Shown here in pieces: positions 1 to 64,000 of a DNA stretch of 64,000 bases. Position 1 is the stretch's first letter. The number at the start of each line of letters is the position of its first letter. The position numbers and the translations under genes were made by a program. The DNA is taken from positions 310,001 through 374,000 of the forward strand of contig NZ_JACHWH010000002.1 in the NCBI RefSeq assembly GCF_014191255.1, written 5' to 3'. A model generated the notes under the pieces. The model had not been told where the DNA came from. It saw only the letters and a list, made by a program, of their open reading frames with translations, and ran no database searches. The stretch comes from Amycolatopsis bartoniae (GTDB lineage Bacteria; Actinomycetota; Actinomycetes; Mycobacteriales; Pseudonocardiaceae).

Positions 1-2
1 TC

Positions 3-371
3 GAGCGGGCCCACCGGTATCGCGACGCGGGCGCCGACGCGTTGTTCGTCGAAGCGCTGGAGACGGAGGCGGAGATCGAGCGCGTGGCCACCGAGTTCGC
101 GGGTTTCCCGTTGCTGTTCAACTGGGTCGAAGGCGGCAAGACCCCGCCGGTGGACCTGGAACACCTGCGGGAACTGGGCTTCCGGCTCGTCATCTGCCCG
201 ATCTCGGGCCTCCTCGCGGCGACGCGCGCGCTGCGGAACGTCTACGGGCGCATCGCCGCGGACGGCACTCCCATCGAAGCGATGACGGACCTGCCGTCGT
301 TCGGCGAGTTCACGGACCTCATCGGGCTACCCGAGGTGACGGAACTGGGCCAGCGCTTCGGCCTAGGCTGA
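3..371 (+). CDS. Isocitrate lyase/PEP mutase family protein, C-terminal part
   Basis: The reading frame is already open at the window edge, so only the last ~122 residues are visible. The visible part fits the end of a (beta/alpha)8 PEP mutase/isocitrate lyase superfamily enzyme: an AGADALFVE strand, then FNWVEGGKTPP, then LRELGFRLVICP, spaced as in 2-methylisocitrate lyase and phosphonopyruvate hydrolase relatives. These enzymes make or break C-C or C-P bonds next to a carboxylate with Mg2+. The catalytic N-terminal half is outside the window, so the substrate cannot be assigned. Confidence 0.8.
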   Translation, partial: ERAHRYRDAGADALFVEALETEAEIERVATEFAGFPLLFNWVEGGKTPPVDLEHLRELGFRLVICPISGLLAATRALRNVYGRIAADGTPIEAMTDLPSFGEFTDLIGLPEVTELGQRFGLG

Positions 372-409
372 GCAACGGAATCAACAGTTCGGGATGGCGC
401 CGTTGTGAT

Positions 410-901
410 TCAGCGGCACGAGGTACCCCTGGTACATCCAGGCTCGATAGGGATCACCCGGGTCTGACGTGTGATACCCCTCAGATCTGAAACCACCGTG
501 TTGACGACGACGTACGGCCAGGGGCCAGTTGCGGACGGAGGACTGTTGGTATTCTTCTTCAACTCTTCGATGAACTTGCCATCATCGGCCGCCGTAGAAC
601 TGTCCAGTTGCTGCACCTCATTCTGCAATTGCGCAACACAGGATGCGCCCGCAGCAACTTGAGCACAAGGACTGCCCTGAATCTGCGGCCCCGACCCCTG
701 GTTCACCTGATTACCTGCACCGGACACCTGTTGTTGCGACGCGGGTGCCGAGCTTCCGTTCTCACACGCGACGGCGACTCCTACCGCAACGACGAGGCCC
801 CAACGATTCAACGTCAACTGCCGGAGCGACACGTTGCGTCCGGCCGCCGATGAACTTTCGCCAGACTTTGGAGATGCACTCGTGTTTTTGCCAGGAGACA
901 C
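410..901 (-). CDS. Hypothetical lipoprotein
   Basis: A 163-residue product if translation starts at GTG 901, which has a GGGGGAGGG Shine-Dalgarno just upstream; an ATG at 928 has none. A hydrophobic segment (WGLVVAVGVAVA) is followed directly by Cys, a lipobox-like VAVAC, and then a Ser/Gln/Asn-rich linker, as in secreted actinobacterial lipoproteins. The remainder is not recognised. The region is AT-richer than its surroundings (29 G/C of 60 in 541-600), which suggests acquired DNA. The long N-region before the hydrophobic core is unusual, and GTG 832 is an alternative start. Confidence 0.5.
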   Translation of the reverse strand: MSPGKNTSASPKSGESSSAAGRNVSLRQLTLNRWGLVVAVGVAVACENGSSAPASQQQVSGAGNQVNQGSGPQIQGSPCAQVAAGASCVAQLQNEVQQLDSSTAADDGKFIEELKKNTNSPPSATGPWPYVVVNTVVSDLRGITRQTRVIPIEPGCTRGTSCR

Positions 902-1117
902 AATCCCTCCCCCACAGAAATTCGGCATGATCGTTGATCAATACATAGGGAAGGTTGGGACCCAACATAGCAGCAGTTCCTGAAACGCGCACTGGCCATT
1001 CTATAGCCAGAGCCCAGCACCCCGAGGTTGCCAAATTGACGCCTGGCCATCACGAGAGTAGACGACGGAGAACGTCCTCCTCAACGTGCGAGCACTGTCC
1101 ACAACGGACCAAAAGAC

Positions 1118-1552
1118 TCAAGCCGAGACCCGGGGTTCCGGAAAGTGCTGCCCGTCCGGCTCCGGGACCGCGCTGGGCAGCTGGACGCACGCCCACAGCG
1201 TGGTGCCCTCGTGCTCGTTCCCGATGCCCCAGTCGGCGGCGCACGCCTCCAGCACGCGGCGGCTCGTGCGCGAGCGGCTCGGCGAGAACGGCAGGCCCAG
1301 GTACGGCGAGTTCACCGCGATCCGCAGCGCGGGCCGGCGGTAGGAGCGGCTGACGCTCACGTCGACGGGCTGCGTGCCGTACTCGCAGCCCAGCGTGCCC
1401 AGCTCGTCGGCGACCAGCACGGCGTCGATCACGTCGTCCTGCGCGCAGTCGAGCAGGAGCAGCCGCACGACCTCTCTCAGCTTCCCCAGGTCCGCCAGTC
1501 CGCCGAGAACGAGCCGTTCCAGCCGCTCGCCGTGCTGCCGTGCCGCACCCAT
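1118..1552 (-). CDS. Anti-sigma factor-like HATPase_c protein (degenerate)
   Basis: A 144-residue protein from ATG 1552. It has the layout of RsbW-type kinases: an ADELGTLGCEYG helix where the N-box (usually SELVTNAVRHG) lies and a C-terminal GTTLWACVQL strand. The canonical DxGxG and GLGL ATP-binding boxes are missing, so it may bind a partner without phosphorylating it (inference). It is divergent from the STAS gene at 1896, its likely partner. A close architectural paralogue lies at 11953. Confidence 0.7.
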   Translation of the reverse strand: MGAARQHGERLERLVLGGLADLGKLREVVRLLLLDCAQDDVIDAVLVADELGTLGCEYGTQPVDVSVSRSYRRPALRIAVNSPYLGLPFSPSRSRTSRRVLEACAADWGIGNEHEGTTLWACVQLPSAVPEPDGQHFPEPRVSA

Positions 1553-1895
1553 GGGGCCCCACCTCCGCCTGACCTGGCGTCTCGTCTGGACCGGATACCC
1601 GGAAGGACGGGAGGGAAACGCAGAGCGACCCCCGGCGCGCAAGACCCCGACCGGGCGACAGCGCTCCGCAGCGGGACGTTACTGTTAGCTCCGAGTCGTA
1701 CCGGGGACGCGCGTTTGCGGGTCCCAAGATCACGACTACGCTGCACTACCACGGTTGAGTCCACAGCCGTTCCGCACGTCTTTCCGCGGGAAAGACGGGG
1801 GTCAGGCGTGGGTTCGAGCGTGTCTCGCGCTTGCGTTTCCTGGCCCGGTCCGACACCACGTGCGCCGCGAGGCGCCGGCACAGGGAGGTCTCCGC
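1553..1895. other. Divergent intergenic region with a short inverted repeat
   Basis: This 343-bp gap separates the divergent anti-sigma-like and STAS genes and holds no convincing gene. A perfect inverted repeat, GTCTTTCC (1778-1785) and GGAAAGAC (1789-1796) around GCG, lies ~100 bp before the STAS start. It could be an operator or an RNA hairpin. I could not assign a promoter with confidence. Confidence 0.5.
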
Positions 1896-2264
1896 GTGAC
1901 GCCGCAGCCGCCTGTTCCCCACCCCGGTTCGCTCAGCCTGTCCACGCACTGGCCCGAGCCCGACGTCGTGGTGCTGTCGGTGGCCGGAGACCTGGACATG
2001 CTCACGTCGCCGCAGCTGTCGGAGTCCCTGCAGAAGCTGCTGGAGCGGTCGCCGCGGCGGATCGTGGTGGACCTGACCAAGGTCGACTTCCTCGGTTCGG
2101 CCGGGCTCGCGGCGCTGGTCACGGCCCACGAACGCGTCGAGTCGCGGGAGTCGCTGCGCATCGTCGCGTCCGCCCGCGAGACGCAGCGCGCCTTCCAGAT
2201 GACGGGCCTGGACGAGCTGCTCGCGCTGTACCCGACGGCCGAGGCCGCGCTCGCCGACGGCTGA
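1896..2264 (+). CDS. STAS-domain anti-sigma factor antagonist
   Basis: A 122-residue single-domain SpoIIAA/RsbV-like protein. GTG 1896 is chosen because GGGAGG precedes it at normal distance and homologues start just before the first strand. The family landmark FLGSAGLAAL places the phosphorylatable Ser near residue 68, next to the conserved AGL. Such proteins bind an anti-sigma kinase when dephosphorylated and release the sigma factor. The divergent HATPase gene at 1118-1552 is the obvious partner. Confidence 0.85.
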   Translation: MTPQPPVPHPGSLSLSTHWPEPDVVVLSVAGDLDMLTSPQLSESLQKLLERSPRRIVVDLTKVDFLGSAGLAALVTAHERVESRESLRIVASARETQRAFQMTGLDELLALYPTAEAALADG

Positions 2265-2387
2265 GCGCGTAACGGTCCCCCGGCTCCGGGCCGATATCCC
2301 TGCAGGACCCCACCGGTGGCTCGGACCCGCGGCTGCCCTCGTTCGGGTGTGGGTCATCCGTGGGGACCGAGGCCGAGGTGATGCGTT

Positions 2388-2585
2388 GTGCACATCCACT
2401 CCGGCGCCACCGGTGCGCGCAACCGCCGCTGGTGGTGGCTGCTGTGCGCACTGGTGTTCGCCGTCACCGCCGGGATGCAGGTGTACCTCGCCGTGAGCAT
2501 GACCGCGTGGTGGGCCTGGGCGGCGGCGACCGTGCTCACGCTCATCACCGCCGCCTGCCTGTATGCCGCCCAGCGGCGGATCTAG
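2388..2585 (+). CDS. Small membrane protein
   Basis: A 65-residue protein from GTG 2388, preceded by GAGGTG. A basic N-terminus (ARNRR) is followed by two hydrophobic helices (about 15-37 and 40-60) joined by a short WW turn, and a basic tail. No family is recognised. It overlaps the last 4 bp of the convergent HEAT-repeat gene. Confidence 0.6.
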   Translation: MHIHSGATGARNRRWWWLLCALVFAVTAGMQVYLAVSMTAWWAWAAATVLTLITAACLYAAQRRI

Positions 2586-3793
2586 AGACGGGCGCGCAGC
2601 TCCCGTGCCCGATGGGGCCCGATCCGCGATTCGGCGCGGGTGAGCAGTTGCCGCAGTTCACGGGCCTGGTCCTCCCGCGGCCCGCGGTAGAGCCGCGCGC
2701 TCTCGTGCCGGAACCAGTTGTCCAGGTCCTCCCGGGCGTCGTCGGCCAACGGCTCGTCCGGAGCGGTCAGCAGCCGCAGGTCCACGACCAGCCGCGTCCA
2801 GTCGTTCCGGGCGCACAGCAACGCATGCGCCGCGCCGCGCTGGACCGGCGAGCGGTCACGCTCCAGCAGGCGCAGCAACGTGCCCTCGTCGACCAGGTAA
2901 GGATCCGTCCGCAACGCCCGGCGGACCCGCCGCACGACCCTCGGCGCGGGATCTTCCAGCAGCGGCACCAGTGCACGCAGCTCGCCGAGCCGCGCCAGCG
3001 CCCTGGCCGCTTCCGCCCGCACCTTCGGCCGTTCGTCGGCCAGCACGGGCAGTAGCAGCGGCACATCCGATGCCGTGCCCGTCTCACCCAGCCCGGCGAC
3101 GGCGCCGAGTTCCGGCAGCCGTTTCCGGTAGTGCGGCGCGGCGTCCTCGCCGTTGCGCCGCAGCACCCACTGCGCGTTGGCCCGGACGATCGAGCTGGGG
3201 TCGGCCAGCGCGGCCACGGCCGCGTCGCGGTCACCCTGGATGCCCAGCGCCCGCAGCGCGCCGGTACCGCTGGTGCGCAGGAGGTCCCGCACCTCGGGAT
3301 CGGTGCTGCCGACGAGCGCGTTCGCCGCGAGCAGCCGGATGCCCAGATCGGGGTCGCGCAGGGCCTTCTTGAGCTGCTCGTGGCTCGCGCGGCCGGACGC
3401 GTACGCCGCGCGGCGGACGACCCGGTCCTCGGACGCGAGCGCCAGGGGCAGCAGTTCCGGCGCGGCGATCCTCGCCTCCAGCTGCGCGGCGAGCCAACCG
3501 CCGTCCAGGCGGCGCCGCAGCAGGGCGGCCAGCGGGAACAGGTCGAGCGCGACCATCGGGTCCTGGAACAGGACCTTCAGGCACTCCCGCCGGGAGCGCT
3601 CCCGGACCTGCGGCACCCAGCCCGCCGCCCGCACCGCGAGCAGCGGCAGAAGGGACCGGTCGCCGCCGATCCGCGCCACCGCGGCTTCCCGCCGGTAGCC
3701 GTTCGGCGAGCACGCGTCGAAGAGGAGGCCCCTGTCCTGGAGCCCCTTCCGGCGCACGGACTCGTCGAAAGCGAGCCATTCCTCGGGAGTCAC
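2582..3793 (-). CDS. HEAT-repeat protein
   Basis: A 403-residue protein if it starts at GTG 3793 (VTPEEWLAFDESV). Most of the sequence is repeating helical pairs of ~30 residues with the pattern DPxxxVRxxAAxALxxLG, for example KVRAEAARALARLGEL and EVRDLLRTSG, typical of HEAT/PBS-lyase-type solenoids. It is probably a cytoplasmic scaffold, since no signal peptide or catalytic motif is seen. The frame stays open further upstream, but that would run over the start of the divergent gene at 3921. Confidence 0.75.
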   Translation of the reverse strand: MTPEEWLAFDESVRRKGLQDRGLLFDACSPNGYRREAAVARIGGDRSLLPLLAVRAAGWVPQVRERSRRECLKVLFQDPMVALDLFPLAALLRRRLDGGWLAAQLEARIAAPELLPLALASEDRVVRRAAYASGRASHEQLKKALRDPDLGIRLLAANALVGSTDPEVRDLLRTSGTGALRALGIQGDRDAAVAALADPSSIVRANAQWVLRRNGEDAAPHYRKRLPELGAVAGLGETGTASDVPLLLPVLADERPKVRAEAARALARLGELRALVPLLEDPAPRVVRRVRRALRTDPYLVDEGTLLRLLERDRSPVQRGAAHALLCARNDWTRLVVDLRLLTAPDEPLADDAREDLDNWFRHESARLYRGPREDQARELRQLLTRAESRIGPHRARELRARL

Positions 3794-3920
3794 GCCGGAA
3801 GTCTGCCTTGCGCGAACCCGGATCCTCCACCGAATTCCTCGCCTCACGGGCCACTTCCGTGCTATACCGGCTGACGCCGGTGCCACGGGGTAGTGGCGCC
3901 CTTGCCGCAGTGGGGTGCTC

Positions 3921-5978
3921 ATGGCGAGACGTACCTGGCGCTCGATGATCCTGCTGGCCGCGCTCGCCGCGCCCGCCGTCGTGCCGCTCACCGCGGCCGC
4001 CGACCCGGCCCCGCAGCCCGTGCTGACGAGCGTCTCCAACCCCCGGCCCGAGTTCGTCAGCGGCGGCCAGGTGCTCCTGTCGGTCAACACCGCCGCGCGG
4101 GTCACCGTGAACGGCCGCGACGTCACGCCCGAGTTCCACCGGCGCTCCGACGGCAGTTACCTCGGGCTGGTCACCGGGCTGCGCGACGGCCGCAACGACG
4201 TCGTCGCCACCACGCATGGTCGTTCGGCGAAGCTCCGCGTCACCAACCACCCCATCACCGGGCCCGTGTTCTCCGGCCCGCAGCAGCAGCCCTTCTACTG
4301 CGAGACCACGGCGTACGGCCTGCCTCCGGCGCAGCAACCGCTGTGCGGCGCGCCCACCCAGGTGACCTACCAGTACCGCACCACGGCGGGCGCGTTCGCG
4401 TCGCTCGCCGACCCGGCCGCGCGTCCGGCCGACCTGGCCACGACGACCGTGAACGGCCGCAGCGTGCCGTACGTCGTGCGGGTCGAGCGCGGCACGATCG
4501 ACCGCGCGGTGTACGAGATCGCCGCGCTGTACGACGGGCAGCCCTCGCCGTTCGCGCCCGACCGGTCCTGGAACGGCCGACTGGTCTATACCTTTGGTGG
4601 CGGCTGCAACGCTGGCTACCACCAGGGCGCCACGACCGGCGGAGTGCTCGAAGACCTCTTCCTGTCGCAGGGCTACGCGGTCGCGTCGTCGAGCCTCAAC
4701 GTGCTGGACAACAACTGCAGCCCGGTCATCTCCGCCGAGGCCGCGATGATGGTCAAGGAGCACTTCGCCGAGACCTACGGCCCGATCACCCACACGATCG
4801 GCTGGGGCGGGTCCGGTGGCGGGATCCAGCAGTACGACATCGCCGAGGCGTATCCGGGCATCGTGGACGGCATCATTCCGGGCATCTCGTTCCCCGACCC
4901 GCTGAGCACGGGCGGCCCGGTGAGCGACTGCCGGCTGCTGGAACAGTTCTTCGGCGGCGCGTCCTTCACCGCCGCGCAGAAGCAGGCCGTCTCCGGGTAC
5001 CACGACTACTCCACGTGCACGGCGTGGACGGAAACGTTCGCCAGCCGCGCGACCGCGACGGGCAGCTGCAACCCGGCCATCCCCGTCTCGGCGCGCTGGG
5101 ATCCGGTGACCAATCCACACGGGGTCATCTGCAATTCCAACGAGCAGCTGGTCAACCAGTTCGGCCGCGACCCGCGGACCGGGTTCGTGCGCAGCCCGCT
5201 GGACAACGTGGGCGTGCAGTACGGGCTCGCGGCACTGCGGTCCGGCGCGATCACACCCGCCCAGTTCGCGCAGCTGAACGCGTCGATCGGCGGGATCGAC
5301 TACACCGGGAAAGCGGTTTCTCAGCGGACCGAGGCCGATCTGAAAGCGCTTTCTGCCACCTATGCCGACGACCTGCTGAACTCGGCAAGCCAGGGGCTGC
5401 GCGAGACGCCGATCATCGACCAGCGCACGGACCTGGACTTCGCCGGCCGGGACGCGAACATCCATACGACGGAGTGGTCGTTCGCGCTGCGGCAGCGGCT
5501 GCTCGACGCGAACGGGACGGCGGCCAACCAGGTGATCATCGAGAACCAGGTGACCGACGCCGTCGCGGCGAGCCGGTACGAACTGTCCGCGATGGACCGC
5601 TGGCTGACCGCGATCGAGGCGGATCACTCGCACCGCGGCCAGGCGCAGAAGGTGCTCGCGAACCGCCCGGCGGACCTGGGCGACGGCTGCTACCTGTCGG
5701 GCCAGCGCGTACGAGCGGCGTTGGACAGCGGCCCGTGCGCGACGCAGTACCCGGTGGCGGGTAACCCGCGCACGGTGGCGGGCGAGAGCATCGCGATCGA
5801 CGTGCTGAAGTGCCGCCTGAAGCCGCTCGACTTCCGCGACTACCCGGTGACCTTCACCGACGCGGAGAAGCGGCAGCTGCGGTCGGCCTTCCCGACGGGC
5901 GTGTGCGACTACGGAAAGCCCGGAGTGGGCCAACGCGAGCCAGTGGGGACGTGGCTGGACTACTCGGTTCGGCGGTAG
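3921..5978 (+). CDS. Secreted DUF6351 protein (tannase/esterase-like alpha/beta hydrolase)
   Basis: A 685-residue exported protein with an N-terminal signal peptide (RRTWRSMILLAALAAPAVV, cleavage near TAAA-DP). An Ig-like strand region (about 30-100) precedes an alpha/beta-hydrolase core. The nucleophile elbow is GWGGSGGGIQQ, with Ser near residue 297. A candidate acid lies in DQRTDLDF and a candidate His in EADHSHRG, the order expected for a tannase/feruloyl-esterase-like fold. ATG 3921 and GTG 3915 are equally possible starts. The substrate is unknown. Confidence 0.8.
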   Translation: MARRTWRSMILLAALAAPAVVPLTAAADPAPQPVLTSVSNPRPEFVSGGQVLLSVNTAARVTVNGRDVTPEFHRRSDGSYLGLVTGLRDGRNDVVATTHGRSAKLRVTNHPITGPVFSGPQQQPFYCETTAYGLPPAQQPLCGAPTQVTYQYRTTAGAFASLADPAARPADLATTTVNGRSVPYVVRVERGTIDRAVYEIAALYDGQPSPFAPDRSWNGRLVYTFGGGCNAGYHQGATTGGVLEDLFLSQGYAVASSSLNVLDNNCSPVISAEAAMMVKEHFAETYGPITHTIGWGGSGGGIQQYDIAEAYPGIVDGIIPGISFPDPLSTGGPVSDCRLLEQFFGGASFTAAQKQAVSGYHDYSTCTAWTETFASRATATGSCNPAIPVSARWDPVTNPHGVICNSNEQLVNQFGRDPRTGFVRSPLDNVGVQYGLAALRSGAITPAQFAQLNASIGGIDYTGKAVSQRTEADLKALSATYADDLLNSASQGLRETPIIDQRTDLDFAGRDANIHTTEWSFALRQRLLDANGTAANQVIIENQVTDAVAASRYELSAMDRWLTAIEADHSHRGQAQKVLANRPADLGDGCYLSGQRVRAALDSGPCATQYPVAGNPRTVAGESIAIDVLKCRLKPLDFRDYPVTFTDAEKRQLRSAFPTGVCDYGKPGVGQREPVGTWLDYSVRR

Positions 5979-5990
5979 GTCCACAAAGGA

Positions 5991-6950
5991 CTAAACCGGT
6001 GGCCGCCCCGCGGTGAGGCGCACCACGAAGTCGCCTTCCTGGTTCCGTCCGAAGACCACGTGGTTGCACAGCTGGTGCGCGAGCCACAGGCCCAGCCCGC
6101 CGTTCGGGGCCTTCGCCGCCGGCAGCAGGCCCGCGAACGGGTCCGCCGGACCCGGGCCGCGGTCGGTCACCGTGACCACCAGCCGGCCGTCCGTGGCCCA
6201 GCAGCGCATCCGCACCGGCGGCGCGCCGTGCTCGATGGCGTTCGTCACCACCTCGCTGACGGCGACCAGGAAGTCCTCGAAGTCGTCCTGCCCCACCCCG
6301 GCGGAGTTCACCCCCAGCAACGCCCGCCGCGCCGCGGACGGCGCCACGCCGGTCACGTCCACCAGCGGCGGCGTGGCCTCGACCGGATCCGGCTCGACCA
6401 CCCGGGGCGCGCTGAGGAACCCCGCCGCACCCACGTAGTCGGGGTTGGGCCGGTGGTCGCCGCCGGGGCCGGCGCGGCGGGGGTGCGTGCGCGCCACGTC
6501 GTCGAGGACGTGTGCCGGCGTGCTGCGCGTGTCGTAGATGCACATGCTCCACAGCGGGAACTCGCGGTAGGCCACGTTGACCGTCGCCTCGTAGCGCGCC
6601 CACCAGTCCCACGTCGCGCCGAGGCCCTCCGGCGGGATCTCCCCGATGACGCGGATCTGCGCGGCCCCCTCGGCCACGAAACCGGTCAGCAGGTCCCGGT
6701 AGGCCCGGATCGCGACGGCCGGGCGCGCGTACACCGCGCCGCCGCCCTGGTACACGAGCCCGTCGAGGTCGCCGAGCCGCTCCCGCAGCAGCGCGGTCTT
6801 GCGCTCGCCGAGCGACACCACCGTCGGCTCCCCCGCCTCGATCCCGCCGAGCAGGAACGGCACGGCGGTGTCGAGCAGGGCCTTGTCCGAGGAGTAGTAC
6901 ACGGCCTCGTGGTAGTAACCACGGTGACCGGCGGCTGCTCCCGTCCTCAT
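5991..6950 (-). CDS. MEDS-domain sensor with anti-sigma HATPase domain
   Basis: A 319-residue protein. Residues ~10-170 resemble a MEDS sensory domain (YHEAVYYSS, PTVVSLGERK, MCIYDTR). Residues ~195-319 form an RsbW-like ATPase with an intact N-box (SEVVTNAIEHG), G1 box (DRGPGPAD) and NGGLGLWLAHQL. This ATPase should therefore be active, unlike those at 1118 and 11953. Its ATG overlaps the stop of the upstream MEDS-STAS gene (ATGA), so the two are translationally coupled and probably form a kinase/antagonist pair. Confidence 0.85.
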   Translation of the reverse strand: MRTGAAAGHRGYYHEAVYYSSDKALLDTAVPFLLGGIEAGEPTVVSLGERKTALLRERLGDLDGLVYQGGGAVYARPAVAIRAYRDLLTGFVAEGAAQIRVIGEIPPEGLGATWDWWARYEATVNVAYREFPLWSMCIYDTRSTPAHVLDDVARTHPRRAGPGGDHRPNPDYVGAAGFLSAPRVVEPDPVEATPPLVDVTGVAPSAARRALLGVNSAGVGQDDFEDFLVAVSEVVTNAIEHGAPPVRMRCWATDGRLVVTVTDRGPGPADPFAGLLPAAKAPNGGLGLWLAHQLCNHVVFGRNQEGDFVVRLTAGRPPV

Positions 6951-7750
6951 CCCGCCTCGACCCGGATTCCGTCGAGGCCGAGCAGCTCGACCAGCCGCGC
7001 CGGAGACCGCAGCCCCGTGCGCAGCACGACCTCGTCGAACCCGCGCCCGCGGGCGTGCTCCGCCAGCGCGACCAGCGCCCGGTGGTCGATGAACCTCACG
7101 CCGGACGCCTCGACGTACAGCGAGCGCTGCCCCGGACACAGGTCGGCGCGCTCCAGCGCCAGCGACAGCAGCGTCCGCCCGGCGAGGTCCAGCTCCCCGG
7201 CCAGCGACACGCCGTCGGTGCCGCACGCGTAGAGCCGGAACGGCGGCTCGGCGTTGCTCGCCGGGTGCAGCGATGCCAGGTGGGTCACCACGTCTTCGGC
7301 GAGCGCGCGGCGGTCGTAGGCGCACATGGCGGTGAACGGCCGGGTCGCCATGACGTGGTCGGCCAGGTGCTCGTACCGCCCGAACGCCGCCAGCTGCGTC
7401 GGCGTGCGCACCAGCCCGGTGACGTCGGCGGCCACGCGGAACCCCGTGAACCCGTCGCGCAGCGCCCGGTCCGTCGCCTCGGCGTAGCTGCGGGCCTGCG
7501 CGGCCGGGTCGACCACGGCACCGGGCGTGTAGTTCTCGTGCACCAGCGAGACCTCGACGCCGTCGAGCCCCAGCCCCGCGTCCTCGGTGGCCGTCAGGTA
7601 GTGGACCCGCTGGCCCTCGGCCAGCCCGTCGGCGAGGAACTCGCGGGCACGGGCGCGGAACTCGTGCCGGTCGCGGTAGGACCAGCAGAGGTGGTCATGG
7701 GACGCGAACCCACGCGCGTGTGCGAACGCGCCGACTCGTCTCACCTTCAC
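6947..7750 (-). CDS. MEDS-domain protein with C-terminal STAS domain
   Basis: A 267-residue protein. The N-terminal MEDS-type domain has the hallmark GFASHDHLCWSYRDRHEF, and MCAYDRRAL marks its end. The C-terminal ~90 residues (LRLYACGTDGVSLAGELDLAGR onward, in part) form a STAS fold in which VRFIDHRALVAL replaces the usual D-S-x-G with His-Arg. The phosphorylatable Ser therefore seems lost. It is coupled (ATGA) to the MEDS-ATPase gene. GTG 7744 is an alternative start. Confidence 0.82.
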   Translation of the reverse strand: MKVRRVGAFAHARGFASHDHLCWSYRDRHEFRARAREFLADGLAEGQRVHYLTATEDAGLGLDGVEVSLVHENYTPGAVVDPAAQARSYAEATDRALRDGFTGFRVAADVTGLVRTPTQLAAFGRYEHLADHVMATRPFTAMCAYDRRALAEDVVTHLASLHPASNAEPPFRLYACGTDGVSLAGELDLAGRTLLSLALERADLCPGQRSLYVEASGVRFIDHRALVALAEHARGRGFDEVVLRTGLRSPARLVELLGLDGIRVEAG

Positions 7751-7793
7751 CAGCGTAGCGGCCGGCGCCGCGGCCGGCACGTAAGGTGATTCC

Positions 7794-8597
7794 GTGCTGG
7801 TCGTCTCGCTGGGCATCTTCGCCGGGGTCGTGCTCGTCACCTGGCTGCTCTCGTTGGTCACCCGCGAGTACTCGTGGGTGGACCGGATCTGGTCGCTGGT
7901 CCCGATCGCGTACGTCGCGGTGTTCGCGGCCGGAGCGGGTTTCGCCGACGCGCGGCTGGACGTGCTGCTGGTGCTGGTGGCGTTGTGGGGCGCGCGGCTG
8001 ACGTTCAACTTCGCCCGCAAGGGTGGGTACGCGCCCGGCGGCGAGGACTACCGGTGGGCGATCCTGCGGGAGCGCATGCGGCCGTGGCAGTTCCAGGTGT
8101 TCAACTTCGCGTTCATTTCGCTCTACCAGAACGTGATCCTGCTGCTGATCTCCCTGCCCGCGTACACCGCGCTGCGGCACCGGACTCCGTTCGGGATCGC
8201 GGACGTCGTGCTCACCGTGGTGTTCCTGGCCCTGCTGGCCGGTGAGACGATCGCCGACCAGCAGCAGTGGAACTTCCAGCGGCACAAGCACGCGGAGCTG
8301 GCCGCCGGGCGCGAGCCGGCACGGCGGTTCGTGCAGACCGGGCTGTTCCGCTACTCGCGCCACCCCAACTTCTTCTTCGAGCAGGCGCAGTGGTGGGTGG
8401 TGTTCGGCTTCGGCGCGGCCGCCGCGCGTTCGCCGTGGCAGTGGACGGTGGCCGGGGCGGTGCTGCTGACCCTGTTGTTCCTCGGCTCCACGCGGTTCAC
8501 CGAAAGCATCAGCCTGAGCCGCTACCCGGAGTACGCCGACTACCAGCGCCGCACGTCCGCGCAGATCCCGTGGCGGCCGCGTCACAGCTCGCCGTAG
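7794..8597 (+). CDS. DUF1295 membrane protein (steroid 5-alpha-reductase-like)
   Basis: A 267-residue polytopic membrane protein with about six to seven hydrophobic helices. It carries the DUF1295/isoprenylcysteine methyltransferase-type C-terminal signature FVQTGLFRYSRHPNFFFEQAQWW and RYPEYADYQRRT. The family has a 3-oxo-5-alpha-steroid 4-dehydrogenase-like fold and is assumed to act on lipid or isoprenoid substrates; the substrate here is unknown. It overlaps the convergent amidohydrolase gene by 16 bp. Confidence 0.85.
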   Translation: MLVVSLGIFAGVVLVTWLLSLVTREYSWVDRIWSLVPIAYVAVFAAGAGFADARLDVLLVLVALWGARLTFNFARKGGYAPGGEDYRWAILRERMRPWQFQVFNFAFISLYQNVILLLISLPAYTALRHRTPFGIADVVLTVVFLALLAGETIADQQQWNFQRHKHAELAAGREPARRFVQTGLFRYSRHPNFFFEQAQWWVVFGFGAAAARSPWQWTVAGAVLLTLLFLGSTRFTESISLSRYPEYADYQRRTSAQIPWRPRHSSP

Positions 8598-10180
8598 ACC
8601 ACCTCGCCACCGAGGATCGTCGCGCGGACACCGGTTCCGGCCAGCTCCGGTGTCGGCACTTCGAGCGGATTCCCTTCCAGCACGGCGAAATCGGCGAGCC
8701 TGCCCCGGGTCACGCTGCCGTCCAGGTGTTCCCGGCGACAGGCACGCGCCGCCCCGATCGTCGCCGCGGAAAGCGCTTCCCCAACCGTGATCCCCTCCTC
8801 GGGGCCGACGACGCGACCGGAGTTCGACCGCCGCTCCACCATGAACTGCACCGCCCGCAGCGGCGCCCCGGTCACCACCGGACGATCCGAACTGGACGCA
8901 ACGGCGACCCCGGCGTCGAGCAGCGCGCGGCCCCGGTACAACCAGTTCGCGCGCTCCGGCCCGAGGATGTCGGAGTAGTCGTCACCGTTGTCCCACAGGA
9001 ACTCCGGCTGGAGCACGGCGGTGAGCCCGAGCTCGGCCAGTCGCGGCAGCTGGTCCGGCCGCACGAGTCCACAGTGCTCGATCCGGTGGCGCGCGTCCGG
9101 TCGCGGCGCCTTCGCCTGTGCCTCGCCGATCGCGTCGAGCGCCAGATCCAGTGCGCGGTCGCCGATCGCGTGCACCGCGAGCTGCCAGCCCGCGGTGTGC
9201 CCGTCGAGGATGATCCGCCGCAGCAACGCGGGATCCTCCTGCAGCTCACCGGATTCGGCACTGTCCACATAGGGCGCGGTGAGCGCGGCGGTGCGCGCCA
9301 TCATGCCGCCGTCGAGCCACAGTTTCAGCGCGCCGATCGACAGCGTCTCGTCGCCGAAACCCGACCGCAGGCCGAGGTCGACGCCCCGGGTGATGCCGTC
9401 TTCCGGATGTCCCGCCAGGTCACGCAGCGCGTCGGAGGCGACCATCAGCTGCATCCGCACCGGCAACCGCCCCGACTCGCGCGCCGCCTGGTACGCCGCC
9501 ACCTCCACGGGCGGGGTCGCGATCAGACCACCCCCGATGCCGGCCTCCGCGCACGCGGTGACGCCCTGCGCCAGGCACGCCTTTCCGGCGCGCTCGATGG
9601 CCGCGACGAGCTCGTCCAGCCGGTACGGCAGCCGCGCCCGGCGCACCGCGATCTGCGCGCGTTCGAGCATCAGGCCGTTCGGCTCACCGTCGTCGTAGCC
9701 GACGTCGGCGCCCAGTTCGGCGAGCGCAATCCCTTGCAGCACCGCACTGTTGACCACCGCGGCGTGCCCGGAGGTGTGCTGCAGCCATAGCCTTCGCCCA
9801 CCCGAGACGGCGTCCAGTTCGGCTCGCTTGAGGTGCCCGCCGAGAGGGCGCTGGTCGTATCCGGTGACTTCGACCCAGTCGCCGGGCTCCGCGCTCTCGC
9901 ACGCGCGCCGCAGGATTTCGAGCACCTGCGCGCGGTCCCGCAGCCCGGTGAGGTCGGTACCGCCGAGGGTCATCCCGGCCCAGACCATGTGCGTGTGCGC
10001 GTCGACGAAACCCGGCAGCACGGTCGCGCCCCCGGCGTTCAGCGTGCGCCGGGCGGACAGCCCGTCGACCTCCTCGTCGACGCCGACGACGCGGCCGCCC
10101 CACACGCCGATCCGCGAGGCGAGCGGGCGCGCGGGGTCCATCGTGAGCACGGTCGCGTTCTCGAGGAGCAGGTCGAGCAC
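8582..10180 (-). CDS. YtcJ-like metal-dependent amidohydrolase
   Basis: A 532-residue amidohydrolase_3 family enzyme. GTG 10180 is chosen because GGAAGGA sits directly upstream. It shows DAHTHMVWAG (metal-binding HxH), HAIGDRALDLAL, HRIEHCGLV and SSSDRPV (catalytic Asp), in family order. Expected activity is hydrolysis of an amide or carbamate C-N bond. The gene lies directly downstream of a TetR gene, with a copy of that repressor's predicted operator just before its start. Confidence 0.85.
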   Translation of the reverse strand: MLDLLLENATVLTMDPARPLASRIGVWGGRVVGVDEEVDGLSARRTLNAGGATVLPGFVDAHTHMVWAGMTLGGTDLTGLRDRAQVLEILRRACESAEPGDWVEVTGYDQRPLGGHLKRAELDAVSGGRRLWLQHTSGHAAVVNSAVLQGIALAELGADVGYDDGEPNGLMLERAQIAVRRARLPYRLDELVAAIERAGKACLAQGVTACAEAGIGGGLIATPPVEVAAYQAARESGRLPVRMQLMVASDALRDLAGHPEDGITRGVDLGLRSGFGDETLSIGALKLWLDGGMMARTAALTAPYVDSAESGELQEDPALLRRIILDGHTAGWQLAVHAIGDRALDLALDAIGEAQAKAPRPDARHRIEHCGLVRPDQLPRLAELGLTAVLQPEFLWDNGDDYSDILGPERANWLYRGRALLDAGVAVASSSDRPVVTGAPLRAVQFMVERRSNSGRVVGPEEGITVGEALSAATIGAARACRREHLDGSVTRGRLADFAVLEGNPLEVPTPELAGTGVRATILGGEVVYGEL

Positions 10181-10193
10181 AGGCGTTCCTTCC

Positions 10194-10212
10194 GCTAAGG
10201 GCACTCAGTGCC
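10194..10212. promoter_or_regulatory. Predicted TetR operator, copy 1
   Basis: The sequence GCTAAGGGCACTCAGTGCC contains the perfect palindrome GGCACT-C-AGTGCC (10200-10212). The identical 19 bp recurs at 10977-10995 at the other end of the TetR gene. This copy lies between the tetR stop and the amidohydrolase GTG, placed to control the amidohydrolase separately. Confidence 0.8.
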
Positions 10213-10217
10213 ACTGC

Positions 10218-10952
10218 TCAGTCGGCCGGGCGCAGCGCCTCCGACAGCTGCCGCACGACCTCCGACATGGGCGCGGACGCGTCCAGCACCGCGACCACCG
10301 TCTTGGCCTCGCCGCCGGGCCGGGCGGGCGCGGAGAACGCCTCGACCACGAGCTGGAAGGCCTCCCTGGCGTGGGCGTGCACGTCGTCCTGGCCGCCGCT
10401 GCGCAGCCACTGGCGCAGCACGTGGTTGTGCGCGGCGGCGACGGCCGCGGCCGCGACGGACGCGCGCAGCCCCGCCATCGGGTCCCCGGCGGCCTCGAAC
10501 CGCTCGCGCAGGTACCGGGCGAACACTCGCTGGTACCGGTCGACGGTGGCGACCTCGCGGTCGCGCAGCGAGGCCACGGTTCTGGTGAGCGCAAAGCGTT
10601 TCACCGACACGTCGGGGTCGGCGAGGTACTGGTCGAGCACGAGGCCGACGGCCGTGCACGCGACCGCGACGGGGTCCTGCGCCGGCACGGCGGTGGCGAG
10701 CGAGCGCTCGATGTCGCGCAGCACCTCCTCGTGGTCCGGGAAGATCGCGTCCTCCTTGGACCGGAAGTAGCGGAAGAACGTGCGGCGGCCGACCCCGGCC
10801 GCGGCCGCGATCTCGTCGACCGTCGTGGTGTCGTAGCCCTGCGCGAGGAACAGGTCGATGGCCGCGACGGTCAGCGCGTGCCGCAGGCGGCGACGGCCGG
10901 CCGTGGTGCGGCCGGCCCGGGTTCGCGGCGGCTGCCGGGACTCGACGGACAT
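10218..10952 (-). CDS. TetR family transcriptional repressor
   Basis: A 244-residue regulator. The N-terminal DNA-binding domain reads ALTVAAIDLFLAQGYDTTTV, then IAAAAGVGRRTFFRYFRSKE, a typical TetR helix-turn-helix (about residues 25-75). The C-terminal ligand and dimerisation domain is not matched to a known effector. Two identical palindromes flank the gene, so it probably represses itself, the divergent gene at 11045 and the downstream amidohydrolase. Confidence 0.9.
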   Translation of the reverse strand: MSVESRQPPRTRAGRTTAGRRRLRHALTVAAIDLFLAQGYDTTTVDEIAAAAGVGRRTFFRYFRSKEDAIFPDHEEVLRDIERSLATAVPAQDPVAVACTAVGLVLDQYLADPDVSVKRFALTRTVASLRDREVATVDRYQRVFARYLRERFEAAGDPMAGLRASVAAAAVAAAHNHVLRQWLRSGGQDDVHAHAREAFQLVVEAFSAPARPGGEAKTVVAVLDASAPMSEVVRQLSEALRPAD

Positions 10953-10974
10953 GCCTCGAAACTAGCAGGCGCTG

Positions 10975-11003
10975 TTGCTAAGGGCACTCAGTGCCGTTAC
11001 GAT
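10975..11003 (+). promoter_or_regulatory. Predicted promoter containing TetR operator copy 2
   Basis: TTGCTA (10975-10980) and TACGAT (10998-11003) are separated by exactly 17 bp and look like -35 and -10 elements for the gene starting at 11045. The palindrome GGCACTCAGTGCC (10983-10995) fills the spacer, and the full 19-bp identity with copy 1 spans 10977-10995. Binding here would block RNA polymerase. The site also lies 31 bp from the divergent tetR start. Confidence 0.7.
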
Positions 11004-11044
11004 GTGAACAGGTCGATCCAGCGTCGCGGGCCGGGAGGTATCTG

Positions 11045-11503
11045 ATGAGCGTGCAGCAGGAACTCGAGCCCGGCGCGGGCCACGGCGTGGAGTACCGGCG
11101 GGTGTTCGGCTGGCCGGTCCGCTGGCACGAGAACGCACTCCAACTTGTGACCGGCTCCGGCATCGGTGCCGTGGCGGTGCCGCGCGCGCTGGCCGACCGC
11201 GTGCTGGCGGCGGTGGCGCGGCAGGGCTGCGAGGGCCCCGCGGTGTGTGTGCTGACCAAGCGCGGCAGCGTCGTCGTGCTCCTCGTGGAGGCGGACATGC
11301 TCGCCCCCGGCGAGGAGTCCCTGCCCGGCGGAGTCCGCGTCCTGACCGCGGGCACGCCGATCCGGCTGCCCGACGAGCGCAGCCCGCGCGACCTGACCCA
11401 CTGGATCGTGCCGCCGGACCCGCGCCAGCGCTGGCTCCCCAGCCTGACATCCGTGCTGGCCAGCATCCGTTCCGTCGCCCCGCCCCGGGTCCCGGCGGCC
11501 TGA
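11045..11503 (+). CDS. Conserved actinobacterial hypothetical protein (TetR-linked)
   Basis: A 152-residue soluble protein starting at ATG 11045, with GGGAGGT 5 bp upstream. No signal peptide, membrane helix or catalytic motif is visible. It has alternating strands (GAVAVPRALADRVLAAV, CVLTKRGSVVVLLV) and a conserved-looking DLTHWIVPPDPRQRWLPSL tail. I do not recognise the function. The promoter with an embedded TetR operator suggests coregulation with the amidohydrolase. Confidence 0.6.
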   Translation: MSVQQELEPGAGHGVEYRRVFGWPVRWHENALQLVTGSGIGAVAVPRALADRVLAAVARQGCEGPAVCVLTKRGSVVVLLVEADMLAPGEESLPGGVRVLTAGTPIRLPDERSPRDLTHWIVPPDPRQRWLPSLTSVLASIRSVAPPRVPAA

Positions 11504-11656
11504 GCACTTCCCGTCCGGCGCTTCCTGTCCTGTGCGTCGAGTACTCGCTGACGGCGTCACTGACGTTTCGCGGGCACGGCACACCGCGGCCGCGACTGCG
11601 CCGAAAAGCAGCCGCGCGCCCCCTCGCCGACTGGACCCGACCCCCGTCGGCCCAGG

Positions 11657-11803
11657 TCAGACCGTTGCCGCGACCTCGGTGTGGCCCAGGCTCTCGGCCT
11701 CGCCGTCGACCTGCCCCTGCGCTTGGACGGCCGCCTGCACGCTCGCCAGCACCGCGTCGAAGACGGGCGTCGGCTCCTGCGCGGACTTCTCCCCAACTGC
11801 CAT
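11657..11803 (-). CDS. Possible small protein
   Basis: A 48-residue frame from ATG 11803, preceded by GGGGGA at 9 nt. The product is acidic and Gln/Ala-rich (FDAVLASVQAAVQAQ), probably one helix. It is divergent from the anti-sigma-like gene at 11953. Support is limited to the start context and local codon usage; it could be non-coding. Confidence 0.3.
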   Translation of the reverse strand: MAVGEKSAQEPTPVFDAVLASVQAAVQAQGQVDGEAESLGHTEVAATV

Positions 11804-11952
11804 GTCGATATTGTCCCCCGTACCCGCGGCCGGCGCACGGCGAACAAGATCCACAGTGGACGTGCGGTGACGGGCTTCACCTGGTGGTTTCACCGGAACG
11901 AGCGGGGGTACTCCCCAGGCTCCTACGTTGAGCACCCAGCGGAGGCAGCTCC

Positions 11953-12369
11953 ATGGCAACAACATTCTCCAGCCCTCCGCGGCAGGTCGCGATCGTGCTG
12001 GCCGGCCCGCAGGACCTCGCCGTGCTGCGCAGGCACACCCAGGCCCTGCTCACGGGCGCGCCCGAGAAGGACCTGGTCGACGCCCTGCTCGTGGTCAACG
12101 AGGTCGCCACCATCGCGTGGCTCGCGGACCGGCGGGCGTTCCGGGTGCGGCTGGTGCGAATGAGCGACGGAACCCTGCGCGCCGAGGCCGAAAGCCCGGC
12201 CGCGCTCGCCGAAGACCTGGGCAAGTCCGGCAAGCTGCTCAGCGCGCTGGCCGGGAACTGGGGCGTGCGCCGTCGCACCGAAGGTGCGCTCGTCTGGGCC
12301 GACATCGTCCTGCCGCCGCCACCCGAACGTCCTCGCGTCACCGGCGAGTCCATGCCCGTGCACGGCTGA
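11953..12369 (+). CDS. Anti-sigma factor-like HATPase_c protein (degenerate)
   Basis: A 138-residue protein with the same layout as the product at 1118-1552. VVNEVATIAWLADRRAF occupies the N-box position and LLSALAGNWGVRR the late helix, followed by GALVWADIVLP. The ATP-binding DxGxG box is absent, so a kinase role is doubtful. The gene stands alone, which suggests it binds a partner encoded elsewhere. The start ATG is preceded by GGAGGCAGC. Confidence 0.65.
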   Translation: MATTFSSPPRQVAIVLAGPQDLAVLRRHTQALLTGAPEKDLVDALLVVNEVATIAWLADRRAFRVRLVRMSDGTLRAEAESPAALAEDLGKSGKLLSALAGNWGVRRRTEGALVWADIVLPPPPERPRVTGESMPVHG

Positions 12370-12371
12370 GC

Positions 12372-12391
12372 TTGTACGGCCCTTGTACGGG
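12372..12391 (+). promoter_or_regulatory. Tandem TTGTACGG direct repeats
   Basis: TTGTACGG occurs at 12372 and again at 12383, exactly 11 bp apart and 20-40 bp before the Tat-exported gene. The helical spacing is typical of sites for OmpR/PhoB-type regulators. No candidate regulator is adjacent. Confidence 0.35.
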
Positions 12392-12410
12392 CGCGGCGCA
12401 CGCTGGGGGC

Positions 12411-13361
12411 ATGTCCGAACCCCTCTCCCGCCGTACGCTCCTGCGGGCCGGCGCCACCACCGCGGTCCTGCTGGGCGCGGGCGTGCTGGCCACCGGCACG
12501 GCCGCCGCGACCGTTCCGGCCTCCTCGTACTTCGACCTCACGCAGCCCTCGTACGACCTGTTCCGCGGCGCGATGCTGCACGAGTCGCACCACGTGATGC
12601 AGGGCTTCGCCTTCGACAACGTCAACCGCAGGCTGTTCATCGTGCAGGCGCAGAACGGCACGTCCGGCGACGACCTGTGCGTCAACCAGGTCAGCTTCTC
12701 CGGCGAGCTCGAAGGCTGGATGCACCTCGACGGCGCGGGTCACGGCGTGTCCATCGGCGTCGAACCCGTCGGCACGGCGTCCTACATCTGGATGGAGTGC
12801 GACTCGGACAGCACGGGCACCGACGGGCGCGGCACGGCGCTCGCGCGGTTCAAGTTCGCCAGCGGCGGCACGCCGTCGGTCAGGAAGTTCCTCACCGGCA
12901 GCAAGACCATCACCTGCGCCACCGACCCGGTGTACGAGCGGATCCTGGTGCGCCGCAACGAGGGCGGCAGGATGTGGTTCAGCCTGTACTCACTGGCCGA
13001 CGCGGCGGCGGGCGACTTCTCGGCGCCGCTGGCCCACTTCCCGCAGCCGGCGCTGAGCGACCCGGCTCCGACGTTCCAGGGCTACACGGTGTTCGGCCAG
13101 TACCTCTACACCCTCGACGGCACCGGCCACGACGACCCGGCCGACATCGACTCGTACGTGACGCGGATCGACCTGAACACCGGCACGGTCGCCGGCCGCG
13201 CGCTGACGAAGGCCGGTTCGACGCTGACCTACCGGGAGCCCGAAGGGATGGCGATCTACCGGACCGCCGCGGGTGAGACGCGGCTGTTCCTCGGCTTCGG
13301 CTCGCGAGACGGCGTCGACCGGTACGCGAACGTCTTCTACAAGAACGTTCTGCTCGGCTGA
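12411..13361 (+). CDS. Tat-exported beta-propeller-like protein (teichoic acid biosynthesis protein C-like)
   Basis: A 316-residue protein whose N-terminus is a twin-arginine signal (SRRTLLRAGATTAVLLGAG, with an AxA-type site near TAAA-TV). The mature part has repeated strand motifs such as HHVMQGFAFDN, RLFIVQAQNG, FQGYTVFGQYLYTLDG and PEGMAIY. This pattern occurs in actinobacterial proteins annotated as teichoic acid biosynthesis protein C or phage baseplate-like, predicted beta-propellers. No active site is evident. Confidence 0.7.
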   Translation: MSEPLSRRTLLRAGATTAVLLGAGVLATGTAAATVPASSYFDLTQPSYDLFRGAMLHESHHVMQGFAFDNVNRRLFIVQAQNGTSGDDLCVNQVSFSGELEGWMHLDGAGHGVSIGVEPVGTASYIWMECDSDSTGTDGRGTALARFKFASGGTPSVRKFLTGSKTITCATDPVYERILVRRNEGGRMWFSLYSLADAAAGDFSAPLAHFPQPALSDPAPTFQGYTVFGQYLYTLDGTGHDDPADIDSYVTRIDLNTGTVAGRALTKAGSTLTYREPEGMAIYRTAAGETRLFLGFGSRDGVDRYANVFYKNVLLG

Positions 13362-13379
13362 GCGCCGTAAGCTGGACGG

Positions 13380-14261
13380 GTGCGGACGAGACCGACCCTG
13401 ACCTGGACGCCCGCCGGCGAGCCCGCGCCGCGCACCACCGACCTGAGCGAGGTCGTGCGCGTGCTGGGCGAAGGCGGGGTCGTGGTGCTCAGCGGCGCCG
13501 GGCTGTCCACGGAGTCCGGGATTCCGGACTACCGCGGCGCCGAAGGCAGCCTGCGACGGCACACGCCGATGACGTACCAGGAGTTCGCCGGCAGCGAGGC
13601 GGGCAGGCGCCGGTACTGGGCCCGCAGCCACGTGGGCTGGCGGACGATCGCACGGGCGAGGCCGAACGCGGGGCACCACGCGGTCGCGGCGCTGCACGCG
13701 AACGGGCATTTGTCGGGGATCATCACGCAGAACGTCGACGGGCTGCACCAGGCCGCGGGCGCGCCGGACGTCGTGGAGCTGCACGGCAGTCTCGACCGCG
13801 TGGTGTGCCTGGGCTGCCGCGGCACGAGTGCCCGCGAGGTCCTCGACCGGCGGCTGCGGGAGGCGAACCCGTCGTTCACCGCGGAGGTCACGCGGATCAA
13901 CCCGGACGGTGACGTCGAACTGCCCGACGAGGTGGTGCGCGAGTTCCGGCTGGTTCCGTGCGTGGGCTGCGGCGGCGTGTTGAAGCCGGACGTGGTGTTC
14001 TTCGGCGAGAACGTGCCGCGCCCGCGCGTCGAGGAGTGTTACCGCCTGGTGGACGAGGCGAACGCGGTGCTGGTGCTCGGTTCCTCGCTGACCGTCATGT
14101 CGGGCCTGAGGTTCGTGCGCCACGCGGCGAAGTCCGGCAAGCCCGTGCTGATCGTCAACCAGGGCCACACCCGTGGGGACGCGCACGCCGCCGTCCGGGT
14201 GGACCTGCCGCTGGGCCAGGCGCTCACGGCGGTGACCGCACAGCTGGGCTGCGCGGCCTGA
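13380..14261 (+). CDS. Sir2-family NAD-dependent protein deacylase
   Basis: A 293-residue sirtuin starting at GTG 13380, 18 bp after the preceding stop. It shows the NAD-binding GAGLSTESGIPDYRG, the TQNVDGLH motif, the catalytic HGS (ELHGSLDRVVC), and two zinc-binding Cys pairs (CLGC and CVGC). GSSLTV and the LIVNQG segment also fit the family. Expected role is removal of acyl groups from lysines, giving nicotinamide and O-acyl-ADP-ribose. Confidence 0.92.
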   Translation: MRTRPTLTWTPAGEPAPRTTDLSEVVRVLGEGGVVVLSGAGLSTESGIPDYRGAEGSLRRHTPMTYQEFAGSEAGRRRYWARSHVGWRTIARARPNAGHHAVAALHANGHLSGIITQNVDGLHQAAGAPDVVELHGSLDRVVCLGCRGTSAREVLDRRLREANPSFTAEVTRINPDGDVELPDEVVREFRLVPCVGCGGVLKPDVVFFGENVPRPRVEECYRLVDEANAVLVLGSSLTVMSGLRFVRHAAKSGKPVLIVNQGHTRGDAHAAVRVDLPLGQALTAVTAQLGCAA

Positions 14262-14301
14262 GCCGTCAGCATGGCCGGCTGGTTACCGTGAGGAAAGCAC
14301 G

Positions 14302-14925
14302 TCAACGCGCGGTGGCGCGCACGAACAGGGTCACCAGCTCGGCGGCGTAGGCGTCGAGGTCGAGGGACGGATCGGCGGCGTAGGCCTCGGCGGCGCCGTC
14401 GATGGCCTGGGCGATCGTGCGGGCCATGACGGGAGGCGAGAAGGTGCCGAAGGCGCCCTCCTGCTGGCCCTGGCGCAGGAGGCGTTCGAACTGGCCGGCC
14501 TGGAGGTCCTTGAGCATCGGCCCGGCGGGGTGCCAGCCGTCGGGGTCGCCGGCGTTGGCCGTGACCTCGCGCAGCACGCGGACGCACTCGGGGCAGTCAC
14601 GCAGGAACGCGACCTCGGTCTCGATGTGGGCGCGCAGCATCTCGGCGCGGTCGGTGGTGCCGGCGGCGCGTTCCAGGAGGAACTTCTCCTTGATGCCGAG
14701 CACGGTGGTGACCACGGCCTGGATCAGACCGGCCTTGGTGCCGAAGTGGTAGCCGATGATGCGCGTACTGCTCAGCCCGGCGCGCTCCTTGATCCGGGCG
14801 AACGTCGCCTTGCGGTACCCCAGCTCGGCGATGGTGGCGATGGTCGTGGAGACGATCTGCGCCCGCCGCGCCGCCTCGGTGACACTGAGCCCGAGCTCGG
14901 GCTGGAGATCGACGGATACTCGCAT
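14302..14925 (-). CDS. TetR family transcriptional regulator
   Basis: A 207-residue regulator from ATG 14925. The DNA-binding region reads IVSTTIATIAELGYRKATFA, then RIKERAGLSSTRIIGYHFGTKAGLI. The C-terminal half has the TetR_C layout with CPECVRVLREV. It sits alone between the convergent Sir2 gene and a repeat-rich intergenic region, and probably regulates itself through the site at its start codon. Confidence 0.88.
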   Translation of the reverse strand: MRVSVDLQPELGLSVTEAARRAQIVSTTIATIAELGYRKATFARIKERAGLSSTRIIGYHFGTKAGLIQAVVTTVLGIKEKFLLERAAGTTDRAEMLRAHIETEVAFLRDCPECVRVLREVTANAGDPDGWHPAGPMLKDLQAGQFERLLRQGQQEGAFGTFSPPVMARTIAQAIDGAAEAYAADPSLDLDAYAAELVTLFVRATAR

Positions 14926-14941
14926 GAGTTGAAAGTAACTC
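14926..14941. promoter_or_regulatory. Candidate autoregulatory operator of the TetR gene
   Basis: GAGTT-GAAAGT-AACTC is an inverted repeat with 5-bp arms ending directly at the ATG of the TetR gene. The position suits autorepression. The arms are short, so chance occurrence cannot be excluded. Confidence 0.4.
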
Positions 14942-15852
14942 GGGTGGGTAAGGGAGGCAAGTGGATTTCCGGAGGCGGGCTTCGGGGCGGGGCACAGTGG
15001 CGGGCTTCGGCGGCGGGACACGGCGGCGGGACACGGCGGCGGGACACGGCGGCGGGCTTCGGGGCGGGCTTCGGCGGCGGGCTTCGGTGGCGAGGCCCGG
15101 CGGCGCTTCGGGGGCGCGCTTCGGGGGCGGCCTTCGGTGGCGGGCTTCGGCGGCGCGCTTCGGGGGGCACGACGGGGGCTTCGGTGGCGGGCTTCGGGGC
15201 GGAGCACGGCGGCAGGGCAGGGTCGCGCGGACTCCGGTGACCGACTCCCGCAGTGGCATGTCGGCGGCAGCATCCGGCCGCGGTGTCCGACCGCGACACC
15301 TCGGCAGCGGCTCCGATCCGAGCGTCTCGACGGCGGCTTCTCGACGGCTGGCTTCAGCGGCAGGTTCCTCGGCAGCGGCATCCGGCCCCGGCCATCTCGG
15401 CGGCCGCACCTCCACGGCCGCCTTCAGCGGCAGGCACCTCGGCAGCGGCATCCGGCCCCGGCCATCTCGGCGGCCGCACCTCCACGGCCGCCTTCAGCGG
15501 CAGGCACCTCGGCAGCGGCATCCGATCCCGGCCATCTCGACGGCCGCACCTCCACGACCAGCTTCAGCGGCGGCACCTCGGTGGCCGTACCTCGACGGCC
15601 GCCTTCAGCGGTGGGCACCTCGCCGACGGCATGCGGTCGCGGCACCTCGACGGCGCCCCGACGGCGGCTTCCCGGCTGCGGCACCCGGTCCCAGGCATCT
15701 CGGCGATGACATCTCGGCCGCAGCCCCTCGGCCACCGGCTCCGGCACTCCAGCCCACCACCCCGGGTTCAACTCCTCGCGCCACCCCGGACGGCAGCCAC
15801 CTCCGGCCGCGGAACCCCTGCCATCCGCCGTCCCGGGGCTGATACTGGGGCC
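14942..15852. repeat. Degenerate tandem repeat array, including a 70-bp period
   Basis: This 0.9-kb gap has no credible gene. The left part (about 14970-15200) is built from short units around GCGGCGGGCTTCGG. The right part has a 70-bp unit: GGCAGCGGCATCCG begins at 15371, 15441 and 15511 with long near-identical stretches between, decaying towards 15650. A 70-bp period is not a multiple of three, so the array is not a protein repeat. All frames stay open only because stop codons are rare at this GC content. Confidence 0.75.
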
Positions 15853-16342
15853 GTGTCACCTGTCGTGCTCACGCTCGCCGTCGACGATCGTAGTCAGGCG
15901 GCGTGGGACGAGCTGCGGGAACGCTGGTTCCCGCCCGGCCGGCTGGTCGTCGGGGCGCACCTCACGCTCTTCCACGCCCTGCCCGGCGCCCACGAGGACG
16001 CCGTGGTGGCCCACATCCGCGCCGCGGCGGGCATTCCGCCCTTTCCGCTGCACGTCGACGGCCCGCGGTTCCTCGGCCGCGGCGTCGCCCTCCGCGTGCA
16101 CGCGCCCCGCCTCGACCGCCTCCACGACCGCCTGCGCCGCCGCTGGCGACCCTGGCTCACCCCGCAGGACAACCAGCCCCTGCACGCCCACGTGACCGTC
16201 CAGAACAAGGTGCCGCACACTGGCCCTCCTCGAAGAAGCCTTCGAACCGTGGGAGGCGATCGCGACCGGAGTGGATGTGTGGCACTACGAGGGTGGCCCG
16301 TGGTCGTTCCGCACCACGGTCCCGTTTCACCCGAGGGTGTGA
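15853..16342 (+). pseudogene. 2'-5' RNA ligase-like 2H phosphoesterase, frameshifted
   Basis: The frame from GTG 15853 encodes the 2H phosphoesterase core with both HxT signatures: HLT (GAHLTLFHALPG) and HVT (HAHVTVQNKVPH). Near 16215-16222 the frame must shift by one to continue with LALLEEAFEPWEAIATG, WHYEGGPW and a sensible stop at 16342. The intact family is ~165 residues, which the two frames add up to. This is either a real inactivating indel or a sequence error. Confidence 0.75.
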
Positions 16343-16346
16343 GCGC

Positions 16347-17096
16347 CTACCGTCCCGTCCAGCGCGGCTCCCGCCGCTCGAAGAAGGCGGCGATGCCCTC
16401 CCGGCTGTCCGCCGAGCCGCGGATGGTCTCCATCGCCCGCGCGGTCTCCTCCCACCCCCTCCGGTCGTCGTCGGCCAGCTGCGCGGCCACGGCGTCGAGC
16501 ACCGCCCGCACTGCGACCGGCGAGGACGCGCAGATCTCCTCGGCGACCGCGAGCGCGCCCTCCAGCGCCTGACCGGCCTCGGTGACGCGGTTGACGAATC
16601 CGAACTGCCGCGCCTGTTCCGCGCTCAGCTCGGCACCGGTGATCAACAGCTCTTTCGCCACGTGCAACGGCAGCGCCCGGATGACCCGGAACAGTGCCCC
16701 GCTGGTCGGCACCAGACCACGCAACGTCTCCGGCAACGCGAACCGCGCGCCGGCCGACGCCACGACGAGGTCGCACGCCAGCGCGATCTCGAACCCGCCG
16801 CCGAACGCCACCCCCTCCACCGCCGCGACGAGCGGTTTGACGCGCCGGCGCCGGATCACGCCGTACTCGCCGCCGCGTTCGGTGCGGAAGTCCAGGCCGT
16901 CCTTGAGATCCGTGCCCGCGGAGAACACCGTGCGCGTGCCGGTGAGCACGCCGACCCACAGCTCCGGGTCGTCGTCGAGCCGGTTCAGCGCCGCGTCGAT
17001 GCCCAGCGCCGTCTCGACGTCGATCGCGTTGCGCTTCGCCTCCCTTTCGATGTGCACCACCAGGATCCGGTCACGCACCTCCTGGCGCACCGACAT
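16347..17096 (-). CDS. Enoyl-CoA hydratase/isomerase family protein
   Basis: A 249-residue crotonase-fold protein. Both catalytic glutamates are in place: one in AFGGGFEIALACD and one 20 residues later in LPETLRGLVP. The oxyanion-hole segment FSAGTDLKDG is present. It would hydrate or isomerise an acyl-CoA. Its ATG lies 26 bp inside the end of the DUF2235 gene, making it the last gene of an overlapping operon. Confidence 0.9.
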   Translation of the reverse strand: MSVRQEVRDRILVVHIEREAKRNAIDVETALGIDAALNRLDDDPELWVGVLTGTRTVFSAGTDLKDGLDFRTERGGEYGVIRRRRVKPLVAAVEGVAFGGGFEIALACDLVVASAGARFALPETLRGLVPTSGALFRVIRALPLHVAKELLITGAELSAEQARQFGFVNRVTEAGQALEGALAVAEEICASSPVAVRAVLDAVAAQLADDDRRGWEETARAMETIRGSADSREGIAAFFERREPRWTGR

Positions 17097-18099
17097 GCCC
17101 ACTCCCCTCTGCCCGCTTCGCCAGGAACTCCTTGAGGTTCCGTGGCGCGTACGACGGATCGCTGCCCAGCCGGGCCACCGCCTCCGGCGCGACCTCCTCG
17201 TGCCCCGGGTCGACGACGCCGAGCTGCCGCTCGTACGCACGCAGGAGCTTGTAGAAGGACGTGCGCGAGTCGTGCACCGGAGCCTCGACCACCTCCAGCC
17301 CGGCGAACGCGTCCGGCTCGAACACCAGCCCGCTCCGGCGCGCCCGCTCGGCCATCCACAGTAGACTGATCGACGCCAGGCACGGGTCCGGGTAACCACC
17401 GCCGACGTCGGAATGCGAGCCCACGAACCACGTCTGCTCGCGCAGCTGGTGCGGCGCGTCGTCGGACTCCCAGATCGTCGGGCGGAACGGGCCGCGCCGC
17501 TCGTCGACCGCGAGTGCCTGGCACGCCGCGGCGACCGTGCCGGTGAGCTTCGTGTCGTGGAACTGGCACCGCCGGTTGAGGAACCGGAACCCGCTGAGCG
17601 GGATGCCCAGCGCGCCGACCGTGTCCCACACTCCGACGAACCGGACCGGCGTCACTTCCTCGCACGCGTACGCCCGGCGGAACTCCGCCGCCCGCGTGGC
17701 GACGGGGTGCGTGCGCGGGTCCGAGTCGCGGTACAGCCGGTACGCCTCGTCGACGCGGCCGATCTCGTCCCGCCGCAGGATTCCGCAGTTGCGCACGAAA
17801 CCGACCGTGCTGCGGGCGGTGTACGCGCCGCGGCTGAACCCGAAGAAGAACAGCTCGTCCCCCGGCTCGTAGTGCTCGACGAGAAACCGGTACGCGTCAC
17901 GGACGTTGCGCGACAGCCCGAACCCGAACGCGCCGCCGAGCACGCGCTCGAAGGGCCTGGTGCCGACGCCCTCGTGGTAGTGGACGAGCTGGTCGTCGCG
18001 CTTCGCGACGCCCTGGGCGATCTTCACGACGTTGGTGGTCGCGGGCTGCTTCAGCGAGTTCCACGTGCCGTCGCAGCAGATCACAACGCGTTTGCCCAT
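17071..18099 (-). CDS. DUF2235 domain protein (alpha/beta-hydrolase fold)
   Basis: A 342-residue protein with the DUF2235 start KRVVICCDGTWNS and the nucleophile elbow FFFGFSRGAYTAR. It also has FVGVWDTVGALG and SHSDVGGGYPD, which supply the acid and later motifs. The family includes putative lipases/peroxisomal-like hydrolases and some secretion-system effectors. Its ATG overlaps the preceding gene's stop by one base (TGATG). Why it is linked to sugar-type dehydrogenases is unclear. Confidence 0.85.
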   Translation of the reverse strand: MGKRVVICCDGTWNSLKQPATTNVVKIAQGVAKRDDQLVHYHEGVGTRPFERVLGGAFGFGLSRNVRDAYRFLVEHYEPGDELFFFGFSRGAYTARSTVGFVRNCGILRRDEIGRVDEAYRLYRDSDPRTHPVATRAAEFRRAYACEEVTPVRFVGVWDTVGALGIPLSGFRFLNRRCQFHDTKLTGTVAAACQALAVDERRGPFRPTIWESDDAPHQLREQTWFVGSHSDVGGGYPDPCLASISLLWMAERARRSGLVFEPDAFAGLEVVEAPVHDSRTSFYKLLRAYERQLGVVDPGHEEVAPEAVARLGSDPSYAPRNLKEFLAKRAEGSGHVGAPGGA

Positions 18100-19205
18100 C
18101 ACACGTCCTCCCATCGCCTGCTTTTCGCCGACCGCAGCACCGCGTCGACGATCCGCACCGAGCGCAGCCCGTCGGCGAACGTGGGCAACCCCTCGGGCTC
18201 CTCCCCGCGCATCGCGGCATACGTGTCGGCGACGAAACTTTCGAAGCACTGCGCGTACCCCTGCGCGTGCCCGGCGGGCAGTGACGACAGCCGGGCCGCG
18301 TCGGGATACGGCGTCCGCGGGTCGCGCACGACCAGCTGGGACCCGCTTTCCCGGCCGAGCCACGCCTGTTCCGGCTGCTCCTGGTCGAACACCGCGCTAC
18401 CGAGCGAACCGTCGAGCTCGAACCACAACCGGTTCTTGCGACCCGCGGCCACCTGGGAAATCGTTGCGCTGCCGGAAACTCCGCGCTCGGTGCGGAACAG
18501 CAGCAGCGCGCTGTCCTCCGTGCCGACCGGGGCCAGCGGACCGGTGGCGCCGCCCTGCGCGAACGCGGCGACGGAACCCGTGGGCCGCTCGGGGTACGCG
18601 ATCGACGTGGTGGCGGTCAGCTCCGCCAGGCGCTCCCCGCTCACCCACTCCACGAGGTCGCACCAGTGCGAACCGACGTCGGCGAACGCACGCGACCGCC
18701 CGCCCGCGGCCGCGTCGACGCGCCAGTTGGCGGCGTCCGGCGAGAGCAGCCAGTCCTGCAGGTAGCTGCCGTGCAGCAGGTTCCAGTCACCGAACTCGCC
18801 CGCGATCCGGCGCGCGCGGATCTCCCGCACGACGGGGTGGAAGCGGTAGACGAACGGCACGGTGGCGACCCGGCCCGAATCGCGGGCCGCCGCGAGCATC
18901 CGCTCGGCCTCCTCGACCGTGAGCCCCAGCGGTTTCTCGCACACCACGTGCTTGCCCGCCTCCAGCGCCGCGATCGCATACTCGGCGTGCGTCGCGTTGG
19001 GCGAACAGACGTGCACAACGTCCACATCGGACTCCACCAGCTCCTGACAGGACCGGAAGGCCCGCACACCCCACTCCGCCGCCACCTGCCCGGACCGTTC
19101 CGGCCGTGAGCCGAGCACGCCCGTCACGGTCGCGCCATTGAGCAGTGCGGCACGGCGGTGCACGCCCGCGATCATGCCCGTGCCGACGATCGCCGTCTTG
19201 ATCAC
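18099..19205 (-). CDS. Gfo/Idh/MocA family oxidoreductase
   Basis: A 368-residue NAD(P)-dependent dehydrogenase. It has an N-terminal Rossmann motif (VGTGMIAGVHRRA) and the family signature VCEKPLGLTVEEAERM. A second-domain motif DVGSHWCDLVEW contains the His expected at the active site. It probably oxidises or reduces a sugar or cyclitol. GTG 19205 overlaps the alcohol dehydrogenase stop (GTGA). Confidence 0.88.
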   Translation of the reverse strand: MIKTAIVGTGMIAGVHRRAALLNGATVTGVLGSRPERSGQVAAEWGVRAFRSCQELVESDVDVVHVCSPNATHAEYAIAALEAGKHVVCEKPLGLTVEEAERMLAAARDSGRVATVPFVYRFHPVVREIRARRIAGEFGDWNLLHGSYLQDWLLSPDAANWRVDAAAGGRSRAFADVGSHWCDLVEWVSGERLAELTATTSIAYPERPTGSVAAFAQGGATGPLAPVGTEDSALLLFRTERGVSGSATISQVAAGRKNRLWFELDGSLGSAVFDQEQPEQAWLGRESGSQLVVRDPRTPYPDAARLSSLPAGHAQGYAQCFESFVADTYAAMRGEEPEGLPTFADGLRSVRIVDAVLRSAKSRRWEDV

Positions 19206-20212
19206 TGGTCCCCCTCGCGTGGATCGACGTGGATCTTCGGGCCGGGGCCGATCCGCACCCCGGCCAGTACCTCGGAAACCTCGTGGAGCCCCACGGTGGC
19301 GGCCACCAGCGGGCGCGGGTCGACCGCCCCCGACGCGTACTGCTCGATCGCTCCGCTCAGGCCCGGTGAGCCGCTCAGCACCCCGACCGCGGTGACGTCC
19401 TTCAGCGCCAGTTTCCGCGTGTCGACGAGACTCGGGCTGCCGGAGAGTCCGATGTAGACGACACGCTTGCCCGGTTCGACGAGCTCCACGGCTTTCGCGG
19501 GCAGCCCGGGCGAGTTGGAGGCGTCGATGACGGCGTCGAACGGCAGCGGCGGAACCGAATCCGCTGTCCAGACGTGCTGGAAACCCAGTGCGCGCGGGAA
19601 GTTCTCCGCGCCCGGCAGGCCGGCCAAGTGCACCTCGGCGCCGGCGGCGCGGGCGAACAGGGCGGCGAGCAGGCCGATGGTGCCGGGGCCGAGGATCAGC
19701 ACCCGGTCACCGGGCGCGAGCGCCGCGGCCCGCACGGCTCGCAGCGCGTTGCCGCCCGGCTCGACCAGCGCGCCCTGCGTGTCGTCGACGTCGTCGGGCA
19801 GGGCGTGCAGCGCCGTGACGGGTACGGCCAGTTGTTCGGCCAGCGCGCCGGGCCGTCCGCCGCGAATGCCGATCTCTTCGCGGAACTCGCACACGTGGTG
19901 CTGCCCCCGACCGCAGCGAAGGCAGTTTCCGCACCCCAGCATGGTGTCGCCCGTGACGCGCCTGCCGAGCCAGGCCTGGTCGACGCCGTCGCCGGCCGCG
20001 CTCACCGTGCCGGCCCACTCGTGCCCGAGCCGCAGCGGGTAGCGGGCGTGGCCGTCGTGCAGGTACTGCATTTCGCCCGTGAAGAACTCGACGTCCGTGC
20101 CGCAGACGCCGACGCGGGCGATGTCGACGACGACCTCGCCCGGCCGCGCGACGGGCGGCTCGACCTCCTGCACGCCCGCTTCGCCGGGGGCGGTGACCAC
20201 GAACGCTTTCAT
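19202..20212 (-). CDS. Zinc-dependent alcohol dehydrogenase (MDR family)
   Basis: A 336-residue medium-chain dehydrogenase. Catalytic zinc ligands lie in VGVCGTDVEFF and LGHEWAGTV. The structural-zinc lobe has the Cys cluster CGNCLRCGRGQHHVC. The NAD-binding motif is LGPGTIGLLAALFA. It resembles sorbitol/threonine-type dehydrogenases more than short-chain alcohol enzymes. ATGA overlap with the upstream Gfo/Idh/MocA gene shows coupling, so the enzymes probably act on one polyol or sugar pathway. Confidence 0.88.
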   Translation of the reverse strand: MKAFVVTAPGEAGVQEVEPPVARPGEVVVDIARVGVCGTDVEFFTGEMQYLHDGHARYPLRLGHEWAGTVSAAGDGVDQAWLGRRVTGDTMLGCGNCLRCGRGQHHVCEFREEIGIRGGRPGALAEQLAVPVTALHALPDDVDDTQGALVEPGGNALRAVRAAALAPGDRVLILGPGTIGLLAALFARAAGAEVHLAGLPGAENFPRALGFQHVWTADSVPPLPFDAVIDASNSPGLPAKAVELVEPGKRVVYIGLSGSPSLVDTRKLALKDVTAVGVLSGSPGLSGAIEQYASGAVDPRPLVAATVGLHEVSEVLAGVRIGPGPKIHVDPREGDQ

Positions 20213-21189
20213 GCCGGCGTCGGCTCCCGACGGGGCAGCCCGGCGGCCGCGTAACAGGCGTCGAGCACACGCATGTTGGCCACCGCGTCGTCCACTCCGG
20301 TGGGATACGGCTCGCCACGCAGCACGGCTCCGGCGAACGCGCGGAGCTGCGCGGTGTACGTGGAAGGCTGTCGTGGCACCGATTCCACGCGACGCGTGCC
20401 ACCGGTGCGCACCGTGAGTCTGTGCGCGACCTGGGGCATGAAGGGGTTGAGCACGCGCATCTCGCCGCGGGAACCGAGCACGCGCGCGCCGGCGGTCAGC
20501 AGGCGGTGTGAGAGCAAGGAAACGCTGATGGACCCCTCGCGCCCGTCTGGAAACAGGAACTCGGCGTGCATCGAGCGGTCCACGCCGGGGAACCGGAGCT
20601 TCGCCTTCGCCTGCCGCACTTCGGGCTCGGCGCCGGCGAGCGTGCGCAGGAGGTGGACGGCGTAGCAGCCGGCGTCCATCGTGGCGCCGCCCGCGAGGCG
20701 CAGGTCCCAGCGGATGTTGTTCTTCGGCAGCAGGGGGAACGAGAACCACGTGTCGATGCGGCGGATCTCGCCCAGTTCGGGGAGGAGACGCAGCATCCGT
20801 CCCACGAGCGGGTGATAGCGGTAGTGGAACGCCTCCATGACCACGAGTCCGTTGGTGCGCGCCGCGATGGCCTCGGCCTCTTCGGCGTTGGCGGCGAAGG
20901 GTTTCTCGCAGAGGACGTGCTTGCCGGCTTCGAGGGCGGCGAGCGTCCAGCGGCCGTGGAGCCCGTTGGGGAGCGGGTTGTAGACGGCGTCGACGTCCGG
21001 GTCCGAGAGGAGCGCGGCGTAGCTGCCGTGAACGGTGGGGATGCCGTGCTTGCCCGCGAAGGCGCGCGCCCGCGCGACATCCCGCGCGGCGACCGCGGTG
21101 ACCTCCACGTCCGCCTCGCGGACCGCAGGCCGGACCACCGCCGCGGGCGCGATCGTCGCGGCTCCCAGCACCCCGATGCGCAGGACCAT
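20209..21189 (-). CDS. Gfo/Idh/MocA family oxidoreductase
   Basis: A 326-residue NAD(P)-dependent dehydrogenase with a Rossmann motif (GVLGAATIAPAAV) and the signature LCEKPFAANAEEAE. The segment EAFHYRYHPLVGRM resembles glucose-fructose oxidoreductase and dihydrodiol dehydrogenase relatives. ATG 21189 has a strong GAAGGAGG site. It begins the run of overlapping genes that continues to the enoyl-CoA hydratase. Confidence 0.88.
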   Translation of the reverse strand: MVLRIGVLGAATIAPAAVVRPAVREADVEVTAVAARDVARARAFAGKHGIPTVHGSYAALLSDPDVDAVYNPLPNGLHGRWTLAALEAGKHVLCEKPFAANAEEAEAIAARTNGLVVMEAFHYRYHPLVGRMLRLLPELGEIRRIDTWFSFPLLPKNNIRWDLRLAGGATMDAGCYAVHLLRTLAGAEPEVRQAKAKLRFPGVDRSMHAEFLFPDGREGSISVSLLSHRLLTAGARVLGSRGEMRVLNPFMPQVAHRLTVRTGGTRRVESVPRQPSTYTAQLRAFAGAVLRGEPYPTGVDDAVANMRVLDACYAAAGLPRREPTPA

Positions 21190-21261
21190 GCGCCTCCTTC
21201 CGTTCGTGGGGAGACTACCGGCAGGGTCCGACAAAACGGGACGCCGAGGGAATCGGCGTGC

Positions 21262-22431
21262 TCAGAAATCCGCCGCCTTGCCGATGTAGATCTCGGCGAA
21301 CGCCGTGGCCGCCGGGCGGGAGTGCAGCAGGCGGCGCAGGCGGGCCTGCGCGAGGCGCGCGCGGAACGGGTCCGACGGCGGGTCCAGCGTCGAGCTGTGG
21401 AAGATGTCCGACAGCCACTGCGAGAACTCCTGGTACTGCCACACCCGCTTCAGGCACGTCGCCGAGTACGCCGCCAGCGGCTCGCCGTCCCCACCGTAGT
21501 GCGCCTCGATCGCCGCGGTCAGGAGGAACGCGTCGTTCAGCGCCAGGTTCAGCCCCTTCGCCGCGATGGGCGCCACCAGGTGCGCCGACTCCCCCGCCAG
21601 GTACAGCCGCCCCCGCGACATCGGCTCGGTCACGTAGTTGTGCATGTCCAGCACGCGCTTCTCGACCAGCGGCCCCTCCGTGATCGCCCCGCCGGGCACG
21701 CCGAGCCGCGCGTGCAACTCGTGCCACACGCGTTCGTGTGACCAGTTGTCCACGTCGTCACCGGGCGGAACCTGCAGGTAGAACCGCGTGACCGCGGGCG
21801 TGCGCGCCATGTGCGCGGCGAACCCGCGCGGGTGGATGCCGAACAGCACACCGTCCGCGCTCGGGGGCGCCTCGGCGAGCAACGCCAGCCAGCCGATGCC
21901 GTAGTCGTGCCGGAACGTCCTTCCGCCGACGTACTTCCGCGTCACGCCCTGCGCCCCGTCGCACCCCGCGACGAAGTCGCACCCCAGCTCGTGCAGTCCG
22001 GCGGCGTCGCGGTAGGTGACCACCGGGCGCTCCGACTCGATCCCGTCGAGCGCCACGTCCCGCACGCCGAACACCGCCTCGCCGCCGCCGTCGAGGTACT
22101 GGGCGAGCAGGTCGGTCACCAGTATTTGCTGCGGGTACACGAAGTGGTGCTGCCCGGACAGTTCCGTGTAGTCGAACGGGTGACGCGTGCCCTCGAACCG
22201 GAACTCGAACGTGGAATGCCGCGGGGCGACGGCGAGCAGCTTGTCCGCCAGCCCCCGCGCCTCCAGCCCGCGCACGGCCCACTCCTCAACGAACCCGGCG
22301 CGCGGCCGCTGCTCGATGAACTCCCGGCTCTCCGCCTCCAGCAGCACGCAGCCGATCCCCCGGTGCAGCAGCACGTTCGCCACAGCCAGCCCGGCGGGCC
22401 CGGCCCCGATGACGGCCACCCGTGTCTCCAC
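21262..22431 (-). CDS. pobA: 4-hydroxybenzoate 3-monooxygenase-like flavoprotein
   Basis: A 389-residue group A flavin monooxygenase, close to the usual ~390 of PobA. It has the FAD motif AVIGAGPAGLAVANVL, the DG motif in GCDGAQGVTRKYV, and LYLAGESAHLVAPIAAKGLN. In the last, GES replaces the usual GDAAH-type GD. YxQ-type substrate motifs (HHFVYPQQIL) fit PobA. Expected reaction: 4-hydroxybenzoate to protocatechuate with NAD(P)H and O2. It lies 72 bp upstream of the dehydrogenase operon in the same direction. No pobR or pca genes are nearby. Confidence 0.85.
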   Translation of the reverse strand: METRVAVIGAGPAGLAVANVLLHRGIGCVLLEAESREFIEQRPRAGFVEEWAVRGLEARGLADKLLAVAPRHSTFEFRFEGTRHPFDYTELSGQHHFVYPQQILVTDLLAQYLDGGGEAVFGVRDVALDGIESERPVVTYRDAAGLHELGCDFVAGCDGAQGVTRKYVGGRTFRHDYGIGWLALLAEAPPSADGVLFGIHPRGFAAHMARTPAVTRFYLQVPPGDDVDNWSHERVWHELHARLGVPGGAITEGPLVEKRVLDMHNYVTEPMSRGRLYLAGESAHLVAPIAAKGLNLALNDAFLLTAAIEAHYGGDGEPLAAYSATCLKRVWQYQEFSQWLSDIFHSSTLDPPSDPFRARLAQARLRRLLHSRPAATAFAEIYIGKAADF

Positions 22432-22599
22432 AGCCCCCCATCCTGGCCCAGCGGCAACCGGATCACAAAGACATTCCGCCCAACCTTCCGGCAGAGACCT
22501 CCGTGCGCAAAGCGTGGGGAGAACAGGCAATTACGGCCCCGGTTCCCGGCTTCCCGCGCCGATGCCCTTACCCTGTCCGGTCAAAGGACGGGAGGGCGG

Positions 22600-23550
22600 G
22601 TGCAGGTCGACCTGACACGGCGGCTCGTACTGGGCGGCGGCCTGCTCGCGGCCCTGGGCGCGCTGACCGCCTGCAGCAGCGACCTGCCCGACGCCAAGCT
22701 GACCCTCACCACCGGCAGCGCGGGCGCCGTCTACCACCAGCTCGGCCTCGCGCTCGCCCGGTCGTGGGCCCGCGAGCTCGGGATGCCCACCCCCACCGTG
22801 CTCACCAGCGCGGGCTCCGTCGAGAACCTCGACCGGTTGCTCACCGGCCGCGCCGACATCGGTTTCTCCGCCGCCGACGCGGCCGCGGACCGCATCACGC
22901 AGCCCGGCGGCAACCGGCTGCGCGCGCTCGCCCGGATGCACGACGACTACATCCAGGTGGTCGTCCCCGCGTCCGCACCCGCCGTCCACCTCGCCGACCT
23001 GCGGGGGCTCCGCGTGTCCGTCGGCCCGCCGGACTCCGGCGTGCAGCTCGTCGCCGACCGGCTGCTCGACGTCGCCGGCCTCGGCGGCGGCTCCGACGTG
23101 CGGCGCGAACGCCTCTCGGTCGACCAGTCCGCCGCCGCGCTCGCCCGCGGCGAGATCGACGCGTTCTTCTGGTCCGGCGGCGTGCCCACCGAACAGGTGG
23201 CCCAGCTGTCCCGGCAGCTCCCGGTCCGCCTGCTCGACCTGTCCGACACCTTCCCCGGGCTGTCCGCGCGGTACCCGGAGTACGGGCTGGTCACGCTGCC
23301 CGCGTCCAGCTACGGCCTGCCCTCACCGGTGGTCACCCTGCTGCTGCCGAACTTCCTGCTGGTCACCGACCGGCTCTCCGCCGAGGTCGCCCACGAGCTC
23401 GCGCGGGGCATCTTCGAGGCGCAGGCCGACCTGGCCGCCGCCAACCCGTCCGCCCGCTCGCTCGACCTGCGGTCCGCGATCGAAACCGTGCCGGTGCCCC
23501 TGCACCCCGGCGCCCTCGACTACTACCGCTCGGCGCACTACGCGAGCTGA
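22600..23550 (+). CDS. TAXI-family solute-binding lipoprotein
   Basis: A 316-residue exported protein with a lipobox (LTRRLVLGGGLLAALGALTAC). TTGSAGAVYHQLGLALARSW, SAGSVENLDRLLTGRADIGF and a LRGLRVSVGPPDSG segment mark TAXI-type TRAP receptors. GTG 22600 follows GGGAGGG. No TRAP membrane subunits lie nearby, so it may serve as an orphan receptor. Its 3' end overlaps the convergent histidine kinase gene by 13 bp, hinting that it presents the ligand sensed by that kinase (inference). Confidence 0.85.
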   Translation: MQVDLTRRLVLGGGLLAALGALTACSSDLPDAKLTLTTGSAGAVYHQLGLALARSWARELGMPTPTVLTSAGSVENLDRLLTGRADIGFSAADAAADRITQPGGNRLRALARMHDDYIQVVVPASAPAVHLADLRGLRVSVGPPDSGVQLVADRLLDVAGLGGGSDVRRERLSVDQSAAALARGEIDAFFWSGGVPTEQVAQLSRQLPVRLLDLSDTFPGLSARYPEYGLVTLPASSYGLPSPVVTLLLPNFLLVTDRLSAEVAHELARGIFEAQADLAAANPSARSLDLRSAIETVPVPLHPGALDYYRSAHYAS

Positions 23551-24926
23551 GGGAACTCGACGGTCACCCGCAGCCCGCCGCCCGACGGCAGGTCCAGTCG
23601 CACGGTGCCGCCCGACCTCGCCACCACCCGGTGCACGATCGCCAGCCCCAGCCCGGACCCCGTCACGTTCTGGTGCCGCGGGCTGCGCCAGAACCGGTTC
23701 GTGGCACGGTCCAGCTCGGCCGGATCGAGTCCGAGACCGTGGTCGCGCACCGTCAGCACCACCTGTTCGCCCTCGCTCCAGGCCGAAAGCTCCACTGTGG
23801 ACCCATGACCGGTGGTGAACTTGACCGCGTTGTCCAGCAAGGCGTCCATGACGGTCTCGAACGCGCGCGGCACCGCGGAGGCCACCAGCCCGGGCTCGAT
23901 CTCGGCCCGCAGCTCGATGTCGCGTGACGCCGCGACCGCTTCCCACGCCCTGGCCCGGTCTTCGAGCACCGCGGTGGCGTCCGTCGGCACGGGGCTGACC
24001 GGGCTCGCCTCCGTTCTGGCGAGAGTGAGCAGCTCCTCCAGGACGTCGTTGAGGCGGCGCGCTTCGTCGACGCTGGCGGCGTAGTCCTCGGCGCCCTCCT
24101 CGCTCACCGTGCCGTCCAAACTGGTCAACCGGACATACAGGGCGGTCAACGGGTTCCGCAGCTGGTGCGAGGCGTCGGCGACGAAGGCGCGTTGCGCCGC
24201 AAGGACTTCGCTGACCGTGGTCGCCATCTCGTCGAACGACCGCGCCAGCCGGCGCAGCTCGGGCGGCCCACTGTCCTCCGCCGCCACGGGCACGTACGGC
24301 GCCCCTGCCGTGGCCGTCGCGGCCATCCCCTCCGCCGCGCGTTCGAGACGGTCGATCGGGCGCAGGATCCAGCGCACCAAAGGCAAGGACAGCAGCACCG
24401 CCAACGCGAGCGCGGCCAGTCCGCCCGCCGCGACGAGCGCCCACAGCAGCAGCACGTGCGAGCGCAGGCCGTCCGTCGGCGACACCGTGACCACCGCGCC
24501 ACGCACCTCGCCGTCGACCAGCACGGGCTCGGCGAGCACGAGCGGCGCGGTGTTCCACGGCGAAACCGTGCCCGAGGGCAACGGTTCCCGCCCCGAGAGC
24601 GCGACCGCGACGCTGTTGCGCACGTCGTCGTCCTGCAACGAGACGGGCACCGAGGACTGCGCCAGCGCACGGCCGTCCTGGTTCACCACCGCGGAGGTGA
24701 AGTCGTAGACCTCGCGGTACCGGTCGAGGGTCGCGGCCAGCTCACCGCCGCTGCCGTCGAGCAGCGCGCGCTGCCCCAGGGACGCCAGGCGCGCGGTGAG
24801 CGTGAGCCGGTCGAGGTACATCTGCTGGTGCGCACTGCTCGAAAGACTCGACGCGAGCGGCACGCCGAGCCCCAGCAGGACGAGCACGACGAGCACGAGG
24901 ACAACGGGCAGCAAACGGGAACGCAC
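23538..24926 (-). CDS. Two-component sensor histidine kinase (TctE/EnvZ class)
   Basis: A 462-residue membrane kinase. TM1 is at residues ~5-28, an extracytoplasmic sensor at ~30-160, TM2 at ~165-190, then a HAMP (RWILRPIDRLERAAEGM). The H-box is FVADASHQLRNPLTALYVRL. The ATPase has LLDNAVKFT, RDHGLGLDP and GSGLGLAIVHRVV. GTG 24926 lies 9 bp after the response regulator stop, so they form one operon. Confidence 0.92.
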   Translation of the reverse strand: MRSRLLPVVLVLVVLVLLGLGVPLASSLSSSAHQQMYLDRLTLTARLASLGQRALLDGSGGELAATLDRYREVYDFTSAVVNQDGRALAQSSVPVSLQDDDVRNSVAVALSGREPLPSGTVSPWNTAPLVLAEPVLVDGEVRGAVVTVSPTDGLRSHVLLLWALVAAGGLAALALAVLLSLPLVRWILRPIDRLERAAEGMAATATAGAPYVPVAAEDSGPPELRRLARSFDEMATTVSEVLAAQRAFVADASHQLRNPLTALYVRLTSLDGTVSEEGAEDYAASVDEARRLNDVLEELLTLARTEASPVSPVPTDATAVLEDRARAWEAVAASRDIELRAEIEPGLVASAVPRAFETVMDALLDNAVKFTTGHGSTVELSAWSEGEQVVLTVRDHGLGLDPAELDRATNRFWRSPRHQNVTGSGLGLAIVHRVVARSGGTVRLDLPSGGGLRVTVEFPQLA

Positions 24927-24935
24927 GGGAGTGGC

Positions 24936-25610
24936 TCACTCCTCGCGCAACCGGCCGCCGAGCCGGTAACCCACGCCGCGCACGGTTTCGATGAGCCCGG
25001 GACGGTCCAGTTTGGTCCGCAGCGTCGCGACGTGGACGTCGAGGGTCCGGTTCGCCCCCGGCCACGGCTCACCCCAGATGTCGGCGATCAGCGACTGCCG
25101 CGTGCACACGTCACCCGCCGCCACCGCGACCTTGTACAGCAGCTGGAACTCCTTGCGGGACAAGGCGACCGCCTCCCCTCCCGCGGAGACCTCGAACCGG
25201 GCGGGGTCGATGCGCACGTCCTCGACGAGGATGGTCCGTGGCCGCTCCGGCGCGGGGGCCGTGCGCCGCCGCAGCACCGCCTGCACCCGCGCGAGCAGTT
25301 CGTCCACGTGGAACGGTTTGACGAGGTAGTCGTCGGCGCCCGCGCGCAGTCCCGCGATCCGGTCGTCCACCTGACCACGCGCGGAAACCACGATGATCGC
25401 GGCGTCGCTGCCCCGGCGGATCAGCTCGCACAGCTCGATCCCGTCCAGGTCGGGCAGCCCGAGGTCCAGCAGCACCACGTCGGCGTGGGAGTACTTAGCC
25501 TTGGCTTCGAGCCCCGTGGCGGCCCACTCGACCTCGACGCCGCGGCGGTGCAGCGCCGACCGCACCGCGGTGGCCACCCGCCCGTCGTCCTCCACCAACA
25601 GAAAGCGCAC
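24936..25610 (-). CDS. OmpR-family response regulator
   Basis: A 224-residue regulator. The receiver domain has the acidic pair (VEDD), phospho-acceptor Asp in VVLLDLGLPDLDG and Lys in YLVKPFHVDEL. The C-terminal winged helix ends with TVRGVGYRLGG. It is co-transcribed with the kinase and divergent from the AnsP-like permease. The intergenic region holds four direct repeats at 11-bp spacing, the expected binding pattern for this class. Confidence 0.93.
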   Translation of the reverse strand: MRFLLVEDDGRVATAVRSALHRRGVEVEWAATGLEAKAKYSHADVVLLDLGLPDLDGIELCELIRRGSDAAIIVVSARGQVDDRIAGLRAGADDYLVKPFHVDELLARVQAVLRRRTAPAPERPRTILVEDVRIDPARFEVSAGGEAVALSRKEFQLLYKVAVAAGDVCTRQSLIADIWGEPWPGANRTLDVHVATLRTKLDRPGLIETVRGVGYRLGGRLREE

Positions 25611-25650
25611 GGGCGGTCCTCCTCAAGTGACGCCTCATACTATGGCGGGC

Positions 25651-25694
25651 GATCAAGCAGCTATCAACTCCACCTCAAGTCCTGCTCAAGGGCG
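25651..25694. promoter_or_regulatory. Four 11-bp direct repeats, candidate OmpR-type regulator site
   Basis: Four consecutive 11-mers carry TCAAG or TCAAC at the same offset: 25653, 25664, 25675 and 25686. A further TCAAG lies at 25623. One-helical-turn direct repeats are characteristic of PhoB/OmpR-family sites. The array lies between the divergent response regulator and permease genes, and can explain control of both. Confidence 0.7.
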
Positions 25695-25731
25695 TTGTAA
25701 CGCGGTGACCGCGCCCACACCATGGCTGTCC

Positions 25732-27141
25732 ATGGTCACTCAACTTCCGGCACCGGCCTCGAACCGGTTCGCCCGCGAGGACGATGGATACCACCACGGC
25801 CTCAAGAACCGCCAGGTGCAGATGATCGCGATCGGCGGTGCCATCGGCACCGGCCTGTTCCTGGGCGCCGGTTCCCGGCTGCACAGCTCGGGCCCGGCGC
25901 TCGCGGTCGTCTACGCGGTGGCGGGGGTGTTCGCGTTCTTCGTGGTGCGCGCCATGGGCGAGCTGGTGATGCACCGGCCGACGTCGGGCTCGTTCGTCTC
26001 GTACTCCCGGGAGTTCCTGGGCGAGAAGGCGGCGTTCTTCGCGGGCTGGATGTACTTCCTGAACTGGGCCACGTCGGGCATCGCGGACGTCACCGCGGTC
26101 GCGAAGTACACGCAGTTCTTCTGGCCGAACCTGCAGCAGTGGATCCCCGCGCTGATCGCACTGGTCGCGATCCTCGCGGTGAACATGGTGTCGGTGAAGC
26201 TGTTCGGCGAGATGGAGTTCTGGTTCGCGGCCATCAAGGTGCTGGCGCTGGTGGCGTTCATGGTGGTCGGCATCGTGGTGCTGGTGACCCGTCACCCCGT
26301 CGACGGGGTGGCGACGGGCCCGAGCCTCGTGTTCGACCACGGCGGCATCTTCCCGACCGGCGTGCTGCCCGCGTTGCTGATCCTGCAGGGTGTCGTGTTC
26401 GCCTACGCCGGCCTGGAGATGGTCGGCGTGACCGCGGGCGAGACGGCGGAACCGCGCAAGGTGATCCCGAAGGCCGTGAACTCCGTGGCGTGGCGGATCG
26501 GCCTCTTCTACGTGGGTTCGGTGGTGCTGCTGGTGATGCTGCTGCCGTGGACCTCGTACAAGAGCGGGGAAAGCCCGTTCGTCACGTTCTTCTCGAAGCT
26601 GGGCGTGCCCGCCGCAGGCGGCATCATGGACCTCATCGTGCTCACCGCCGCACTGTCCAGTGTGAACTCCGGGCTGTACTCGACCGGCCGGATCCTGCGC
26701 TCGCTGGCGGTCGCCGGTTCCGCGCCGAAGTTCACCGCGCGGATGAGCCGGAGCGGCGTGCCCTACGGTGGCGTGCTGCTGACCGCCTCGGTCTACGCGC
26801 TGGGCGTGGTGCTGAACCTCGTGGTGCCCGGCGAGGCGTTCGAGGTGGCGCTGGAGTTCTCGGCGCTGGGCATCATCGGCATGTGGTCGATGATCGTGAT
26901 CTGCCACCTGGCGATGACCCGCAAGGCGCGGCGGGGTGAGCTGGAGCGGCCGTCGTACCGGCTGCCGGGCGCGCCGTACACGAACTACGTGACGCTCGGG
27001 TTCCTGTTGTTCGTGCTCGCGATGAGCTGGTTCAACGGAAGCACGGGCCGGATCCTGATCTACAGCCTGCCGGTGCTGGCGCTGGTCCTGGTCGCCGGCT
27101 GGTTCGGCGTCCGCCGCCGCGTGCGCGCGCTGGCGGAGTGA
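25732..27141 (+). CDS. Amino acid permease, AnsP-like (L-asparagine/GABA permease family)
   Basis: A 469-residue transporter with 12 predicted helices. The N-terminus DGYHHGLKNRQVQMIAIGG followed by IGTGLFLGAGSRL is the APC-family signature and most resembles actinobacterial asparagine permeases. Further family motifs are ELVMHRPTSGSFVSYSREF and FAYAGLEMVGVTAGE. ATG 25732 is chosen; GTG 25705 is possible. It is probably controlled by the divergent two-component system. Confidence 0.85.
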   Translation: MVTQLPAPASNRFAREDDGYHHGLKNRQVQMIAIGGAIGTGLFLGAGSRLHSSGPALAVVYAVAGVFAFFVVRAMGELVMHRPTSGSFVSYSREFLGEKAAFFAGWMYFLNWATSGIADVTAVAKYTQFFWPNLQQWIPALIALVAILAVNMVSVKLFGEMEFWFAAIKVLALVAFMVVGIVVLVTRHPVDGVATGPSLVFDHGGIFPTGVLPALLILQGVVFAYAGLEMVGVTAGETAEPRKVIPKAVNSVAWRIGLFYVGSVVLLVMLLPWTSYKSGESPFVTFFSKLGVPAAGGIMDLIVLTAALSSVNSGLYSTGRILRSLAVAGSAPKFTARMSRSGVPYGGVLLTASVYALGVVLNLVVPGEAFEVALEFSALGIIGMWSMIVICHLAMTRKARRGELERPSYRLPGAPYTNYVTLGFLLFVLAMSWFNGSTGRILIYSLPVLALVLVAGWFGVRRRVRALAE

Positions 27142-27143
27142 CG

Positions 27144-27190
27144 GCGGGGCGGCAGGGGATTCACCGGGTGGCTGTCCCCTGCCGCCCCGC
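27144..27190. terminator. Bidirectional hairpin terminator between convergent genes
   Basis: A perfect 16-bp inverted repeat (27144-27159 with 27175-27190, 15-nt loop) starts just after the permease stop. Its right arm lies inside the last codons of the convergent methyltransferase gene. There is no long T-run, as is common in actinomycete terminators. Confidence 0.7.
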
Positions 27191-28012
27191 TGTCCCGGCG
27201 ACCAGCAGACCCTCCCCTGTGGACGGTGCGAGACCGTCCGGCCGGCCTGCGAAGTAGCGCTCGGCGAGGGACACGTGCTCGGCCGTCGGGAAACCGGTTT
27301 CCCTTGCCAGCGCGAGCATTTCCTCGGGCCGGTAGAAGCTGAGGAACGGCGTGCCCGCCGCTCGCGCCCCGCGCATCGCCATTTCGAGACCGGGGCGGTC
27401 GGCCTCGTCGAGCAGGTCCGCGGGCAGCAGGAACGTCATGACCAGTGTGGACCCCGGGGCGAAGGCGGCGACCCGGCGCAGGGTGGCCTCGGTGGCGGCC
27501 CTGGTCAGGTACATGCTGACCCCGGCGGATACGACGACGGCGGGTTCGGTGGCGTCGAAGCCCGCCGCGGCGAGCTTCTCCCACCAGAGGTCGGTCTCGA
27601 AGTCGACCGGCACGAAGGTGAGCCGGGCGGGGATGCCGTAGCCGAGTTCGAGGAGCCGCCTGCGTTTCCAGGCCTGCGGGGCGGGCTGGTCGACCTCGAA
27701 GATCCGGACGTCCAGGTCCTGCCTGCGCTGGGCGAAGGTGTCGAGGCCGGCGCCGAGGAGGACGTACTGGCGGACACCCGCGGCGACCTGCTCGGTGACG
27801 AGGTGCTCGGCGAACCGGGCACGCGCGACGACGCCGGCGCGGAAACCCTTGGTGGCGACGGGATCCATGTCGGGCCGCGCACGCCAGTCGTCACCGGGCG
27901 CGACGAGCCGCAGCCCGACCCGGTCGTCGAACACGTGCGGCGGTGCGTCGTGGAGGACGTGCAGGGCCCGCCAGAGCGCCACCCGTGCGGCGGTGTGCTC
28001 GGGAGCGTTCAT
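27161..28012 (-). CDS. SAM-dependent methyltransferase (TIGR00027/LCMT-like)
   Basis: A 283-residue class I methyltransferase. AARVALWRALH, then VRQYVLLGAGLDTFAQR (SAM-binding glycine loop), then VDQPAPQAWKRRRL and SAGVSMYLTRAATEATL follow the actinobacterial leucine-carboxyl-methyltransferase-like family, whose substrates are mostly unknown. Its ATG overlaps the stop of the VOC gene (ATGA), so the pair are coupled. Confidence 0.85.
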   Translation of the reverse strand: MNAPEHTAARVALWRALHVLHDAPPHVFDDRVGLRLVAPGDDWRARPDMDPVATKGFRAGVVARARFAEHLVTEQVAAGVRQYVLLGAGLDTFAQRRQDLDVRIFEVDQPAPQAWKRRRLLELGYGIPARLTFVPVDFETDLWWEKLAAAGFDATEPAVVVSAGVSMYLTRAATEATLRRVAAFAPGSTLVMTFLLPADLLDEADRPGLEMAMRGARAAGTPFLSFYRPEEMLALARETGFPTAEHVSLAERYFAGRPDGLAPSTGEGLLVAGTAGRQGTATR

Positions 28013-28329
28013 CGGGCCTGCAGGATCCACTCGCGCCCGTCCGGGTCCCGCACGACGGCCTCCCTCGTGCCGTAGTGGGTGTCCTCGAAGGGCTGGACGA
28101 GGTCGAGATTCGTGTCCTCGGTGGTGGTGCCGAGGACGAGCCGCATCCGGGTCTCCTGGTCCTCGGGCACCTCGGCGATGAACAGGGACGGCCCGGTGCC
28201 GTTGCGCAGCTGCCCGGAGTTGTGGTCGGTGGCGAATTCCAGCTCGAACCCCAGTGACTGGAAGAACTTCGCGGCCTTGCCCCAGTTGTGGGTCTCGAGG
28301 AAGACGGCCTGGACGCCTTCGGTGGACAT
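28009..28329 (-). CDS. VOC/glyoxalase-like protein
   Basis: A 106-residue single-domain VOC protein. It has the paired beta-alpha-beta-beta-beta arrangement, with LETHNWGKAAKFFQSLGFEL near the start and AVVRDPDGREWILQAR at the end. Metal-ligand positions are only partly conserved. Such small proteins act as isomerases, dioxygenases or drug-binding proteins. It is translationally coupled to the methyltransferase. Confidence 0.8.
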   Translation of the reverse strand: MSTEGVQAVFLETHNWGKAAKFFQSLGFELEFATDHNSGQLRNGTGPSLFIAEVPEDQETRMRLVLGTTTEDTNLDLVQPFEDTHYGTREAVVRDPDGREWILQAR

Positions 28330-28341
28330 GGTCAGCTCCGT

Positions 28342-28506
28342 TCAGTCGGAAGATCGCTGCCTGCGGGAGTCGTCGAGGTAGGCCCGCAGCGCGTCGGTCA
28401 CCAGGGCGGAGAGGGAGAGCCCCTCCTCGATCGCGTGGTGCTTCACCTGCTTGATCAGGTCGAGCGGCAGGTAGACGTTGAACTGCTTCACTTCCCCGGC
28501 GGGCAT
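28342..28506 (-). CDS. Ribbon-helix-helix (CopG-like) protein
   Basis: A 54-residue protein from ATG 28506. The strand [19 protein letters not shown] is followed by [17 protein letters not shown], the standard RHH DNA-binding fold. No toxin gene is adjacent, so it may be an orphan antitoxin or a regulator of the downstream VOC-methyltransferase genes. The tandem site 10 bp upstream fits RHH autoregulation. Confidence 0.75.
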
Positions 28507-28516
28507 GGTAGGAGGG

Positions 28517-28535
28517 TAGCATGCTAGCAAGCTAG
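28517..28535. promoter_or_regulatory. Candidate RHH operator
   Basis: TAGCATGCTAGCAAGCTAG contains two adjacent 8-mers, AGCATGCT and AGCAAGCT, inside overlapping palindromes. Tandem 8-mers are the usual target of RHH dimers of dimers. It lies directly upstream of the RHH gene and its TAGCAT could also act as the -10 element (inference). Confidence 0.6.
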
Positions 28536-28555
28536 GGTGGTGGTGAAAGAGAAAA

Positions 28556-28774
28556 GCGTTCGCCGAGATCGGCTACCGGTGGGTCACATCACACGTCTTC
28601 CGCAAGACGGTGGCCTCGGTCCTCGACGACGCGGACCTGCCCTTGAGCGCGATCGCGGACCAGCTCGGCAACACCCAGAAGGTCGCGGACAAGCACTACC
28701 GCAAGCGCAGGGTAGCCAACGACGCGTCGGCGCAAGCCCTGGAGCGGATGTTCGACGAGGAGCCCGGCGCGTGA
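28556..28774 (+). pseudogene. Tyrosine recombinase C-terminal remnant
   Basis: About 72 codons match the end of a tyrosine integrase: HVFRKTVASVLDDADLPLSA contains the HxxR catalytic pair, QLGNTQKVADKHY the late region, and the nucleophile Tyr lies before RKRR. No start and no N-terminal half exist upstream. It ends 80 bp before attL, the same geometry as the intact int next to attR. It differs in sequence from the intact integrase, so it is the relic of an older element in the same tRNA. Confidence 0.8.
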
Positions 28775-28823
28775 CGAAAGTGGCGGGTTTCTGGCGGGTC
28801 GGGCCTGCTGAGTTCGAGCAAAT

Positions 28824-28853
28824 AAAAAAGCCCAGGTCGATGACCTGGGCTTT
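28824..28853 (-). terminator. Rho-independent terminator next to attL
   Basis: A perfect 9-bp stem (28830-28838 with 28842-28850, loop GAT) has AAAAAA on its left and TTT on its right. On the minus strand this gives a stem followed by a U-run. It probably served the tRNA-Asn transcript before the present element inserted. Confidence 0.8.
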
Positions 28854-28854
28854 C

Positions 28855-28897
28855 GCTCCCCCGGTTGGACTCGAACCAACAACCCTTCGGTTAACAG
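28855..28897 (-). other. attL: 43-bp copy of the tRNA-Asn 3' part
   Basis: These 43 bp are identical to 40388-40430, which covers the anticodon loop through the 3' end of tRNA-Asn. To the right the sequence diverges at once (TTATG instead of CCGAATG), so only a 3' fragment remains here. The identity block ends in the anticodon loop, a usual crossover site for tyrosine integrases. Confidence 0.9.
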
Positions 28898-28995
28898 TTA
28901 TGTGGTGTGTGCGGCCGACCTGCCGCTGAGCTGCTGTTTCGCTGGCTCGGGCGTCCGCTCTGGCTCGCCGTTGTTCACGGATGTCCGCACCGATT

Positions 28996-29019
28996 GATGT
29001 CAGATTTGGATGTCAGCCG
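28996..29019. promoter_or_regulatory. Candidate Int/Xis arm-type sites, left
   Basis: GATGTCAG occurs at 28996 and 29009, 13 bp apart. The second copy extends to GATGTCAGCCG, identical to 40330-40340 inside attR. In the excised circle these boxes would flank the att core on both sides, as arm-type integrase sites do. Confidence 0.55.
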
Positions 29020-29099
29020 CGCCCGGGCGACCGGCGGCACGCGGGTCCGGCTGGCCACCAACCAGGCCCCACCTTTCCCGCGATCCACAGCCGCCCAAG

Positions 29100-29232
29100 G
29101 CCGGGACGGGCGCCGTCAACCCTGTAACCGATCACGCCCACCCGGCGATCTACGTTCCGTGACTTGCCGGACGCAGAGTGGCCACCCGGGGCGTGACCGG
29201 CGCGCAGCGGGGTTGACGGCGCCCGTCCCGGC
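29100..29232. repeat. 23-bp perfect inverted repeat (possible origin structure)
   Basis: The arms 29100-29122 and 29210-29232 are perfectly complementary over 23 bp, separated by 87 nt that contain further partial complementarity (CACGCCCACCCGG against GGGGCGTGAC). Large non-coding stem-loops of this kind serve as single-strand origins or transfer loci in rolling-circle replicons. Its placement in an element with an HUH initiator makes such a role plausible (inference). Confidence 0.55.
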
Positions 29233-29482
29233 TTTGACCATCCGGCGATCGCGGGGAAGTTGGCCGTTCCGGCGCCCGCCTGCCGGTGTCACTTCCTACG
29301 TCTCTCATGCGCCCACCCCGCGAGCGGTGGCCGACGGCGTTCGGCGCGGTCGAGCCCAGCGGAGCGGCACGGCTCGACCGCGCGCCAGTTCGGCCCGCGC
29401 GCCCGCCCGGTAGGGCGGCTTGAAGACGTAAGGAAAGTTCTCACGGCACCAATGCGTGCTTCACAGGCAGGATAGGCATGAC

Positions 29483-30727
29483 ATGGATCAACAAACGTTC
29501 AACGAACATCCAATATGGAACACAACTCGACAGATGAAGGACCTAGTGGAGGAAGTGTCTCCCGGTGTTCCGTCGATACTGATGGAGACAGCACGGTACA
29601 CCACGTCCGCCATTCTTAGCCACGCAGATCCTGTCGACCCGATTCCTTATGCGATAGTAACACTGAACAACACGCGGGCCAATCTGGAAAATGCTGCAAC
29701 CGAGCTACGGAACTACAAATCTAATTCGAATGTACAACATCTTCATAATATGAACTCTCATCTAGATCAGGTTCTGAATCTATACGGTTCATGGCCAATT
29801 ATAACTGCGAAAGGCGGTGCAGCCGCACAGGCAAACCGAACCTTCAAGGAATATCGGAGGCTAGCAGAAAAGGCAATTGATGACCTGCGCTCGCAGCTTA
29901 AGGATATGGGCCACGAACTGAGCAACCAGGCCAACCTGGATCAGGCTCGACAGCATCAAGCCCAAACGCGACTGTCCGAACTAGAGGACGAGGTCGGTAA
30001 ACTAACAAACAAGATTTCTGCCGACGAAAGCAGGCTGGATTCAGCCTTAACTACGTCTAATGAAGCCTTCTCCGAGTCTCAACGCCGCCGCCAAGAGGAG
30101 TTCGAGCAATGGATAAAGGAGCAAGGCGACAATATGACAGAACTGGCAAAACCTAGCCTGGATGCCACTAGTGCAGCAAAGAATGAAGCAGAGGCCACGC
30201 TTCAGGATATCTTAAAGCTTCATAAAGACGTCGAGAAAGTTTCCGGAAAAGCTACTGCCGCAATACTCGCAAAGGACTATGGTTCCTATTCTACGAGAGA
30301 ATGGGTCTCAGGAATACTTTTCTACTTTCTGGGTTTTGGGATCCTCGGTTTCGTTGCCTGGCATTTAATTCAAACACTGGGGCAGATTTCGATAATTTCG
30401 ACTCCTTCTTGGCAATATGTATCGTTGAAGCTTGGAGTCACAGTGACCGCAGCAGTCGCCGCAGGAGTATCCTTCCGTGTCGCGTCAGCAGCGATATCTC
30501 GCGCCGGAACGAACAAGCGAGTGCAACTTGAGTTAGGCACAATCGGAACTTTCCTAGCGGACGTCAACGATGAAGAACGCGTCAAACAGGCAAAGATGGA
30601 ATTTGTTGATCGCATGTTTGGCCGCGCCTGGGAAACTCGCGTCGAGAACGCCAGCGCCAAAGAGAGCAGCGAACTGACGATCATTGAAAAGTTCATTGAA
30701 TTGACCGGAAAATTCACCGGCAAGTAA
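29483..30727 (+). CDS. Unrecognised coiled-coil membrane protein (AICE cargo)
   Basis: A 414-residue protein starting at ATG 29483. The N-terminal ~115 residues are helical and soluble. Residues ~120-250 form a long Gln/Glu/Lys/Ala-rich coiled coil. Two hydrophobic helices follow (about 275-297, GILFYFLGFGILGFVAW, and 312-336). The cytoplasmic-like tail has ELGTIGTFLADVNDEERVKQ. No enzymatic motif is seen. It is far AT-richer than the chromosome (28 G/C of 60 in 29641-29700), showing recent transfer. It is 83 bp from the next gene, in the same direction, probably one operon. Confidence 0.75.
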   Translation: MDQQTFNEHPIWNTTRQMKDLVEEVSPGVPSILMETARYTTSAILSHADPVDPIPYAIVTLNNTRANLENAATELRNYKSNSNVQHLHNMNSHLDQVLNLYGSWPIITAKGGAAAQANRTFKEYRRLAEKAIDDLRSQLKDMGHELSNQANLDQARQHQAQTRLSELEDEVGKLTNKISADESRLDSALTTSNEAFSESQRRRQEEFEQWIKEQGDNMTELAKPSLDATSAAKNEAEATLQDILKLHKDVEKVSGKATAAILAKDYGSYSTREWVSGILFYFLGFGILGFVAWHLIQTLGQISIISTPSWQYVSLKLGVTVTAAVAAGVSFRVASAAISRAGTNKRVQLELGTIGTFLADVNDEERVKQAKMEFVDRMFGRAWETRVENASAKESSELTIIEKFIELTGKFTGK

Positions 30728-30810
30728 GAAGGAAGTCTGGAGGCGGACATCCGTAACGAAGGTTCAGCGCTTGCGTTCGCGACCAGCGATTCAGCAGAGG
30801 AAAGTGTCTT

Positions 30811-31407
30811 ATGACAAGCCAAAACCTGATTGCATCGTGGGTGCCCGCCGGCTGCGCTCTAGCGTTTACAATTGCGTCCTTCTGGTGGATGAACTCAAGA
30901 ACAGGGCGACTTAAAACTTTCGCACCGCACTCATTCGCGATGTACATATCCAGGTCGGAGGTGCTACTTCGACTTCCCATCGTCATCTCGAATACCGGGC
31001 CGAAGCATCTGGTGATACAAGATCTAAAGCTTGCAATAACAGGAGGGAATGATTCGGTACTTTTCATGCGCTGGGAAAACTTGCGCACTCAAATAGATCC
31101 GCGGACCGATGACCTCTCCTCTCTACCCGCCACCTTCGTAATCAAGGGAAACTCGGCCGACACCTATTTCTTCGAATTCTCATCTAGTGGCGACGCTTTT
31201 CAGTTTGAAGCGATTGAACATCGCGTTGAGTTGCAAGTTAAATTGGGGCATCGAGATGGCTGGCGTAGCGCGGGCTTCTTCAGCCTATGGATGCAGCATG
31301 TGCATTCGCCTGAAATTTATGCAGCCTACCGAAATGAGTCAGCTTCGTGCGCGGAGGCAGAGTTACCACTAGCACATAACGCCCTGAAAAACATCTACGG
31401 CAATTGA
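30811..31407 (+). CDS. Unrecognised membrane-anchored protein (AICE cargo)
   Basis: A 198-residue protein from ATG 30811, with AGAGGAAAG upstream. One N-terminal hydrophobic helix (about residues 8-27, SWVPAGCALAFTIASFWW) anchors a domain rich in alternating strands (LLRLPIVISNTGPKHLVIQD, ADTYFFEFSSS, HRVELQVKLG). The domain resembles an immunoglobulin-like sandwich in pattern only. It shares the AT-rich composition of the preceding gene. No function is recognised. The pair sits in the cargo position of the AICE. Confidence 0.7.
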   Translation: MTSQNLIASWVPAGCALAFTIASFWWMNSRTGRLKTFAPHSFAMYISRSEVLLRLPIVISNTGPKHLVIQDLKLAITGGNDSVLFMRWENLRTQIDPRTDDLSSLPATFVIKGNSADTYFFEFSSSGDAFQFEAIEHRVELQVKLGHRDGWRSAGFFSLWMQHVHSPEIYAAYRNESASCAEAELPLAHNALKNIYGN

Positions 31408-31455
31408 TCGTGCGCATGTTGATTTTGCCGCACCCACGCCGTTTCCAATGATCGC

Positions 31456-31704
31456 TTAACCCATTTTCCATCTTCCCTCTAGACTCTCCATAAAGTTGAT
31501 CAAAGTCGTGTTGAGTACATCTACGACATGCCTCAATTCCACCACGTCAAGCCTGCGCTGCCCGGACTCATACTTGCTCACAAACGACTGAGGCACCCCG
31601 AGTGCCTCGGCCACCTGGACCTGGGTCAACCCTGCCTCGTGCCGGAGCTGGCGTAGTAGCTCGCATACCTGCTGGTACTCGGCCGAGTAGATCGACTTCT
31701 CCAC
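31456..31704 (-). CDS. XRE-family helix-turn-helix regulator
   Basis: An 82-residue protein from GTG 31704. The HTH reads LRHEAGLTQVQVAEALGVPQ, then SFVSKYESGQRRLDVVELR, a typical Cro/C1 fold filling most of the protein. The frame stays open upstream to 31833. The shorter start is preferred because a palindromic operator lies just before it. It is convergent with the cargo cassette and divergent from the GntR gene. Confidence 0.82.
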   Translation of the reverse strand: MEKSIYSAEYQQVCELLRQLRHEAGLTQVQVAEALGVPQSFVSKYESGQRRLDVVELRHVVDVLNTTLINFMESLEGRWKMG

Positions 31705-31731
31705 ATAGTCAGGCCACCGCAGTAGTTGCCC

Positions 31732-31750
31732 ATATCCCAAGATGGGATAT
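31732..31750. promoter_or_regulatory. Candidate XRE operator
   Basis: ATATCCCA-AGA-TGGGATAT is a perfect inverted repeat with 8-bp arms, 28 bp upstream of the XRE start. The AT-rich palindrome stands out in GC-rich DNA. Autoregulation by the XRE protein is the simplest reading. Confidence 0.65.
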
Positions 31751-31947
31751 TCTGGCGGTGCGTCCTGGTGCGGCGGGCCTGACTCCCGCGTGGTGCACGG
31801 CGCTTGACCGTCCCCTGCGGGGCGGGGCCGCACCGTGGCTCGTGTTCAGCTCATGGCCTGCTTGGCGATCCGGCGCCGATGGGGATCGAGCTGGACTGAC
31901 GGTTGGCGGCAGTTGAGGTCCGACTGCAACCAAGCGGAGGTAGTTCC

Positions 31948-32271
31948 ATGTCGATCCTGTTCGTGCCTGACCCGGCGGGTTACCTGTATGAGCAGATGGC
32001 CGCGCATATCGAGGCCCGGATCAGGGCGGGCGAGCTTCAGCCGAATCGGCCGTTGCCGGGGGAGCGGGAGCTTGCGGAGGAGTACAGGGTGTCACTGGGG
32101 ACCGCCCGGCATGCTGTCCGGCTGTTGAAGCAGCGGGGGTTCGTCCGGGTGATCAGGAGCAAGGGCACGTACGTCAGCCCGCTGGAGGCGTTCCAGATGC
32201 AGGCGGAACCGGTGGGTCAGGAAGAGCACTGGTCAGCGCCGGACCGCGCAGACGATTCGCAGCGGGTGTGA
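31948..32271 (+). CDS. GntR-family regulator (KorSA-like)
   Basis: A 107-residue protein, little more than a DNA-binding domain. YLYEQMAAHIEARIRAGEL, LPGERELAEEYRVSLGTARH and GFVRVIRSKGTYV are the GntR winged-helix landmarks. ATG 31948 follows GCGGAGGTAG. In pSAM2 the GntR-type KorSA represses replication and transfer genes; the same role is inferred here. No effector-binding domain is present. Confidence 0.88.
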   Translation: MSILFVPDPAGYLYEQMAAHIEARIRAGELQPNRPLPGERELAEEYRVSLGTARHAVRLLKQRGFVRVIRSKGTYVSPLEAFQMQAEPVGQEEHWSAPDRADDSQRV

Positions 32272-32289
32272 AGCCCATGCCCCCGACAC

Positions 32290-32335
32290 GCCAAAACCCC
32301 GGCCGCTTGAATCAGAGGCGTGCCGGGGTCTTCGT
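32290..32335 (+). terminator. Possible terminator after the GntR gene
   Basis: An ACCCCGGC arm and its complement GCCGGGGT lie about 20 nt apart between the GntR stop and the next start. The right arm is followed by a short CTTC run. This is a modest hairpin. Confidence 0.4.
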
Positions 32336-32350
32336 AGATGATGGTACACG

Positions 32351-33004
32351 ATGCCTGATCTGAGTCACCTCGAATCGTGGTTCTCCCACGATCGTCTGAC
32401 GCCGTACCGAACGGCGGTCCGTGACCAGCGCGACGCGGTTGCCCTCTACGAGTGGAACGCGGAGGTCTCGGCCGCCTTCTGGCGCACCCTCGGACACGTC
32501 GAGGTGCTGGTTCGCAACGCGCTGCACCGTGAGCTGGCCGCTTGGTCGCAGCAGCAGTACGGGACCGATCGTTGGTACGTGGCGGTAGATCCGCTCGTCA
32601 GCGACCGGACACGCCGCGACATCCGTGAGGCCATCCGCCGGGGCACGCGCACTGGCAGGGCAGAGACACCCGGTCGTGTGGTGGCGGAGCTGAACCTCGG
32701 GTTCTGGCGGTTCCTGCTCGCCCGGCGCTATGACGGCACGCTCTGGCGCTACTGCATGTACCGGGCCTTCCCCGGCAAGCGACGGGCGGACGTCGAGCGG
32801 GCGGTCTCCGAGCTGCATCTGCTGCGCAACCGCATCGGGCATCACGAGCCCATCCACAACCGGCCTCTGCGCGACCTGCTTGCGTTGTCGCTCGACGTGG
32901 CGGGCTGGATCGACCGCGATGCCCGGGACTGGATCGCGGCCGGCGACACCACGTCCAGCCTGCTCGCGCAGCGAAGTCAGCCGTGGTGGCCTCGTGTTCG
33001 GTAG
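32351..33004 (+). CDS. Abi family protein with HEPN-type motif
   Basis: A 217-residue protein of the Abi_2/AbiD-F kind. An all-helical domain begins with SWFSHDRLTPYRTAV, and the C-terminal part carries ELHLLRNRIGHHEPIHNRPL. The R-x4-H signature there is that of HEPN ribonucleases. Relatives act in abortive infection by cleaving RNA when triggered. It sits in the AICE upstream of an HD-domain gene. Whether it acts in phage defence or element maintenance is not shown by sequence. Confidence 0.8.
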   Translation: MPDLSHLESWFSHDRLTPYRTAVRDQRDAVALYEWNAEVSAAFWRTLGHVEVLVRNALHRELAAWSQQQYGTDRWYVAVDPLVSDRTRRDIREAIRRGTRTGRAETPGRVVAELNLGFWRFLLARRYDGTLWRYCMYRAFPGKRRADVERAVSELHLLRNRIGHHEPIHNRPLRDLLALSLDVAGWIDRDARDWIAAGDTTSSLLAQRSQPWWPRVR

Positions 33005-33013
33005 TCTGCGCCG

Positions 33014-33571
33014 GTGTCACTGGTGAGCTGGGCGCACGACATCGCCGCCCGCAAGCTCGCGGACTCGCTTCCGCGTCGCTGGGCCCACGTCCAAGGAGTC
33101 GCCCGGCAGGCCCGTCGACTCCAGTCCGTTCCGGGGCTGGACGCTGAGCTGGTCGAGGTCGCCGCGCTCTTGCACGATGTCGGCTATGCCCCTGACTTGG
33201 CGACCCTGAACTTCCATCCGATCGACGGGGCTCGGTACCTCGCCAGCATCGGCACCCCGTCTCGACTGGTGAACCTCGTCGCCCACCATTCCGCGGCTTA
33301 CCAGGATGCGGAGGTCGTCGGGCTGACCCATCTGCTGGCCGACTACGAGGACGAGCAGACACCGGAGCGTGATGCGTTGTGGTGGGCGGACATGACCACC
33401 GGCCCGGACGGCGAGACGCTGACCTTCATCGAGCGCATGACTGAAGTCAAGGAGCGCTACGGCCCCGAGCACGCGGTCAGCAAAGCAATCGACCTGTCGT
33501 GGCCGGAGCGGCTACGAGCCGTCGAGCGCACTGAAGCCCGATTGGCCGCTCACGTGAAGAACGCGGACTGA
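33014..33571 (+). CDS. HD-domain metal-dependent phosphohydrolase-like protein
   Basis: A 185-residue protein from GTG 33014, 9 bp after the Abi gene. It has the HD fold landmarks RRWAHVQGVARQARRL (first His), AALLHDVGYAP (HD pair) and LVAHHSAAYQDA. Such proteins usually hydrolyse nucleotides or phosphoesters. The close spacing suggests co-transcription with the HEPN gene. It overlaps the convergent NUDIX gene by 22 bp. Confidence 0.82.
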   Translation: MSLVSWAHDIAARKLADSLPRRWAHVQGVARQARRLQSVPGLDAELVEVAALLHDVGYAPDLATLNFHPIDGARYLASIGTPSRLVNLVAHHSAAYQDAEVVGLTHLLADYEDEQTPERDALWWADMTTGPDGETLTFIERMTEVKERYGPEHAVSKAIDLSWPERLRAVERTEARLAAHVKNAD

Positions 33572-34020
33572 CGGTTCTCGAAGCCGTGCTGGATGCGTAG
33601 CCGGATTGACGGGTGCACGTTGAGGTCCCCGATCGCATCGCGCGGCACCCAGTAGACTTCTTTGCTCTCGGAGCTGGTGCGGAGATCACCGCCGGTAGGC
33701 GTGGCGCGGAAGCAGATTGAGAACTCCTGCCGCACCTCGCCGTCGTCGTAGGCGATGACGTGCCGTGGGTTCGAGTACGCCCCGATCAGCTCGGTCACCT
33801 CGACCTCGATCCCGGTTTCCTCCCGCACCTCCCGCACGGCGGCCTCGCTCAGTGTCTCGCCCAGTTCGAGGTTCCCGCCGGGTAGCGCGTACAGGTCGTT
33901 GTCCGTGCGGCGGATCATCAGCAGTTCGCCGCGCTCGTTGAGGGTGAAGGCGCTGACGGCGACGCCGATGCTGTTCGCGGCTGGGGCGTTGGGGTCGTTG
34001 AAGTAGTCAGTGCGCGTCAA
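33550..34020 (-). CDS. NUDIX hydrolase (Pif-like)
   Basis: A 156-residue protein with an intact Nudix box: GNLELGETLSEAAVREVREE followed by TGIEV. TTG 34020 is taken as the start because GGAAGAGG precedes it; the start lies within the last 14 bp of the DUF5919 gene. In pSAM2 the Nudix protein Pif gives transfer immunity, blocking redundant conjugation between donors. A Pif-like role is likely here, given the same neighbours. Confidence 0.85.
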   Translation of the reverse strand: MTRTDYFNDPNAPAANSIGVAVSAFTLNERGELLMIRRTDNDLYALPGGNLELGETLSEAAVREVREETGIEVEVTELIGAYSNPRHVIAYDDGEVRQEFSICFRATPTGGDLRTSSESKEVYWVPRDAIGDLNVHPSIRLRIQHGFENRQSAFFT

Positions 34021-34774
34021 GGTTGGCCTCTTCCAGGGTTGCGGGCTTGGAGGTGCGCCAGATCTCTTCGAAGCTTTGGGCATAGGTGTCGAACAGGCTG
34101 CCCGCCGACAGGCGCCGGAGGTGCATCGCGGGGGCGTGCGCGCCCTGGATGCCGTACACGTGCGTGTTGACGATCATCTCGTCGTCGAAGCGGAAGATCG
34201 AGTTGTACAGGGTCGTGCGGTGAAATCGGATTTCCGGCTCGGCCAGCTCGAACAGCGGCCGGTAGAACGCCAGCGCGTTGCGGATACGTCCGGCGAGTGT
34301 GTGCTTGCCGAGTCGTTCTTCCTCGCTGCGGCGCGTGACTTCCCGGCTGGCGGGGTCACCGAAGGCGAGTCTGATGCTGCATCCTTTTCGGGACTTCTGT
34401 ACCAGTGATCTGACGAAGTTCGGACGCTCCACGAGGAACAGTGCCGCGTGCATCACGAGGTCGATCCGCTCCGTCGCGTCGTTGATGACCCGATCCCACA
34501 GCTCGGTCGGTACCGAATTGCGGTGCGGGAAGAACGTCACCAGCTCCGACTGGCTGACCGTCGTGGCTTCCTCGCCGCTGAGCGCGTCCGGCCACAGGTA
34601 GGTCTCGGTGGTGTGCAGCCGTGCCGCGATCCGGCTGCGGTATTTCCGGTACGGCACACGGCCTTTCGTGATCCAACGCTCGACCGTCTTCGGGTCCACG
34701 GCAAGCTCTTCGGCCAGGACGTCGGTCGACACTCCGGCGGCTGTCAGAGCGTCGCGCAGCCGTTCGTTCCGCAT
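34007..34774 (-). CDS. Helix-turn-helix DUF5919 protein
   Basis: A 255-residue protein. The N-terminus is an XRE-like HTH (LRDALTAAGVSTDVLAEELA, DPKTVERWITKGR). The rest matches the DUF5919 type seen in AICEs, with DRVINDATERIDLVMHAALF and AHAPAMHLRRL, whose role is unknown. It forms an overlapping pair with the NUDIX gene and is divergent from the transfer-replication operon, so it may regulate that operon. Confidence 0.8.
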   Translation of the reverse strand: MRNERLRDALTAAGVSTDVLAEELAVDPKTVERWITKGRVPYRKYRSRIAARLHTTETYLWPDALSGEEATTVSQSELVTFFPHRNSVPTELWDRVINDATERIDLVMHAALFLVERPNFVRSLVQKSRKGCSIRLAFGDPASREVTRRSEEERLGKHTLAGRIRNALAFYRPLFELAEPEIRFHRTTLYNSIFRFDDEMIVNTHVYGIQGAHAPAMHLRRLSAGSLFDTYAQSFEEIWRTSKPATLEEANLDAH

Positions 34775-34785
34775 AGGGACGACTT

Positions 34786-34803
34786 TAGGACGTCTAGGAC
34801 GTC
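34786..34803. promoter_or_regulatory. TAGGACGTC direct repeat
   Basis: Two adjacent copies of TAGGACGTC (34786-34794, 34795-34803) end in the palindrome AGGACGTCCT. They lie 11 bp upstream of the DUF5919 start, in the divergent control region of the element. The DUF5919 protein or the GntR protein are the candidate binders. Confidence 0.55.
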
Positions 34804-34863
34804 CTGAGAAGTCCTTCGTTGTGGTGAAGTGGTCCCCGCGTCCAGAGGCATCTTGGTTCGGCG

Positions 34864-34893
34864 CACCGCGATCTACCGCGATACACCGCGCGG
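34864..34893. promoter_or_regulatory. ACCGCG repeats at 10-bp period
   Basis: ACCGCG occurs at 34865, 34875 and 34885, the first two extended to ACCGCGAT. The array lies 40-70 bp upstream of the first gene of the transfer-replication operon. Phased repeats like this suit a repressor or activator of that operon. Confidence 0.5.
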
Positions 34894-34931
34894 GCGCCTG
34901 AACCGAGTAACTGCCTTGGAGGCCAGTAGAG

Positions 34932-35267
34932 ATGCGATTGATGATCGACACTTCGCAGGTGACGTTCACGGTGGGCCGTGAGGCTCAGCCGAAGACCGAC
35001 CAGAACGGCGTGCAGCGAGTCGAGCGCAGCACCAACATTCCCATGTGGTCCGTGCAACTGGTTGCCATGGACAACGGCGGGGCTGAGGTGATCACCGTGA
35101 CCGTGGCGGCTCCGCAGCCGCCGAAGGTCGCGATTGGTTCCCTTGTCACCCCGGTGGAGTTGCAGGCGATTCCGTGGGCACAGAACGGCCGCAACGGTGT
35201 GGCTTTCCGCGCTACCGACATCAAGGCTGCCCCCGGCTCGAAGTCCGGTTCTTCGGCGGGAGCATGA
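34932..35267 (+). CDS. AICE-conserved small protein
   Basis: A 111-residue soluble protein from ATG 34932, first gene of the rightward operon. It begins with a strand (MIDTSQVTFTVGREAQPK) and has a strand-rich middle (VITVTVAAPQPPKVAIGS) with an OB-like look, then WAQNGRNGVAFRATDI. A single-strand-binding-like or regulatory role is possible, but I do not recognise the family with certainty. It overlaps the next gene by 4 bp (ATGA). Confidence 0.65.
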   Translation: MRLMIDTSQVTFTVGREAQPKTDQNGVQRVERSTNIPMWSVQLVAMDNGGAEVITVTVAAPQPPKVAIGSLVTPVELQAIPWAQNGRNGVAFRATDIKAAPGSKSGSSAGA

Positions 35268-35548
35268 CGATGAACAACCCTGAACGTCCTGATACTCAAC
35301 GACTTTGGGAGACGTATCGACGGTTCGCCGTCGTTCGCTTGGCAATCAACATGCGTTGCAAGGACAAGGCAGAAGCCTGGCTGTGCTCGAAATCCCTGCC
35401 ACAGTCCGATCGTGATCGGCTGTGGAATGAGTACGAAGCGCTGTGCCGCGAGTACGACATCATCGACGCCAAGGTTTGCGTCGCACGGGCGCGCTACATC
35501 GTGGCCCGACACGGTCTGAACGAGTCAGACATCTTCGAAGCTCAGTAA
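35264..35548 (+). CDS. AICE small helical protein
   Basis: A 94-residue, largely helical protein (LWETYRRFAVVRLAINMRCK, AKVCVARARYIVARHGLNES). The start ATG overlaps the preceding stop. No domain is recognised. It is part of the transfer-replication operon, and position alone suggests an accessory role. Confidence 0.6.
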   Translation: MTMNNPERPDTQRLWETYRRFAVVRLAINMRCKDKAEAWLCSKSLPQSDRDRLWNEYEALCREYDIIDAKVCVARARYIVARHGLNESDIFEAQ

Positions 35549-35644
35549 CGCATCCGAGGAAGCACGGGGACCGGTCTGGTTCTTGGCGGTTCCTGCCCGG
35601 ACCCCGTGCCTCTCGGCACAACTCGCCCTGGAGGTGCGAGAGTC

Positions 35645-36370
35645 GTGGCCAAGTCTATTCGCCGTCCGCGTGGGGCGCGACGGCTCGACGTGATGGAAGT
35701 GTGGCACACCCCGAAGCACTCGTGGGTCGTGCTCGTCGTCGGCGTCCTCGTGCGCTGGCGTGCCGAGATCCTGATTGTCTCGCTCGTTGTGACTGCCAGG
35801 ATCTGGCTCGGACACGAGGTCGGCCCAGTCGTCGCGTGGCTGATCTTCGGCGGCGTGACCGTCGTGATCGTGGTGATTCCGCCTTCGCGGCGGTTCGTCT
35901 ACGGGCGGTTCTGGTGCATCGTTGACCGGCACCGGTTGCGAACCTGCCTGCGACAGGCACGGGCGCGCACGATGAACCTGGACGGCGCCTTGCCGTTCAT
36001 GCTGTGGGCCCGGCCGACCAAGACCGGCGAACGCGTCTGGCTGTGGACGCGTGCCGGTTCCTCGTCCGGGGACATCGAAGAGGCGCTGGAGTACATCGCT
36101 CCGGCCTGCTTTGCCCGTGACGCCCGCCTGCACAAGGTGCGCAAGCTCTCGACCCTGTTCGCGGTCGATGTCATCCGACGCGACCCGCTCGACAAGTCGA
36201 CTCCGCTGGACTCGCCGCTGGGCAAGCTCGGCTCGCTGTTGGGTGCTCGTGTCCAGGAGAACGCGGAGCCGATTACCGGCGCCACGGTTACGCCCTTGCC
36301 GGTCAAGGAGAAGAAGACCGAACGTCCGGCCGTGGTCAACGGCGACGACTTGTCCGACTACATCGACTGA
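35645..36370 (+). CDS. AICE membrane protein upstream of the translocase
   Basis: A 241-residue protein from GTG 35645, preceded by GGAGGTG. A basic N-terminus is followed by two hydrophobic helices (about residues 25-45 and 50-75, VAWLIFGGVTVVIVVIPP). A cytoplasmic domain of ~160 residues follows. It lies 10 bp upstream of the FtsK/TraSA-like gene and probably forms the membrane anchor that this translocase lacks (inference). Confidence 0.65.
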   Translation: MAKSIRRPRGARRLDVMEVWHTPKHSWVVLVVGVLVRWRAEILIVSLVVTARIWLGHEVGPVVAWLIFGGVTVVIVVIPPSRRFVYGRFWCIVDRHRLRTCLRQARARTMNLDGALPFMLWARPTKTGERVWLWTRAGSSSGDIEEALEYIAPACFARDARLHKVRKLSTLFAVDVIRRDPLDKSTPLDSPLGKLGSLLGARVQENAEPITGATVTPLPVKEKKTERPAVVNGDDLSDYID

Positions 36371-36380
36371 GGAATGCGTG

Positions 36381-37193
36381 ATGTCGAAGAAGGACACGAT
36401 TCCCGTCGCTGGCCTGTCCATCTACGATCCCGTGCACCTCGGCATCTACGAGGACGGGCACGGCGTCGATATCGAACTCATCTGGCGGAACATCTTGCTC
36501 GCCGGGGAACCGGGCGCGGGCAAGTCCGTCGGGCTGAACAACATCGTCGCGCACGGGGCACTGTCCCCGAACCTGTCGCTGTGGCTGTTCGACGGCAAGC
36601 AAGTCGAACTCGGCCTGTGGCGCGACGTGGCCGACCTGTTCGTGGGCCCGGATATCGAAGCCGCGTTGCTGGCGCTGGAGCGGTTGCAGGCGGAGATGGA
36701 CCGCCGGTACCGGGAACTCGACCGTGTGCGGCGCCGCAAGATCGACCGCCGCGACCCGATCGACGTGATCATGCTCGTCATCGACGAGCTTGCCCTGTTC
36801 TCCGCCACGATGGGCAGCAAGGACCAGCAGGACACCTTCGTCCGGCTGCTGCGTGACCTCGTAGCACGCGGCCGCGCTGCCGGAGTCATCGTCGTAGCGG
36901 CGACACAGCGGCCGTCCGCCGACATCATCCCGACCTCACTGCGGGACCTGTTCGGCTACCGCCTGGCCTACCGCTGCACCACCGACTCGTCGTCGGACAT
37001 CATCCTCGGCCGTGGCTGGGCCAGTCAGGGCTACGACGCCTCCACCATCGCACCGGAGGAACGCGGCGTCGCGCTGCTCCTGGCCGAAGGCGGCACGCCT
37101 CGGCGCATGAAGACCGCGTATCTCACTGATGCGCAGATCTATTCGCTTGTGGATTACGCGCAACGGTTACGCAGCAAGAAAACCGTCGCCTGA
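36381..37193 (+). CDS. FtsK/SpoIIIE-type conjugal DNA translocase (TraSA-like)
   Basis: A 270-residue motor domain with Walker A GEPGAGKS, Walker B VIMLVIDELALF and the FtsK motif VVAATQRPSAD. TraSA/TraB proteins of actinomycetes are hexameric pumps that move double-stranded DNA between hyphae. It is at the short end of the family and has no membrane segment of its own; the preceding gene may supply it. Confidence 0.9.
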   Translation: MSKKDTIPVAGLSIYDPVHLGIYEDGHGVDIELIWRNILLAGEPGAGKSVGLNNIVAHGALSPNLSLWLFDGKQVELGLWRDVADLFVGPDIEAALLALERLQAEMDRRYRELDRVRRRKIDRRDPIDVIMLVIDELALFSATMGSKDQQDTFVRLLRDLVARGRAAGVIVVAATQRPSADIIPTSLRDLFGYRLAYRCTTDSSSDIILGRGWASQGYDASTIAPEERGVALLLAEGGTPRRMKTAYLTDAQIYSLVDYAQRLRSKKTVA

Positions 37194-37236
37194 TCCACCA
37201 TTACCGTATTCGTCTCACAGGAGCGGACTGTCCACA

Positions 37237-37491
37237 GTGCTCACCCCCACCATGCCCATCTCGACCAGCCCGGATCACGTCTGGGTGTTCGTCTCAGCCC
37301 CCGGCGGCGCGGTCGACGTGGTTCGGCTCGCACACGCGCCGGGCTCTCCGCGGTTCGTCGGGCTGCCCATCGAAGCCTTCGACCCGTCGGCGTTGCTGCC
37401 CACCTACAACCCGACGGGCGAACTCGTGAACGGCTTCCGCTGGGCCACCACCGCCGACATCGACACCTACGCCTACTTGTTCACCGCCTGA
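37237..37491 (+). CDS. AICE small protein
   Basis: An 84-residue acidic protein from GTG 37237 (CAGGAG upstream; ATG 37252 is an alternative). It shows SPDHVWVFVSAPGGAVDVVR and FRWATTADIDTYAYLF, with no recognised domain. It ends 2 bp before the replication initiator and may be a spread or replication accessory. Confidence 0.6.
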   Translation: MLTPTMPISTSPDHVWVFVSAPGGAVDVVRLAHAPGSPRFVGLPIEAFDPSALLPTYNPTGELVNGFRWATTADIDTYAYLFTA

Positions 37492-37493
37492 CA

Positions 37494-38990
37494 ATGACCG
37501 TCTCGACCATGACTCCCAGCCCCACCACCAAAACCGTGGTGGGGCTGGGAGCCGTTGCCGAGCTTGTCTCCCGCGCCTCCCAGCCGGACTACCGGTGGTG
37601 GCTAGCGCACGTCATGCCCGCCGCTGCCTGCTCCCGGCCCGTGCGGCTACGGCTGGAAGCGACCTGGGACGACGGCACCACCGAGCAACCGACCGACGAC
37701 ATGCCGGACGGGCTGCTGTACGTCGCCTGCAAGAACCGCCGTGCCTCCGTCTGCCCGGCCTGCGCGGAGACCTACCGAGCGGACACGTACCAGCTCGTCA
37801 AGGCCGGGCTCGTCGGCGGCAAGGGCGTACCCGACACCGTGACCGAGCACCCGTGCTTCTTCGTCACCCTCACCGCACCCGCGTTCGGCACCGTGCACGC
37901 CCGCGTGGTCGGCTCGAACGGGGTCCGCCCCTGCCGCCCTCGTCGATACGCGCCACTGTGCCCGCACGGCCGCTCGACCGAATGCCGGGAGCGGCACACC
38001 GAGGACGACCCGCGTGTCGGGGAACCGTTGTGCCGGGACTGCTACGACTACGACGCGCAAGCCGTGTGGAACTTCCACGTCGGGGAGCTGTGGCGGCGCA
38101 CCACGATCACGCTGAACCGGCTTCTCGCTTCCGCTGCCAAGGCCCGGGGCGTTCGGGTGCGGCTCTCGTACGCAAAGGTGGCCGAATACCAGCGGCGCGG
38201 GACCGTGCACTTCCACGCCCTGATCCGGCTCGATGGCGTCGACCCGGAAGACCGGGATAGCATCGTGGCGCCGGATGTTTCGATCACGCCGGAGCTGCTG
38301 AGCAGCCACATCGCCACCGCTGCGACCCTCACGCGCTTCACCACGGCGTCCCACCCCCGGCATCGCACCGGCTGGACCCTGACCTGGGGCAAGCAGACCG
38401 ACATCCGCCGGGTCCACCTCAATGCCGGTGATCACGACGACCACGGCGTACTCACCTCGACTGCCGTCGCGGCGTATCTCGCCAAGTACGCCACCAAAGC
38501 CACCGAAGAAGCCGGGCTCGTGTCCCGGCGGCTTACCGACCGGACCGCGAGCATCTACGCCGACCAGGACACGCACCAGGCCCGACAGCTCGTCGCCTGC
38601 TGGTACCTCGGCAAGCGCCCCTTCTACTACACCTCCGAAGCCCAGCGGAAAGCCTGGGATGAGGGCTGGGGCCGCCTCCAGAAATGGGCACACATGCTCG
38701 GCTTCGGCGGCCACTTCTCCACCAAAAGCCGCCGCTACTCCACGACGCTCGGCGCACTCCGAGCGGTCCGCCGGGCCTTCCAACGAGGCGAGCACCCCGA
38801 GGACACCCCGCCGGCCGACCTCGACCAGCTCGGGGATCAAGCCGAAGTGACCCTGGATTGGATCTTCGACGGCGTCGGCTGGTTGACCATCGGTGACGCC
38901 GCCCTGGCGAACACGGCTGCAGCCAAGGCGCGAGAACGGCGGCGCGTCGCACGAGAAGAAATCGAAGCAACCGACCGAGGAAGGATGTGA
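37494..38990 (+). CDS. repSA: RepSA-like HUH replication initiator
   Basis: A 498-residue protein of the pSAM2 RepSA type. An N-terminal Cys-rich zinc region (VACKNRRASVCPACAETYRA) precedes the rolling-circle core. The HUH motif is in GTVHFHALIRL and the catalytic Tyr in AAYLAKYATKAT. A second Cys/His cluster (CPHGR, CRDC) lies between them. It would nick the double-strand origin to start replication before transfer. Its codons 7-20 contain a perfect 16-bp hairpin. Confidence 0.92.
   Translation: MTVSTMTPSPTTKTVVGLGAVAELVSRASQPDYRWWLAHVMPAAACSRPVRLRLEATWDDGTTEQPTDDMPDGLLYVACKNRRASVCPACAETYRADTYQLVKAGLVGGKGVPDTVTEHPCFFVTLTAPAFGTVHARVVGSNGVRPCRPRRYAPLCPHGRSTECRERHTEDDPRVGEPLCRDCYDYDAQAVWNFHVGELWRRTTITLNRLLASAAKARGVRVRLSYAKVAEYQRRGTVHFHALIRLDGVDPEDRDSIVAPDVSITPELLSSHIATAATLTRFTTASHPRHRTGWTLTWGKQTDIRRVHLNAGDHDDHGVLTSTAVAAYLAKYATKATEEAGLVSRRLTDRTASIYADQDTHQARQLVACWYLGKRPFYYTSEAQRKAWDEGWGRLQKWAHMLGFGGHFSTKSRRYSTTLGALRAVRRAFQRGEHPEDTPPADLDQLGDQAEVTLDWIFDGVGWLTIGDAALANTAAAKARERRRVAREEIEATDRGRM
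37513..37551. other. 16-bp perfect hairpin within the start of repSA
   Basis: Arms 37513-37528 and 37536-37551 are perfectly complementary, with loop CAAAACC. The structure starts only 19 bp after the repSA ATG, inside the coding region. It could be the rolling-circle nick site or an mRNA hairpin limiting RepSA synthesis. Confidence 0.65.
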
Positions 38991-38994
38991 ACCA

Positions 38995-39174
38995 GTGGAA
39001 CCCATTTTGCTCCGTGTCGACGAAGCCGCCCGCCTGCTCGGGATCGGCCGGACACGCGTCTACGACTTGATTCGGCTGGACTTGCTCCAGTCGGTCAAGG
39101 TCTTCGGCGCACGACGGATTCCGCGCACGGCGATCGACGCCTACGTGGAGTCCCTTATAGACAAGGCTGCGTGA
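38995..39174 (+). CDS. xis: Excisionase (MerR-like HTH)
   Basis: A 59-residue protein from GTG 38995. LLRVDEAARLLGIGRTRVYD, then LIRLDLLQSVKVFGARRIPR, is the winged-helix layout of AICE excisionases. Its stop overlaps the int start, the usual xis-int arrangement. It would direct Int towards excision. Confidence 0.88.
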   Translation: MEPILLRVDEAARLLGIGRTRVYDLIRLDLLQSVKVFGARRIPRTAIDAYVESLIDKAA

Positions 39175-40331
39175 TGACCAAGCGTGCGGCCAACGGCATG
39201 GGAACGATCGTGCAGCGCAAGGACGGCCGCTATCACGCGGCTGTCTACGTGCTCGCGGTCGACGGCACACGCGAGCGGAAGTACGTCTACGGCAAGACCT
39301 GGGAGGAGGCGAACGAGAAGCGAATCGAGCTGCTGGACAACAACCGCAAGGGGCTGCCGTCCATCTCGTCGTCAATGAAGCTGAGCGATTACCTCGACTA
39401 CTGGTTGGACAATGTGGTCCAGGTCGAGCGCGGGCCATCTACCTACTCGGGTTACGAGGTGGTGATCCGGCGGTTCATCAAGCCCAAGCTCGGCAGCAAG
39501 AAGCTCAACGCGCTGACACCGGCGGACGTGCGGAAGTTCTTGGCGCAGCTACGCAAGGCAAAGACAGTGCACGGTAAGGATCTCTCGGCGCGCTACGTCC
39601 AGAACATCTTCGAGGTCCTGCGCGGTGCGTTGAACAACGCCGTCCGGGAGGAGCTGATCGGCCGGAACGTCACCACGCTGGTGAAAGCCCCTTCGCGTGA
39701 TCACTTCGAGGTACGCCCGATGTCGGAGACCGACGCTCGGCGCTTCCTGCGGTACGTCGCGACGCACTGGCTGTATGCGCTCTGGCTCGTGCTGATCACG
39801 ACCGGTCTGCGAAAGGGTGAAGTGCTGGGACTGGCGTGGTCCGACATCAACCTGATGACGGGCGAGGTCCGCGTCAGGCGCACGGTCCAGCGGGTGCGCG
39901 GGAGGCTCATCTTCGGCCAGCCGAAGACGAAGCGCTCACGCCGGGAGGTCTACCTGCCGGAGGTCTGCTTGGTCGCGCTGCGTGCGCACCGGACATCGAC
40001 GGCAGAGCGGATGTCCGTCCACCAGAACCCGGCACCGGGGCAGCCGGACGACCTGGTGTTCATCACCCGAACGGGGAGGGTGATTGAGCCTCGGAATGTC
40101 AACACGATGCTCGACCGCGTGTTGAAGAACGCCAAGATCGATCGCAACCGGGTACATGACCTGCGCCACACCTGCGCGACGCTGCTGCTCCTGGACGGAG
40201 CGACCATCCGTGAGGTCATGGAGCTGCTCGGCCACGCGTCCATCTCGACGACGGCCGACATTTACGGGCACGTGCTCGACGAGGCGAAGCGACGACTGGC
40301 CCAGCAGATGAACCGGCTGGCTGAGAACTGA
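39171..40331 (+). CDS. int: Tyrosine integrase of the AICE
   Basis: A 386-residue integrase. It has an N-terminal arm-binding region (MGTIVQRKDGRYHAAVYV), a SAM-like core-binding domain (about 65-165), and the catalytic residues Arg (TTGLRKGEVLGL), HxxR (HDLRHTCATLL), His (LLGHAS) and Tyr (DIYGH). GTG 39171 or ATG 39174 could start it, both overlapping the xis stop. It ends 57 bp before the tRNA 3' end. Confidence 0.94.
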   Translation: MMTKRAANGMGTIVQRKDGRYHAAVYVLAVDGTRERKYVYGKTWEEANEKRIELLDNNRKGLPSISSSMKLSDYLDYWLDNVVQVERGPSTYSGYEVVIRRFIKPKLGSKKLNALTPADVRKFLAQLRKAKTVHGKDLSARYVQNIFEVLRGALNNAVREELIGRNVTTLVKAPSRDHFEVRPMSETDARRFLRYVATHWLYALWLVLITTGLRKGEVLGLAWSDINLMTGEVRVRRTVQRVRGRLIFGQPKTKRSRREVYLPEVCLVALRAHRTSTAERMSVHQNPAPGQPDDLVFITRTGRVIEPRNVNTMLDRVLKNAKIDRNRVHDLRHTCATLLLLDGATIREVMELLGHASISTTADIYGHVLDEAKRRLAQQMNRLAEN

Positions 40332-40340
40332 TGTCAGCCG
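40330..40340. promoter_or_regulatory. Candidate Int/Xis arm-type site, right
   Basis: GATGTCAGCCG is identical to 29009-29019 near attL and lies between the int stop and attR. Confidence 0.5.
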
Positions 40341-40347
40341 TAGATGT

Positions 40348-40382
40348 AAACAAGGCCCTGGATGATCTCCAGGGCCTTGTTT
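40348..40382. terminator. Strong bidirectional terminator between int and tRNA-Asn
   Basis: A perfect 15-bp stem (40348-40362 with 40368-40382, 5-nt loop) is AAAC-rich at its left base and TTT-rich at its right base. It can stop the int operon on the plus strand and the tRNA transcript on the minus strand. Confidence 0.85.
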
Positions 40383-40387
40383 CCGCT

Positions 40388-40461
<74 letters not shown>

Positions 40462-40608
40462 ACGTTCGGTGCCAGTCCGGATCGCTCCGGGCCAACGGGG
40501 AGAAACTTTAGCGCACCCCTGATCGCGCTCTGCAAGCACCCCCGGCATCAGGTGGCGCGCTGGGGGACAATGGCTCCCACGGGCCGAACAACCAGAGGAG
40601 GCGGAGAC

Positions 40609-40839
40609 GTGAAGGTTTTCCTGCTCGGCGCGGCCGTCGGATACGTGCTCGGGGCGAAGGCGGGCCGGGCGCGCTACGACCAGATCGTGCGCACGTACCG
40701 TAAGGTCGCCGACCACCCGATGGTCCAGGGCGCGGCGGGCGTCGCGCGCGCCAAGGTCGGCGAGAAGGTCGGAGACAAGGTGCCGTTCTTCCGGCCGCAG
40801 GGCCGCAACGGGCACCGCGTCGGCGTGACGCGGGACTGA
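40609..40839 (+). CDS. Small YtxH-like actinobacterial protein
   Basis: A 76-residue protein from GTG 40609, preceded by GAGGAGGCGGAG. A short glycine-rich hydrophobic N-terminus (FLLGAAVGYVLGAKAGR) is followed by a basic helix (ARYDQIVRTYRKVADHP), as in small actinobacterial YtxH-like envelope proteins. Function is unknown. Confidence 0.7.
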   Translation: MKVFLLGAAVGYVLGAKAGRARYDQIVRTYRKVADHPMVQGAAGVARAKVGEKVGDKVPFFRPQGRNGHRVGVTRD

Positions 40840-40847
40840 ACGATCGG

Positions 40848-40875
40848 CGCGCTCCGGCAACGGCGCCGGGGCGCG
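40848..40875 (+). terminator. Hairpin after the YtxH-like gene
   Basis: Arms 40848-40858 and 40865-40875 pair over 11 bp with one G-U, loop of 6 nt, 8 bp after the stop codon. No U-run follows. Confidence 0.5.
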
Positions 40876-40974
40876 TGCCGACAATCGGCTGTCAGACGTT
40901 CGACGGAGCACGAGGGCGTGGACGTGCCCATCAGGCGTGTGCGCTGCGCGAGAAACCCCGCGAAGAGGGATGTA

Positions 40975-41429
40975 CTAGCGGAGCTCGAATTTCACCGTGT
41001 CGTGCGCCTGCACCGAGGGAACAACCTGAGTTCCGCGATGGGACACAGTAATGGAGTAGGTCGGCAAATCGTCTGGCACGCCCGGTACCTCGAAGAGCAT
41101 GGAACACGCAGCTATGTAGTAGGTGGCGGTGGTGTCGCCGGGAAGTGTGATCGAGGTCCGCTTGGCCTGGCCGGAAGTGATGCTCCCGGTGGCGACGACG
41201 CGCCCCCGAGGGTCTGCCACTGTCACGGCGGTTCCGGACGCCATGTCCGAGTAACCACCGGAGCCCCGGCACCCGCTGCCAAGGTCGGAAATGCCCCCGG
41301 TGAGGTGTTGTTCATGACCACCTCACCGCGAAGGGTGAATGTCTTCACAGGCGCCGGCGTGGCAGTGGCGCACCCGGCAGCGAGTAGTACGGTCCCTCCC
41401 GCGACGATTCGGCGGATCACCTCGCTCAA
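40975..41429 (-). pseudogene. Secreted lipoprotein, frameshifted
   Basis: The first frame (TTG 41429 or GTG 41420) encodes a lipoprotein signal (VIRRIVAGGTVLLAAGC) and a FTLRGEVVMNNTSPGAF strand. The second frame carries the rest: GSGCRGSGGYSDMASG, VTVADPRGRVVATGSI, then a strand-rich end at 40975. Together they make one normal ~150-residue secreted protein. The break falls at or next to a run of five G (minus strand, about 41296-41300), so a one-base indel is likely. Confidence 0.7.
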
Positions 41430-41534
41430 CCCCTCACAGTCGGCTCCCTCGGGAGTCGTACACCTGGAAATATGTGTTACAAGCGTGTCGACGGACGTCA
41501 CGCAACGTCTCCAGGTCATGCGCAAAGCAGCCTG

Positions 41535-42275
41535 CTACACCTGCGCCACCGCGAAGACCCTGCGGAACGGGAACCACACCGTCCCGTCCCCGCGAGCCGG
41601 GTACGCCTCGCGTAGCCGGGGCGCCAGCGCGGAACGGAACTCCGCCCACTCCCCGTCCGAGAGGGCCGCGCGAACCGGCCGCAGCGCCGTCCCCGTGATC
41701 CACTCCAGCACCGCGTCCTGGCCCGTCAGGCGTTGCACGTACGTCGTCTCCCAGGCGTCCACCTGACAGCCCGCGTCGGCGAACAGCGTGGCGTACTCCG
41801 ACGGCGTGGCAACCGTCTCCAGGCCCCTCAGCGTCACCCCCCACTGCCCCGCCAGGTCGCGCGCCAGCACGTGCGACGGGGAGTCGAAGTTGCCCGGCAC
41901 CTGCATCGCCAGCCAGGCGCCCGGCGGCAGCTCCCCCACCCACCGCCGCAGGAGCCGCACATGCTCCGGGACCCACTGCAGCACCGCGTTGGTCACCACG
42001 ACGTCCGTGTCCGGCGCCGGCTTCCAGTCCTGCACGTCCAGCACCTCGGCGGCGATCCCGGCCTGGCGAGCCGCGGCGACCATCTCCGGTGAGCTGTCCA
42101 CGGCTTCCAGAACCGCCGACGGCCAGCGCGACCGGAGCGACACCGTCAGGTTCCCCGGCCCACAACCCAGATCCACCACGCGGCGCGGCGAGACCGCACC
42201 CACCCGCGCCACGAGATCGAAGAACGGGCGTCCTCGCAGGTCGGCGTAGTCGAGGTACTTCGCGGGATCCCACAC
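41535..42275 (-). CDS. tam: Trans-aconitate 2-methyltransferase
   Basis: A 246-residue SAM methyltransferase with the Tam-type start [20 protein letters not shown]. Motif I is [29 protein letters not shown] and [20 protein letters not shown] also fit Tam. The family methylates trans-aconitate, an inhibitor formed from cis-aconitate. It stands 15 bp from the next gene upstream in the same direction. Confidence 0.9.
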
Positions 42276-42290
42276 AGTACGAGCGTACTG

Positions 42291-42803
42291 CTACACCTCC
42301 GGCGGTGCCAGCTTCTCCGCGGCTTCCCGGGCGATCGCGGCCACCACCTCGGCGTCCACCCCCGGGTCCGGCCGGACCTGCAGCACACTGCCGTCCCGCC
42401 CGGGCACCTTGCGCTGCACGAACCACACCCCGCCGCCGGTCAGCTCCTGCCGGTGCCGCCCACGAATGGAGCTGTCCACCCGCTGCCGGATCAGCACAGG
42501 CACGCGCCCCGGCTTCGGCAGCTCGAAACGCACCGGCGGACGGTCCTCCAGCAGCACCGCCCCACCCGCCGTGCCGGTCTCCGCCGCTTCGACGAGCGTC
42601 AGCACCCCCGCGTCCCAGACCGCCTTGCTGATCAGGTGCCAGCCGACCCGGCGCCCGTCGGGCAGCCACAGGCCCAGCTCGGTGACCACGAGATGCCCAC
42701 CGGAGCCGACCGGAGCCACGCCGAGCGCGTTCTCCGCGGGCGCGAGCGTGCCCGGAAACCCCTCCGGCAACCGGTCGCCGAACAGCCGCCGCAGCAAGGC
42801 CAC
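42291..42803 (-). CDS. Conserved actinobacterial protein downstream of dnaG
   Basis: A 170-residue soluble protein whose GTG lies one base after the dnaG stop, so the two are translationally linked. It is strand-rich (GVAPVGSGGHLVVTELGLWL, GRRVGWHLISKAVWD) and ends in a short helix (AAIAREAAEKLAPPEV). I do not recognise a named domain. Confidence 0.7.
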   Translation of the reverse strand: MALLRRLFGDRLPEGFPGTLAPAENALGVAPVGSGGHLVVTELGLWLPDGRRVGWHLISKAVWDAGVLTLVEAAETGTAGGAVLLEDRPPVRFELPKPGRVPVLIRQRVDSSIRGRHRQELTGGGVWFVQRKVPGRDGSVLQVRPDPGVDAEVVAAIAREAAEKLAPPEV

Positions 42804-42804
42804 C

Positions 42805-44682
42805 TCAGTCCATCCCGCCGATCGCCTGCTGGCGCAACGCCTTCCGGTACTCCTCCAGCGCCACGAGGTCGCCGAACAACGCCCGGTACTCCTCCTCGGC
42901 GTCCACAGGGGACAGTCGCTGCAGGCGCGACTTGATCTCGCCGATCTGCCTGCCGACGAGGTTCTCCTGTACCGCCGCGATCATGCTGCCGATGTAGCGG
43001 ACGTCGGCCTCGGTCTTCGCGTGCAACGGTTCCACCGCCAGCTCCGACAGCAGCGTCCGCACCGTGCCGGGCGGCAGGTTCGCGCTCGCCGCGTCGAGCA
43101 GGGCCGGGCCCGCCAGCCCGCAGCTCGCCCCGCCCGCCTTCAGCACCGCACGGTGCACCGCCACGTACGCCGGGTGGGTGAACGCCTCCTCGGGCAGCGC
43201 GTCGTACTCCGGGCCCGCCAGCGCGGGCTCCTGCAGCGCCGCCTTGAGCACCTCGCGCTGCGCCATCAGCCGCGGGTCCTTCGGCGACGGCCGCTGGACG
43301 TCCTCCGGTGCGGCCGCGGCCGCCGGTGCCCGCCGCTCGGGCTTGGCGGGCGCACCGGCCGCGCCCCGCACGCGGCGCACCACCATGTCCGCGTCCTGCC
43401 AGCCGACCCACCACGCCAGCTTCGTCGCGTAGCCGTCGCGCTTGGCCCTGTCCTTGATCTGCGCCACCAGCGGTACCGTGCGCTGCAGCGCCGCGACCTG
43501 CCCGTCGACGGAGTCGAGATCGTACTCGGCGAGCATGCTGCGGATCGCGAACTCGAACAGCGGGATCCGTCGCGCCACCAGGTCCCGCACCGCCGCGTCG
43601 CCCTTCTCCAGCCGCAGCTCACACGGGTCCATGCCGTCCGGCGCGACCGCGATGTACGTCTGGCCCGCGAACGTCTGGTCGCCCTCGAACGCCTTGAGCG
43701 CGGCCTTCTGGCCCGCCTGGTCACCGTCGAAGGTGAAGATCACCTCGCCGCGGAACGCGTCGTCGTCCATCAGCAGGCGGCGCAGCACCTTCATGTGCTC
43801 CTCGCCGAACGCCGTGCCCGACGACGCCACCGCCGTCGGCACGCCCGCGGCGTGCATGGCCATCACGTCGGTGTAGCCCTCGACCACGACGACCTGGTGC
43901 CGCTTGGCGATCTCGCGCTTGGCGAGGTCGAGCCCGAACAGCACCTGCGACTTCTTGTAGATCGGGCTCTCGCTGGTGTTGAGGTACTTCGCCTGTATCG
44001 GGTCGTCGTCGAACAGCCGGCGTGCGCCGAACCCGACGACGTCACCGGACAGGTCCCTGATCGGCCACACGAGCCTGCGGTGGAACCGGTCGATCGGCCC
44101 CTGCCTGCCCTCGCGCACCAGCTGCGCCTTGAGCAGCTCCGACAGCTCGAACCCGCGGTTGAGCAGGTGCTTCGTCAGCTTGTCCCAGCCCGACGGGGCG
44201 AACCCGCAGCCGAAGCGCTGCGCCGCGGCCTCGTCGAAACCGCGCTCGCGCAGGTACTTGCGGGCCAGCTCGGCCTCGGGCGTGCGCAGCTGCTCGGTGT
44301 AGAACTCCGCCGCCGCCTTGTGCGCCTCCACCATCCGGGTGCGCGTGCCGCGGTCGCGCTGGACGCTGGCGCCGCCACCCTCGTAGGTGAGCCGGAACCC
44401 GACGCGGTCGGCGAGCCGCTCGACGGCCTCGACGAACGGGAGGTGGTCGATCTTCATCAGGAACTTGATGACGTCGCCGCCCTCACCACAGCCGAAGCAG
44501 TGGAACGTGCCGTGCGTGGGCCGCACGTTGAACGACGGCGTCTTCTCGTCGTGGAACGGGCACAGGCCCTTGAGCGCCCCGCCGCCGGCGTTGCGCAGGG
44601 CCACGTACTCGCCCACCACCTCGTCGATCCGGTTGCGGTCGCGAACCTCCGCTATGTCTGCTTCCCGGATTCGACCTGCCAC
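42805..44682 (-). CDS. dnaG: DNA primase
   Basis: A 625-residue replicative primase. The N-terminal CHC2 zinc finger is CPFHDEKTPSF and FHCFGCGEGGDV (about residues 41-70). The TOPRIM core shows VVVEGYTDVMA and FTFDGDQAGQKA, supplying the Glu and the DxD-type metal ligands. A C-terminal DnaB-interaction region follows an Ala/Pro-rich linker. It makes RNA primers at the replication fork. It is divergent from the sigJ gene, with 23 bp between starts. Confidence 0.97.
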   Translation of the reverse strand: MAGRIREADIAEVRDRNRIDEVVGEYVALRNAGGGALKGLCPFHDEKTPSFNVRPTHGTFHCFGCGEGGDVIKFLMKIDHLPFVEAVERLADRVGFRLTYEGGGASVQRDRGTRTRMVEAHKAAAEFYTEQLRTPEAELARKYLRERGFDEAAAQRFGCGFAPSGWDKLTKHLLNRGFELSELLKAQLVREGRQGPIDRFHRRLVWPIRDLSGDVVGFGARRLFDDDPIQAKYLNTSESPIYKKSQVLFGLDLAKREIAKRHQVVVVEGYTDVMAMHAAGVPTAVASSGTAFGEEHMKVLRRLLMDDDAFRGEVIFTFDGDQAGQKAALKAFEGDQTFAGQTYIAVAPDGMDPCELRLEKGDAAVRDLVARRIPLFEFAIRSMLAEYDLDSVDGQVAALQRTVPLVAQIKDRAKRDGYATKLAWWVGWQDADMVVRRVRGAAGAPAKPERRAPAAAAAPEDVQRPSPKDPRLMAQREVLKAALQEPALAGPEYDALPEEAFTHPAYVAVHRAVLKAGGASCGLAGPALLDAASANLPPGTVRTLLSELAVEPLHAKTEADVRYIGSMIAAVQENLVGRQIGEIKSRLQRLSPVDAEEEYRALFGDLVALEEYRKALRQQAIGGMD

Positions 44683-44705
44683 GGGTCGAGGATACTGTCT
44701 CGGTC

Positions 44706-45641
44706 ATGGGGCTGGCTGAGGAGTTCACCGGGCACCGCGCCCACCTGGTCGCGGTGGCCTACCGGCTCACCGGATCGGTGGCCGACGCCGAGGACGCCGT
44801 GCAGGAGGCGTGGCTGCGGCTCGCGGGCCTCGGCGAGGAGAAGCAGGCCGGAATCCGCGACCTCAGGGGCTGGCTCACCACCGTGGTCGGCCGCATCTGC
44901 CTCGACCGGTTGCGCTCGGCCGCGGTGCAGCGTGAACGGTACGTCGGCCAGTGGCTGCCCGAGCCCATCGTCACCCCGTTGGGTGGGAAGCAGGCCGAGG
45001 ACCCGCTGGACGCCGCCGTGCGTGACGAAGGGTTGCGCATGGCCGCGATGGTCGTGCTCGACAAGCTCACGCCGGAGCAGCGCGTCGCGTTCGTGCTGCA
45101 CGACGCGTTCTCGGTGCCCTTCGCGGAGATCGCGGACATCCTCGGCACGACGGCGGAGGCGGCGCGGCAGAGCGCCTCGCGTGGGCGGCGTGCCGTGAAG
45201 GACGCGGAACCGCCGCCGCGGGCGAGCCTCGCCGAGCAGCAGGAGGTGCTCGACCGGTTCCTCACGGCACTGCTCGCCGGCGACGTGGCGGGCATGACCG
45301 CGGTGCTGCACCCCGACGCGACCTTCGTCGGCGATTCCGGCGGCAAGACCCGCACCGCGCGGCAGGTCATCGTGGGCGGCGACAAGATCGCCCGGTTCTT
45401 CCGCGGCCTGGTGGAGATGTTCCGGCCGGAGGCGTTCTGGACCGGGCGGCCGGTGCTGGTCAACGGGGACCTGGGCGTCTACGTGCCGCCCACCCAGGTC
45501 CCCGGCGGCCGCCCGCTCGACGCGCACCTGCAGACCATGGCGATCCGCGACGGGCTGATCGTCGCGGTCTACGACGTGGCGAACCCGGACAAGCTCACGC
45601 GGCTCCCGGCAGCGGAACCCGGCACGCCTCCCCCGACGTGA
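44706..45641 (+). CDS. sigJ: ECF41-type RNA polymerase sigma factor (SigJ)
   Basis: A 311-residue ECF sigma factor. Region 2 is HLVAVAYRLTGSVADAEDAV, then QEAWLR. Region 4 is LTPEQRVAFVLHDAFSVPFA, then EIADILG. A C-terminal SnoaL-like extension (about 175-300) is the ECF41 hallmark; GDSGGKT replaces its usual DGGGK motif. The extension modulates activity in place of an anti-sigma factor. The convergent carboxymuconolactone decarboxylase gene is the standard ECF41 partner. Confidence 0.92.
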   Translation: MGLAEEFTGHRAHLVAVAYRLTGSVADAEDAVQEAWLRLAGLGEEKQAGIRDLRGWLTTVVGRICLDRLRSAAVQRERYVGQWLPEPIVTPLGGKQAEDPLDAAVRDEGLRMAAMVVLDKLTPEQRVAFVLHDAFSVPFAEIADILGTTAEAARQSASRGRRAVKDAEPPPRASLAEQQEVLDRFLTALLAGDVAGMTAVLHPDATFVGDSGGKTRTARQVIVGGDKIARFFRGLVEMFRPEAFWTGRPVLVNGDLGVYVPPTQVPGGRPLDAHLQTMAIRDGLIVAVYDVANPDKLTRLPAAEPGTPPPT

Positions 45642-46170
45642 ACCCCTGCTCGGGAATGCCGAGCGCGCTGTTGAGCCTGCCCCGCAGGTTCTCCAGCGCG
45701 ATCTGGTAGCTCAGCTCGACCACGCCCTTGCGGCCGAACTCGCGTTCCAGCTCCGCGACCTGCTCGTCGGTGACCGTCACCGGGCTCTCGGTCATCGCGT
45801 CGGCGTACGCGAGCGCGAGGCGCTCCTGCCTGCTGAACAGCGGCGAGGTGGCGTACTCGTCGATGTGCTTGAGCCGTTCGATGTCGAGCCCGTCGTGCTT
45901 CTGCAGCATGGTGCCGAAGTCGACGCACCACGAGCAGGCGAGCCGCACGGCGACGCGGTAGCTCGCGATCTGCCGGACGTTGACGGGCAGCGTCCGAGAC
46001 GCCTTCTCCACGGCCAGCTCGTGCACGGCGCCCGCGGCGAGCAGCCCGGTGTGGCGGGCGATCACCGCGAACGGCTCGGGAACGGCGCCGTAGCGGCGGC
46101 GGGCGATGCGGTAGATGAGCCGCGTGAACAGGTTCGCGTCCTTTGTGGACAGGACGGGGATGCGGGACAT
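45595..46170 (-). CDS. Carboxymuconolactone decarboxylase/AhpD-like protein
   Basis: A 191-residue protein of the AhpD-like fold. The redox or catalytic pair lies in ACSWCVDFG, with the downstream helix LAYADAMTESPVTV. In ECF41 systems this gene is the sigma factor's main target. Its start is preceded by GGAGGAG and by a promoter matching the ECF41 consensus. It overlaps sigJ convergently by 47 bp. Confidence 0.88.
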   Translation of the reverse strand: MSRIPVLSTKDANLFTRLIYRIARRRYGAVPEPFAVIARHTGLLAAGAVHELAVEKASRTLPVNVRQIASYRVAVRLACSWCVDFGTMLQKHDGLDIERLKHIDEYATSPLFSRQERLALAYADAMTESPVTVTDEQVAELEREFGRKGVVELSYQIALENLRGRLNSALGIPEQGFTSGEACRVPLPGAA

Positions 46171-46195
46171 GGTCTCCTCCTTCTCTCCCCCTCAG

Positions 46196-46222
46196 GACGA
46201 GCTAGCCTCGGATCCCGTGACA
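46196..46222 (-). promoter_or_regulatory. Predicted ECF41 (SigJ) promoter
   Basis: On the minus strand TGTCACG (46222-46216) is followed after exactly 16 bp by CGTC (46199-46196). The published ECF41 consensus is TGTCACA and CGTC at this spacing. It lies 26 bp upstream of the carboxymuconolactone decarboxylase start. Confidence 0.8.
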
Positions 46223-46963
46223 GGACGCTTCCAGGGCCGCGACGGGACCGAGCTCGCCTACCGGGAGGTCGGACGCGGACGACCGGTCGTGCTGATCCAC
46301 GGCTACTTCTCCACCGCGCAGGTCAACTGGCTCACCTACGGGCACGCCGCGAAGCTCGCCGAGCGGGGGCGGCGCGTGATCATGCCGGACCTCCGGGCGC
46401 ACGGCGACAGCGCGAAGCCGCACGACCCCGCCGCCTACCCGCCGGACGTCCTCGCCGACGACGCGTTCGCGCTGCTGGAGCACCTCGGCCTCGACGAGTA
46501 CGACCTGGGCGGCTACTCGCTCGGCGCCCGGACCGTGGTGCGGATGCTCGTGCGTGGCGCGACGCCAGGACGTGCCGTGGTGGCGGGCACCGGCCTGGAG
46601 GGCATCACCGAAACCCGTGGAAGTGGCGAGCACTTCCGGCGCATCCTCACTGGGCTCGGCACGTTCGAGCGCGGCTCCGCCGAGTGGAAGGCGGAGCGGT
46701 TCCTGCGGTCGACCGGCGGGGACCCGGTGGCGCTGCGGCACGTGCTGGACACCTTCGTCGACACCCCGCCCGAGGAGCTGCGCCGCCTCGGGACGCCGGT
46801 GCTCGTGCTCGTCGGCGACCGCGACGACGGTCAGCGCAGCGCCGACCGGCTCGCCGAACTGCTGCCGAAAGCGGAGTTCGCCCGGGTGCCCGGCGACCAC
46901 ATGAGCGCCGTCGCCGGGCAGGAGCTCGGGACCGCGATCGCGGACTACCTCACGCGGCCGTGA
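46217..46963 (+). CDS. Alpha/beta-hydrolase
   Basis: A 248-residue hydrolase from GTG 46217. The oxyanion region is VVLIHGYFSTAQ, the nucleophile elbow GGYSLGART (GxSxG), the acid LVLVGDRDD, and the His VPGDHMSAV. It resembles haloperoxidase/esterase-type hydrolases; substrate unknown. The start overlaps the divergent ECF41 -35 element, so its expression may interfere with the decarboxylase promoter. It overlaps the next convergent gene by 14 bp. Confidence 0.85.
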   Translation: MTGRFQGRDGTELAYREVGRGRPVVLIHGYFSTAQVNWLTYGHAAKLAERGRRVIMPDLRAHGDSAKPHDPAAYPPDVLADDAFALLEHLGLDEYDLGGYSLGARTVVRMLVRGATPGRAVVAGTGLEGITETRGSGEHFRRILTGLGTFERGSAEWKAERFLRSTGGDPVALRHVLDTFVDTPPEELRRLGTPVLVLVGDRDDGQRSADRLAELLPKAEFARVPGDHMSAVAGQELGTAIADYLTRP

Positions 46964-48734
46964 GCTGCCGCACGTCCCACAGCCACACCCCGTCCACGTA
47001 ACGCGCGGGGGTGCGCAGCAGCTGCTCGACCGTCGCCTGCAGCGACTGCTGGTTGTTGCCCGGCGCGAGGACCACGACGTCGGCGTGCCAGTAACGCAGG
47101 TCGGCCAGGGTCTCGGCGCGCTGGGCGTCGGTCACCTCCGGCACGTCGCCCGTCTCCCGGACGTCGTTGAGCAGCGTCGCCGTGAAGCGGTCGGGCGCGC
47201 CGTAGCGGCCTCGCTTGTCGTGCGGCCCGTTCGGCCCGACGAAGTAGCCGTCCGCCAGCGGGAACCCGACGTCGGCCGCCACCTGCCAGTGCAGCGCCCG
47301 CGCGTCACCGGTGTTGGGCAGCGGCACGGTGACCACCGAACCCGAGGTGACGTACTGGCGCCACGTGCCGTCCGAGAAGAACGCGGGCGTCGCCGGTCTG
47401 GTGCTGGCCTGCAACGGCGTCGGCGCGATGGGCAGCAGCACGGCCACCAGCGCGCCGAGCCACAGCCAGCGCAGCGGCAGCTCCCGGTCGCGGAACGACG
47501 GCGCCGCCTGGAACACCTTGTCGGTGGCGATCGCGAGCAGCGCGGCGACCGCCGGGATGCACGCCATGGCCAGCCGCGACTCCAGCAGCGAGTCGAACAG
47601 CGGCAGGTCCGCCAGCAGCTTCCACGGCCCCGGGATGCCGGTGTCCTTGTGCGCCACCGTGATCGAGACGCCGAGGGAGAGCCAGGCCAGCACGAACATC
47701 GAGATCGCGACCGCGCGGGCGAACACGTTCCGCCACAGCCAGATGGTCAGGACCACCATGAACACGACCAGCGGCCAGCCGAAGAACGCGTTCTCCTCGG
47801 TGCGGTTCATGGACACGTCCGCGGCCGCGTCCGCCTGCCCCGCGATCGACTCCGTCGCGAAGCGCGTGAACGCCGCCGTGTCGTTGCCGACCGGGCCGTG
47901 TTCGAGCGTGCGGTAGCTCTGCGGGCCCAGGAACTGCCACCACAGCGGGAAGATGACGATCGCGAGCGCGAGCACGCCGGCGATGGCGAGGCCGATGACC
48001 ATCGGCTTGATCATGGCGACGGCCTCGCGCCAGCGCGACGCGGCGTAGGCGATGGCGAACACCACGAAGCCGAGCATGGTGATGAGGAGCGGTTCCTCGC
48101 CGAGGAACACCTGGTAGGCCAGCAGCGCGCCGAGGATCAGCCCGTCGCGCACCGGCCGGGCACCCTGCGCGAGCCTGATCAGCCGCAGCACGATGAACGG
48201 CAGCAGGAAGAGCACGACGAAGTTCGGGTGCGCGTTGCCGTGCGAGATCATCGGCGGCGCGAACCCGCAGAACGCCCCGCCGATCGCGGCCGCGAGCCGC
48301 GAGCCCACCAGGTTCCGCGAGAACACCCAGTACCAGGCGAAAGCCGTGCCGGACAGGCCGCCGGTGAGCGCGATCGCCCAGGTGACGGTGGGCCCGAACA
48401 ACATCGTGACGGGCGAGAGCGGGATGCTCAGGCCCAGCATGGCCGTGTTGGCCATCATGTTCACGCCGTCGGGGTAGTTCTGCAGCACCGACTCCAGCGG
48501 GTTCTGCCAGTGCCACACCGACTGGGCCGTGGTCTCGAAGAACCACTCCCACATGTTCTGGTCCTGGGCGCTGTTGTACAGGTAGCCGCTGCCGAGGTTC
48601 ACCCACAGCCCGGCGTAGATGACGAACGCGGCCAGCACGAAGAACAGTGCGGCGATCGAGTCGGCGCGGGTCCACCGCCGCCGTCGGGATTCCTCCACCT
48701 GCACCGTCCCCGGCGACTCCAGCAACGCGGTCAC
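46950..48734 (-). CDS. Polytopic membrane protein, GT-C glycosyltransferase-like
   Basis: A 594-residue protein with about 11-12 hydrophobic helices, followed by a C-terminal soluble domain of ~130 residues. A large loop early on carries YNSAQDQNMWEWFFE with acidic residues, and ISHGNAHPNF lies between helices. The layout suits GT-C enzymes that use polyprenyl-linked sugars. The assignment rests on topology only. It lies 8 bp downstream of the serpin gene in the same direction. Confidence 0.65.
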   Translation of the reverse strand: MTALLESPGTVQVEESRRRRWTRADSIAALFFVLAAFVIYAGLWVNLGSGYLYNSAQDQNMWEWFFETTAQSVWHWQNPLESVLQNYPDGVNMMANTAMLGLSIPLSPVTMLFGPTVTWAIALTGGLSGTAFAWYWVFSRNLVGSRLAAAIGGAFCGFAPPMISHGNAHPNFVVLFLLPFIVLRLIRLAQGARPVRDGLILGALLAYQVFLGEEPLLITMLGFVVFAIAYAASRWREAVAMIKPMVIGLAIAGVLALAIVIFPLWWQFLGPQSYRTLEHGPVGNDTAAFTRFATESIAGQADAAADVSMNRTEENAFFGWPLVVFMVVLTIWLWRNVFARAVAISMFVLAWLSLGVSITVAHKDTGIPGPWKLLADLPLFDSLLESRLAMACIPAVAALLAIATDKVFQAAPSFRDRELPLRWLWLGALVAVLLPIAPTPLQASTRPATPAFFSDGTWRQYVTSGSVVTVPLPNTGDARALHWQVAADVGFPLADGYFVGPNGPHDKRGRYGAPDRFTATLLNDVRETGDVPEVTDAQRAETLADLRYWHADVVVLAPGNNQQSLQATVEQLLRTPARYVDGVWLWDVRQLTAA

Positions 48735-48742
48735 TTCTTACC

Positions 48743-49852
48743 TCACGGTTCGACAACGCGGGCGAAAAAGTAGACCACACCCGTCGCGGCGTGCCGCACG
48801 AGGAGCAGGAAAGGCCGGTCCACGACCACGTCGACGGGGTCGGCGGGCGTGATCATGGCCAGCGCGCGCATCATCACGGCGGTGGCCGCGGCACCCTCCA
48901 GGCCCTGCTCGTCGAGCCGCAGGACGGCCTCGTGCAGCACCTCGCCGACGTACAGCCGCGGATCCGGGGACAGCGGCGTGAAGTCGGCGCGAGGCGTGAA
49001 CATGGTCCGCACCCCGAGCCCGGCGAGGGCGGGCTTGAGCGCGGCGCGCTGCCTGAGCTTCACCTTCGGCAGCGCCAGCCGGACCTGCCGCTTGCGCGGC
49101 GCGCGCACCAGCGCAGCGAGCGCGTTGTCGTCCATTGTGGACTCCGCCGCGGCGAGATCCCCGTCCGGCAGCAGGACCGTGGCGGTGACCCCGCCCGCGG
49201 CGGGCAGCTCGACGACCTGCCAGCCGTCTCGCGCGGCGTAACCGAGCGACTCCGACAGGTGCATGGTGGGCACGCAGCGGACGCCGGAGGGACTGCGGAA
49301 GTCCGCGTCCTCGGTGCGCTCCTCCGGAAACCGGTGGCGCCAGGCGACCTTGAGGTACACCGCGTTGACCAGGCTCGCGACGGTGTCCGGGCGGACGGTG
49401 CCGGGCGCGAGCAGCTCCGGGATCAGGTCGTGGGTGGTCTCCGCCACATCGGAGTTGATCGCTTGCCGTGCCGCCTCCGGGTTCTCCTGGAACGGCGTGG
49501 TGCGGACGCGGCCGTTCGGCCAGGCCGCCAGGTCGCCGAGGAAGTCCTGGTTGAGCGCGAAGTGGTCGCCCGTCCACAACGTGTTGGCGACCTCGAGAAC
49601 GGGCGCCTCCCCCCGGCCGCCCTCGTCGAGCGTGGCGGCGGTGCGCAGCAGCTCCGCCTGCTTCGCGACGTCCGCGGCGCCGCCGGCCAGCAGTGCTGCC
49701 AGCTCCTCGGACGCCGCTCCGCGCGCCGCCTGGCTGGTCAGGCCCAGCGCGCTGGCGACGGAGTAGGGCGAGAAGCACGAGTCGCCAGCACCGGCCACAG
49801 CGCGGTGCAGCGCGAAGCAGAATCGCAGGTGATCGAGTTCCGGGTTGCCCAT
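48743..49852 (-). CDS. Serpin-family protease inhibitor
   Basis: A 369-residue serpin. It has FSPYSVASALGLTSQAARG, NAVYLKVAWRHRFPEE and the closing VDRPFLLLVRHAATGVVYFF, all family landmarks. The reactive-loop hinge EQGLEGAAATAVM keeps the small residues needed for loop insertion, so it looks inhibitory. By alignment P1 would be Leu, suggesting a chymotrypsin- or subtilisin-like target (inference). There is no signal peptide, so the target should be cytoplasmic. It lies 21 bp downstream of dgt. Confidence 0.92.
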   Translation of the reverse strand: MGNPELDHLRFCFALHRAVAGAGDSCFSPYSVASALGLTSQAARGAASEELAALLAGGAADVAKQAELLRTAATLDEGGRGEAPVLEVANTLWTGDHFALNQDFLGDLAAWPNGRVRTTPFQENPEAARQAINSDVAETTHDLIPELLAPGTVRPDTVASLVNAVYLKVAWRHRFPEERTEDADFRSPSGVRCVPTMHLSESLGYAARDGWQVVELPAAGGVTATVLLPDGDLAAAESTMDDNALAALVRAPRKRQVRLALPKVKLRQRAALKPALAGLGVRTMFTPRADFTPLSPDPRLYVGEVLHEAVLRLDEQGLEGAAATAVMMRALAMITPADPVDVVVDRPFLLLVRHAATGVVYFFARVVEP

Positions 49853-49873
49853 CGCTTCGACGCTACCGGATTT

Positions 49874-51133
49874 TCACTGCCGTCCGGTGTGCCAGGCGTG
49901 CCAGGCGTGTGCCTGGGCGTCGGTGAGGGAGGCCACCTGGTCGACCACCACCCGCAGCCGGGCGGCGTCGTCCGCCGCGGCGTGCCAGGCCGGGTGGAAG
50001 ACGCTGTCCAGCGACTCCGGCGCGCGGCGCGCCAGCAGCTCCACCAGCTCGGTGATCGTCTGCCGCTGCCCCTCCTGCATCGCCAGCCGCCGGGGGTCGC
50101 TCATCACGTACCGCAGCGCGAGCGCCTTCAGCAGCGCCACCTCGGCCCCCACCTGCTCGGGCACTTCGAGGTCCGCGGCGTAGCGCGTCAGCGGCCCCTC
50201 GCCGTACCGGGCACGCGTGGTGGTGACCGCCGCCGCGGCGAACCGGCCCACCAGCTCGCTCGTGACGCGTTTCAGCGCGACCTGCGCGGCGAACGGCGAG
50301 ACCGACCCCTTCGCCAGCTCCGCCACCGCCGGCAACGTCAGCAGCTCACGCGCGGCACTTTCCAGCGCCGACACCGACAACGGCGAGAAGTGCTTCGCCG
50401 CCAGTTCGGCCACCGCCGCGCGCTCCTCCGGGACGGCGAGCGCGGACAGCGAGAGGCGCCCGGCGAGCATCCCGTCCTCGACGTCGTGCACCGAGTACGC
50501 CACGTCGTCCGACCAGTCCATGATCTGCGCTTCGAGACACCGCCGCCCCTCCGGCGCGCCCTCGCGCATCCACGTGAAGATGCCCAGGTCGTCCGCGTAC
50601 ACACCGAACTTGACCTGCCCGGCGCGACGGGGCCAGGGGTACTTCGTGGCCGCGTCGACGCACGCGCGCGTCAGGTTCAGCCCCACCGGCTCCAGCTTCG
50701 GCTCCAGCCGGGTGAGGATGCGCAGCGTCTGCGCGTTGCCCTCGAACCCGCCGCATGGCTGCGCGACCGCGTCGAGCGCCTGCTCCCCGTTGTGCCCGAA
50801 CGGCGGATGCCCGATGTCGTGCGCCAGCCCCGCGGTGTCCACCAGGTCCGGGTCGGCGCCCAGCTCCTCGGCGATCCCCCGGCCGATCTGCGCGACCTCC
50901 AGCGAATGCGTGAGCCGCGTGCGCGGCACGCCGCTGATCTCCGTGCCCTCCCCCGGCCCGACCACCTGCGTCTTGCCCGCCAGCCGACGCAGCGCCGCGG
51001 AATGCAGCACGCGCGCCCTGTCGCGGGCGAAGTCACTGCGCCCGTCCGGGCGCGAGCCGGGCAGCGCGGCGCTCTTCGGCGGCTCCGGCAACCGCCGCTC
51101 GCGGTCGTGGTCGGTGTACACGGGACCCACCAT
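49874..51133 (-). CDS. dgt: Deoxyguanosinetriphosphate triphosphohydrolase family protein
   Basis: A 419-residue HD-domain dNTPase. [14 protein letters not shown] supplies the first His and [17 protein letters not shown] the HD pair and following ligands. [17 protein letters not shown] supplies the last Asp. It hydrolyses dNTPs to nucleoside and triphosphate. ATG 51133 is preferred, with GTG 51151 possible. It is the actinobacterial Dgt-like form found near dnaG in mycobacteria. Confidence 0.93.
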
Positions 51134-51154
51134 AGGAGCGACCACCGACACTTT

Positions 51155-51799
51155 TCAGCCCAAGCCCGTCCCGCCGATGTCGTCGGCCGGAGTTTTCGTC
51201 AGCAGGTAGAACAGCAGCGCGCCGGTTTCGCGGAAGATGTAGAGCCCCTGCGTCTCGCGGGTCTGCACGATCGGCCCGCTGTGCGTCGGCGAGGTCCACG
51301 ACTCGATGCCCACGTCGTCGGCCATCGTCCTGGCGCGCAGCGAGTGCCACGGGTCGCTCACCAGCACCGCCGTGTGCCAGCCGTGCTTCGCCACCTCGGT
51401 CGCGACCGCGCGCAGGCTGCCCAGCGTGTCGCGGCCCTCCCCCACCGGCAGCGTGCTCGCCCGCGGCACACCCTGCTCCACCAGCCACTGCGCGCCCGCG
51501 GAAGCCTCGGTGTACTCGTCCCCGGCGCGGTTGCCGCCCGCGGTGACGATCACCTTCGCGACGCCGTCCTCGTACAGCTGCTGGGCATGCTTCAGGCGGG
51601 CCTGGAAGATCGGCGACGGCTTCCCGTTGTACTGCGCCGCGCCCAGCACGATGATCACGTCGGCGTGGTCGCGGTCGTCGACCCGCGCGACCTGCCACAC
51701 GCGGAACGCCGTACCGCCGATCGCCAGCACCACCACCAGCACGGTCCCGAACAGGGCCCGGCGCACCCAGCTGGCGGCAGACGGCTTCATCGGCGCCAT
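51155..51799 (-). CDS. YdcF/SanA-family (DUF218) membrane protein
   Basis: A 214-residue protein with one N-terminal transmembrane helix (ALFGTVLVVVLAIGGTAF) and an extracytoplasmic DUF218 domain. The latter shows ADVIIVLGAAQYNGKPSPIF, RLKHAQQLYEDG and VTAGGNRAGDEYTEA, then LVSDPWHSLRAR. The family is linked to envelope barrier function and peptidoglycan metabolism. It sits 21 bp upstream of dgt in a codirectional run. Confidence 0.85.
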   Translation of the reverse strand: MAPMKPSAASWVRRALFGTVLVVVLAIGGTAFRVWQVARVDDRDHADVIIVLGAAQYNGKPSPIFQARLKHAQQLYEDGVAKVIVTAGGNRAGDEYTEASAGAQWLVEQGVPRASTLPVGEGRDTLGSLRAVATEVAKHGWHTAVLVSDPWHSLRARTMADDVGIESWTSPTHSGPIVQTRETQGLYIFRETGALLFYLLTKTPADDIGGTGLG

Positions 51800-51801
51800 T
51801 C

Positions 51802-52407
51802 TCACAGCCACCCGTTCTGCTCCGCGAGCCGGACCGCCTCCGCGCGCGTCCGGGCGCCGGTCTTGCCGATCGCGGCCGACAGGTGGTTGCGGACGGTGCC
51901 TTCGGACAGGTGCAGCCGCTTCGCCACGTCGGACACTGTGCCCCCGTCACTGGCCGCCCGCAGCACCTCGTGCTCGCGTGCCGTCAGCGGGCTCGGCCCG
52001 GTGGCCAGCGACTCGGCGGCCAGCGCGGGATCCACCACGCGCAGCCCGGCGGAGACCCGCCGCACCGCGTCCACCAGCTGTTCCGGCGGCGCGTCCTTCA
52101 CCAGGAACCCGGCCGCGCCCGCGGCCATCGCCCGCGCCAGGTAGCCGGGCCGGCCGAACGTCGTGCACACGATGATCCGGCAGGCGGGCAGCGCGGCGTG
52201 CAGCTCGGCGGCGGCGGTCAGCCCGTCCTTGCCGGGCATCTGCACGTCCAGCAGCGCCACGTCCGGGCCGCACTCCTTCGCCGCGGGAAGCACCTCGTCG
52301 CCCGAGCCCACCTGCGCGACCACCTCGATGTCCGCTTCCAGGCTCAGCACGGTGGCCAGCGCGCCGCGCACCATCGCCTGGTCGTCGGCGAGCAGCACCC
52401 GGATCAC
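51802..52407 (-). CDS. NarL/LuxR-family response regulator (DesR-like)
   Basis: A 201-residue regulator with receiver motifs LLADDQAM, VALLDVQMPGKDG (phospho-acceptor) and FLVKDAPPEQL. A C-terminal LuxR HTH follows (LTAREHEVLRAASDGGTVSD, RLHLSEGTVRNHL). GTG 52407 overlaps the kinase stop (GTGA). It probably controls the adjacent ABC exporter. Confidence 0.92.
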   Translation of the reverse strand: MIRVLLADDQAMVRGALATVLSLEADIEVVAQVGSGDEVLPAAKECGPDVALLDVQMPGKDGLTAAAELHAALPACRIIVCTTFGRPGYLARAMAAGAAGFLVKDAPPEQLVDAVRRVSAGLRVVDPALAAESLATGPSPLTAREHEVLRAASDGGTVSDVAKRLHLSEGTVRNHLSAAIGKTGARTRAEAVRLAEQNGWL

Positions 52408-53558
52408 GAGGCCACCTCGGCCCGCAGCACGAACCCACCGTCCACACGCGACTCGGTGTGCAGCTTCCCGCCGAGCTGCGCGAGCCGCTCGGCCAGACCG
52501 CACAACCCGTTGCCGCGCAAGCCTTCCGGCGCTCCCACGCCGTCGTCGGAGATGTCGAGCCAGTCCCGCCCGAACCGCACCTTCACGTGCTTCGCCCCCG
52601 AATGCCGCAGCACGTTCGTGACCGCCTCCCGCAGCACGTACCCGAACGCCTGCTGCAGGTCCGGCCGCACGTTGTCCACCGCGTGCGGCAGGTCGGCCTC
52701 GATCTCCGCCGCCCGCAACGCCGCCCTGGCGCCCACCAGCTCCGCCGACAACGACACCTCGCGGTACTCCGACACCGTCGCCCGCACGTCCGACAACGCG
52801 CTCCTCGACAGACCCTCGACCTCGGCGATCTCGGTGATCGCCCGCTCGGGCTGCCCGCTTTCCAGCATCCGCCGCGCCAGCCCGGCCTTCACGGTGATCG
52901 TGGTGAGGCTGTGCCCGAGGATGTCGTGCAGGTCCCGCGCCAGGCGTTCGCGTTCCGCCGTGACCGCGAGCGTGGCGATCTCGTCGCGCGCCGCCCGCAG
53001 CGTCCGGACGGTGAAGAGCAGGCGGCCCACGAAGAACATCGAGGCGGAGATGCCCAGCAGCGCCCACACGTCGCTGAACGAGCCGTGGTTGCCCACGTGC
53101 CGCCACTCCAGCACGGCCAGCGCGACCAGGGACGCGCCGTTGAACCCCAGCACCCAGCCGGGTGCCAGGCCGAACGAGATCACGCCGATCGAGTAGAGCA
53201 GCAGATACACCTCGCTGTTCGGCAGCAGCAGGAAGACCGCCCAACCCAGCGCCAGCATGAGCGCGCAGAAGGCCACCTTCCGCCACAGCGGGACCGCGCC
53301 GAACAACACCAGCTGGAACAGGAGGTAGCCGGTGCAGTAGAGCGCCACCACGACCAGCAGCGCCACCGCGGCGGCGACCGGCGTGCCCGGAGCGAACGCG
53401 TACCGCAGGGACGGAAGCACGACCGGCAGCAGGAACAGGCTTCCGGCCACCCACCAGCGGGCGGTGAACCGCCACGCCCGGTGGGCGCGGCCGGTGGTGT
53501 CCTCCCGCCACCAGCCGCCCCACTCCGGTCCGCGCTCCCGCACGACGTTCTCCCTCAT
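52404..53558 (-). CDS. Histidine kinase (DesK-like)
   Basis: A 384-residue kinase. Five to six hydrophobic helices in the first ~190 residues form a membrane sensor. The HisKA_3 box is RERLARDLHDILGHSLTTIT with phospho-His in DLHD. ATPase motifs are LREAVTNVLRHS, ISDDGVGAP and GLCGLAERLAQLGG. It overlaps the ABC permease stop by one base and its response regulator by four, so all are one operon. Confidence 0.92.
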   Translation of the reverse strand: MRENVVRERGPEWGGWWREDTTGRAHRAWRFTARWWVAGSLFLLPVVLPSLRYAFAPGTPVAAAVALLVVVALYCTGYLLFQLVLFGAVPLWRKVAFCALMLALGWAVFLLLPNSEVYLLLYSIGVISFGLAPGWVLGFNGASLVALAVLEWRHVGNHGSFSDVWALLGISASMFFVGRLLFTVRTLRAARDEIATLAVTAERERLARDLHDILGHSLTTITVKAGLARRMLESGQPERAITEIAEVEGLSRSALSDVRATVSEYREVSLSAELVGARAALRAAEIEADLPHAVDNVRPDLQQAFGYVLREAVTNVLRHSGAKHVKVRFGRDWLDISDDGVGAPEGLRGNGLCGLAERLAQLGGKLHTESRVDGGFVLRAEVAS

Positions 53559-54283
53559 CAGACTCGCGCCGAGTCCTTACGGTAGCGCCGCACCACCGCG
53601 ATCCCGAGGACCACCGTCCACGCCCCGAGCACCAGCACGTCCTTGCCCAGCCCGGTGCTCAGGTCCGCCGTCACCGCGCCGCGCCCCACCTGGCCCAGCC
53701 AGTAGCTCGGCAGCACGTGCGCGAACTTCAGCAGCCAGTCCGGCATCGTGTCGATCGGGATGAAGATCCCGCCGAGCAGGGCCATCGGCAGCATCACCAG
53801 CTGCGTGATCGGCTGGACCGAGTCCGCCGTGCCGACCTGTCCGATCAGGAGCCCGATGAGCGCGAACGGGATCGCCGCGAGCCACACCCCCAGTGAGGCC
53901 CGGAGCCAGTTCCCGCCGTCGAGCGAGACCCCCTCGACCACCACCGCGACCAGCGGCACGAGCAGCGCCGGCGCGAGCGCCATCGCCATGCCCGCGGTGG
54001 CCTTGGCGGTCAGGTAACCCGCACCGGACAACGGGGTGAGCCGCAGCTGCCGCTGCCAGCCCGACGCCCGCTCCAGCGCCACGCGCGTGCCGGTGAACAG
54101 GGCCGACGCCATGACACCGAACGAGGTCATGCTCACCATCAGCACGGCCTTGGTGTCCTGGTCCTTCGCGAAGATCCCCACGTACAGCAGGAAAAGCACC
54201 ACCGGGAAGCCCACGGTGAAGATCAGGAACCGCGGCGAGCGCAGGATGCGGCGGATCTCCAGCAGCAGGAACTTCGGGCTCAT
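53558..54283 (-). CDS. ABC-2 type transporter permease
   Basis: A 241-residue permease with six predicted helices. The start SPKFLLLEIRRILRSPRFLI and the late helix QLVMLPMALLGGIFIPIDTM are typical ABC-2 exporter features. It overlaps the ATPase gene by 4 bp. With that ATPase it forms a drug- or lipid-type exporter, apparently controlled by the downstream DesKR-like pair. Confidence 0.9.
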   Translation of the reverse strand: MSPKFLLLEIRRILRSPRFLIFTVGFPVVLFLLYVGIFAKDQDTKAVLMVSMTSFGVMASALFTGTRVALERASGWQRQLRLTPLSGAGYLTAKATAGMAMALAPALLVPLVAVVVEGVSLDGGNWLRASLGVWLAAIPFALIGLLIGQVGTADSVQPITQLVMLPMALLGGIFIPIDTMPDWLLKFAHVLPSYWLGQVGRGAVTADLSTGLGKDVLVLGAWTVVLGIAVVRRYRKDSARV

Positions 54284-55212
54284 GACTCCTCCTCGGAGGT
54301 CAGCGAGAGGAACGCGCCTTCGAGACCGATCGCGGCGATCTCGATGTCGTGCGCGGCGGGGAAGGCGGCGAGCAGCGCGCGCAGGGTCGCGTCGGAGTCC
54401 TTGCTGGACAAGGCGATCCGCTGCCCGCGCAGCTGGTACTCGGTGACGCCGGGCAGATCCGCGACGGCGGCCTCCGTCGCGCCGGGCACGACCGCGCGCA
54501 GCGTCCGGCCGCCGGCGAGCGCCCGCACCTGCGCGACGGACCCGTCGGCGACGACGTGCCCGGCCCGCATCAGCACGACCCGGTCGGCGAACTCCTCGGC
54601 CTCCTCCAGGTAGTGCGTCGCGAACACGACAGTGCGCCCGGAGTCGGTGAAGGTCTGCATGGCGCGCCAGAACTCGCGGCGGCTGCCGACGTCCATCGCC
54701 GCGGTGGGCTCGTCCAGCAGCAGCACGTCCGGATCGGACACGAGCGCCACGGCGAACCGCGCACGCTGCTTCTGGCCGCCGGAAAGCTTGCTGCCGCGGC
54801 GGTTCGCGAGGTCCTCGATCCCGGCGCGCGCGAGCGCCTCGCCGACCGGCATGGGGTTGCGGTGCAGCGACGCGACCATGGCGACCATCTCGCCGACGGT
54901 GGCGTCTTCGAGGAGCGCGCCGCCCTGCAGCATCGCGCCGATGGCACCGGCCTTCACGGCGTCGGCGGGCGCGGCACCGAAGACGGTCACGCTGCCCGCG
55001 TCGGGCATGGTCAGGCCCAGGATCATGTCGACGGTGGTGGACTTCCCGGCACCGTTCGGGCCGAGCAGCGCCACCACCTCGCCGGGCGCGATCGTGAGGT
55101 CGACACCGTCGACGGCACGCACCTCACCGTAGGACTTCCGCAGGCCGGACAGCCGCACCGCGGCCCCGGCCGTGACAGCCGCGTCGCGCGGCGGGGAGCT
55201 GGTTCCGTTCAT
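54280..55212 (-). CDS. ABC transporter ATP-binding protein
   Basis: A 310-residue ATPase. Walker A is GPNGAGKST, the signature LSGGQKQRARFAVAL (QKQ instead of MKR/QQQ), Walker B LLLDEPTAAMD, and the switch His is in FATHYLEEAE. The C-terminal ~80 residues after position 220 match the DrrA-type accessory domain of antibiotic and lipid exporters. It is the first gene of the exporter/two-component operon. Confidence 0.93.
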   Translation of the reverse strand: MNGTSSPPRDAAVTAGAAVRLSGLRKSYGEVRAVDGVDLTIAPGEVVALLGPNGAGKSTTVDMILGLTMPDAGSVTVFGAAPADAVKAGAIGAMLQGGALLEDATVGEMVAMVASLHRNPMPVGEALARAGIEDLANRRGSKLSGGQKQRARFAVALVSDPDVLLLDEPTAAMDVGSRREFWRAMQTFTDSGRTVVFATHYLEEAEEFADRVVLMRAGHVVADGSVAQVRALAGGRTLRAVVPGATEAAVADLPGVTEYQLRGQRIALSSKDSDATLRALLAAFPAAHDIEIAAIGLEGAFLSLTSEEES

Positions 55213-55288
55213 GTCCCCGACTCTGCCGCCGGGAACGCCTGTGCGGGCAGGCCGCTCGTCACGACCTGCCCGTGACAGGTGTCAGGGG

Positions 55289-56677
55289 TCAGCAGCCGAG
55301 CAGGCGCGCGGCCAGGTAACCCTCGACCTGGTCCAGCGCCACGCGCTCCTGCGTCATCGAGTCGCGCTCGCGCACGGTGACCGCCTGGTCCTCCAGCGAG
55401 TCGAAGTCGACGGTGATGCAGAACGGCGTGCCGATCTCGTCCTGGCGGCGGTAGCGGCGGCCGATGGCGCCCGCGTCGTCGAACTCGACGTTCCAGTTCT
55501 TGCGCAGCTGCGCGGCGAGGTCCCTGGCCTTCGGCGTCAGGTCGGAGTTGCGCGACAGCGGCAGCACCGCGGCCTTGACCGGCGCCAGGCGGCGGTCCAG
55601 TCGCAGCACGGTGCGCTTGTCGATGCCGCCCTTGGCGTTGGGCGCCTCGTCCTCGGCGTACGCGTCGAGCAGGAACGCCATCATCGGGCGGCCGACACCG
55701 GCGGCCGGCTCGATGACGAACGGCCGGTAGCGGGCGCCGGTGGTCTGGTCGAAGAACGACAGGTCCACGCCGGAGTGGTTCGAGTGGGTGGTGAGGTCGA
55801 AGTCGGTGCGGTTCGCGATGCCTTCGAGCTCACCCCACTCCTGTCCCGAGGAGAACTGGAAGCGGTACTCGATGTCGACGGTCCGCTTCGAGTAGTGGGA
55901 CAGCTTCTCCTTCGGGTGCTCGTAGTGGCGCAGGTTGTCGGACTTGATTCCGAGGTCGGTGTACCACTCGGTGCGCAGGTCGATCCAGTACTGGTGCCAG
56001 CGCTCGTCCTCGCCCGGCTCGACGAAGAACTCCATCTCCATCTGCTCGAACTCGCGGGTGCGGAAGATGAAGTTGCCCGGCGTGATCTCGTTGCGGAAGG
56101 ACTTGCCGATCTGGCCGATGCCGAACGGCGGCTTCTTGCGCGACGTGGTCTGCACGTTGAGGAAGTTGACGAAGATGCCCTGCGCGGTCTCCGGGCGGAG
56201 GTAGTGCAGGCCCTCCTCGCTCTCGACGGGGCCGAGGAAGGTCTTGAGCAGCCCGTTGAAGCTGCGGGGCTCGGTGTACTGGCCGCGGGTGCCGCAGTTG
56301 GGGCACGGCACCTCGGACAGGTCGCCCTCGGCCGGCTGCTTGCCGGTGCGCTCGGCGAACTCCTCCTGCAGGTGGTCGGAGCGGAAGCGGCGGTGGCAGG
56401 ACAGGCACTCGACCAGCGGGTCGACGAACGCCTCGACGTGACCGGACGCCTCCCACACCTTCCGGGGCAGGATGACCGCCGAGTCGAGGCCGACGACGTC
56501 CTCGCGGCTCTGCACCATGGTCTTCCACCACTGGCGCTTGATGTTCTCCTTGAGCTCCACGCCGAGCGGCCCGTAGTCCCACGCAGACCGGGTACCGCCG
56601 TAGATCTCCCCGCTGGGGAAGACGAAGCCACGGCGCTTGCACAAGCTGACTACGGTCTCAATCGTGTTGGCGGGCAC
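55289..56677 (-). CDS. glyS: Glycyl-tRNA synthetase
   Basis: A 462-residue class II synthetase of the homodimeric type found in actinobacteria. GTG 56677 is chosen from length and context. Motifs are [20 protein letters not shown], the zinc-like insert CLSCHRRF and [16 protein letters not shown]-type motif 2 surroundings, and [20 protein letters not shown]. It charges tRNA-Gly. Divergent from the SmtB-type regulator, as in mycobacteria. Confidence 0.95.
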
Positions 56678-56825
56678 TCCACGCTCTCCCAAGGCCTGCG
56701 GGATGGTTTCGTCCAGGGTATCCGGCGGGTCCGGTTGCTCCGCGAGGGGCTTGACAGACCGGCTGGGCAGGCGATAGCGCCCACTAGGATGGGGGGACAC
56801 CCCATTCGACAGGCTGGAGATCGAC

Positions 56826-57182
56826 ATGACCGCGGCGAGCCAGGTGCCGGGCGAGGTCCACTCGGACGGGCCCGCCAGGCCGCGCACCGCGGTGCCGTCG
56901 CCGGGGGCGCTGAGCGGGGCCGGTGAGCTGCTGCGCGCACTCGCCGCGCCGGTGCGCATCGCGATCGTGCTGCAGCTGCGGGACGCCGAGCGGTGCGTGC
57001 ACGAGCTGGTGGACGCGCTGGACGTGGCGCAGCCCCTGATCAGCCAGCACCTGCGCGTGCTCAAGGCGGCGGGGGTGGTGCACGGGGAGCGCCGGGGCCG
57101 CGAGGTCGTGTACCGGCTCGTGGACGATCATCTGGCACACATCGTGGTGGACGCGGTCGCACACGTGCAGGAGGGTTCATGA
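56826..57182 (+). CDS. ArsR/SmtB-family zinc-responsive repressor
   Basis: A 118-residue winged-helix protein. [20 protein letters not shown] then [20 protein letters not shown] form the HTH and wing. The alpha-5 zinc site of SmtB is conserved: Asp and His in DDH, then His 11 residues later and Glu 3 beyond (HVQE). Cys in ERC fits the alpha-3N ligand. It matches the mycobacterial SmtB that sits with zur and is released from DNA by zinc. Confidence 0.9.
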
Positions 57183-57203
57183 GCGAGCTTGCGAGCGAAT
57201 CAT

Positions 57204-57218
57204 CCGGCATCATGCCGG
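57204..57218. promoter_or_regulatory. Inverted repeat between smtB-like gene and zur
   Basis: CCGGCAT-C-ATGCCGG is a perfect 7-bp-arm palindrome in the 82-bp gap. It could be an operator or a small attenuating hairpin. It is GC-rich, unlike classical Zur boxes. Confidence 0.35.
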
Positions 57219-57264
57219 CCAATGACACTGCCGCGGCTTGCCGCGCCGTTGAAAGTAGGGCCGC

Positions 57265-57687
57265 ATGAGCAGGCTGGCGCCCGTGCCGGGCCGTCGGTCC
57301 ACGAAGCAGCGGGCCGCGGTGGTGGAGCTGCTGGCGGAGGTCGACGATTTCCGTTCGGCCCAGGAGCTGCACGACGAGCTGCGCAAACGCGGCGACGGCA
57401 TCGGGCTGACGACGGTGTACCGGACGCTGCAGTCGCTGTCGGAGGCCGGTGAGATCGACGTACTGCGCACCGACACCGGGGAGGCGATCTACCGGCGGTG
57501 TTCCGCGCACCACCACCATCACCTGGTGTGCCGCCACTGCGGCCGCACGGTCGAGGTCGAGGGCCCGGCGGTGGAGCGCTGGGCGGAGAAGATCGCAAGC
57601 GGGCACGGGTTCACGGAGATCACCCACACGATCGAGATCGTCGGCACCTGTGCCGACTGCGCGGCCCGGCTGGCTCAGTCTTCGTAG
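57265..57687 (+). CDS. zur: Fur-family zinc uptake regulator
   Basis: A 140-residue Fur-family repressor. The HTH has FRSAQELHDELRKRGDGIGL then TTVYRTLQSL. Metal ligands lie in SAHHHHHLVCRHC (sensory site and first structural CxxC) and the second pair in CADC. It represses zinc uptake when zinc is sufficient. It follows the SmtB-type gene in the same direction, as furB/zur does in mycobacteria. Confidence 0.93.
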   Translation: MSRLAPVPGRRSTKQRAAVVELLAEVDDFRSAQELHDELRKRGDGIGLTTVYRTLQSLSEAGEIDVLRTDTGEAIYRRCSAHHHHHLVCRHCGRTVEVEGPAVERWAEKIASGHGFTEITHTIEIVGTCADCAARLAQSS

Positions 57688-57935
57688 GGGTCGGGTTCGG
57701 GGGGTCTGGTTGCCCGCCGGGGTTGCACACGGGTCTCGCGGGCTGCTTCGTCCTCGATTGCCCGCCGCACCCTGCTGGGGTCAGGGCTGGTCCGGACGTC
57801 TCGCCTCGGCACGACGGAACACTTTCGCCGAACTCCACGGCCCACTTGGCGGGGTCGGAGCCGTGGCGGCTGGGGCTCATTGGCGTGGTGCTGCTGGTTG
57901 AGCCGCGCTCGGCGTCACTGTTTCGGCCGCGCGTC
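57688..57935. other. Intergenic region between zur and the DUF1980 gene
   Basis: A 248-bp gap between convergent genes. No credible gene, tRNA or strong terminator hairpin was found. Confidence 0.5.
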
Positions 57936-58658
57936 TCAGTCCTCGTAGGGGTCGGGCGGCTGGGTGATCCGGTCGACGGCGGTGACCGTGAGGTCGGGCG
58001 TGTAGCGGTTGGCGCTGCTGGCGGTGCCGGGCACGGCCTGTCCCGTGACGCGGAGCCAGGTGTCGTCGGGGTAGGCGGGCGTGGCGGGCCCGGTCAGCCG
58101 GACGGTGAGCGGGTAGGCGTCGGCGGCGCAGCAGGTGATGACCATGCGCGCGAGGAGGATAGAACCGTGGGCGTGGGTCACGAACCCGGTCAGCTGGACT
58201 GTTTTGCCGTTGAGCGAGCCGCCGGAGTCCCAGCCCGCCCTGGTGACGAATTCGGTCAGTGACAAGGGCACCACGGCTCCCCCGGGCAACGGCGGAAAGG
58301 CGGCGGAAGCCGGTGCGGGCGCGCGGGCCTCGGTGCGCGCGACGGAGTCCGCCCCGAGCGCCGGTGGCGCGACGAGGAACACCGCCAGCACCGGCAGGAG
58401 CAACAGCCACGCCGAGCGGGCGGGGTGGTGGTGCCCGTGGTGCGCTGTGTTGGCCTCGAGCCCGGCGGGCTGACGGGCGTGGGCACGAATGTCGCGGAGG
58501 ATGGCCACCGCACCGAGGGCCACCATCACCCCTCCCCCGGCCAGCACCCACGGCAGTTGCGCGGGTTTGACGTACTGCAGGTAGTCGCCCGTGATGCCGA
58601 TCTTCAGCAACGCCCCGCCGAGCAGGACGAGCAGGATGTTCTGGGTCTCGCGCCTCAT
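57936..58658 (-). CDS. TIGR03943/DUF1980 membrane protein
   Basis: A 240-residue protein. Two N-terminal helices (ILLVLLGGALLKIGIT, LPWVLAGGGVMVALGAVAIL) are followed by a His-rich loop (NTAHHGHHHPAR), a third helix and an extracytoplasmic domain. That domain has LNGKTVQLTGFVTHAHGS and MVITCCAADAYP. The family pairs with DUF318 permeases and often lies near Zur, so metal export or delivery is likely (inference). The partner gene is at 59526. Confidence 0.87.
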   Translation of the reverse strand: MRRETQNILLVLLGGALLKIGITGDYLQYVKPAQLPWVLAGGGVMVALGAVAILRDIRAHARQPAGLEANTAHHGHHHPARSAWLLLLPVLAVFLVAPPALGADSVARTEARAPAPASAAFPPLPGGAVVPLSLTEFVTRAGWDSGGSLNGKTVQLTGFVTHAHGSILLARMVITCCAADAYPLTVRLTGPATPAYPDDTWLRVTGQAVPGTASSANRYTPDLTVTAVDRITQPPDPYED

Positions 58659-59157
58659 GGGCGACCGCCGTGGTCGAAGCCGGCGGTCGTGGTCTCGCGC
58701 ATGGGCCGCACGACGCCGCCGGGCAGGGGCTTCCCGGGTGCGCGCCTCACCGGCCCCCACCCTGCCCCGAATCGACGGCCGCCCAGCAGCGCCCCGCCGA
58801 GCGGGGAGGTTTCCTGTTCCACACTCGCCCGGCGACCGCCGTGTTCGGAACCGATGACTGCCGCCCAGCGCCTATTCAGCACCGCCCCGCGCTGGAGGCC
58901 GCCGCGGTCGAAGCTGGCGGTCGTGGTCCGGCGCGAGGGCAGCGAGGCACCGCCAGGCAGGAGGTTCCCGAGTGCGCGCTTTAACGGCCACCGCTGTCGA
59001 GCTCGGCCACCGGCCTGCAGCCCAGCCAGCACCGCAGCGCTGGGCAGGAGGTTCTCGGGTGCGTGGCTCATAGGAGACCGCCGGTGTCGAGCTGGGCTAC
59101 CGGCGTGCAGCCCAGCCAGCAACGCAACTCCGGGCGGGACACTCCCGATTGCGCGGC
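58659..59157. repeat. Degenerate tandem repeats between the DUF1980 gene and a small membrane protein gene
   Basis: The 0.5-kb gap consists of about five decayed copies of a ~90-bp unit. A 27-bp stretch at 59065-59091 recurs exactly at 59155-59181. The latter contains the stop codon and last codons of the neighbouring gene, so the array seems to have grown from that gene's 3' end. Older copies to the left are more diverged. No gene is supported here. Confidence 0.7.
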
Positions 59158-59508
59158 TCATAGGAGACCGCCGGTGTCGAGTTTCATCACCGGGGTCCAG
59201 TGGAGGGCCGCCAGTACGAACGCCACCGCGCCGGCGAGTGCGAGCAGGGCCGCCAGGCTGCACAGGCCGATGCCGATCCGGGCGAGTCGGCCCGTCTCGC
59301 CGGCCACCAGGCCGAAGATCACGCCCAGCACCGCCGACCCCAGTACCAGCACCCACAGCGCCCCGAGCACCAACGCGAAGATCACGGTCAGCGCCGACGT
59401 CAGCACTCCCCACGGGTGGACGACCAGCCACGTCACCCACGTCGCGAACGCGAACACCAGGCCGACCGCGCCCAGCGCCACCGAAGCCAGAGCCAGTCCG
59501 GGCCTCAT
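59158..59508 (-). CDS. Small membrane protein in the DUF318-DUF1980 locus
   Basis: A 116-residue protein from ATG 59508 with three hydrophobic helices (about 5-30, 38-62 and 75-105). It lies 17 bp after the permease stop and is probably co-transcribed. No motif beyond hydrophobicity is recognised. Its last codons are duplicated in the adjacent repeat array. Confidence 0.65.
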   Translation of the reverse strand: MRPGLALASVALGAVGLVFAFATWVTWLVVHPWGVLTSALTVIFALVLGALWVLVLGSAVLGVIFGLVAGETGRLARIGIGLCSLAALLALAGAVAFVLAALHWTPVMKLDTGGLL

Positions 59509-59525
59509 CGCCACTCCCCCATCGC

Positions 59526-60557
59526 TCACCGTGCACCGCCCAGCAGCGGCACTCCGACCGCCAGCGCGCAGCACACCGCCACCACGAAGGTCACCGGCGC
59601 GAACCGCACCGCGAACGAACGGCCGAAGGTACCCGCCTGCAGCGCGAAGAGCTTCACGTCGACCGCCGGGCCGACGACCAGGAACACCAGCTTCGGCAGC
59701 AGCGGCAACGCCGTCAGCGAGGCCGCCACGAACGCGTCCGCCTCGCTGCACAGCGCCAGCACCACCGCGAGCACCGCCATCGCCGCGACGCCCACCACGA
59801 CCTGCCCGCCCAGGACGCCGAACCACGACTGCGGCACCAGCACGTTCAGCGCCGCCGAGAGCAGCGCCCCCAGTACCAGGAACCCGCCCGCCTCGACCAG
59901 GTCGGCGCGGGCGACTTCGGCGAACGCCCGCCACCGGCCACGTTCGGGATCGGCCGTGCGCCGCAACGCCCGCTCGACGATCCACGACAGCTTGCCCCAG
60001 CGCGCCCACAACAAGCCCATGACGACGGCCGTCGCGAGCGAGCCCAGGAAGCGCGCCAATACCATCTCCGGCCGCCCCGGGAACGCGACCGCCGTGGCCA
60101 CCAGGACCACCGGGTTCACCGCCGGCGCGGCGAGCAGGAACGTGAGCGCCGCGGCCGGGGCGACGCCCTGGCCCAGCAGCCGCCGCGCCACCGGTACCGA
60201 CGCGCATTCGCAGCCGGGCAACGCGACGCCGGCGAGGCCCGCGACCCCGACGGCCGCCACCGTCCGGCTCGGCAGGACGCGCCGCAGCACCCGTGCGGGC
60301 ACGAACGCGGCGATCGCCCCGCTGAGCAGCACGCCGAGCACGAGGAAGGGCAACGCCTGCACGCACACCGCGACGAACACGGTGGCACCGGTGCGCAGGG
60401 CGGCCACGTCCAGCACGTCCTGCAGCCAGGACTGGGCGAGGATCGCGACGACGAGCACCGCGCACAACACCTCGACGGAGGTCACGCGGCGGCGCGGGGA
60501 CTTCTCCCGCGGGCGGTCGGTCAGCAGATCCACGCGGACGATGATGCCAGGAGGCAC
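59526..60557 (-). CDS. DUF318/UPF0718 permease
   Basis: A 343-residue permease with about eight helices. VLSGAIAAFVPARVLRRVLP, GVALPGCECASVPVARRLL and AAPAVNPVVLVATAVAF are the repeated family motifs, the CEC pair probably binding metal. ALCSEADAFVAASL is the C-terminal counterpart. Relatives include ArsP-type exporters. With DUF1980 it forms a YcgQ/YcgR-like pair, here beside zinc regulators. Confidence 0.87.
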   Translation of the reverse strand: MPPGIIVRVDLLTDRPREKSPRRRVTSVEVLCAVLVVAILAQSWLQDVLDVAALRTGATVFVAVCVQALPFLVLGVLLSGAIAAFVPARVLRRVLPSRTVAAVGVAGLAGVALPGCECASVPVARRLLGQGVAPAAALTFLLAAPAVNPVVLVATAVAFPGRPEMVLARFLGSLATAVVMGLLWARWGKLSWIVERALRRTADPERGRWRAFAEVARADLVEAGGFLVLGALLSAALNVLVPQSWFGVLGGQVVVGVAAMAVLAVVLALCSEADAFVAASLTALPLLPKLVFLVVGPAVDVKLFALQAGTFGRSFAVRFAPVTFVVAVCCALAVGVPLLGGAR

Positions 60558-61504
60558 CGACAGTTTCGGGGTCTTTCCGAGGGCTTGCTCGAAGGCGTGA
60601 TGACCGATTCAGTTCGCGGCCGGGGGTGGGGATGGGGCGGGGGTTGGGGGGCGCGACCCCGGGAAGGGGTGGGGCTCAGAGAGGGCGCGGTCGGGGGCGA
60701 GGAGGGATGTGGCTCGGCGGCGGAGGTCGGGCGGGGCGGGGCTCGGGGAGGAACGCGGCGTGGAAGGGCACGACTGGGTGGCGAGGAAGGAGCGCGGTTT
60801 GGCGGGGACGGAGGTTCGAGAGGGCGACGCTCGGGGAACGCGGCGCGGAAAGGGCGCAGCCGGAGTGGACGAAGAAGGGGTGAGGTTTTCGCCGGGGGCG
60901 GAGGTTGGAGAGGGCGGGACTCGGGGGAACGGGGCGTGGAAGGACACGGCCGGGTGGGCGAGGAAGAGGCGCGGCTTGGCAGGGCGAAAGTTCGAGAGGG
61001 CGGCGCTCGGGAAACGCGGCCCGGAAAGGACACGGCCGGAGTGGACGAAGAAGGAGCGCGGCTTGGCAGGGCGAAGGTTCGAGAGGGCGGCGCTCGGGGA
61101 ACGCGGCCCGGAAAGGGCGCAGCCGGAGTGGACGAAGAAGGGGTGAGGTTTTCGCCGGGGGCGGGACTTGGGGAACGGGGCGTGAAAAGGGCGCAACTGG
61201 GGCGGGCGGGGAGGGTGGCTTGGCGGAGCGGGGAGAGGGCGCGGCTCGGTGAGGGGCAGGGCTTGAGAAGGGCCGCAGCTCGGGAGGGGCCCGACTTGAA
61301 GAGGGGCAGGGTTGCGGAGGGGCGGCGTCGAAGTGGGGGCGCGGCCTGGGAGGGTGCGGCCTGCGAAGACGGCGGACTCCGTCGGCAAACCACTCCGGCT
61401 CCCCCGCCGTGCGGCCCGCGAGCGGCGAGCCCGCGCACCCAACCAGCCGCCTCGCTACAGACTCCGGTCGAGTCGGCACCGACAGGTGCCGACGCTCGCC
61501 GCCC
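60558..61504. repeat. Tandem repeat array with ~87-bp period
   Basis: A 0.95-kb gap upstream of the DUF318 gene. CGGAGTGGACGAAGAAGG begins at 60861, 61037 and 61124, with a variant near 60949, giving a period of 87-88 bp. Copies are highly similar in the middle and decay at both ends. Proline-rich frames run through it in several phases, none with a start signal or stable codon bias. I see no gene. Confidence 0.72.
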
Positions 61505-61921
61505 TCAGCCCTGTGTCGGGACCAGCTCTCCGCGAAGCTGCGAGGCCGTCGAGACCACCAGCATCAGCAGCGTGCCCAGCGCCGCGACTTCCAGTCCCTG
61601 CGCCGGGAACGCGTAGCGCAGCGTCAGGTCCAGACCACGGTCCGTGTGGGTCACTCCCAGTGTGCCGAACAGGCCCTGCCCCGCGCGCTCCGCCGCTGAG
61701 GCCGCGACTCCCGGCTGGTCCGGCAGATCCCATGCCACCACGCACGTCAGGCTCAGCACCGTGAGGCCCTCGGCGAGTTGCGTCGCCTGGATGACCGCCG
61801 GGACGCCGGCATGCGAGAAGGTCAGGGCGCCGTCGTCGTCGACGTGCACCTCCAGGTAGCGTTCGAGCGCCTCGCGCGCCCGGTCCAGCAGCTCCGCGGT
61901 GTCCGCGGCTTCGCTCGTCAT
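61505..61921 (-). CDS. YbjN-like/type III secretion chaperone-fold protein
   Basis: A 138-residue protein from ATG 61921, overlapping the uppS stop (ATGA). [40 protein letters not shown] and [14 protein letters not shown] suit the YbjN-like fold common in actinobacteria. It is probably a chaperone-like partner, with no enzymatic motif. Confidence 0.7.
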
Positions 61922-62730
61922 GAGGCACCCTTCGCGGCGTCGACAGCGGCGCCGAAACGGCGGTCCCGCTTGGCGTACTCCAGACACGCCGCCCACAGCT
62001 GGCGCCGGTCGAAGTCGGGGAACAGCGTGTCCTGGAAGACGAACTCCGCGTACGCCGACTGCCACAGCATGAAGTTCGACGTCCGCAGCTCCCCCGACGG
62101 CCGCAGGAACAGGTCCACGTCCGGCATCTCGGGCTGGTACATGTACTTCGCCAGCATCCGCTCGTCGATCTTGTCCGGGTTGACCTTGCCCTCGGCGGCG
62201 AGCTGCGCGAGACGGCGCGCGGCGTCGGCGATCTCGGCCCGGCCGCCGTAGTTGACGCACATCGTCATGTTCAGCAACGTGTTGTTCTTCGTCTTCTCCT
62301 CGGCGGCCTGCAGCTCCTTGATGACGCTGCGCCACAGCCTCGGCGCCCGGCCCGCCCAGCGGATCCGCACACCGATGGAGCCGAGGTAGTCCACCTGGCG
62401 GCGGATCGTGTCCCGGTTGAAGCCCATGAGGAAGCGCACCTCGTCGGGGCTGCGCTTCCAGTTCTCGGTGGAGAAGGCATACACCGACAGCCACTTGACG
62501 CCCAGCTCGACGGCACCGCTCGCCACGTCGATCATGACGGCCTCACCGCGTTTGTGCCCCTCGATCCGCGGCAGGCCCCGCTGGTTGGCCCAACGGCCGT
62601 TGCCGTCCATCACGAGGGCCACGTGGTGGGGCACCAGCTCGGCCGGGATCTCCGGCGGCCGCGCCCCGGAGGGGTGCGGATCCGGCGCCCGCAGCGCCAC
62701 CGCGGTGTCCTGACGTCCCCTGCGCAGCAC
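61918..62730 (-). CDS. uppS: Isoprenyl transferase (long-chain undecaprenyl/decaprenyl diphosphate synthase)
   Basis: A 270-residue cis-prenyltransferase. [20 protein letters not shown] has the catalytic Asp. [15 protein letters not shown] and [20 protein letters not shown], with FPDFD, are further conserved regions. It makes the polyprenyl diphosphate carrier for cell-wall precursors. It lies between recO and a YbjN-like gene, as its mycobacterial counterpart lies beside recO. Confidence 0.95.
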
Positions 62731-62794
62731 CCTGATCCGCCTCCCGTAGCTCGCTTCCGCCGTCCGACCCTACTTGCCCCGGACGAGGGACCCG

Positions 62795-63553
62795 CTACGC
62801 CCCGCCCCTGGCCACCTCCTTCGCCCGCCGCTCCACGAGCGGGAGCGAACGCAGCTGCCGTTCCAGGTGCCACTGCAGGTGGGCCGCCACCAGGCCGCTC
62901 GCGTCCCGCCTCGTGCCCTGCACCGACGACTCCGCGACGTCCCAGTTGCCGTGCAGCAGGGCATCCAGCAGCAGCAGCACCTCCGGCGCCGGGTGCACCG
63001 ACCCCGGCGCGCGGCACGTGCCGCACATCGAACCGCCCGCCTGGACGCTGAACGCCCGGTGCGGCCCCGGCAACCCGCAGCGCGCGCACTCCGTGATCGC
63101 CGGCGCCCAGCCCGCGAACGCCATCGCCCGCAGCAGGAACGCGTCCAGCACCAGCGACGGGTCGCGCTCACCGTCGGCCAGCGCCCGCAGGGCACCCGTG
63201 ACCAGCAGGTACAGCCGGACCGCCGGCTCGCCCTCCTCCGCCGTCAGCCTGTCCGCCGTCTCGGCGATCGCGCTGGCCGCGGTGTAGCGCTGGTAGTCGC
63301 CCACCAGCGGCAACGCGAACGCGTCCACCGTCTGCACCTGGGTGATCACGTCGAGCGTGCGGCCCGTGTAGAACTGCACGTCGACGTGCCCGAACGGCTC
63401 CAGCCGCGCGCCGAACCGCGAGGTGGTGCGGCGCACGCCCTTGGCCACGGCACGGACCTTGCCGTGCCGCCGGGTGAGCAGGGTGATGATCCGGTCGGCC
63501 TCACCCAGCTTGTGCACCCGCAGCACCACACCGGTATCGCGATAGAGGCTCAC
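62795..63553 (-). CDS. recO: DNA repair protein RecO
   Basis: A 252-residue protein. The N-terminal OB fold begins SLYRDTGVVLRVHKLGEADR, then IITLLTRRHGKVRAVAKGVR. The C-terminal helical domain has the zinc cluster CARCGLPG and CGTCRAPG. It loads RecA on gapped DNA with RecR. It lies between era and uppS, a conserved actinobacterial order. Confidence 0.94.
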   Translation of the reverse strand: MSLYRDTGVVLRVHKLGEADRIITLLTRRHGKVRAVAKGVRRTTSRFGARLEPFGHVDVQFYTGRTLDVITQVQTVDAFALPLVGDYQRYTAASAIAETADRLTAEEGEPAVRLYLLVTGALRALADGERDPSLVLDAFLLRAMAFAGWAPAITECARCGLPGPHRAFSVQAGGSMCGTCRAPGSVHPAPEVLLLLDALLHGNWDVAESSVQGTRRDASGLVAAHLQWHLERQLRSLPLVERRAKEVARGGA

Positions 63554-63585
63554 CGGAACATCGTCTCACGGAGCACCGACAGAAC

Positions 63586-64000
63586 TCAGAAACCGAGCCG
63601 CCGCAGTTGCTTCGGGTCGCGCTGCCAGTCCTTGGCCACCTTGACGTGCAGGTCGAGGTACACCTTGCTGCCCAGCAGCGCCTCGATGTGCCGCCGCGCC
63701 TCGGAACCCACCGTGCGCAGCCGTTCGCCCTTGTGCCCCAGGATGATGCCCTTCTGGCTGGGCCGCTCGACGTACAGGAACGCGTGCACGTCCACCATGT
63801 CGTCGCGGCCCTCGTGCGGCAGCATCTCCTCGACCGTGACGGCGATCGAGTGCGGCAGCTCGTCGCGCACCCCCTCCAGCGCGGCCTCGCGGATCAGCTC
63901 CGCGACCAGCGTCTGCTCGGGCTCGTCGGTGAGGTCGCCGTCCGGGTACAGCTGCGGGCCCTCCGGCAGCCGCTCGACGAGCAGGTCCGCCAGCTGCCCC
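63586..64000 (-). CDS. era: GTPase Era, C-terminal part
   Basis: About 138 C-terminal residues are visible; the GTPase domain lies beyond the window. The KH-domain region shows LIREAALEGVRDELPHSIAV, VERPSQKGIILGHKGERLRT and SKVYLDLHVKVAKDWQRDP. GxxG is GHKG. Era binds the 3' end of 16S rRNA during small-subunit maturation. It ends 32 bp before recO starts. Confidence 0.94.
   Translation of the reverse strand, partial: GQLADLLVERLPEGPQLYPDGDLTDEPEQTLVAELIREAALEGVRDELPHSIAVTVEEMLPHEGRDDMVDVHAFLYVERPSQKGIILGHKGERLRTVGSEARRHIEALLGSKVYLDLHVKVAKDWQRDPKQLRRLGF

Follow-up and report, generated by a model that had tools for sequence, protein, structure and literature searches.

The window, by which we mean the whole 64,000-nucleotide stretch of Amycolatopsis bartoniae DNA that was analyzed, contains an 11.6-kb AICE (28855 to 40430) at a tRNA-Asn site, with exact 43-bp att repeats at both ends. 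attL (28855 to 28897, forward strand) repeats the 3' end of the tRNA-Asn, and its exact twin attR (40388 to 40430, reverse strand) lies inside the tRNA-Asn. The element has the integrase, the tRNA site with direct repeats, the FtsK-type Tra, and the Rep expected of an AICE; the three proteins were identified by eye from the sequence and its conserved context. All three genes lie on the forward strand: an FtsK/Tra-like transfer gene of the backbone (36369 to 37193), a Rep gene of the rolling-circle type (37494 to 38990), and a tyrosine integrase gene (39171 to 40331), the first and last named from their open reading frames (ORFs). Rep carries HxH and YxxK motifs, which are the hallmark of rolling-circle initiators.

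An HD hydrolase gene (33014 to 33571, forward strand) and a Nudix hydrolase gene (33550 to 34083, reverse strand) also belong to the AICE backbone. A short HTH-like gene, so labeled by eye and conserved in several related elements, lies at the right edge of the cargo slot (31456 to 31833, reverse strand). An HD-Nudix-XRE set recurs in several related elements and corresponds to the mdp-nud-xre cluster described in the available text of PMC3218068. Because of this recurrence, the HD gene is part of the backbone and gives no hint of defense, contrary to the original prediction, which had pointed to HEPN/Abi and HD neighbors. The HEPN/Abi gene at 32351 to 33004 (forward strand) resembles PD-T4-5 (E = 1.5e-10). 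The stretch that carries it is common to the window and to one sister element (G003) and has no nucleotide match in two others (G006 and G007), and for this reason it is perhaps a second small variable site. Between attL and the slot lies a noncoding, imperfect 54-nt inverted repeat (29069 to 29122 and 29210 to 29263; 81%), which is partly conserved in related elements. The boxes GGGGTTGA and GGCTTTGA are invariant in eight aligned copies of this region (29069 to 29263) from seven elements; it may be an origin, a transfer site, or a leader.

The slot itself holds two genes on the forward strand, which we call P1 (29483 to 30727, 414 amino acids [aa]) and P2 (30811 to 31407, 198 aa). The ORFs, their lengths, their strand, and the 83-bp gap between them are all as originally described, and the positions of the att repeats (28855 to 28897 and 40388 to 40430) place both genes between attL and the regulators, as had been proposed. 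The gap has no terminator-like site on the strand of the genes. The reported AT richness (28 G/C of 60, or 0.467, at 29641 to 29700) was reproduced and extends over both genes, with a G+C content of 49.2% for P1 and 50.6% for P2, versus 68.5, 67.0, 65.7, 68.9, and 63.8% for the HEPN, HD, FtsK, Rep, and integrase genes, respectively. Third-position values (GC3) are 0.51 and 0.55 versus 0.82 to 0.87 in the other element genes, and a flanking chromosomal stretch is 71.7% G+C. P1 and P2 are not chance ORFs, since P2 has relatives on plasmids and the 414 codons of P1 run without interruption at 49% G+C. As noted originally, we obtained no catalytic motif for either protein, and likewise no confident fold. 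The profile searches returned no strong match to a housekeeping family, an outcome that would have spoken against a cassette of this kind. An Rfam match to MIR8622 was rejected as spurious (36 bits versus a gathering score of 197).

P1 is a membrane protein with a helical N-terminal part, a long coiled coil, two transmembrane (TM) helices, and a helical tail of about 80 residues. The predicted coiled coil and TM pair are consistent with hydrophobic segments from residues 273 and 313 and with a long helix (residues 154 to 265) in a low-confidence single-sequence model, which is all-helical (pLDDT 48). Its charge pattern places both termini, by prediction, inside the cell. At E ≤ 1e-3, searches of 19 genus, 249 family, and 396 phylum genomes found only the copy in the window itself, and searches of plasmids, phages, and viral contigs found none; nor did a pattern-based search of genome contigs, whose reach is close relatives. 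Remote relatives of P1 may be missed because, with the whole protein as the query, coiled coils fill up the initial candidate list. The TM-plus-tail piece alone (161 aa) gave a single, chance-level match in plasmids, to an MFS transporter (E = 3). In phylum genomes it matched at E ≤ 1 in 80 of 296, its own included, the best value beyond its own locus being 0.0036. When nine of these matches were realigned, seven yielded an ORF, none with the architecture of P1, and two gave no alignment; the realignments of L023 and L024 landed elsewhere. P1 has no match that reaches the cutoff in Pfam or NCBIfam, and neither its TM-plus-tail part nor its N-terminal part, each scanned alone, has a PADLOC match. 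Identification of P1 as JetC, ZorA, or HEC-07 (PADLOC) was rejected, as those matches recur with the coiled coil alone.

The single hydrophobic segment of P2 is N-terminal, and the low-confidence model of the protein shows ten strands, in line with its original description as N-terminally anchored and strand rich. The model (mean pLDDT 53; residues 1 to 43 below 50, with the TM part not built as a helix) suggests a beta sandwich. Foldseek searches with it returned no match at E ≤ 1e-3, the best hits being generic beta sandwiches (1.5e-3). A phmmer search of PDB sequences returned TraM alone, over the TM segment (E = 0.032), and P2 matched no known defense family. Homologues occur at 13 loci, in seven plasmid records (six from Streptomyces, some of them near-identical, and one from Arthrobacter), four genomes (G159, G432, G455, and, with a weak and partial match, G439), and two viral contigs. 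Six of the plasmid relatives are 37 to 41% identical to P2 over 81 to 99% of its length, and the seventh is 24% identical. In a 10-row alignment, most rows share the TM segment followed by SFWW-N-R-G-L and an N-T-G-like loop. In eight rows of the 10, the N side of the TM segment has zero or one K/R and the stretch after it has two to seven (for L017 and L004 the placement of the TM window made no sense), a pattern by which the beta domain is predicted to lie inside the cell.

The original prediction treated P1 and P2 as a single two-gene system. By the test proposed for it at the outset, co-occurrence of the homologues, this claim fails and is not supported: none of the 13 P2 loci has a P1 homologue in the surrounding DNA, although P1 has no homologues anywhere searched with which the pairing could be properly tested. 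The 13 loci represent fewer independent cases, as near-identical Streptomyces copies are among them. A less likely alternative to the main reading is that each gene is a separate cargo and their adjacency is fortuitous. P2 by itself would then be the mobile unit, perhaps an exclusion protein of the prophage type or a protein of envelope stress, and P1 would have nothing to do with it. The missing P1 neighbor is in its favor, as is the solitary appearance of P2 at the five loci whose neighbors were read (L002, L003, L006, L015, and L016). However, the two genes share their composition and strand, their short gap lacks a terminator-like site, and the lack of known P1 homologues deprives the co-occurrence argument of a proper test. 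The two viral-contig genes were placed by eye: that of L015 lies antisense amid phage structural genes, and that of L016 follows tail-type genes.

Two of the genomic P2-like genes have neighbors of another kind. In G455, the gene lies 44 bp before a coiled-coil CHAT gene (Pfam CHAT, 1.2e-6 on the C-terminal piece and unreported for the whole protein; PADLOC PDC-S66, 9.9e-8). In G439, the weak P2-like gene lies 59 bp after a gene for a 759-aa ATPase-like protein (AAA_16, 7.2e-4, below the cutoff), which has no match in plasmids. P2-CHAT as a conserved unit was considered and rejected. None of seven inspected plasmid CHAT loci, drawn from the 53 records matched by the G455 CHAT protein, has a P2-like gene within 3 kb; one profile match, in L084, had an E value of 0.4.

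Comparison with sister elements shows that P1 and P2 occupy an exchangeable slot. A search of 19 genus genomes, that of A. bartoniae included, found three other elements with an integrase 81 to 83% identical to that of the window, at tRNA-Asn and with att repeats. The left backbone is alignable up to window positions 29443 to 29446, and the right backbone matches again from 31511, 31526, or 31534, according to which sister is compared. All three have conserved flanks and unrelated contents, and none holds this cassette: their slots measure 3.6 to 4.1 kb versus 2.1 kb in the window, are AT-rich like the window slot (about 50 to 60% G+C), and have no nucleotide match to it. In G003, the backbone on either side of the slot matches at 83 to 86% and the slot itself has no match, which supports the earlier proposal that the cargo was acquired separately from the element. 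The G003 slot encodes a 1,105-aa TPR-CHAT protein (Pfam CHAT, 1.2e-48; PADLOC BovA weakly, 4.7e-5), that of G006 a 1,280-aa YobI-type ATPase matching Tmn (3.4e-43), and that of G007 a three-gene Lamassu set (LmuA, 5.3e-50; LmuB, 1.9e-121; LmuC, 1.6e-6). G003 also carries a second integrase, 38% identical.

At the left border of the slot lies a short conserved leader (29403 to 29444, forward strand), in which hairpin arms at 29403 to 29408 and 29413 to 29418 are followed by CTTGA at 29419 to 29423 and by conserved bases up to 29444. We assembled 21 copies, eight from seven elements found through their integrases (the window included) and 13 from further pattern matches; conservation among the latter is partly by construction, and the eight integrase-found copies are free of this effect. 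Every copy has a hairpin of 6 to 9 pairs with a loop of 3 to 5, then CTTGA directly after it and some 20 more conserved bases (21 of 21 with G-T pairs allowed; one such pair occurs in L050 copy a). The stems vary in sequence and pairing is kept. Column information is 1.0 to 2.0 bits within the leader and 0 to 0.6 bit from the first base beyond it. With up to two mismatches, the pattern gave 19 copies in 14 of 115 family genomes, and the reversed pattern, as a control, had no match in any of the 115; viral contigs had no exact match. On both strands of the sequences that hold these copies there are 456 CTTGA sites, and 26 of these follow such a hairpin, the leaders accounting for 21 of the 26. 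As a background, hairpins of this kind occur at 1.8% of positions and at 3.2% of positions ending in GG.

A possible identity of the leader comes from the replication protein of the element. We take CTTG/A to be the nick sequence of the pC194-type superfamily. A Rep relative was seen with 16 of the 21 leader copies in the fetched DNA. The Rep of pSAM2 nicks a double-stranded origin that is assigned to the pC194 family in the available text of PMC3218068. Together with the motifs of Rep, these points indicate that the leader may be a nick origin of the rolling-circle type. As a putative nick origin, it would have the cargo at its 3' edge, which suggests exchange linked to replication. Other candidate roles are those of a single-strand origin, a site for transfer, or the leader of a transcript. 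Leaders with other stem sequences also occur in two small circular plasmids of Actinomadura graeca (L091, 1972 to 2017; L092, 4330 to 4354). Neither plasmid has a Rep homologue by tblastn, and the nick-origin reading is weakened because the one Rep-like candidate gene in each has neither similarity to Rep nor its motifs.

The genes behind the leader elsewhere are what connects the slot to defense. Conflict-family genes stand behind eight of the 20 other leader copies (a count over leader copies alone), two slots are empty (L081 and L083, where the HD gene follows the leader), and 10 hold unassigned or other genes. Strong PADLOC matches occur at four of the 20: Tmn (L037), Lamassu (L038), DRT UG22 with a HEPN gene (L072; 3.3e-130 and 2.6e-41), and type I restriction-modification (RM) (L073; 1.4e-255). 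The RM genes of L082 are 92 to 93% identical to those of L073 and are assigned through this identity. Three more copies have other conflict-family genes, namely, CHAT (L036), ApeA_NTD1 (L050 copy a; 9.8e-36, separated from the leader by other genes and a piece of an integrase gene), and Abi_C (L050 copy b; 9.8e-6). Three further integrase-related loci, the degenerate element L045 (a DUF6119 gene, with no leader match in the genome) and L047 and L048, whose contigs end short of the slot, were excluded from the count. None of these loci yielded a P1 or P2 homologue. The first backbone gene to the right of the slot is HTH, HD, or FtsK-like, which may mean that the right junction varies or that backbone genes have been lost. 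L050 (4531 to 8645) has two tandem leader copies accompanied by fragments of HD and integrase genes, which suggests that remnants of elements have accumulated there.

No recognized conflict gene was found at L046, L049, L071, L074, L075, L076, L077, L078, L079, or L080. PADLOC scans of one or two main proteins each from seven of these loci (L046, L049, L071, L075, L077, L078, and L079) gave no convincing match, the best being PDC-S73 at 0.003 (L078). The slot is not for defense alone, since the cargo of L071 (an ABC transporter, a 608-aa protein, and a small PqqD-like protein) resembles, by eye, a peptide-product or metabolite cluster. In L078 (reverse complement, 690 to 4526), the cargo is a 1,278-aa protein with a nuclease-like N terminus by eye, a candidate conflict gene. 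The sole cargo of L077 (578 to 1291) is a 238-aa protein with a TM segment and a beta-looking domain (by eye), similar in layout to P2; a relationship to P2 is not supported, as no homology is detectable. The 10 slots with other or unassigned genes could be taken to mean that P1 and P2 are neutral, decaying, or otherwise beneficial cargo unrelated to conflict, the more so as AICE cargo is often pseudogenized according to the accessible part of PMC9513070. We regard this as quite improbable, as both frames are full length, P2 is conserved at the protein level, and conflict genes are the commonest recognized class in the slot.

P1 and P2 lie in a cargo slot, are foreign in composition, and are replaced in sister elements, and several of the corresponding slots hold known defense systems. 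On balance, we favor the reading that they are exchangeable slot cargo whose likeliest role is in conflict, as a cassette that acts at the membrane against phages or other elements, as their position in the slot suggests. The phage-defense role proposed at the outset thus draws its support from position (Lamassu, Tmn, DRT, type I RM, and CHAT in related slots) and finds none in a defense-family match, P2 having no such match and P1 having coiled-coil-centered matches plus a weak one to LeoBC. The predicted topologies of the two proteins, the P2 homologues on viral contigs, and the CHAT and ATPase-like neighbors of P2-like genes also count in favor of the conflict reading, and the 10 leader copies with no recognized conflict gene and the two empty slots count against it. 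Because relatives carry known or likely anti-virus systems in the same slot, P1-P2 is probably an undescribed defense cassette.

By analogy with the membrane effectors of abortive systems, P1 would be the effector, its two helices embedded in the membrane and its coiled coil and tail facing the cytosol. On infection, P1 may assemble through the coiled coil and then damage the membrane or arrest growth. P2, with a single anchoring helix and a beta domain predicted to be cytosolic, could be a sensor or regulator, or else a second, independent protection gene. A membrane location would also suit a role in excluding related AICEs at entry or in immunity to their conjugation, exclusion being expected of conjugative elements. 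We consider this very improbable, since several related slots hold phage-defense systems and the AICE immunity factor Pif, as described in the available text of PMC3218068, is a Nudix protein, and the backbone already has a Nudix gene.

The conflict-cassette reading can be extended to an undescribed membrane abortive-infection system, P1-P2, carried by an AICE family that loads defense cassettes directly 3' of a hairpin-CTTGA, nick-origin-like site by replication-linked, one-ended exchange. This extension draws on a left border that is constant to within one base, on the differing genes next to the right border, and on the occurrence of empty slots. We think the full combination unlikely. If it were true, a short searchable motif would mark a storage site for exchangeable defense genes in a family of actinomycete mobile elements, and the cassettes behind the leader, P1-P2 among them, would be candidates for new defense systems. 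The precise left border makes the mechanism of cassette exchange directly testable. We found no report of a hairpin-CTTGA cargo slot in the literature on AICEs, pSAM2 nicking, and actinomycete ICE defense (mostly nonsubscription papers).

AICE cargo is described as diverse, with phage resistance genes included, in the available part of PMC9513070; as here, the same backbone modules carry different cargo, with phage resistance among the categories, whereas here the hairpin-CTTGA leader maps the left border and several of the occupants belong to named systems. diDNase genes are associated with AICE-type islands and with PADLOC systems in the accessible text of PMC11706625. For P1-P2 itself, the searched libraries gave no convincing match. 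LeoBC resembles P1 through a weak match over the coiled coil and TM region (1.5e-5, residues 92 to 343). The value is 0.065 with the coiled coil alone, and the match collapses when the parts are scanned apart; it is the one lead for P1 that the coiled coil alone does not explain and may reflect a remote relation. ZorA, which is membrane bound, and JetC of Wadjet have a long coiled coil like that of P1, and their matches fall in and around this coil; the TM-plus-tail part matches neither, so no Zorya or Wadjet family domain was found beyond the coil. SLATT-type effectors have two TM helices with a cytosolic helical tail, as P1 is predicted to have, and the Pfam SLATT profile did not match the P1 TM-plus-tail part in a search whose program filters drop most matches above E = 0.1. 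With the G455 CHAT protein and the G439 AAA_16-like ATPase, a single-TM, P2-like protein adjoins a conflict-type gene, each in a single instance. P1-P2 differs from Lamassu, Tmn, DRT, and type I RM in that it matches no ATPase, nuclease, reverse transcriptase, or methyltransferase and fills a smaller slot. It shares with these systems the same genomic slot, which is similarly AT-rich in all three of the same-genus elements.
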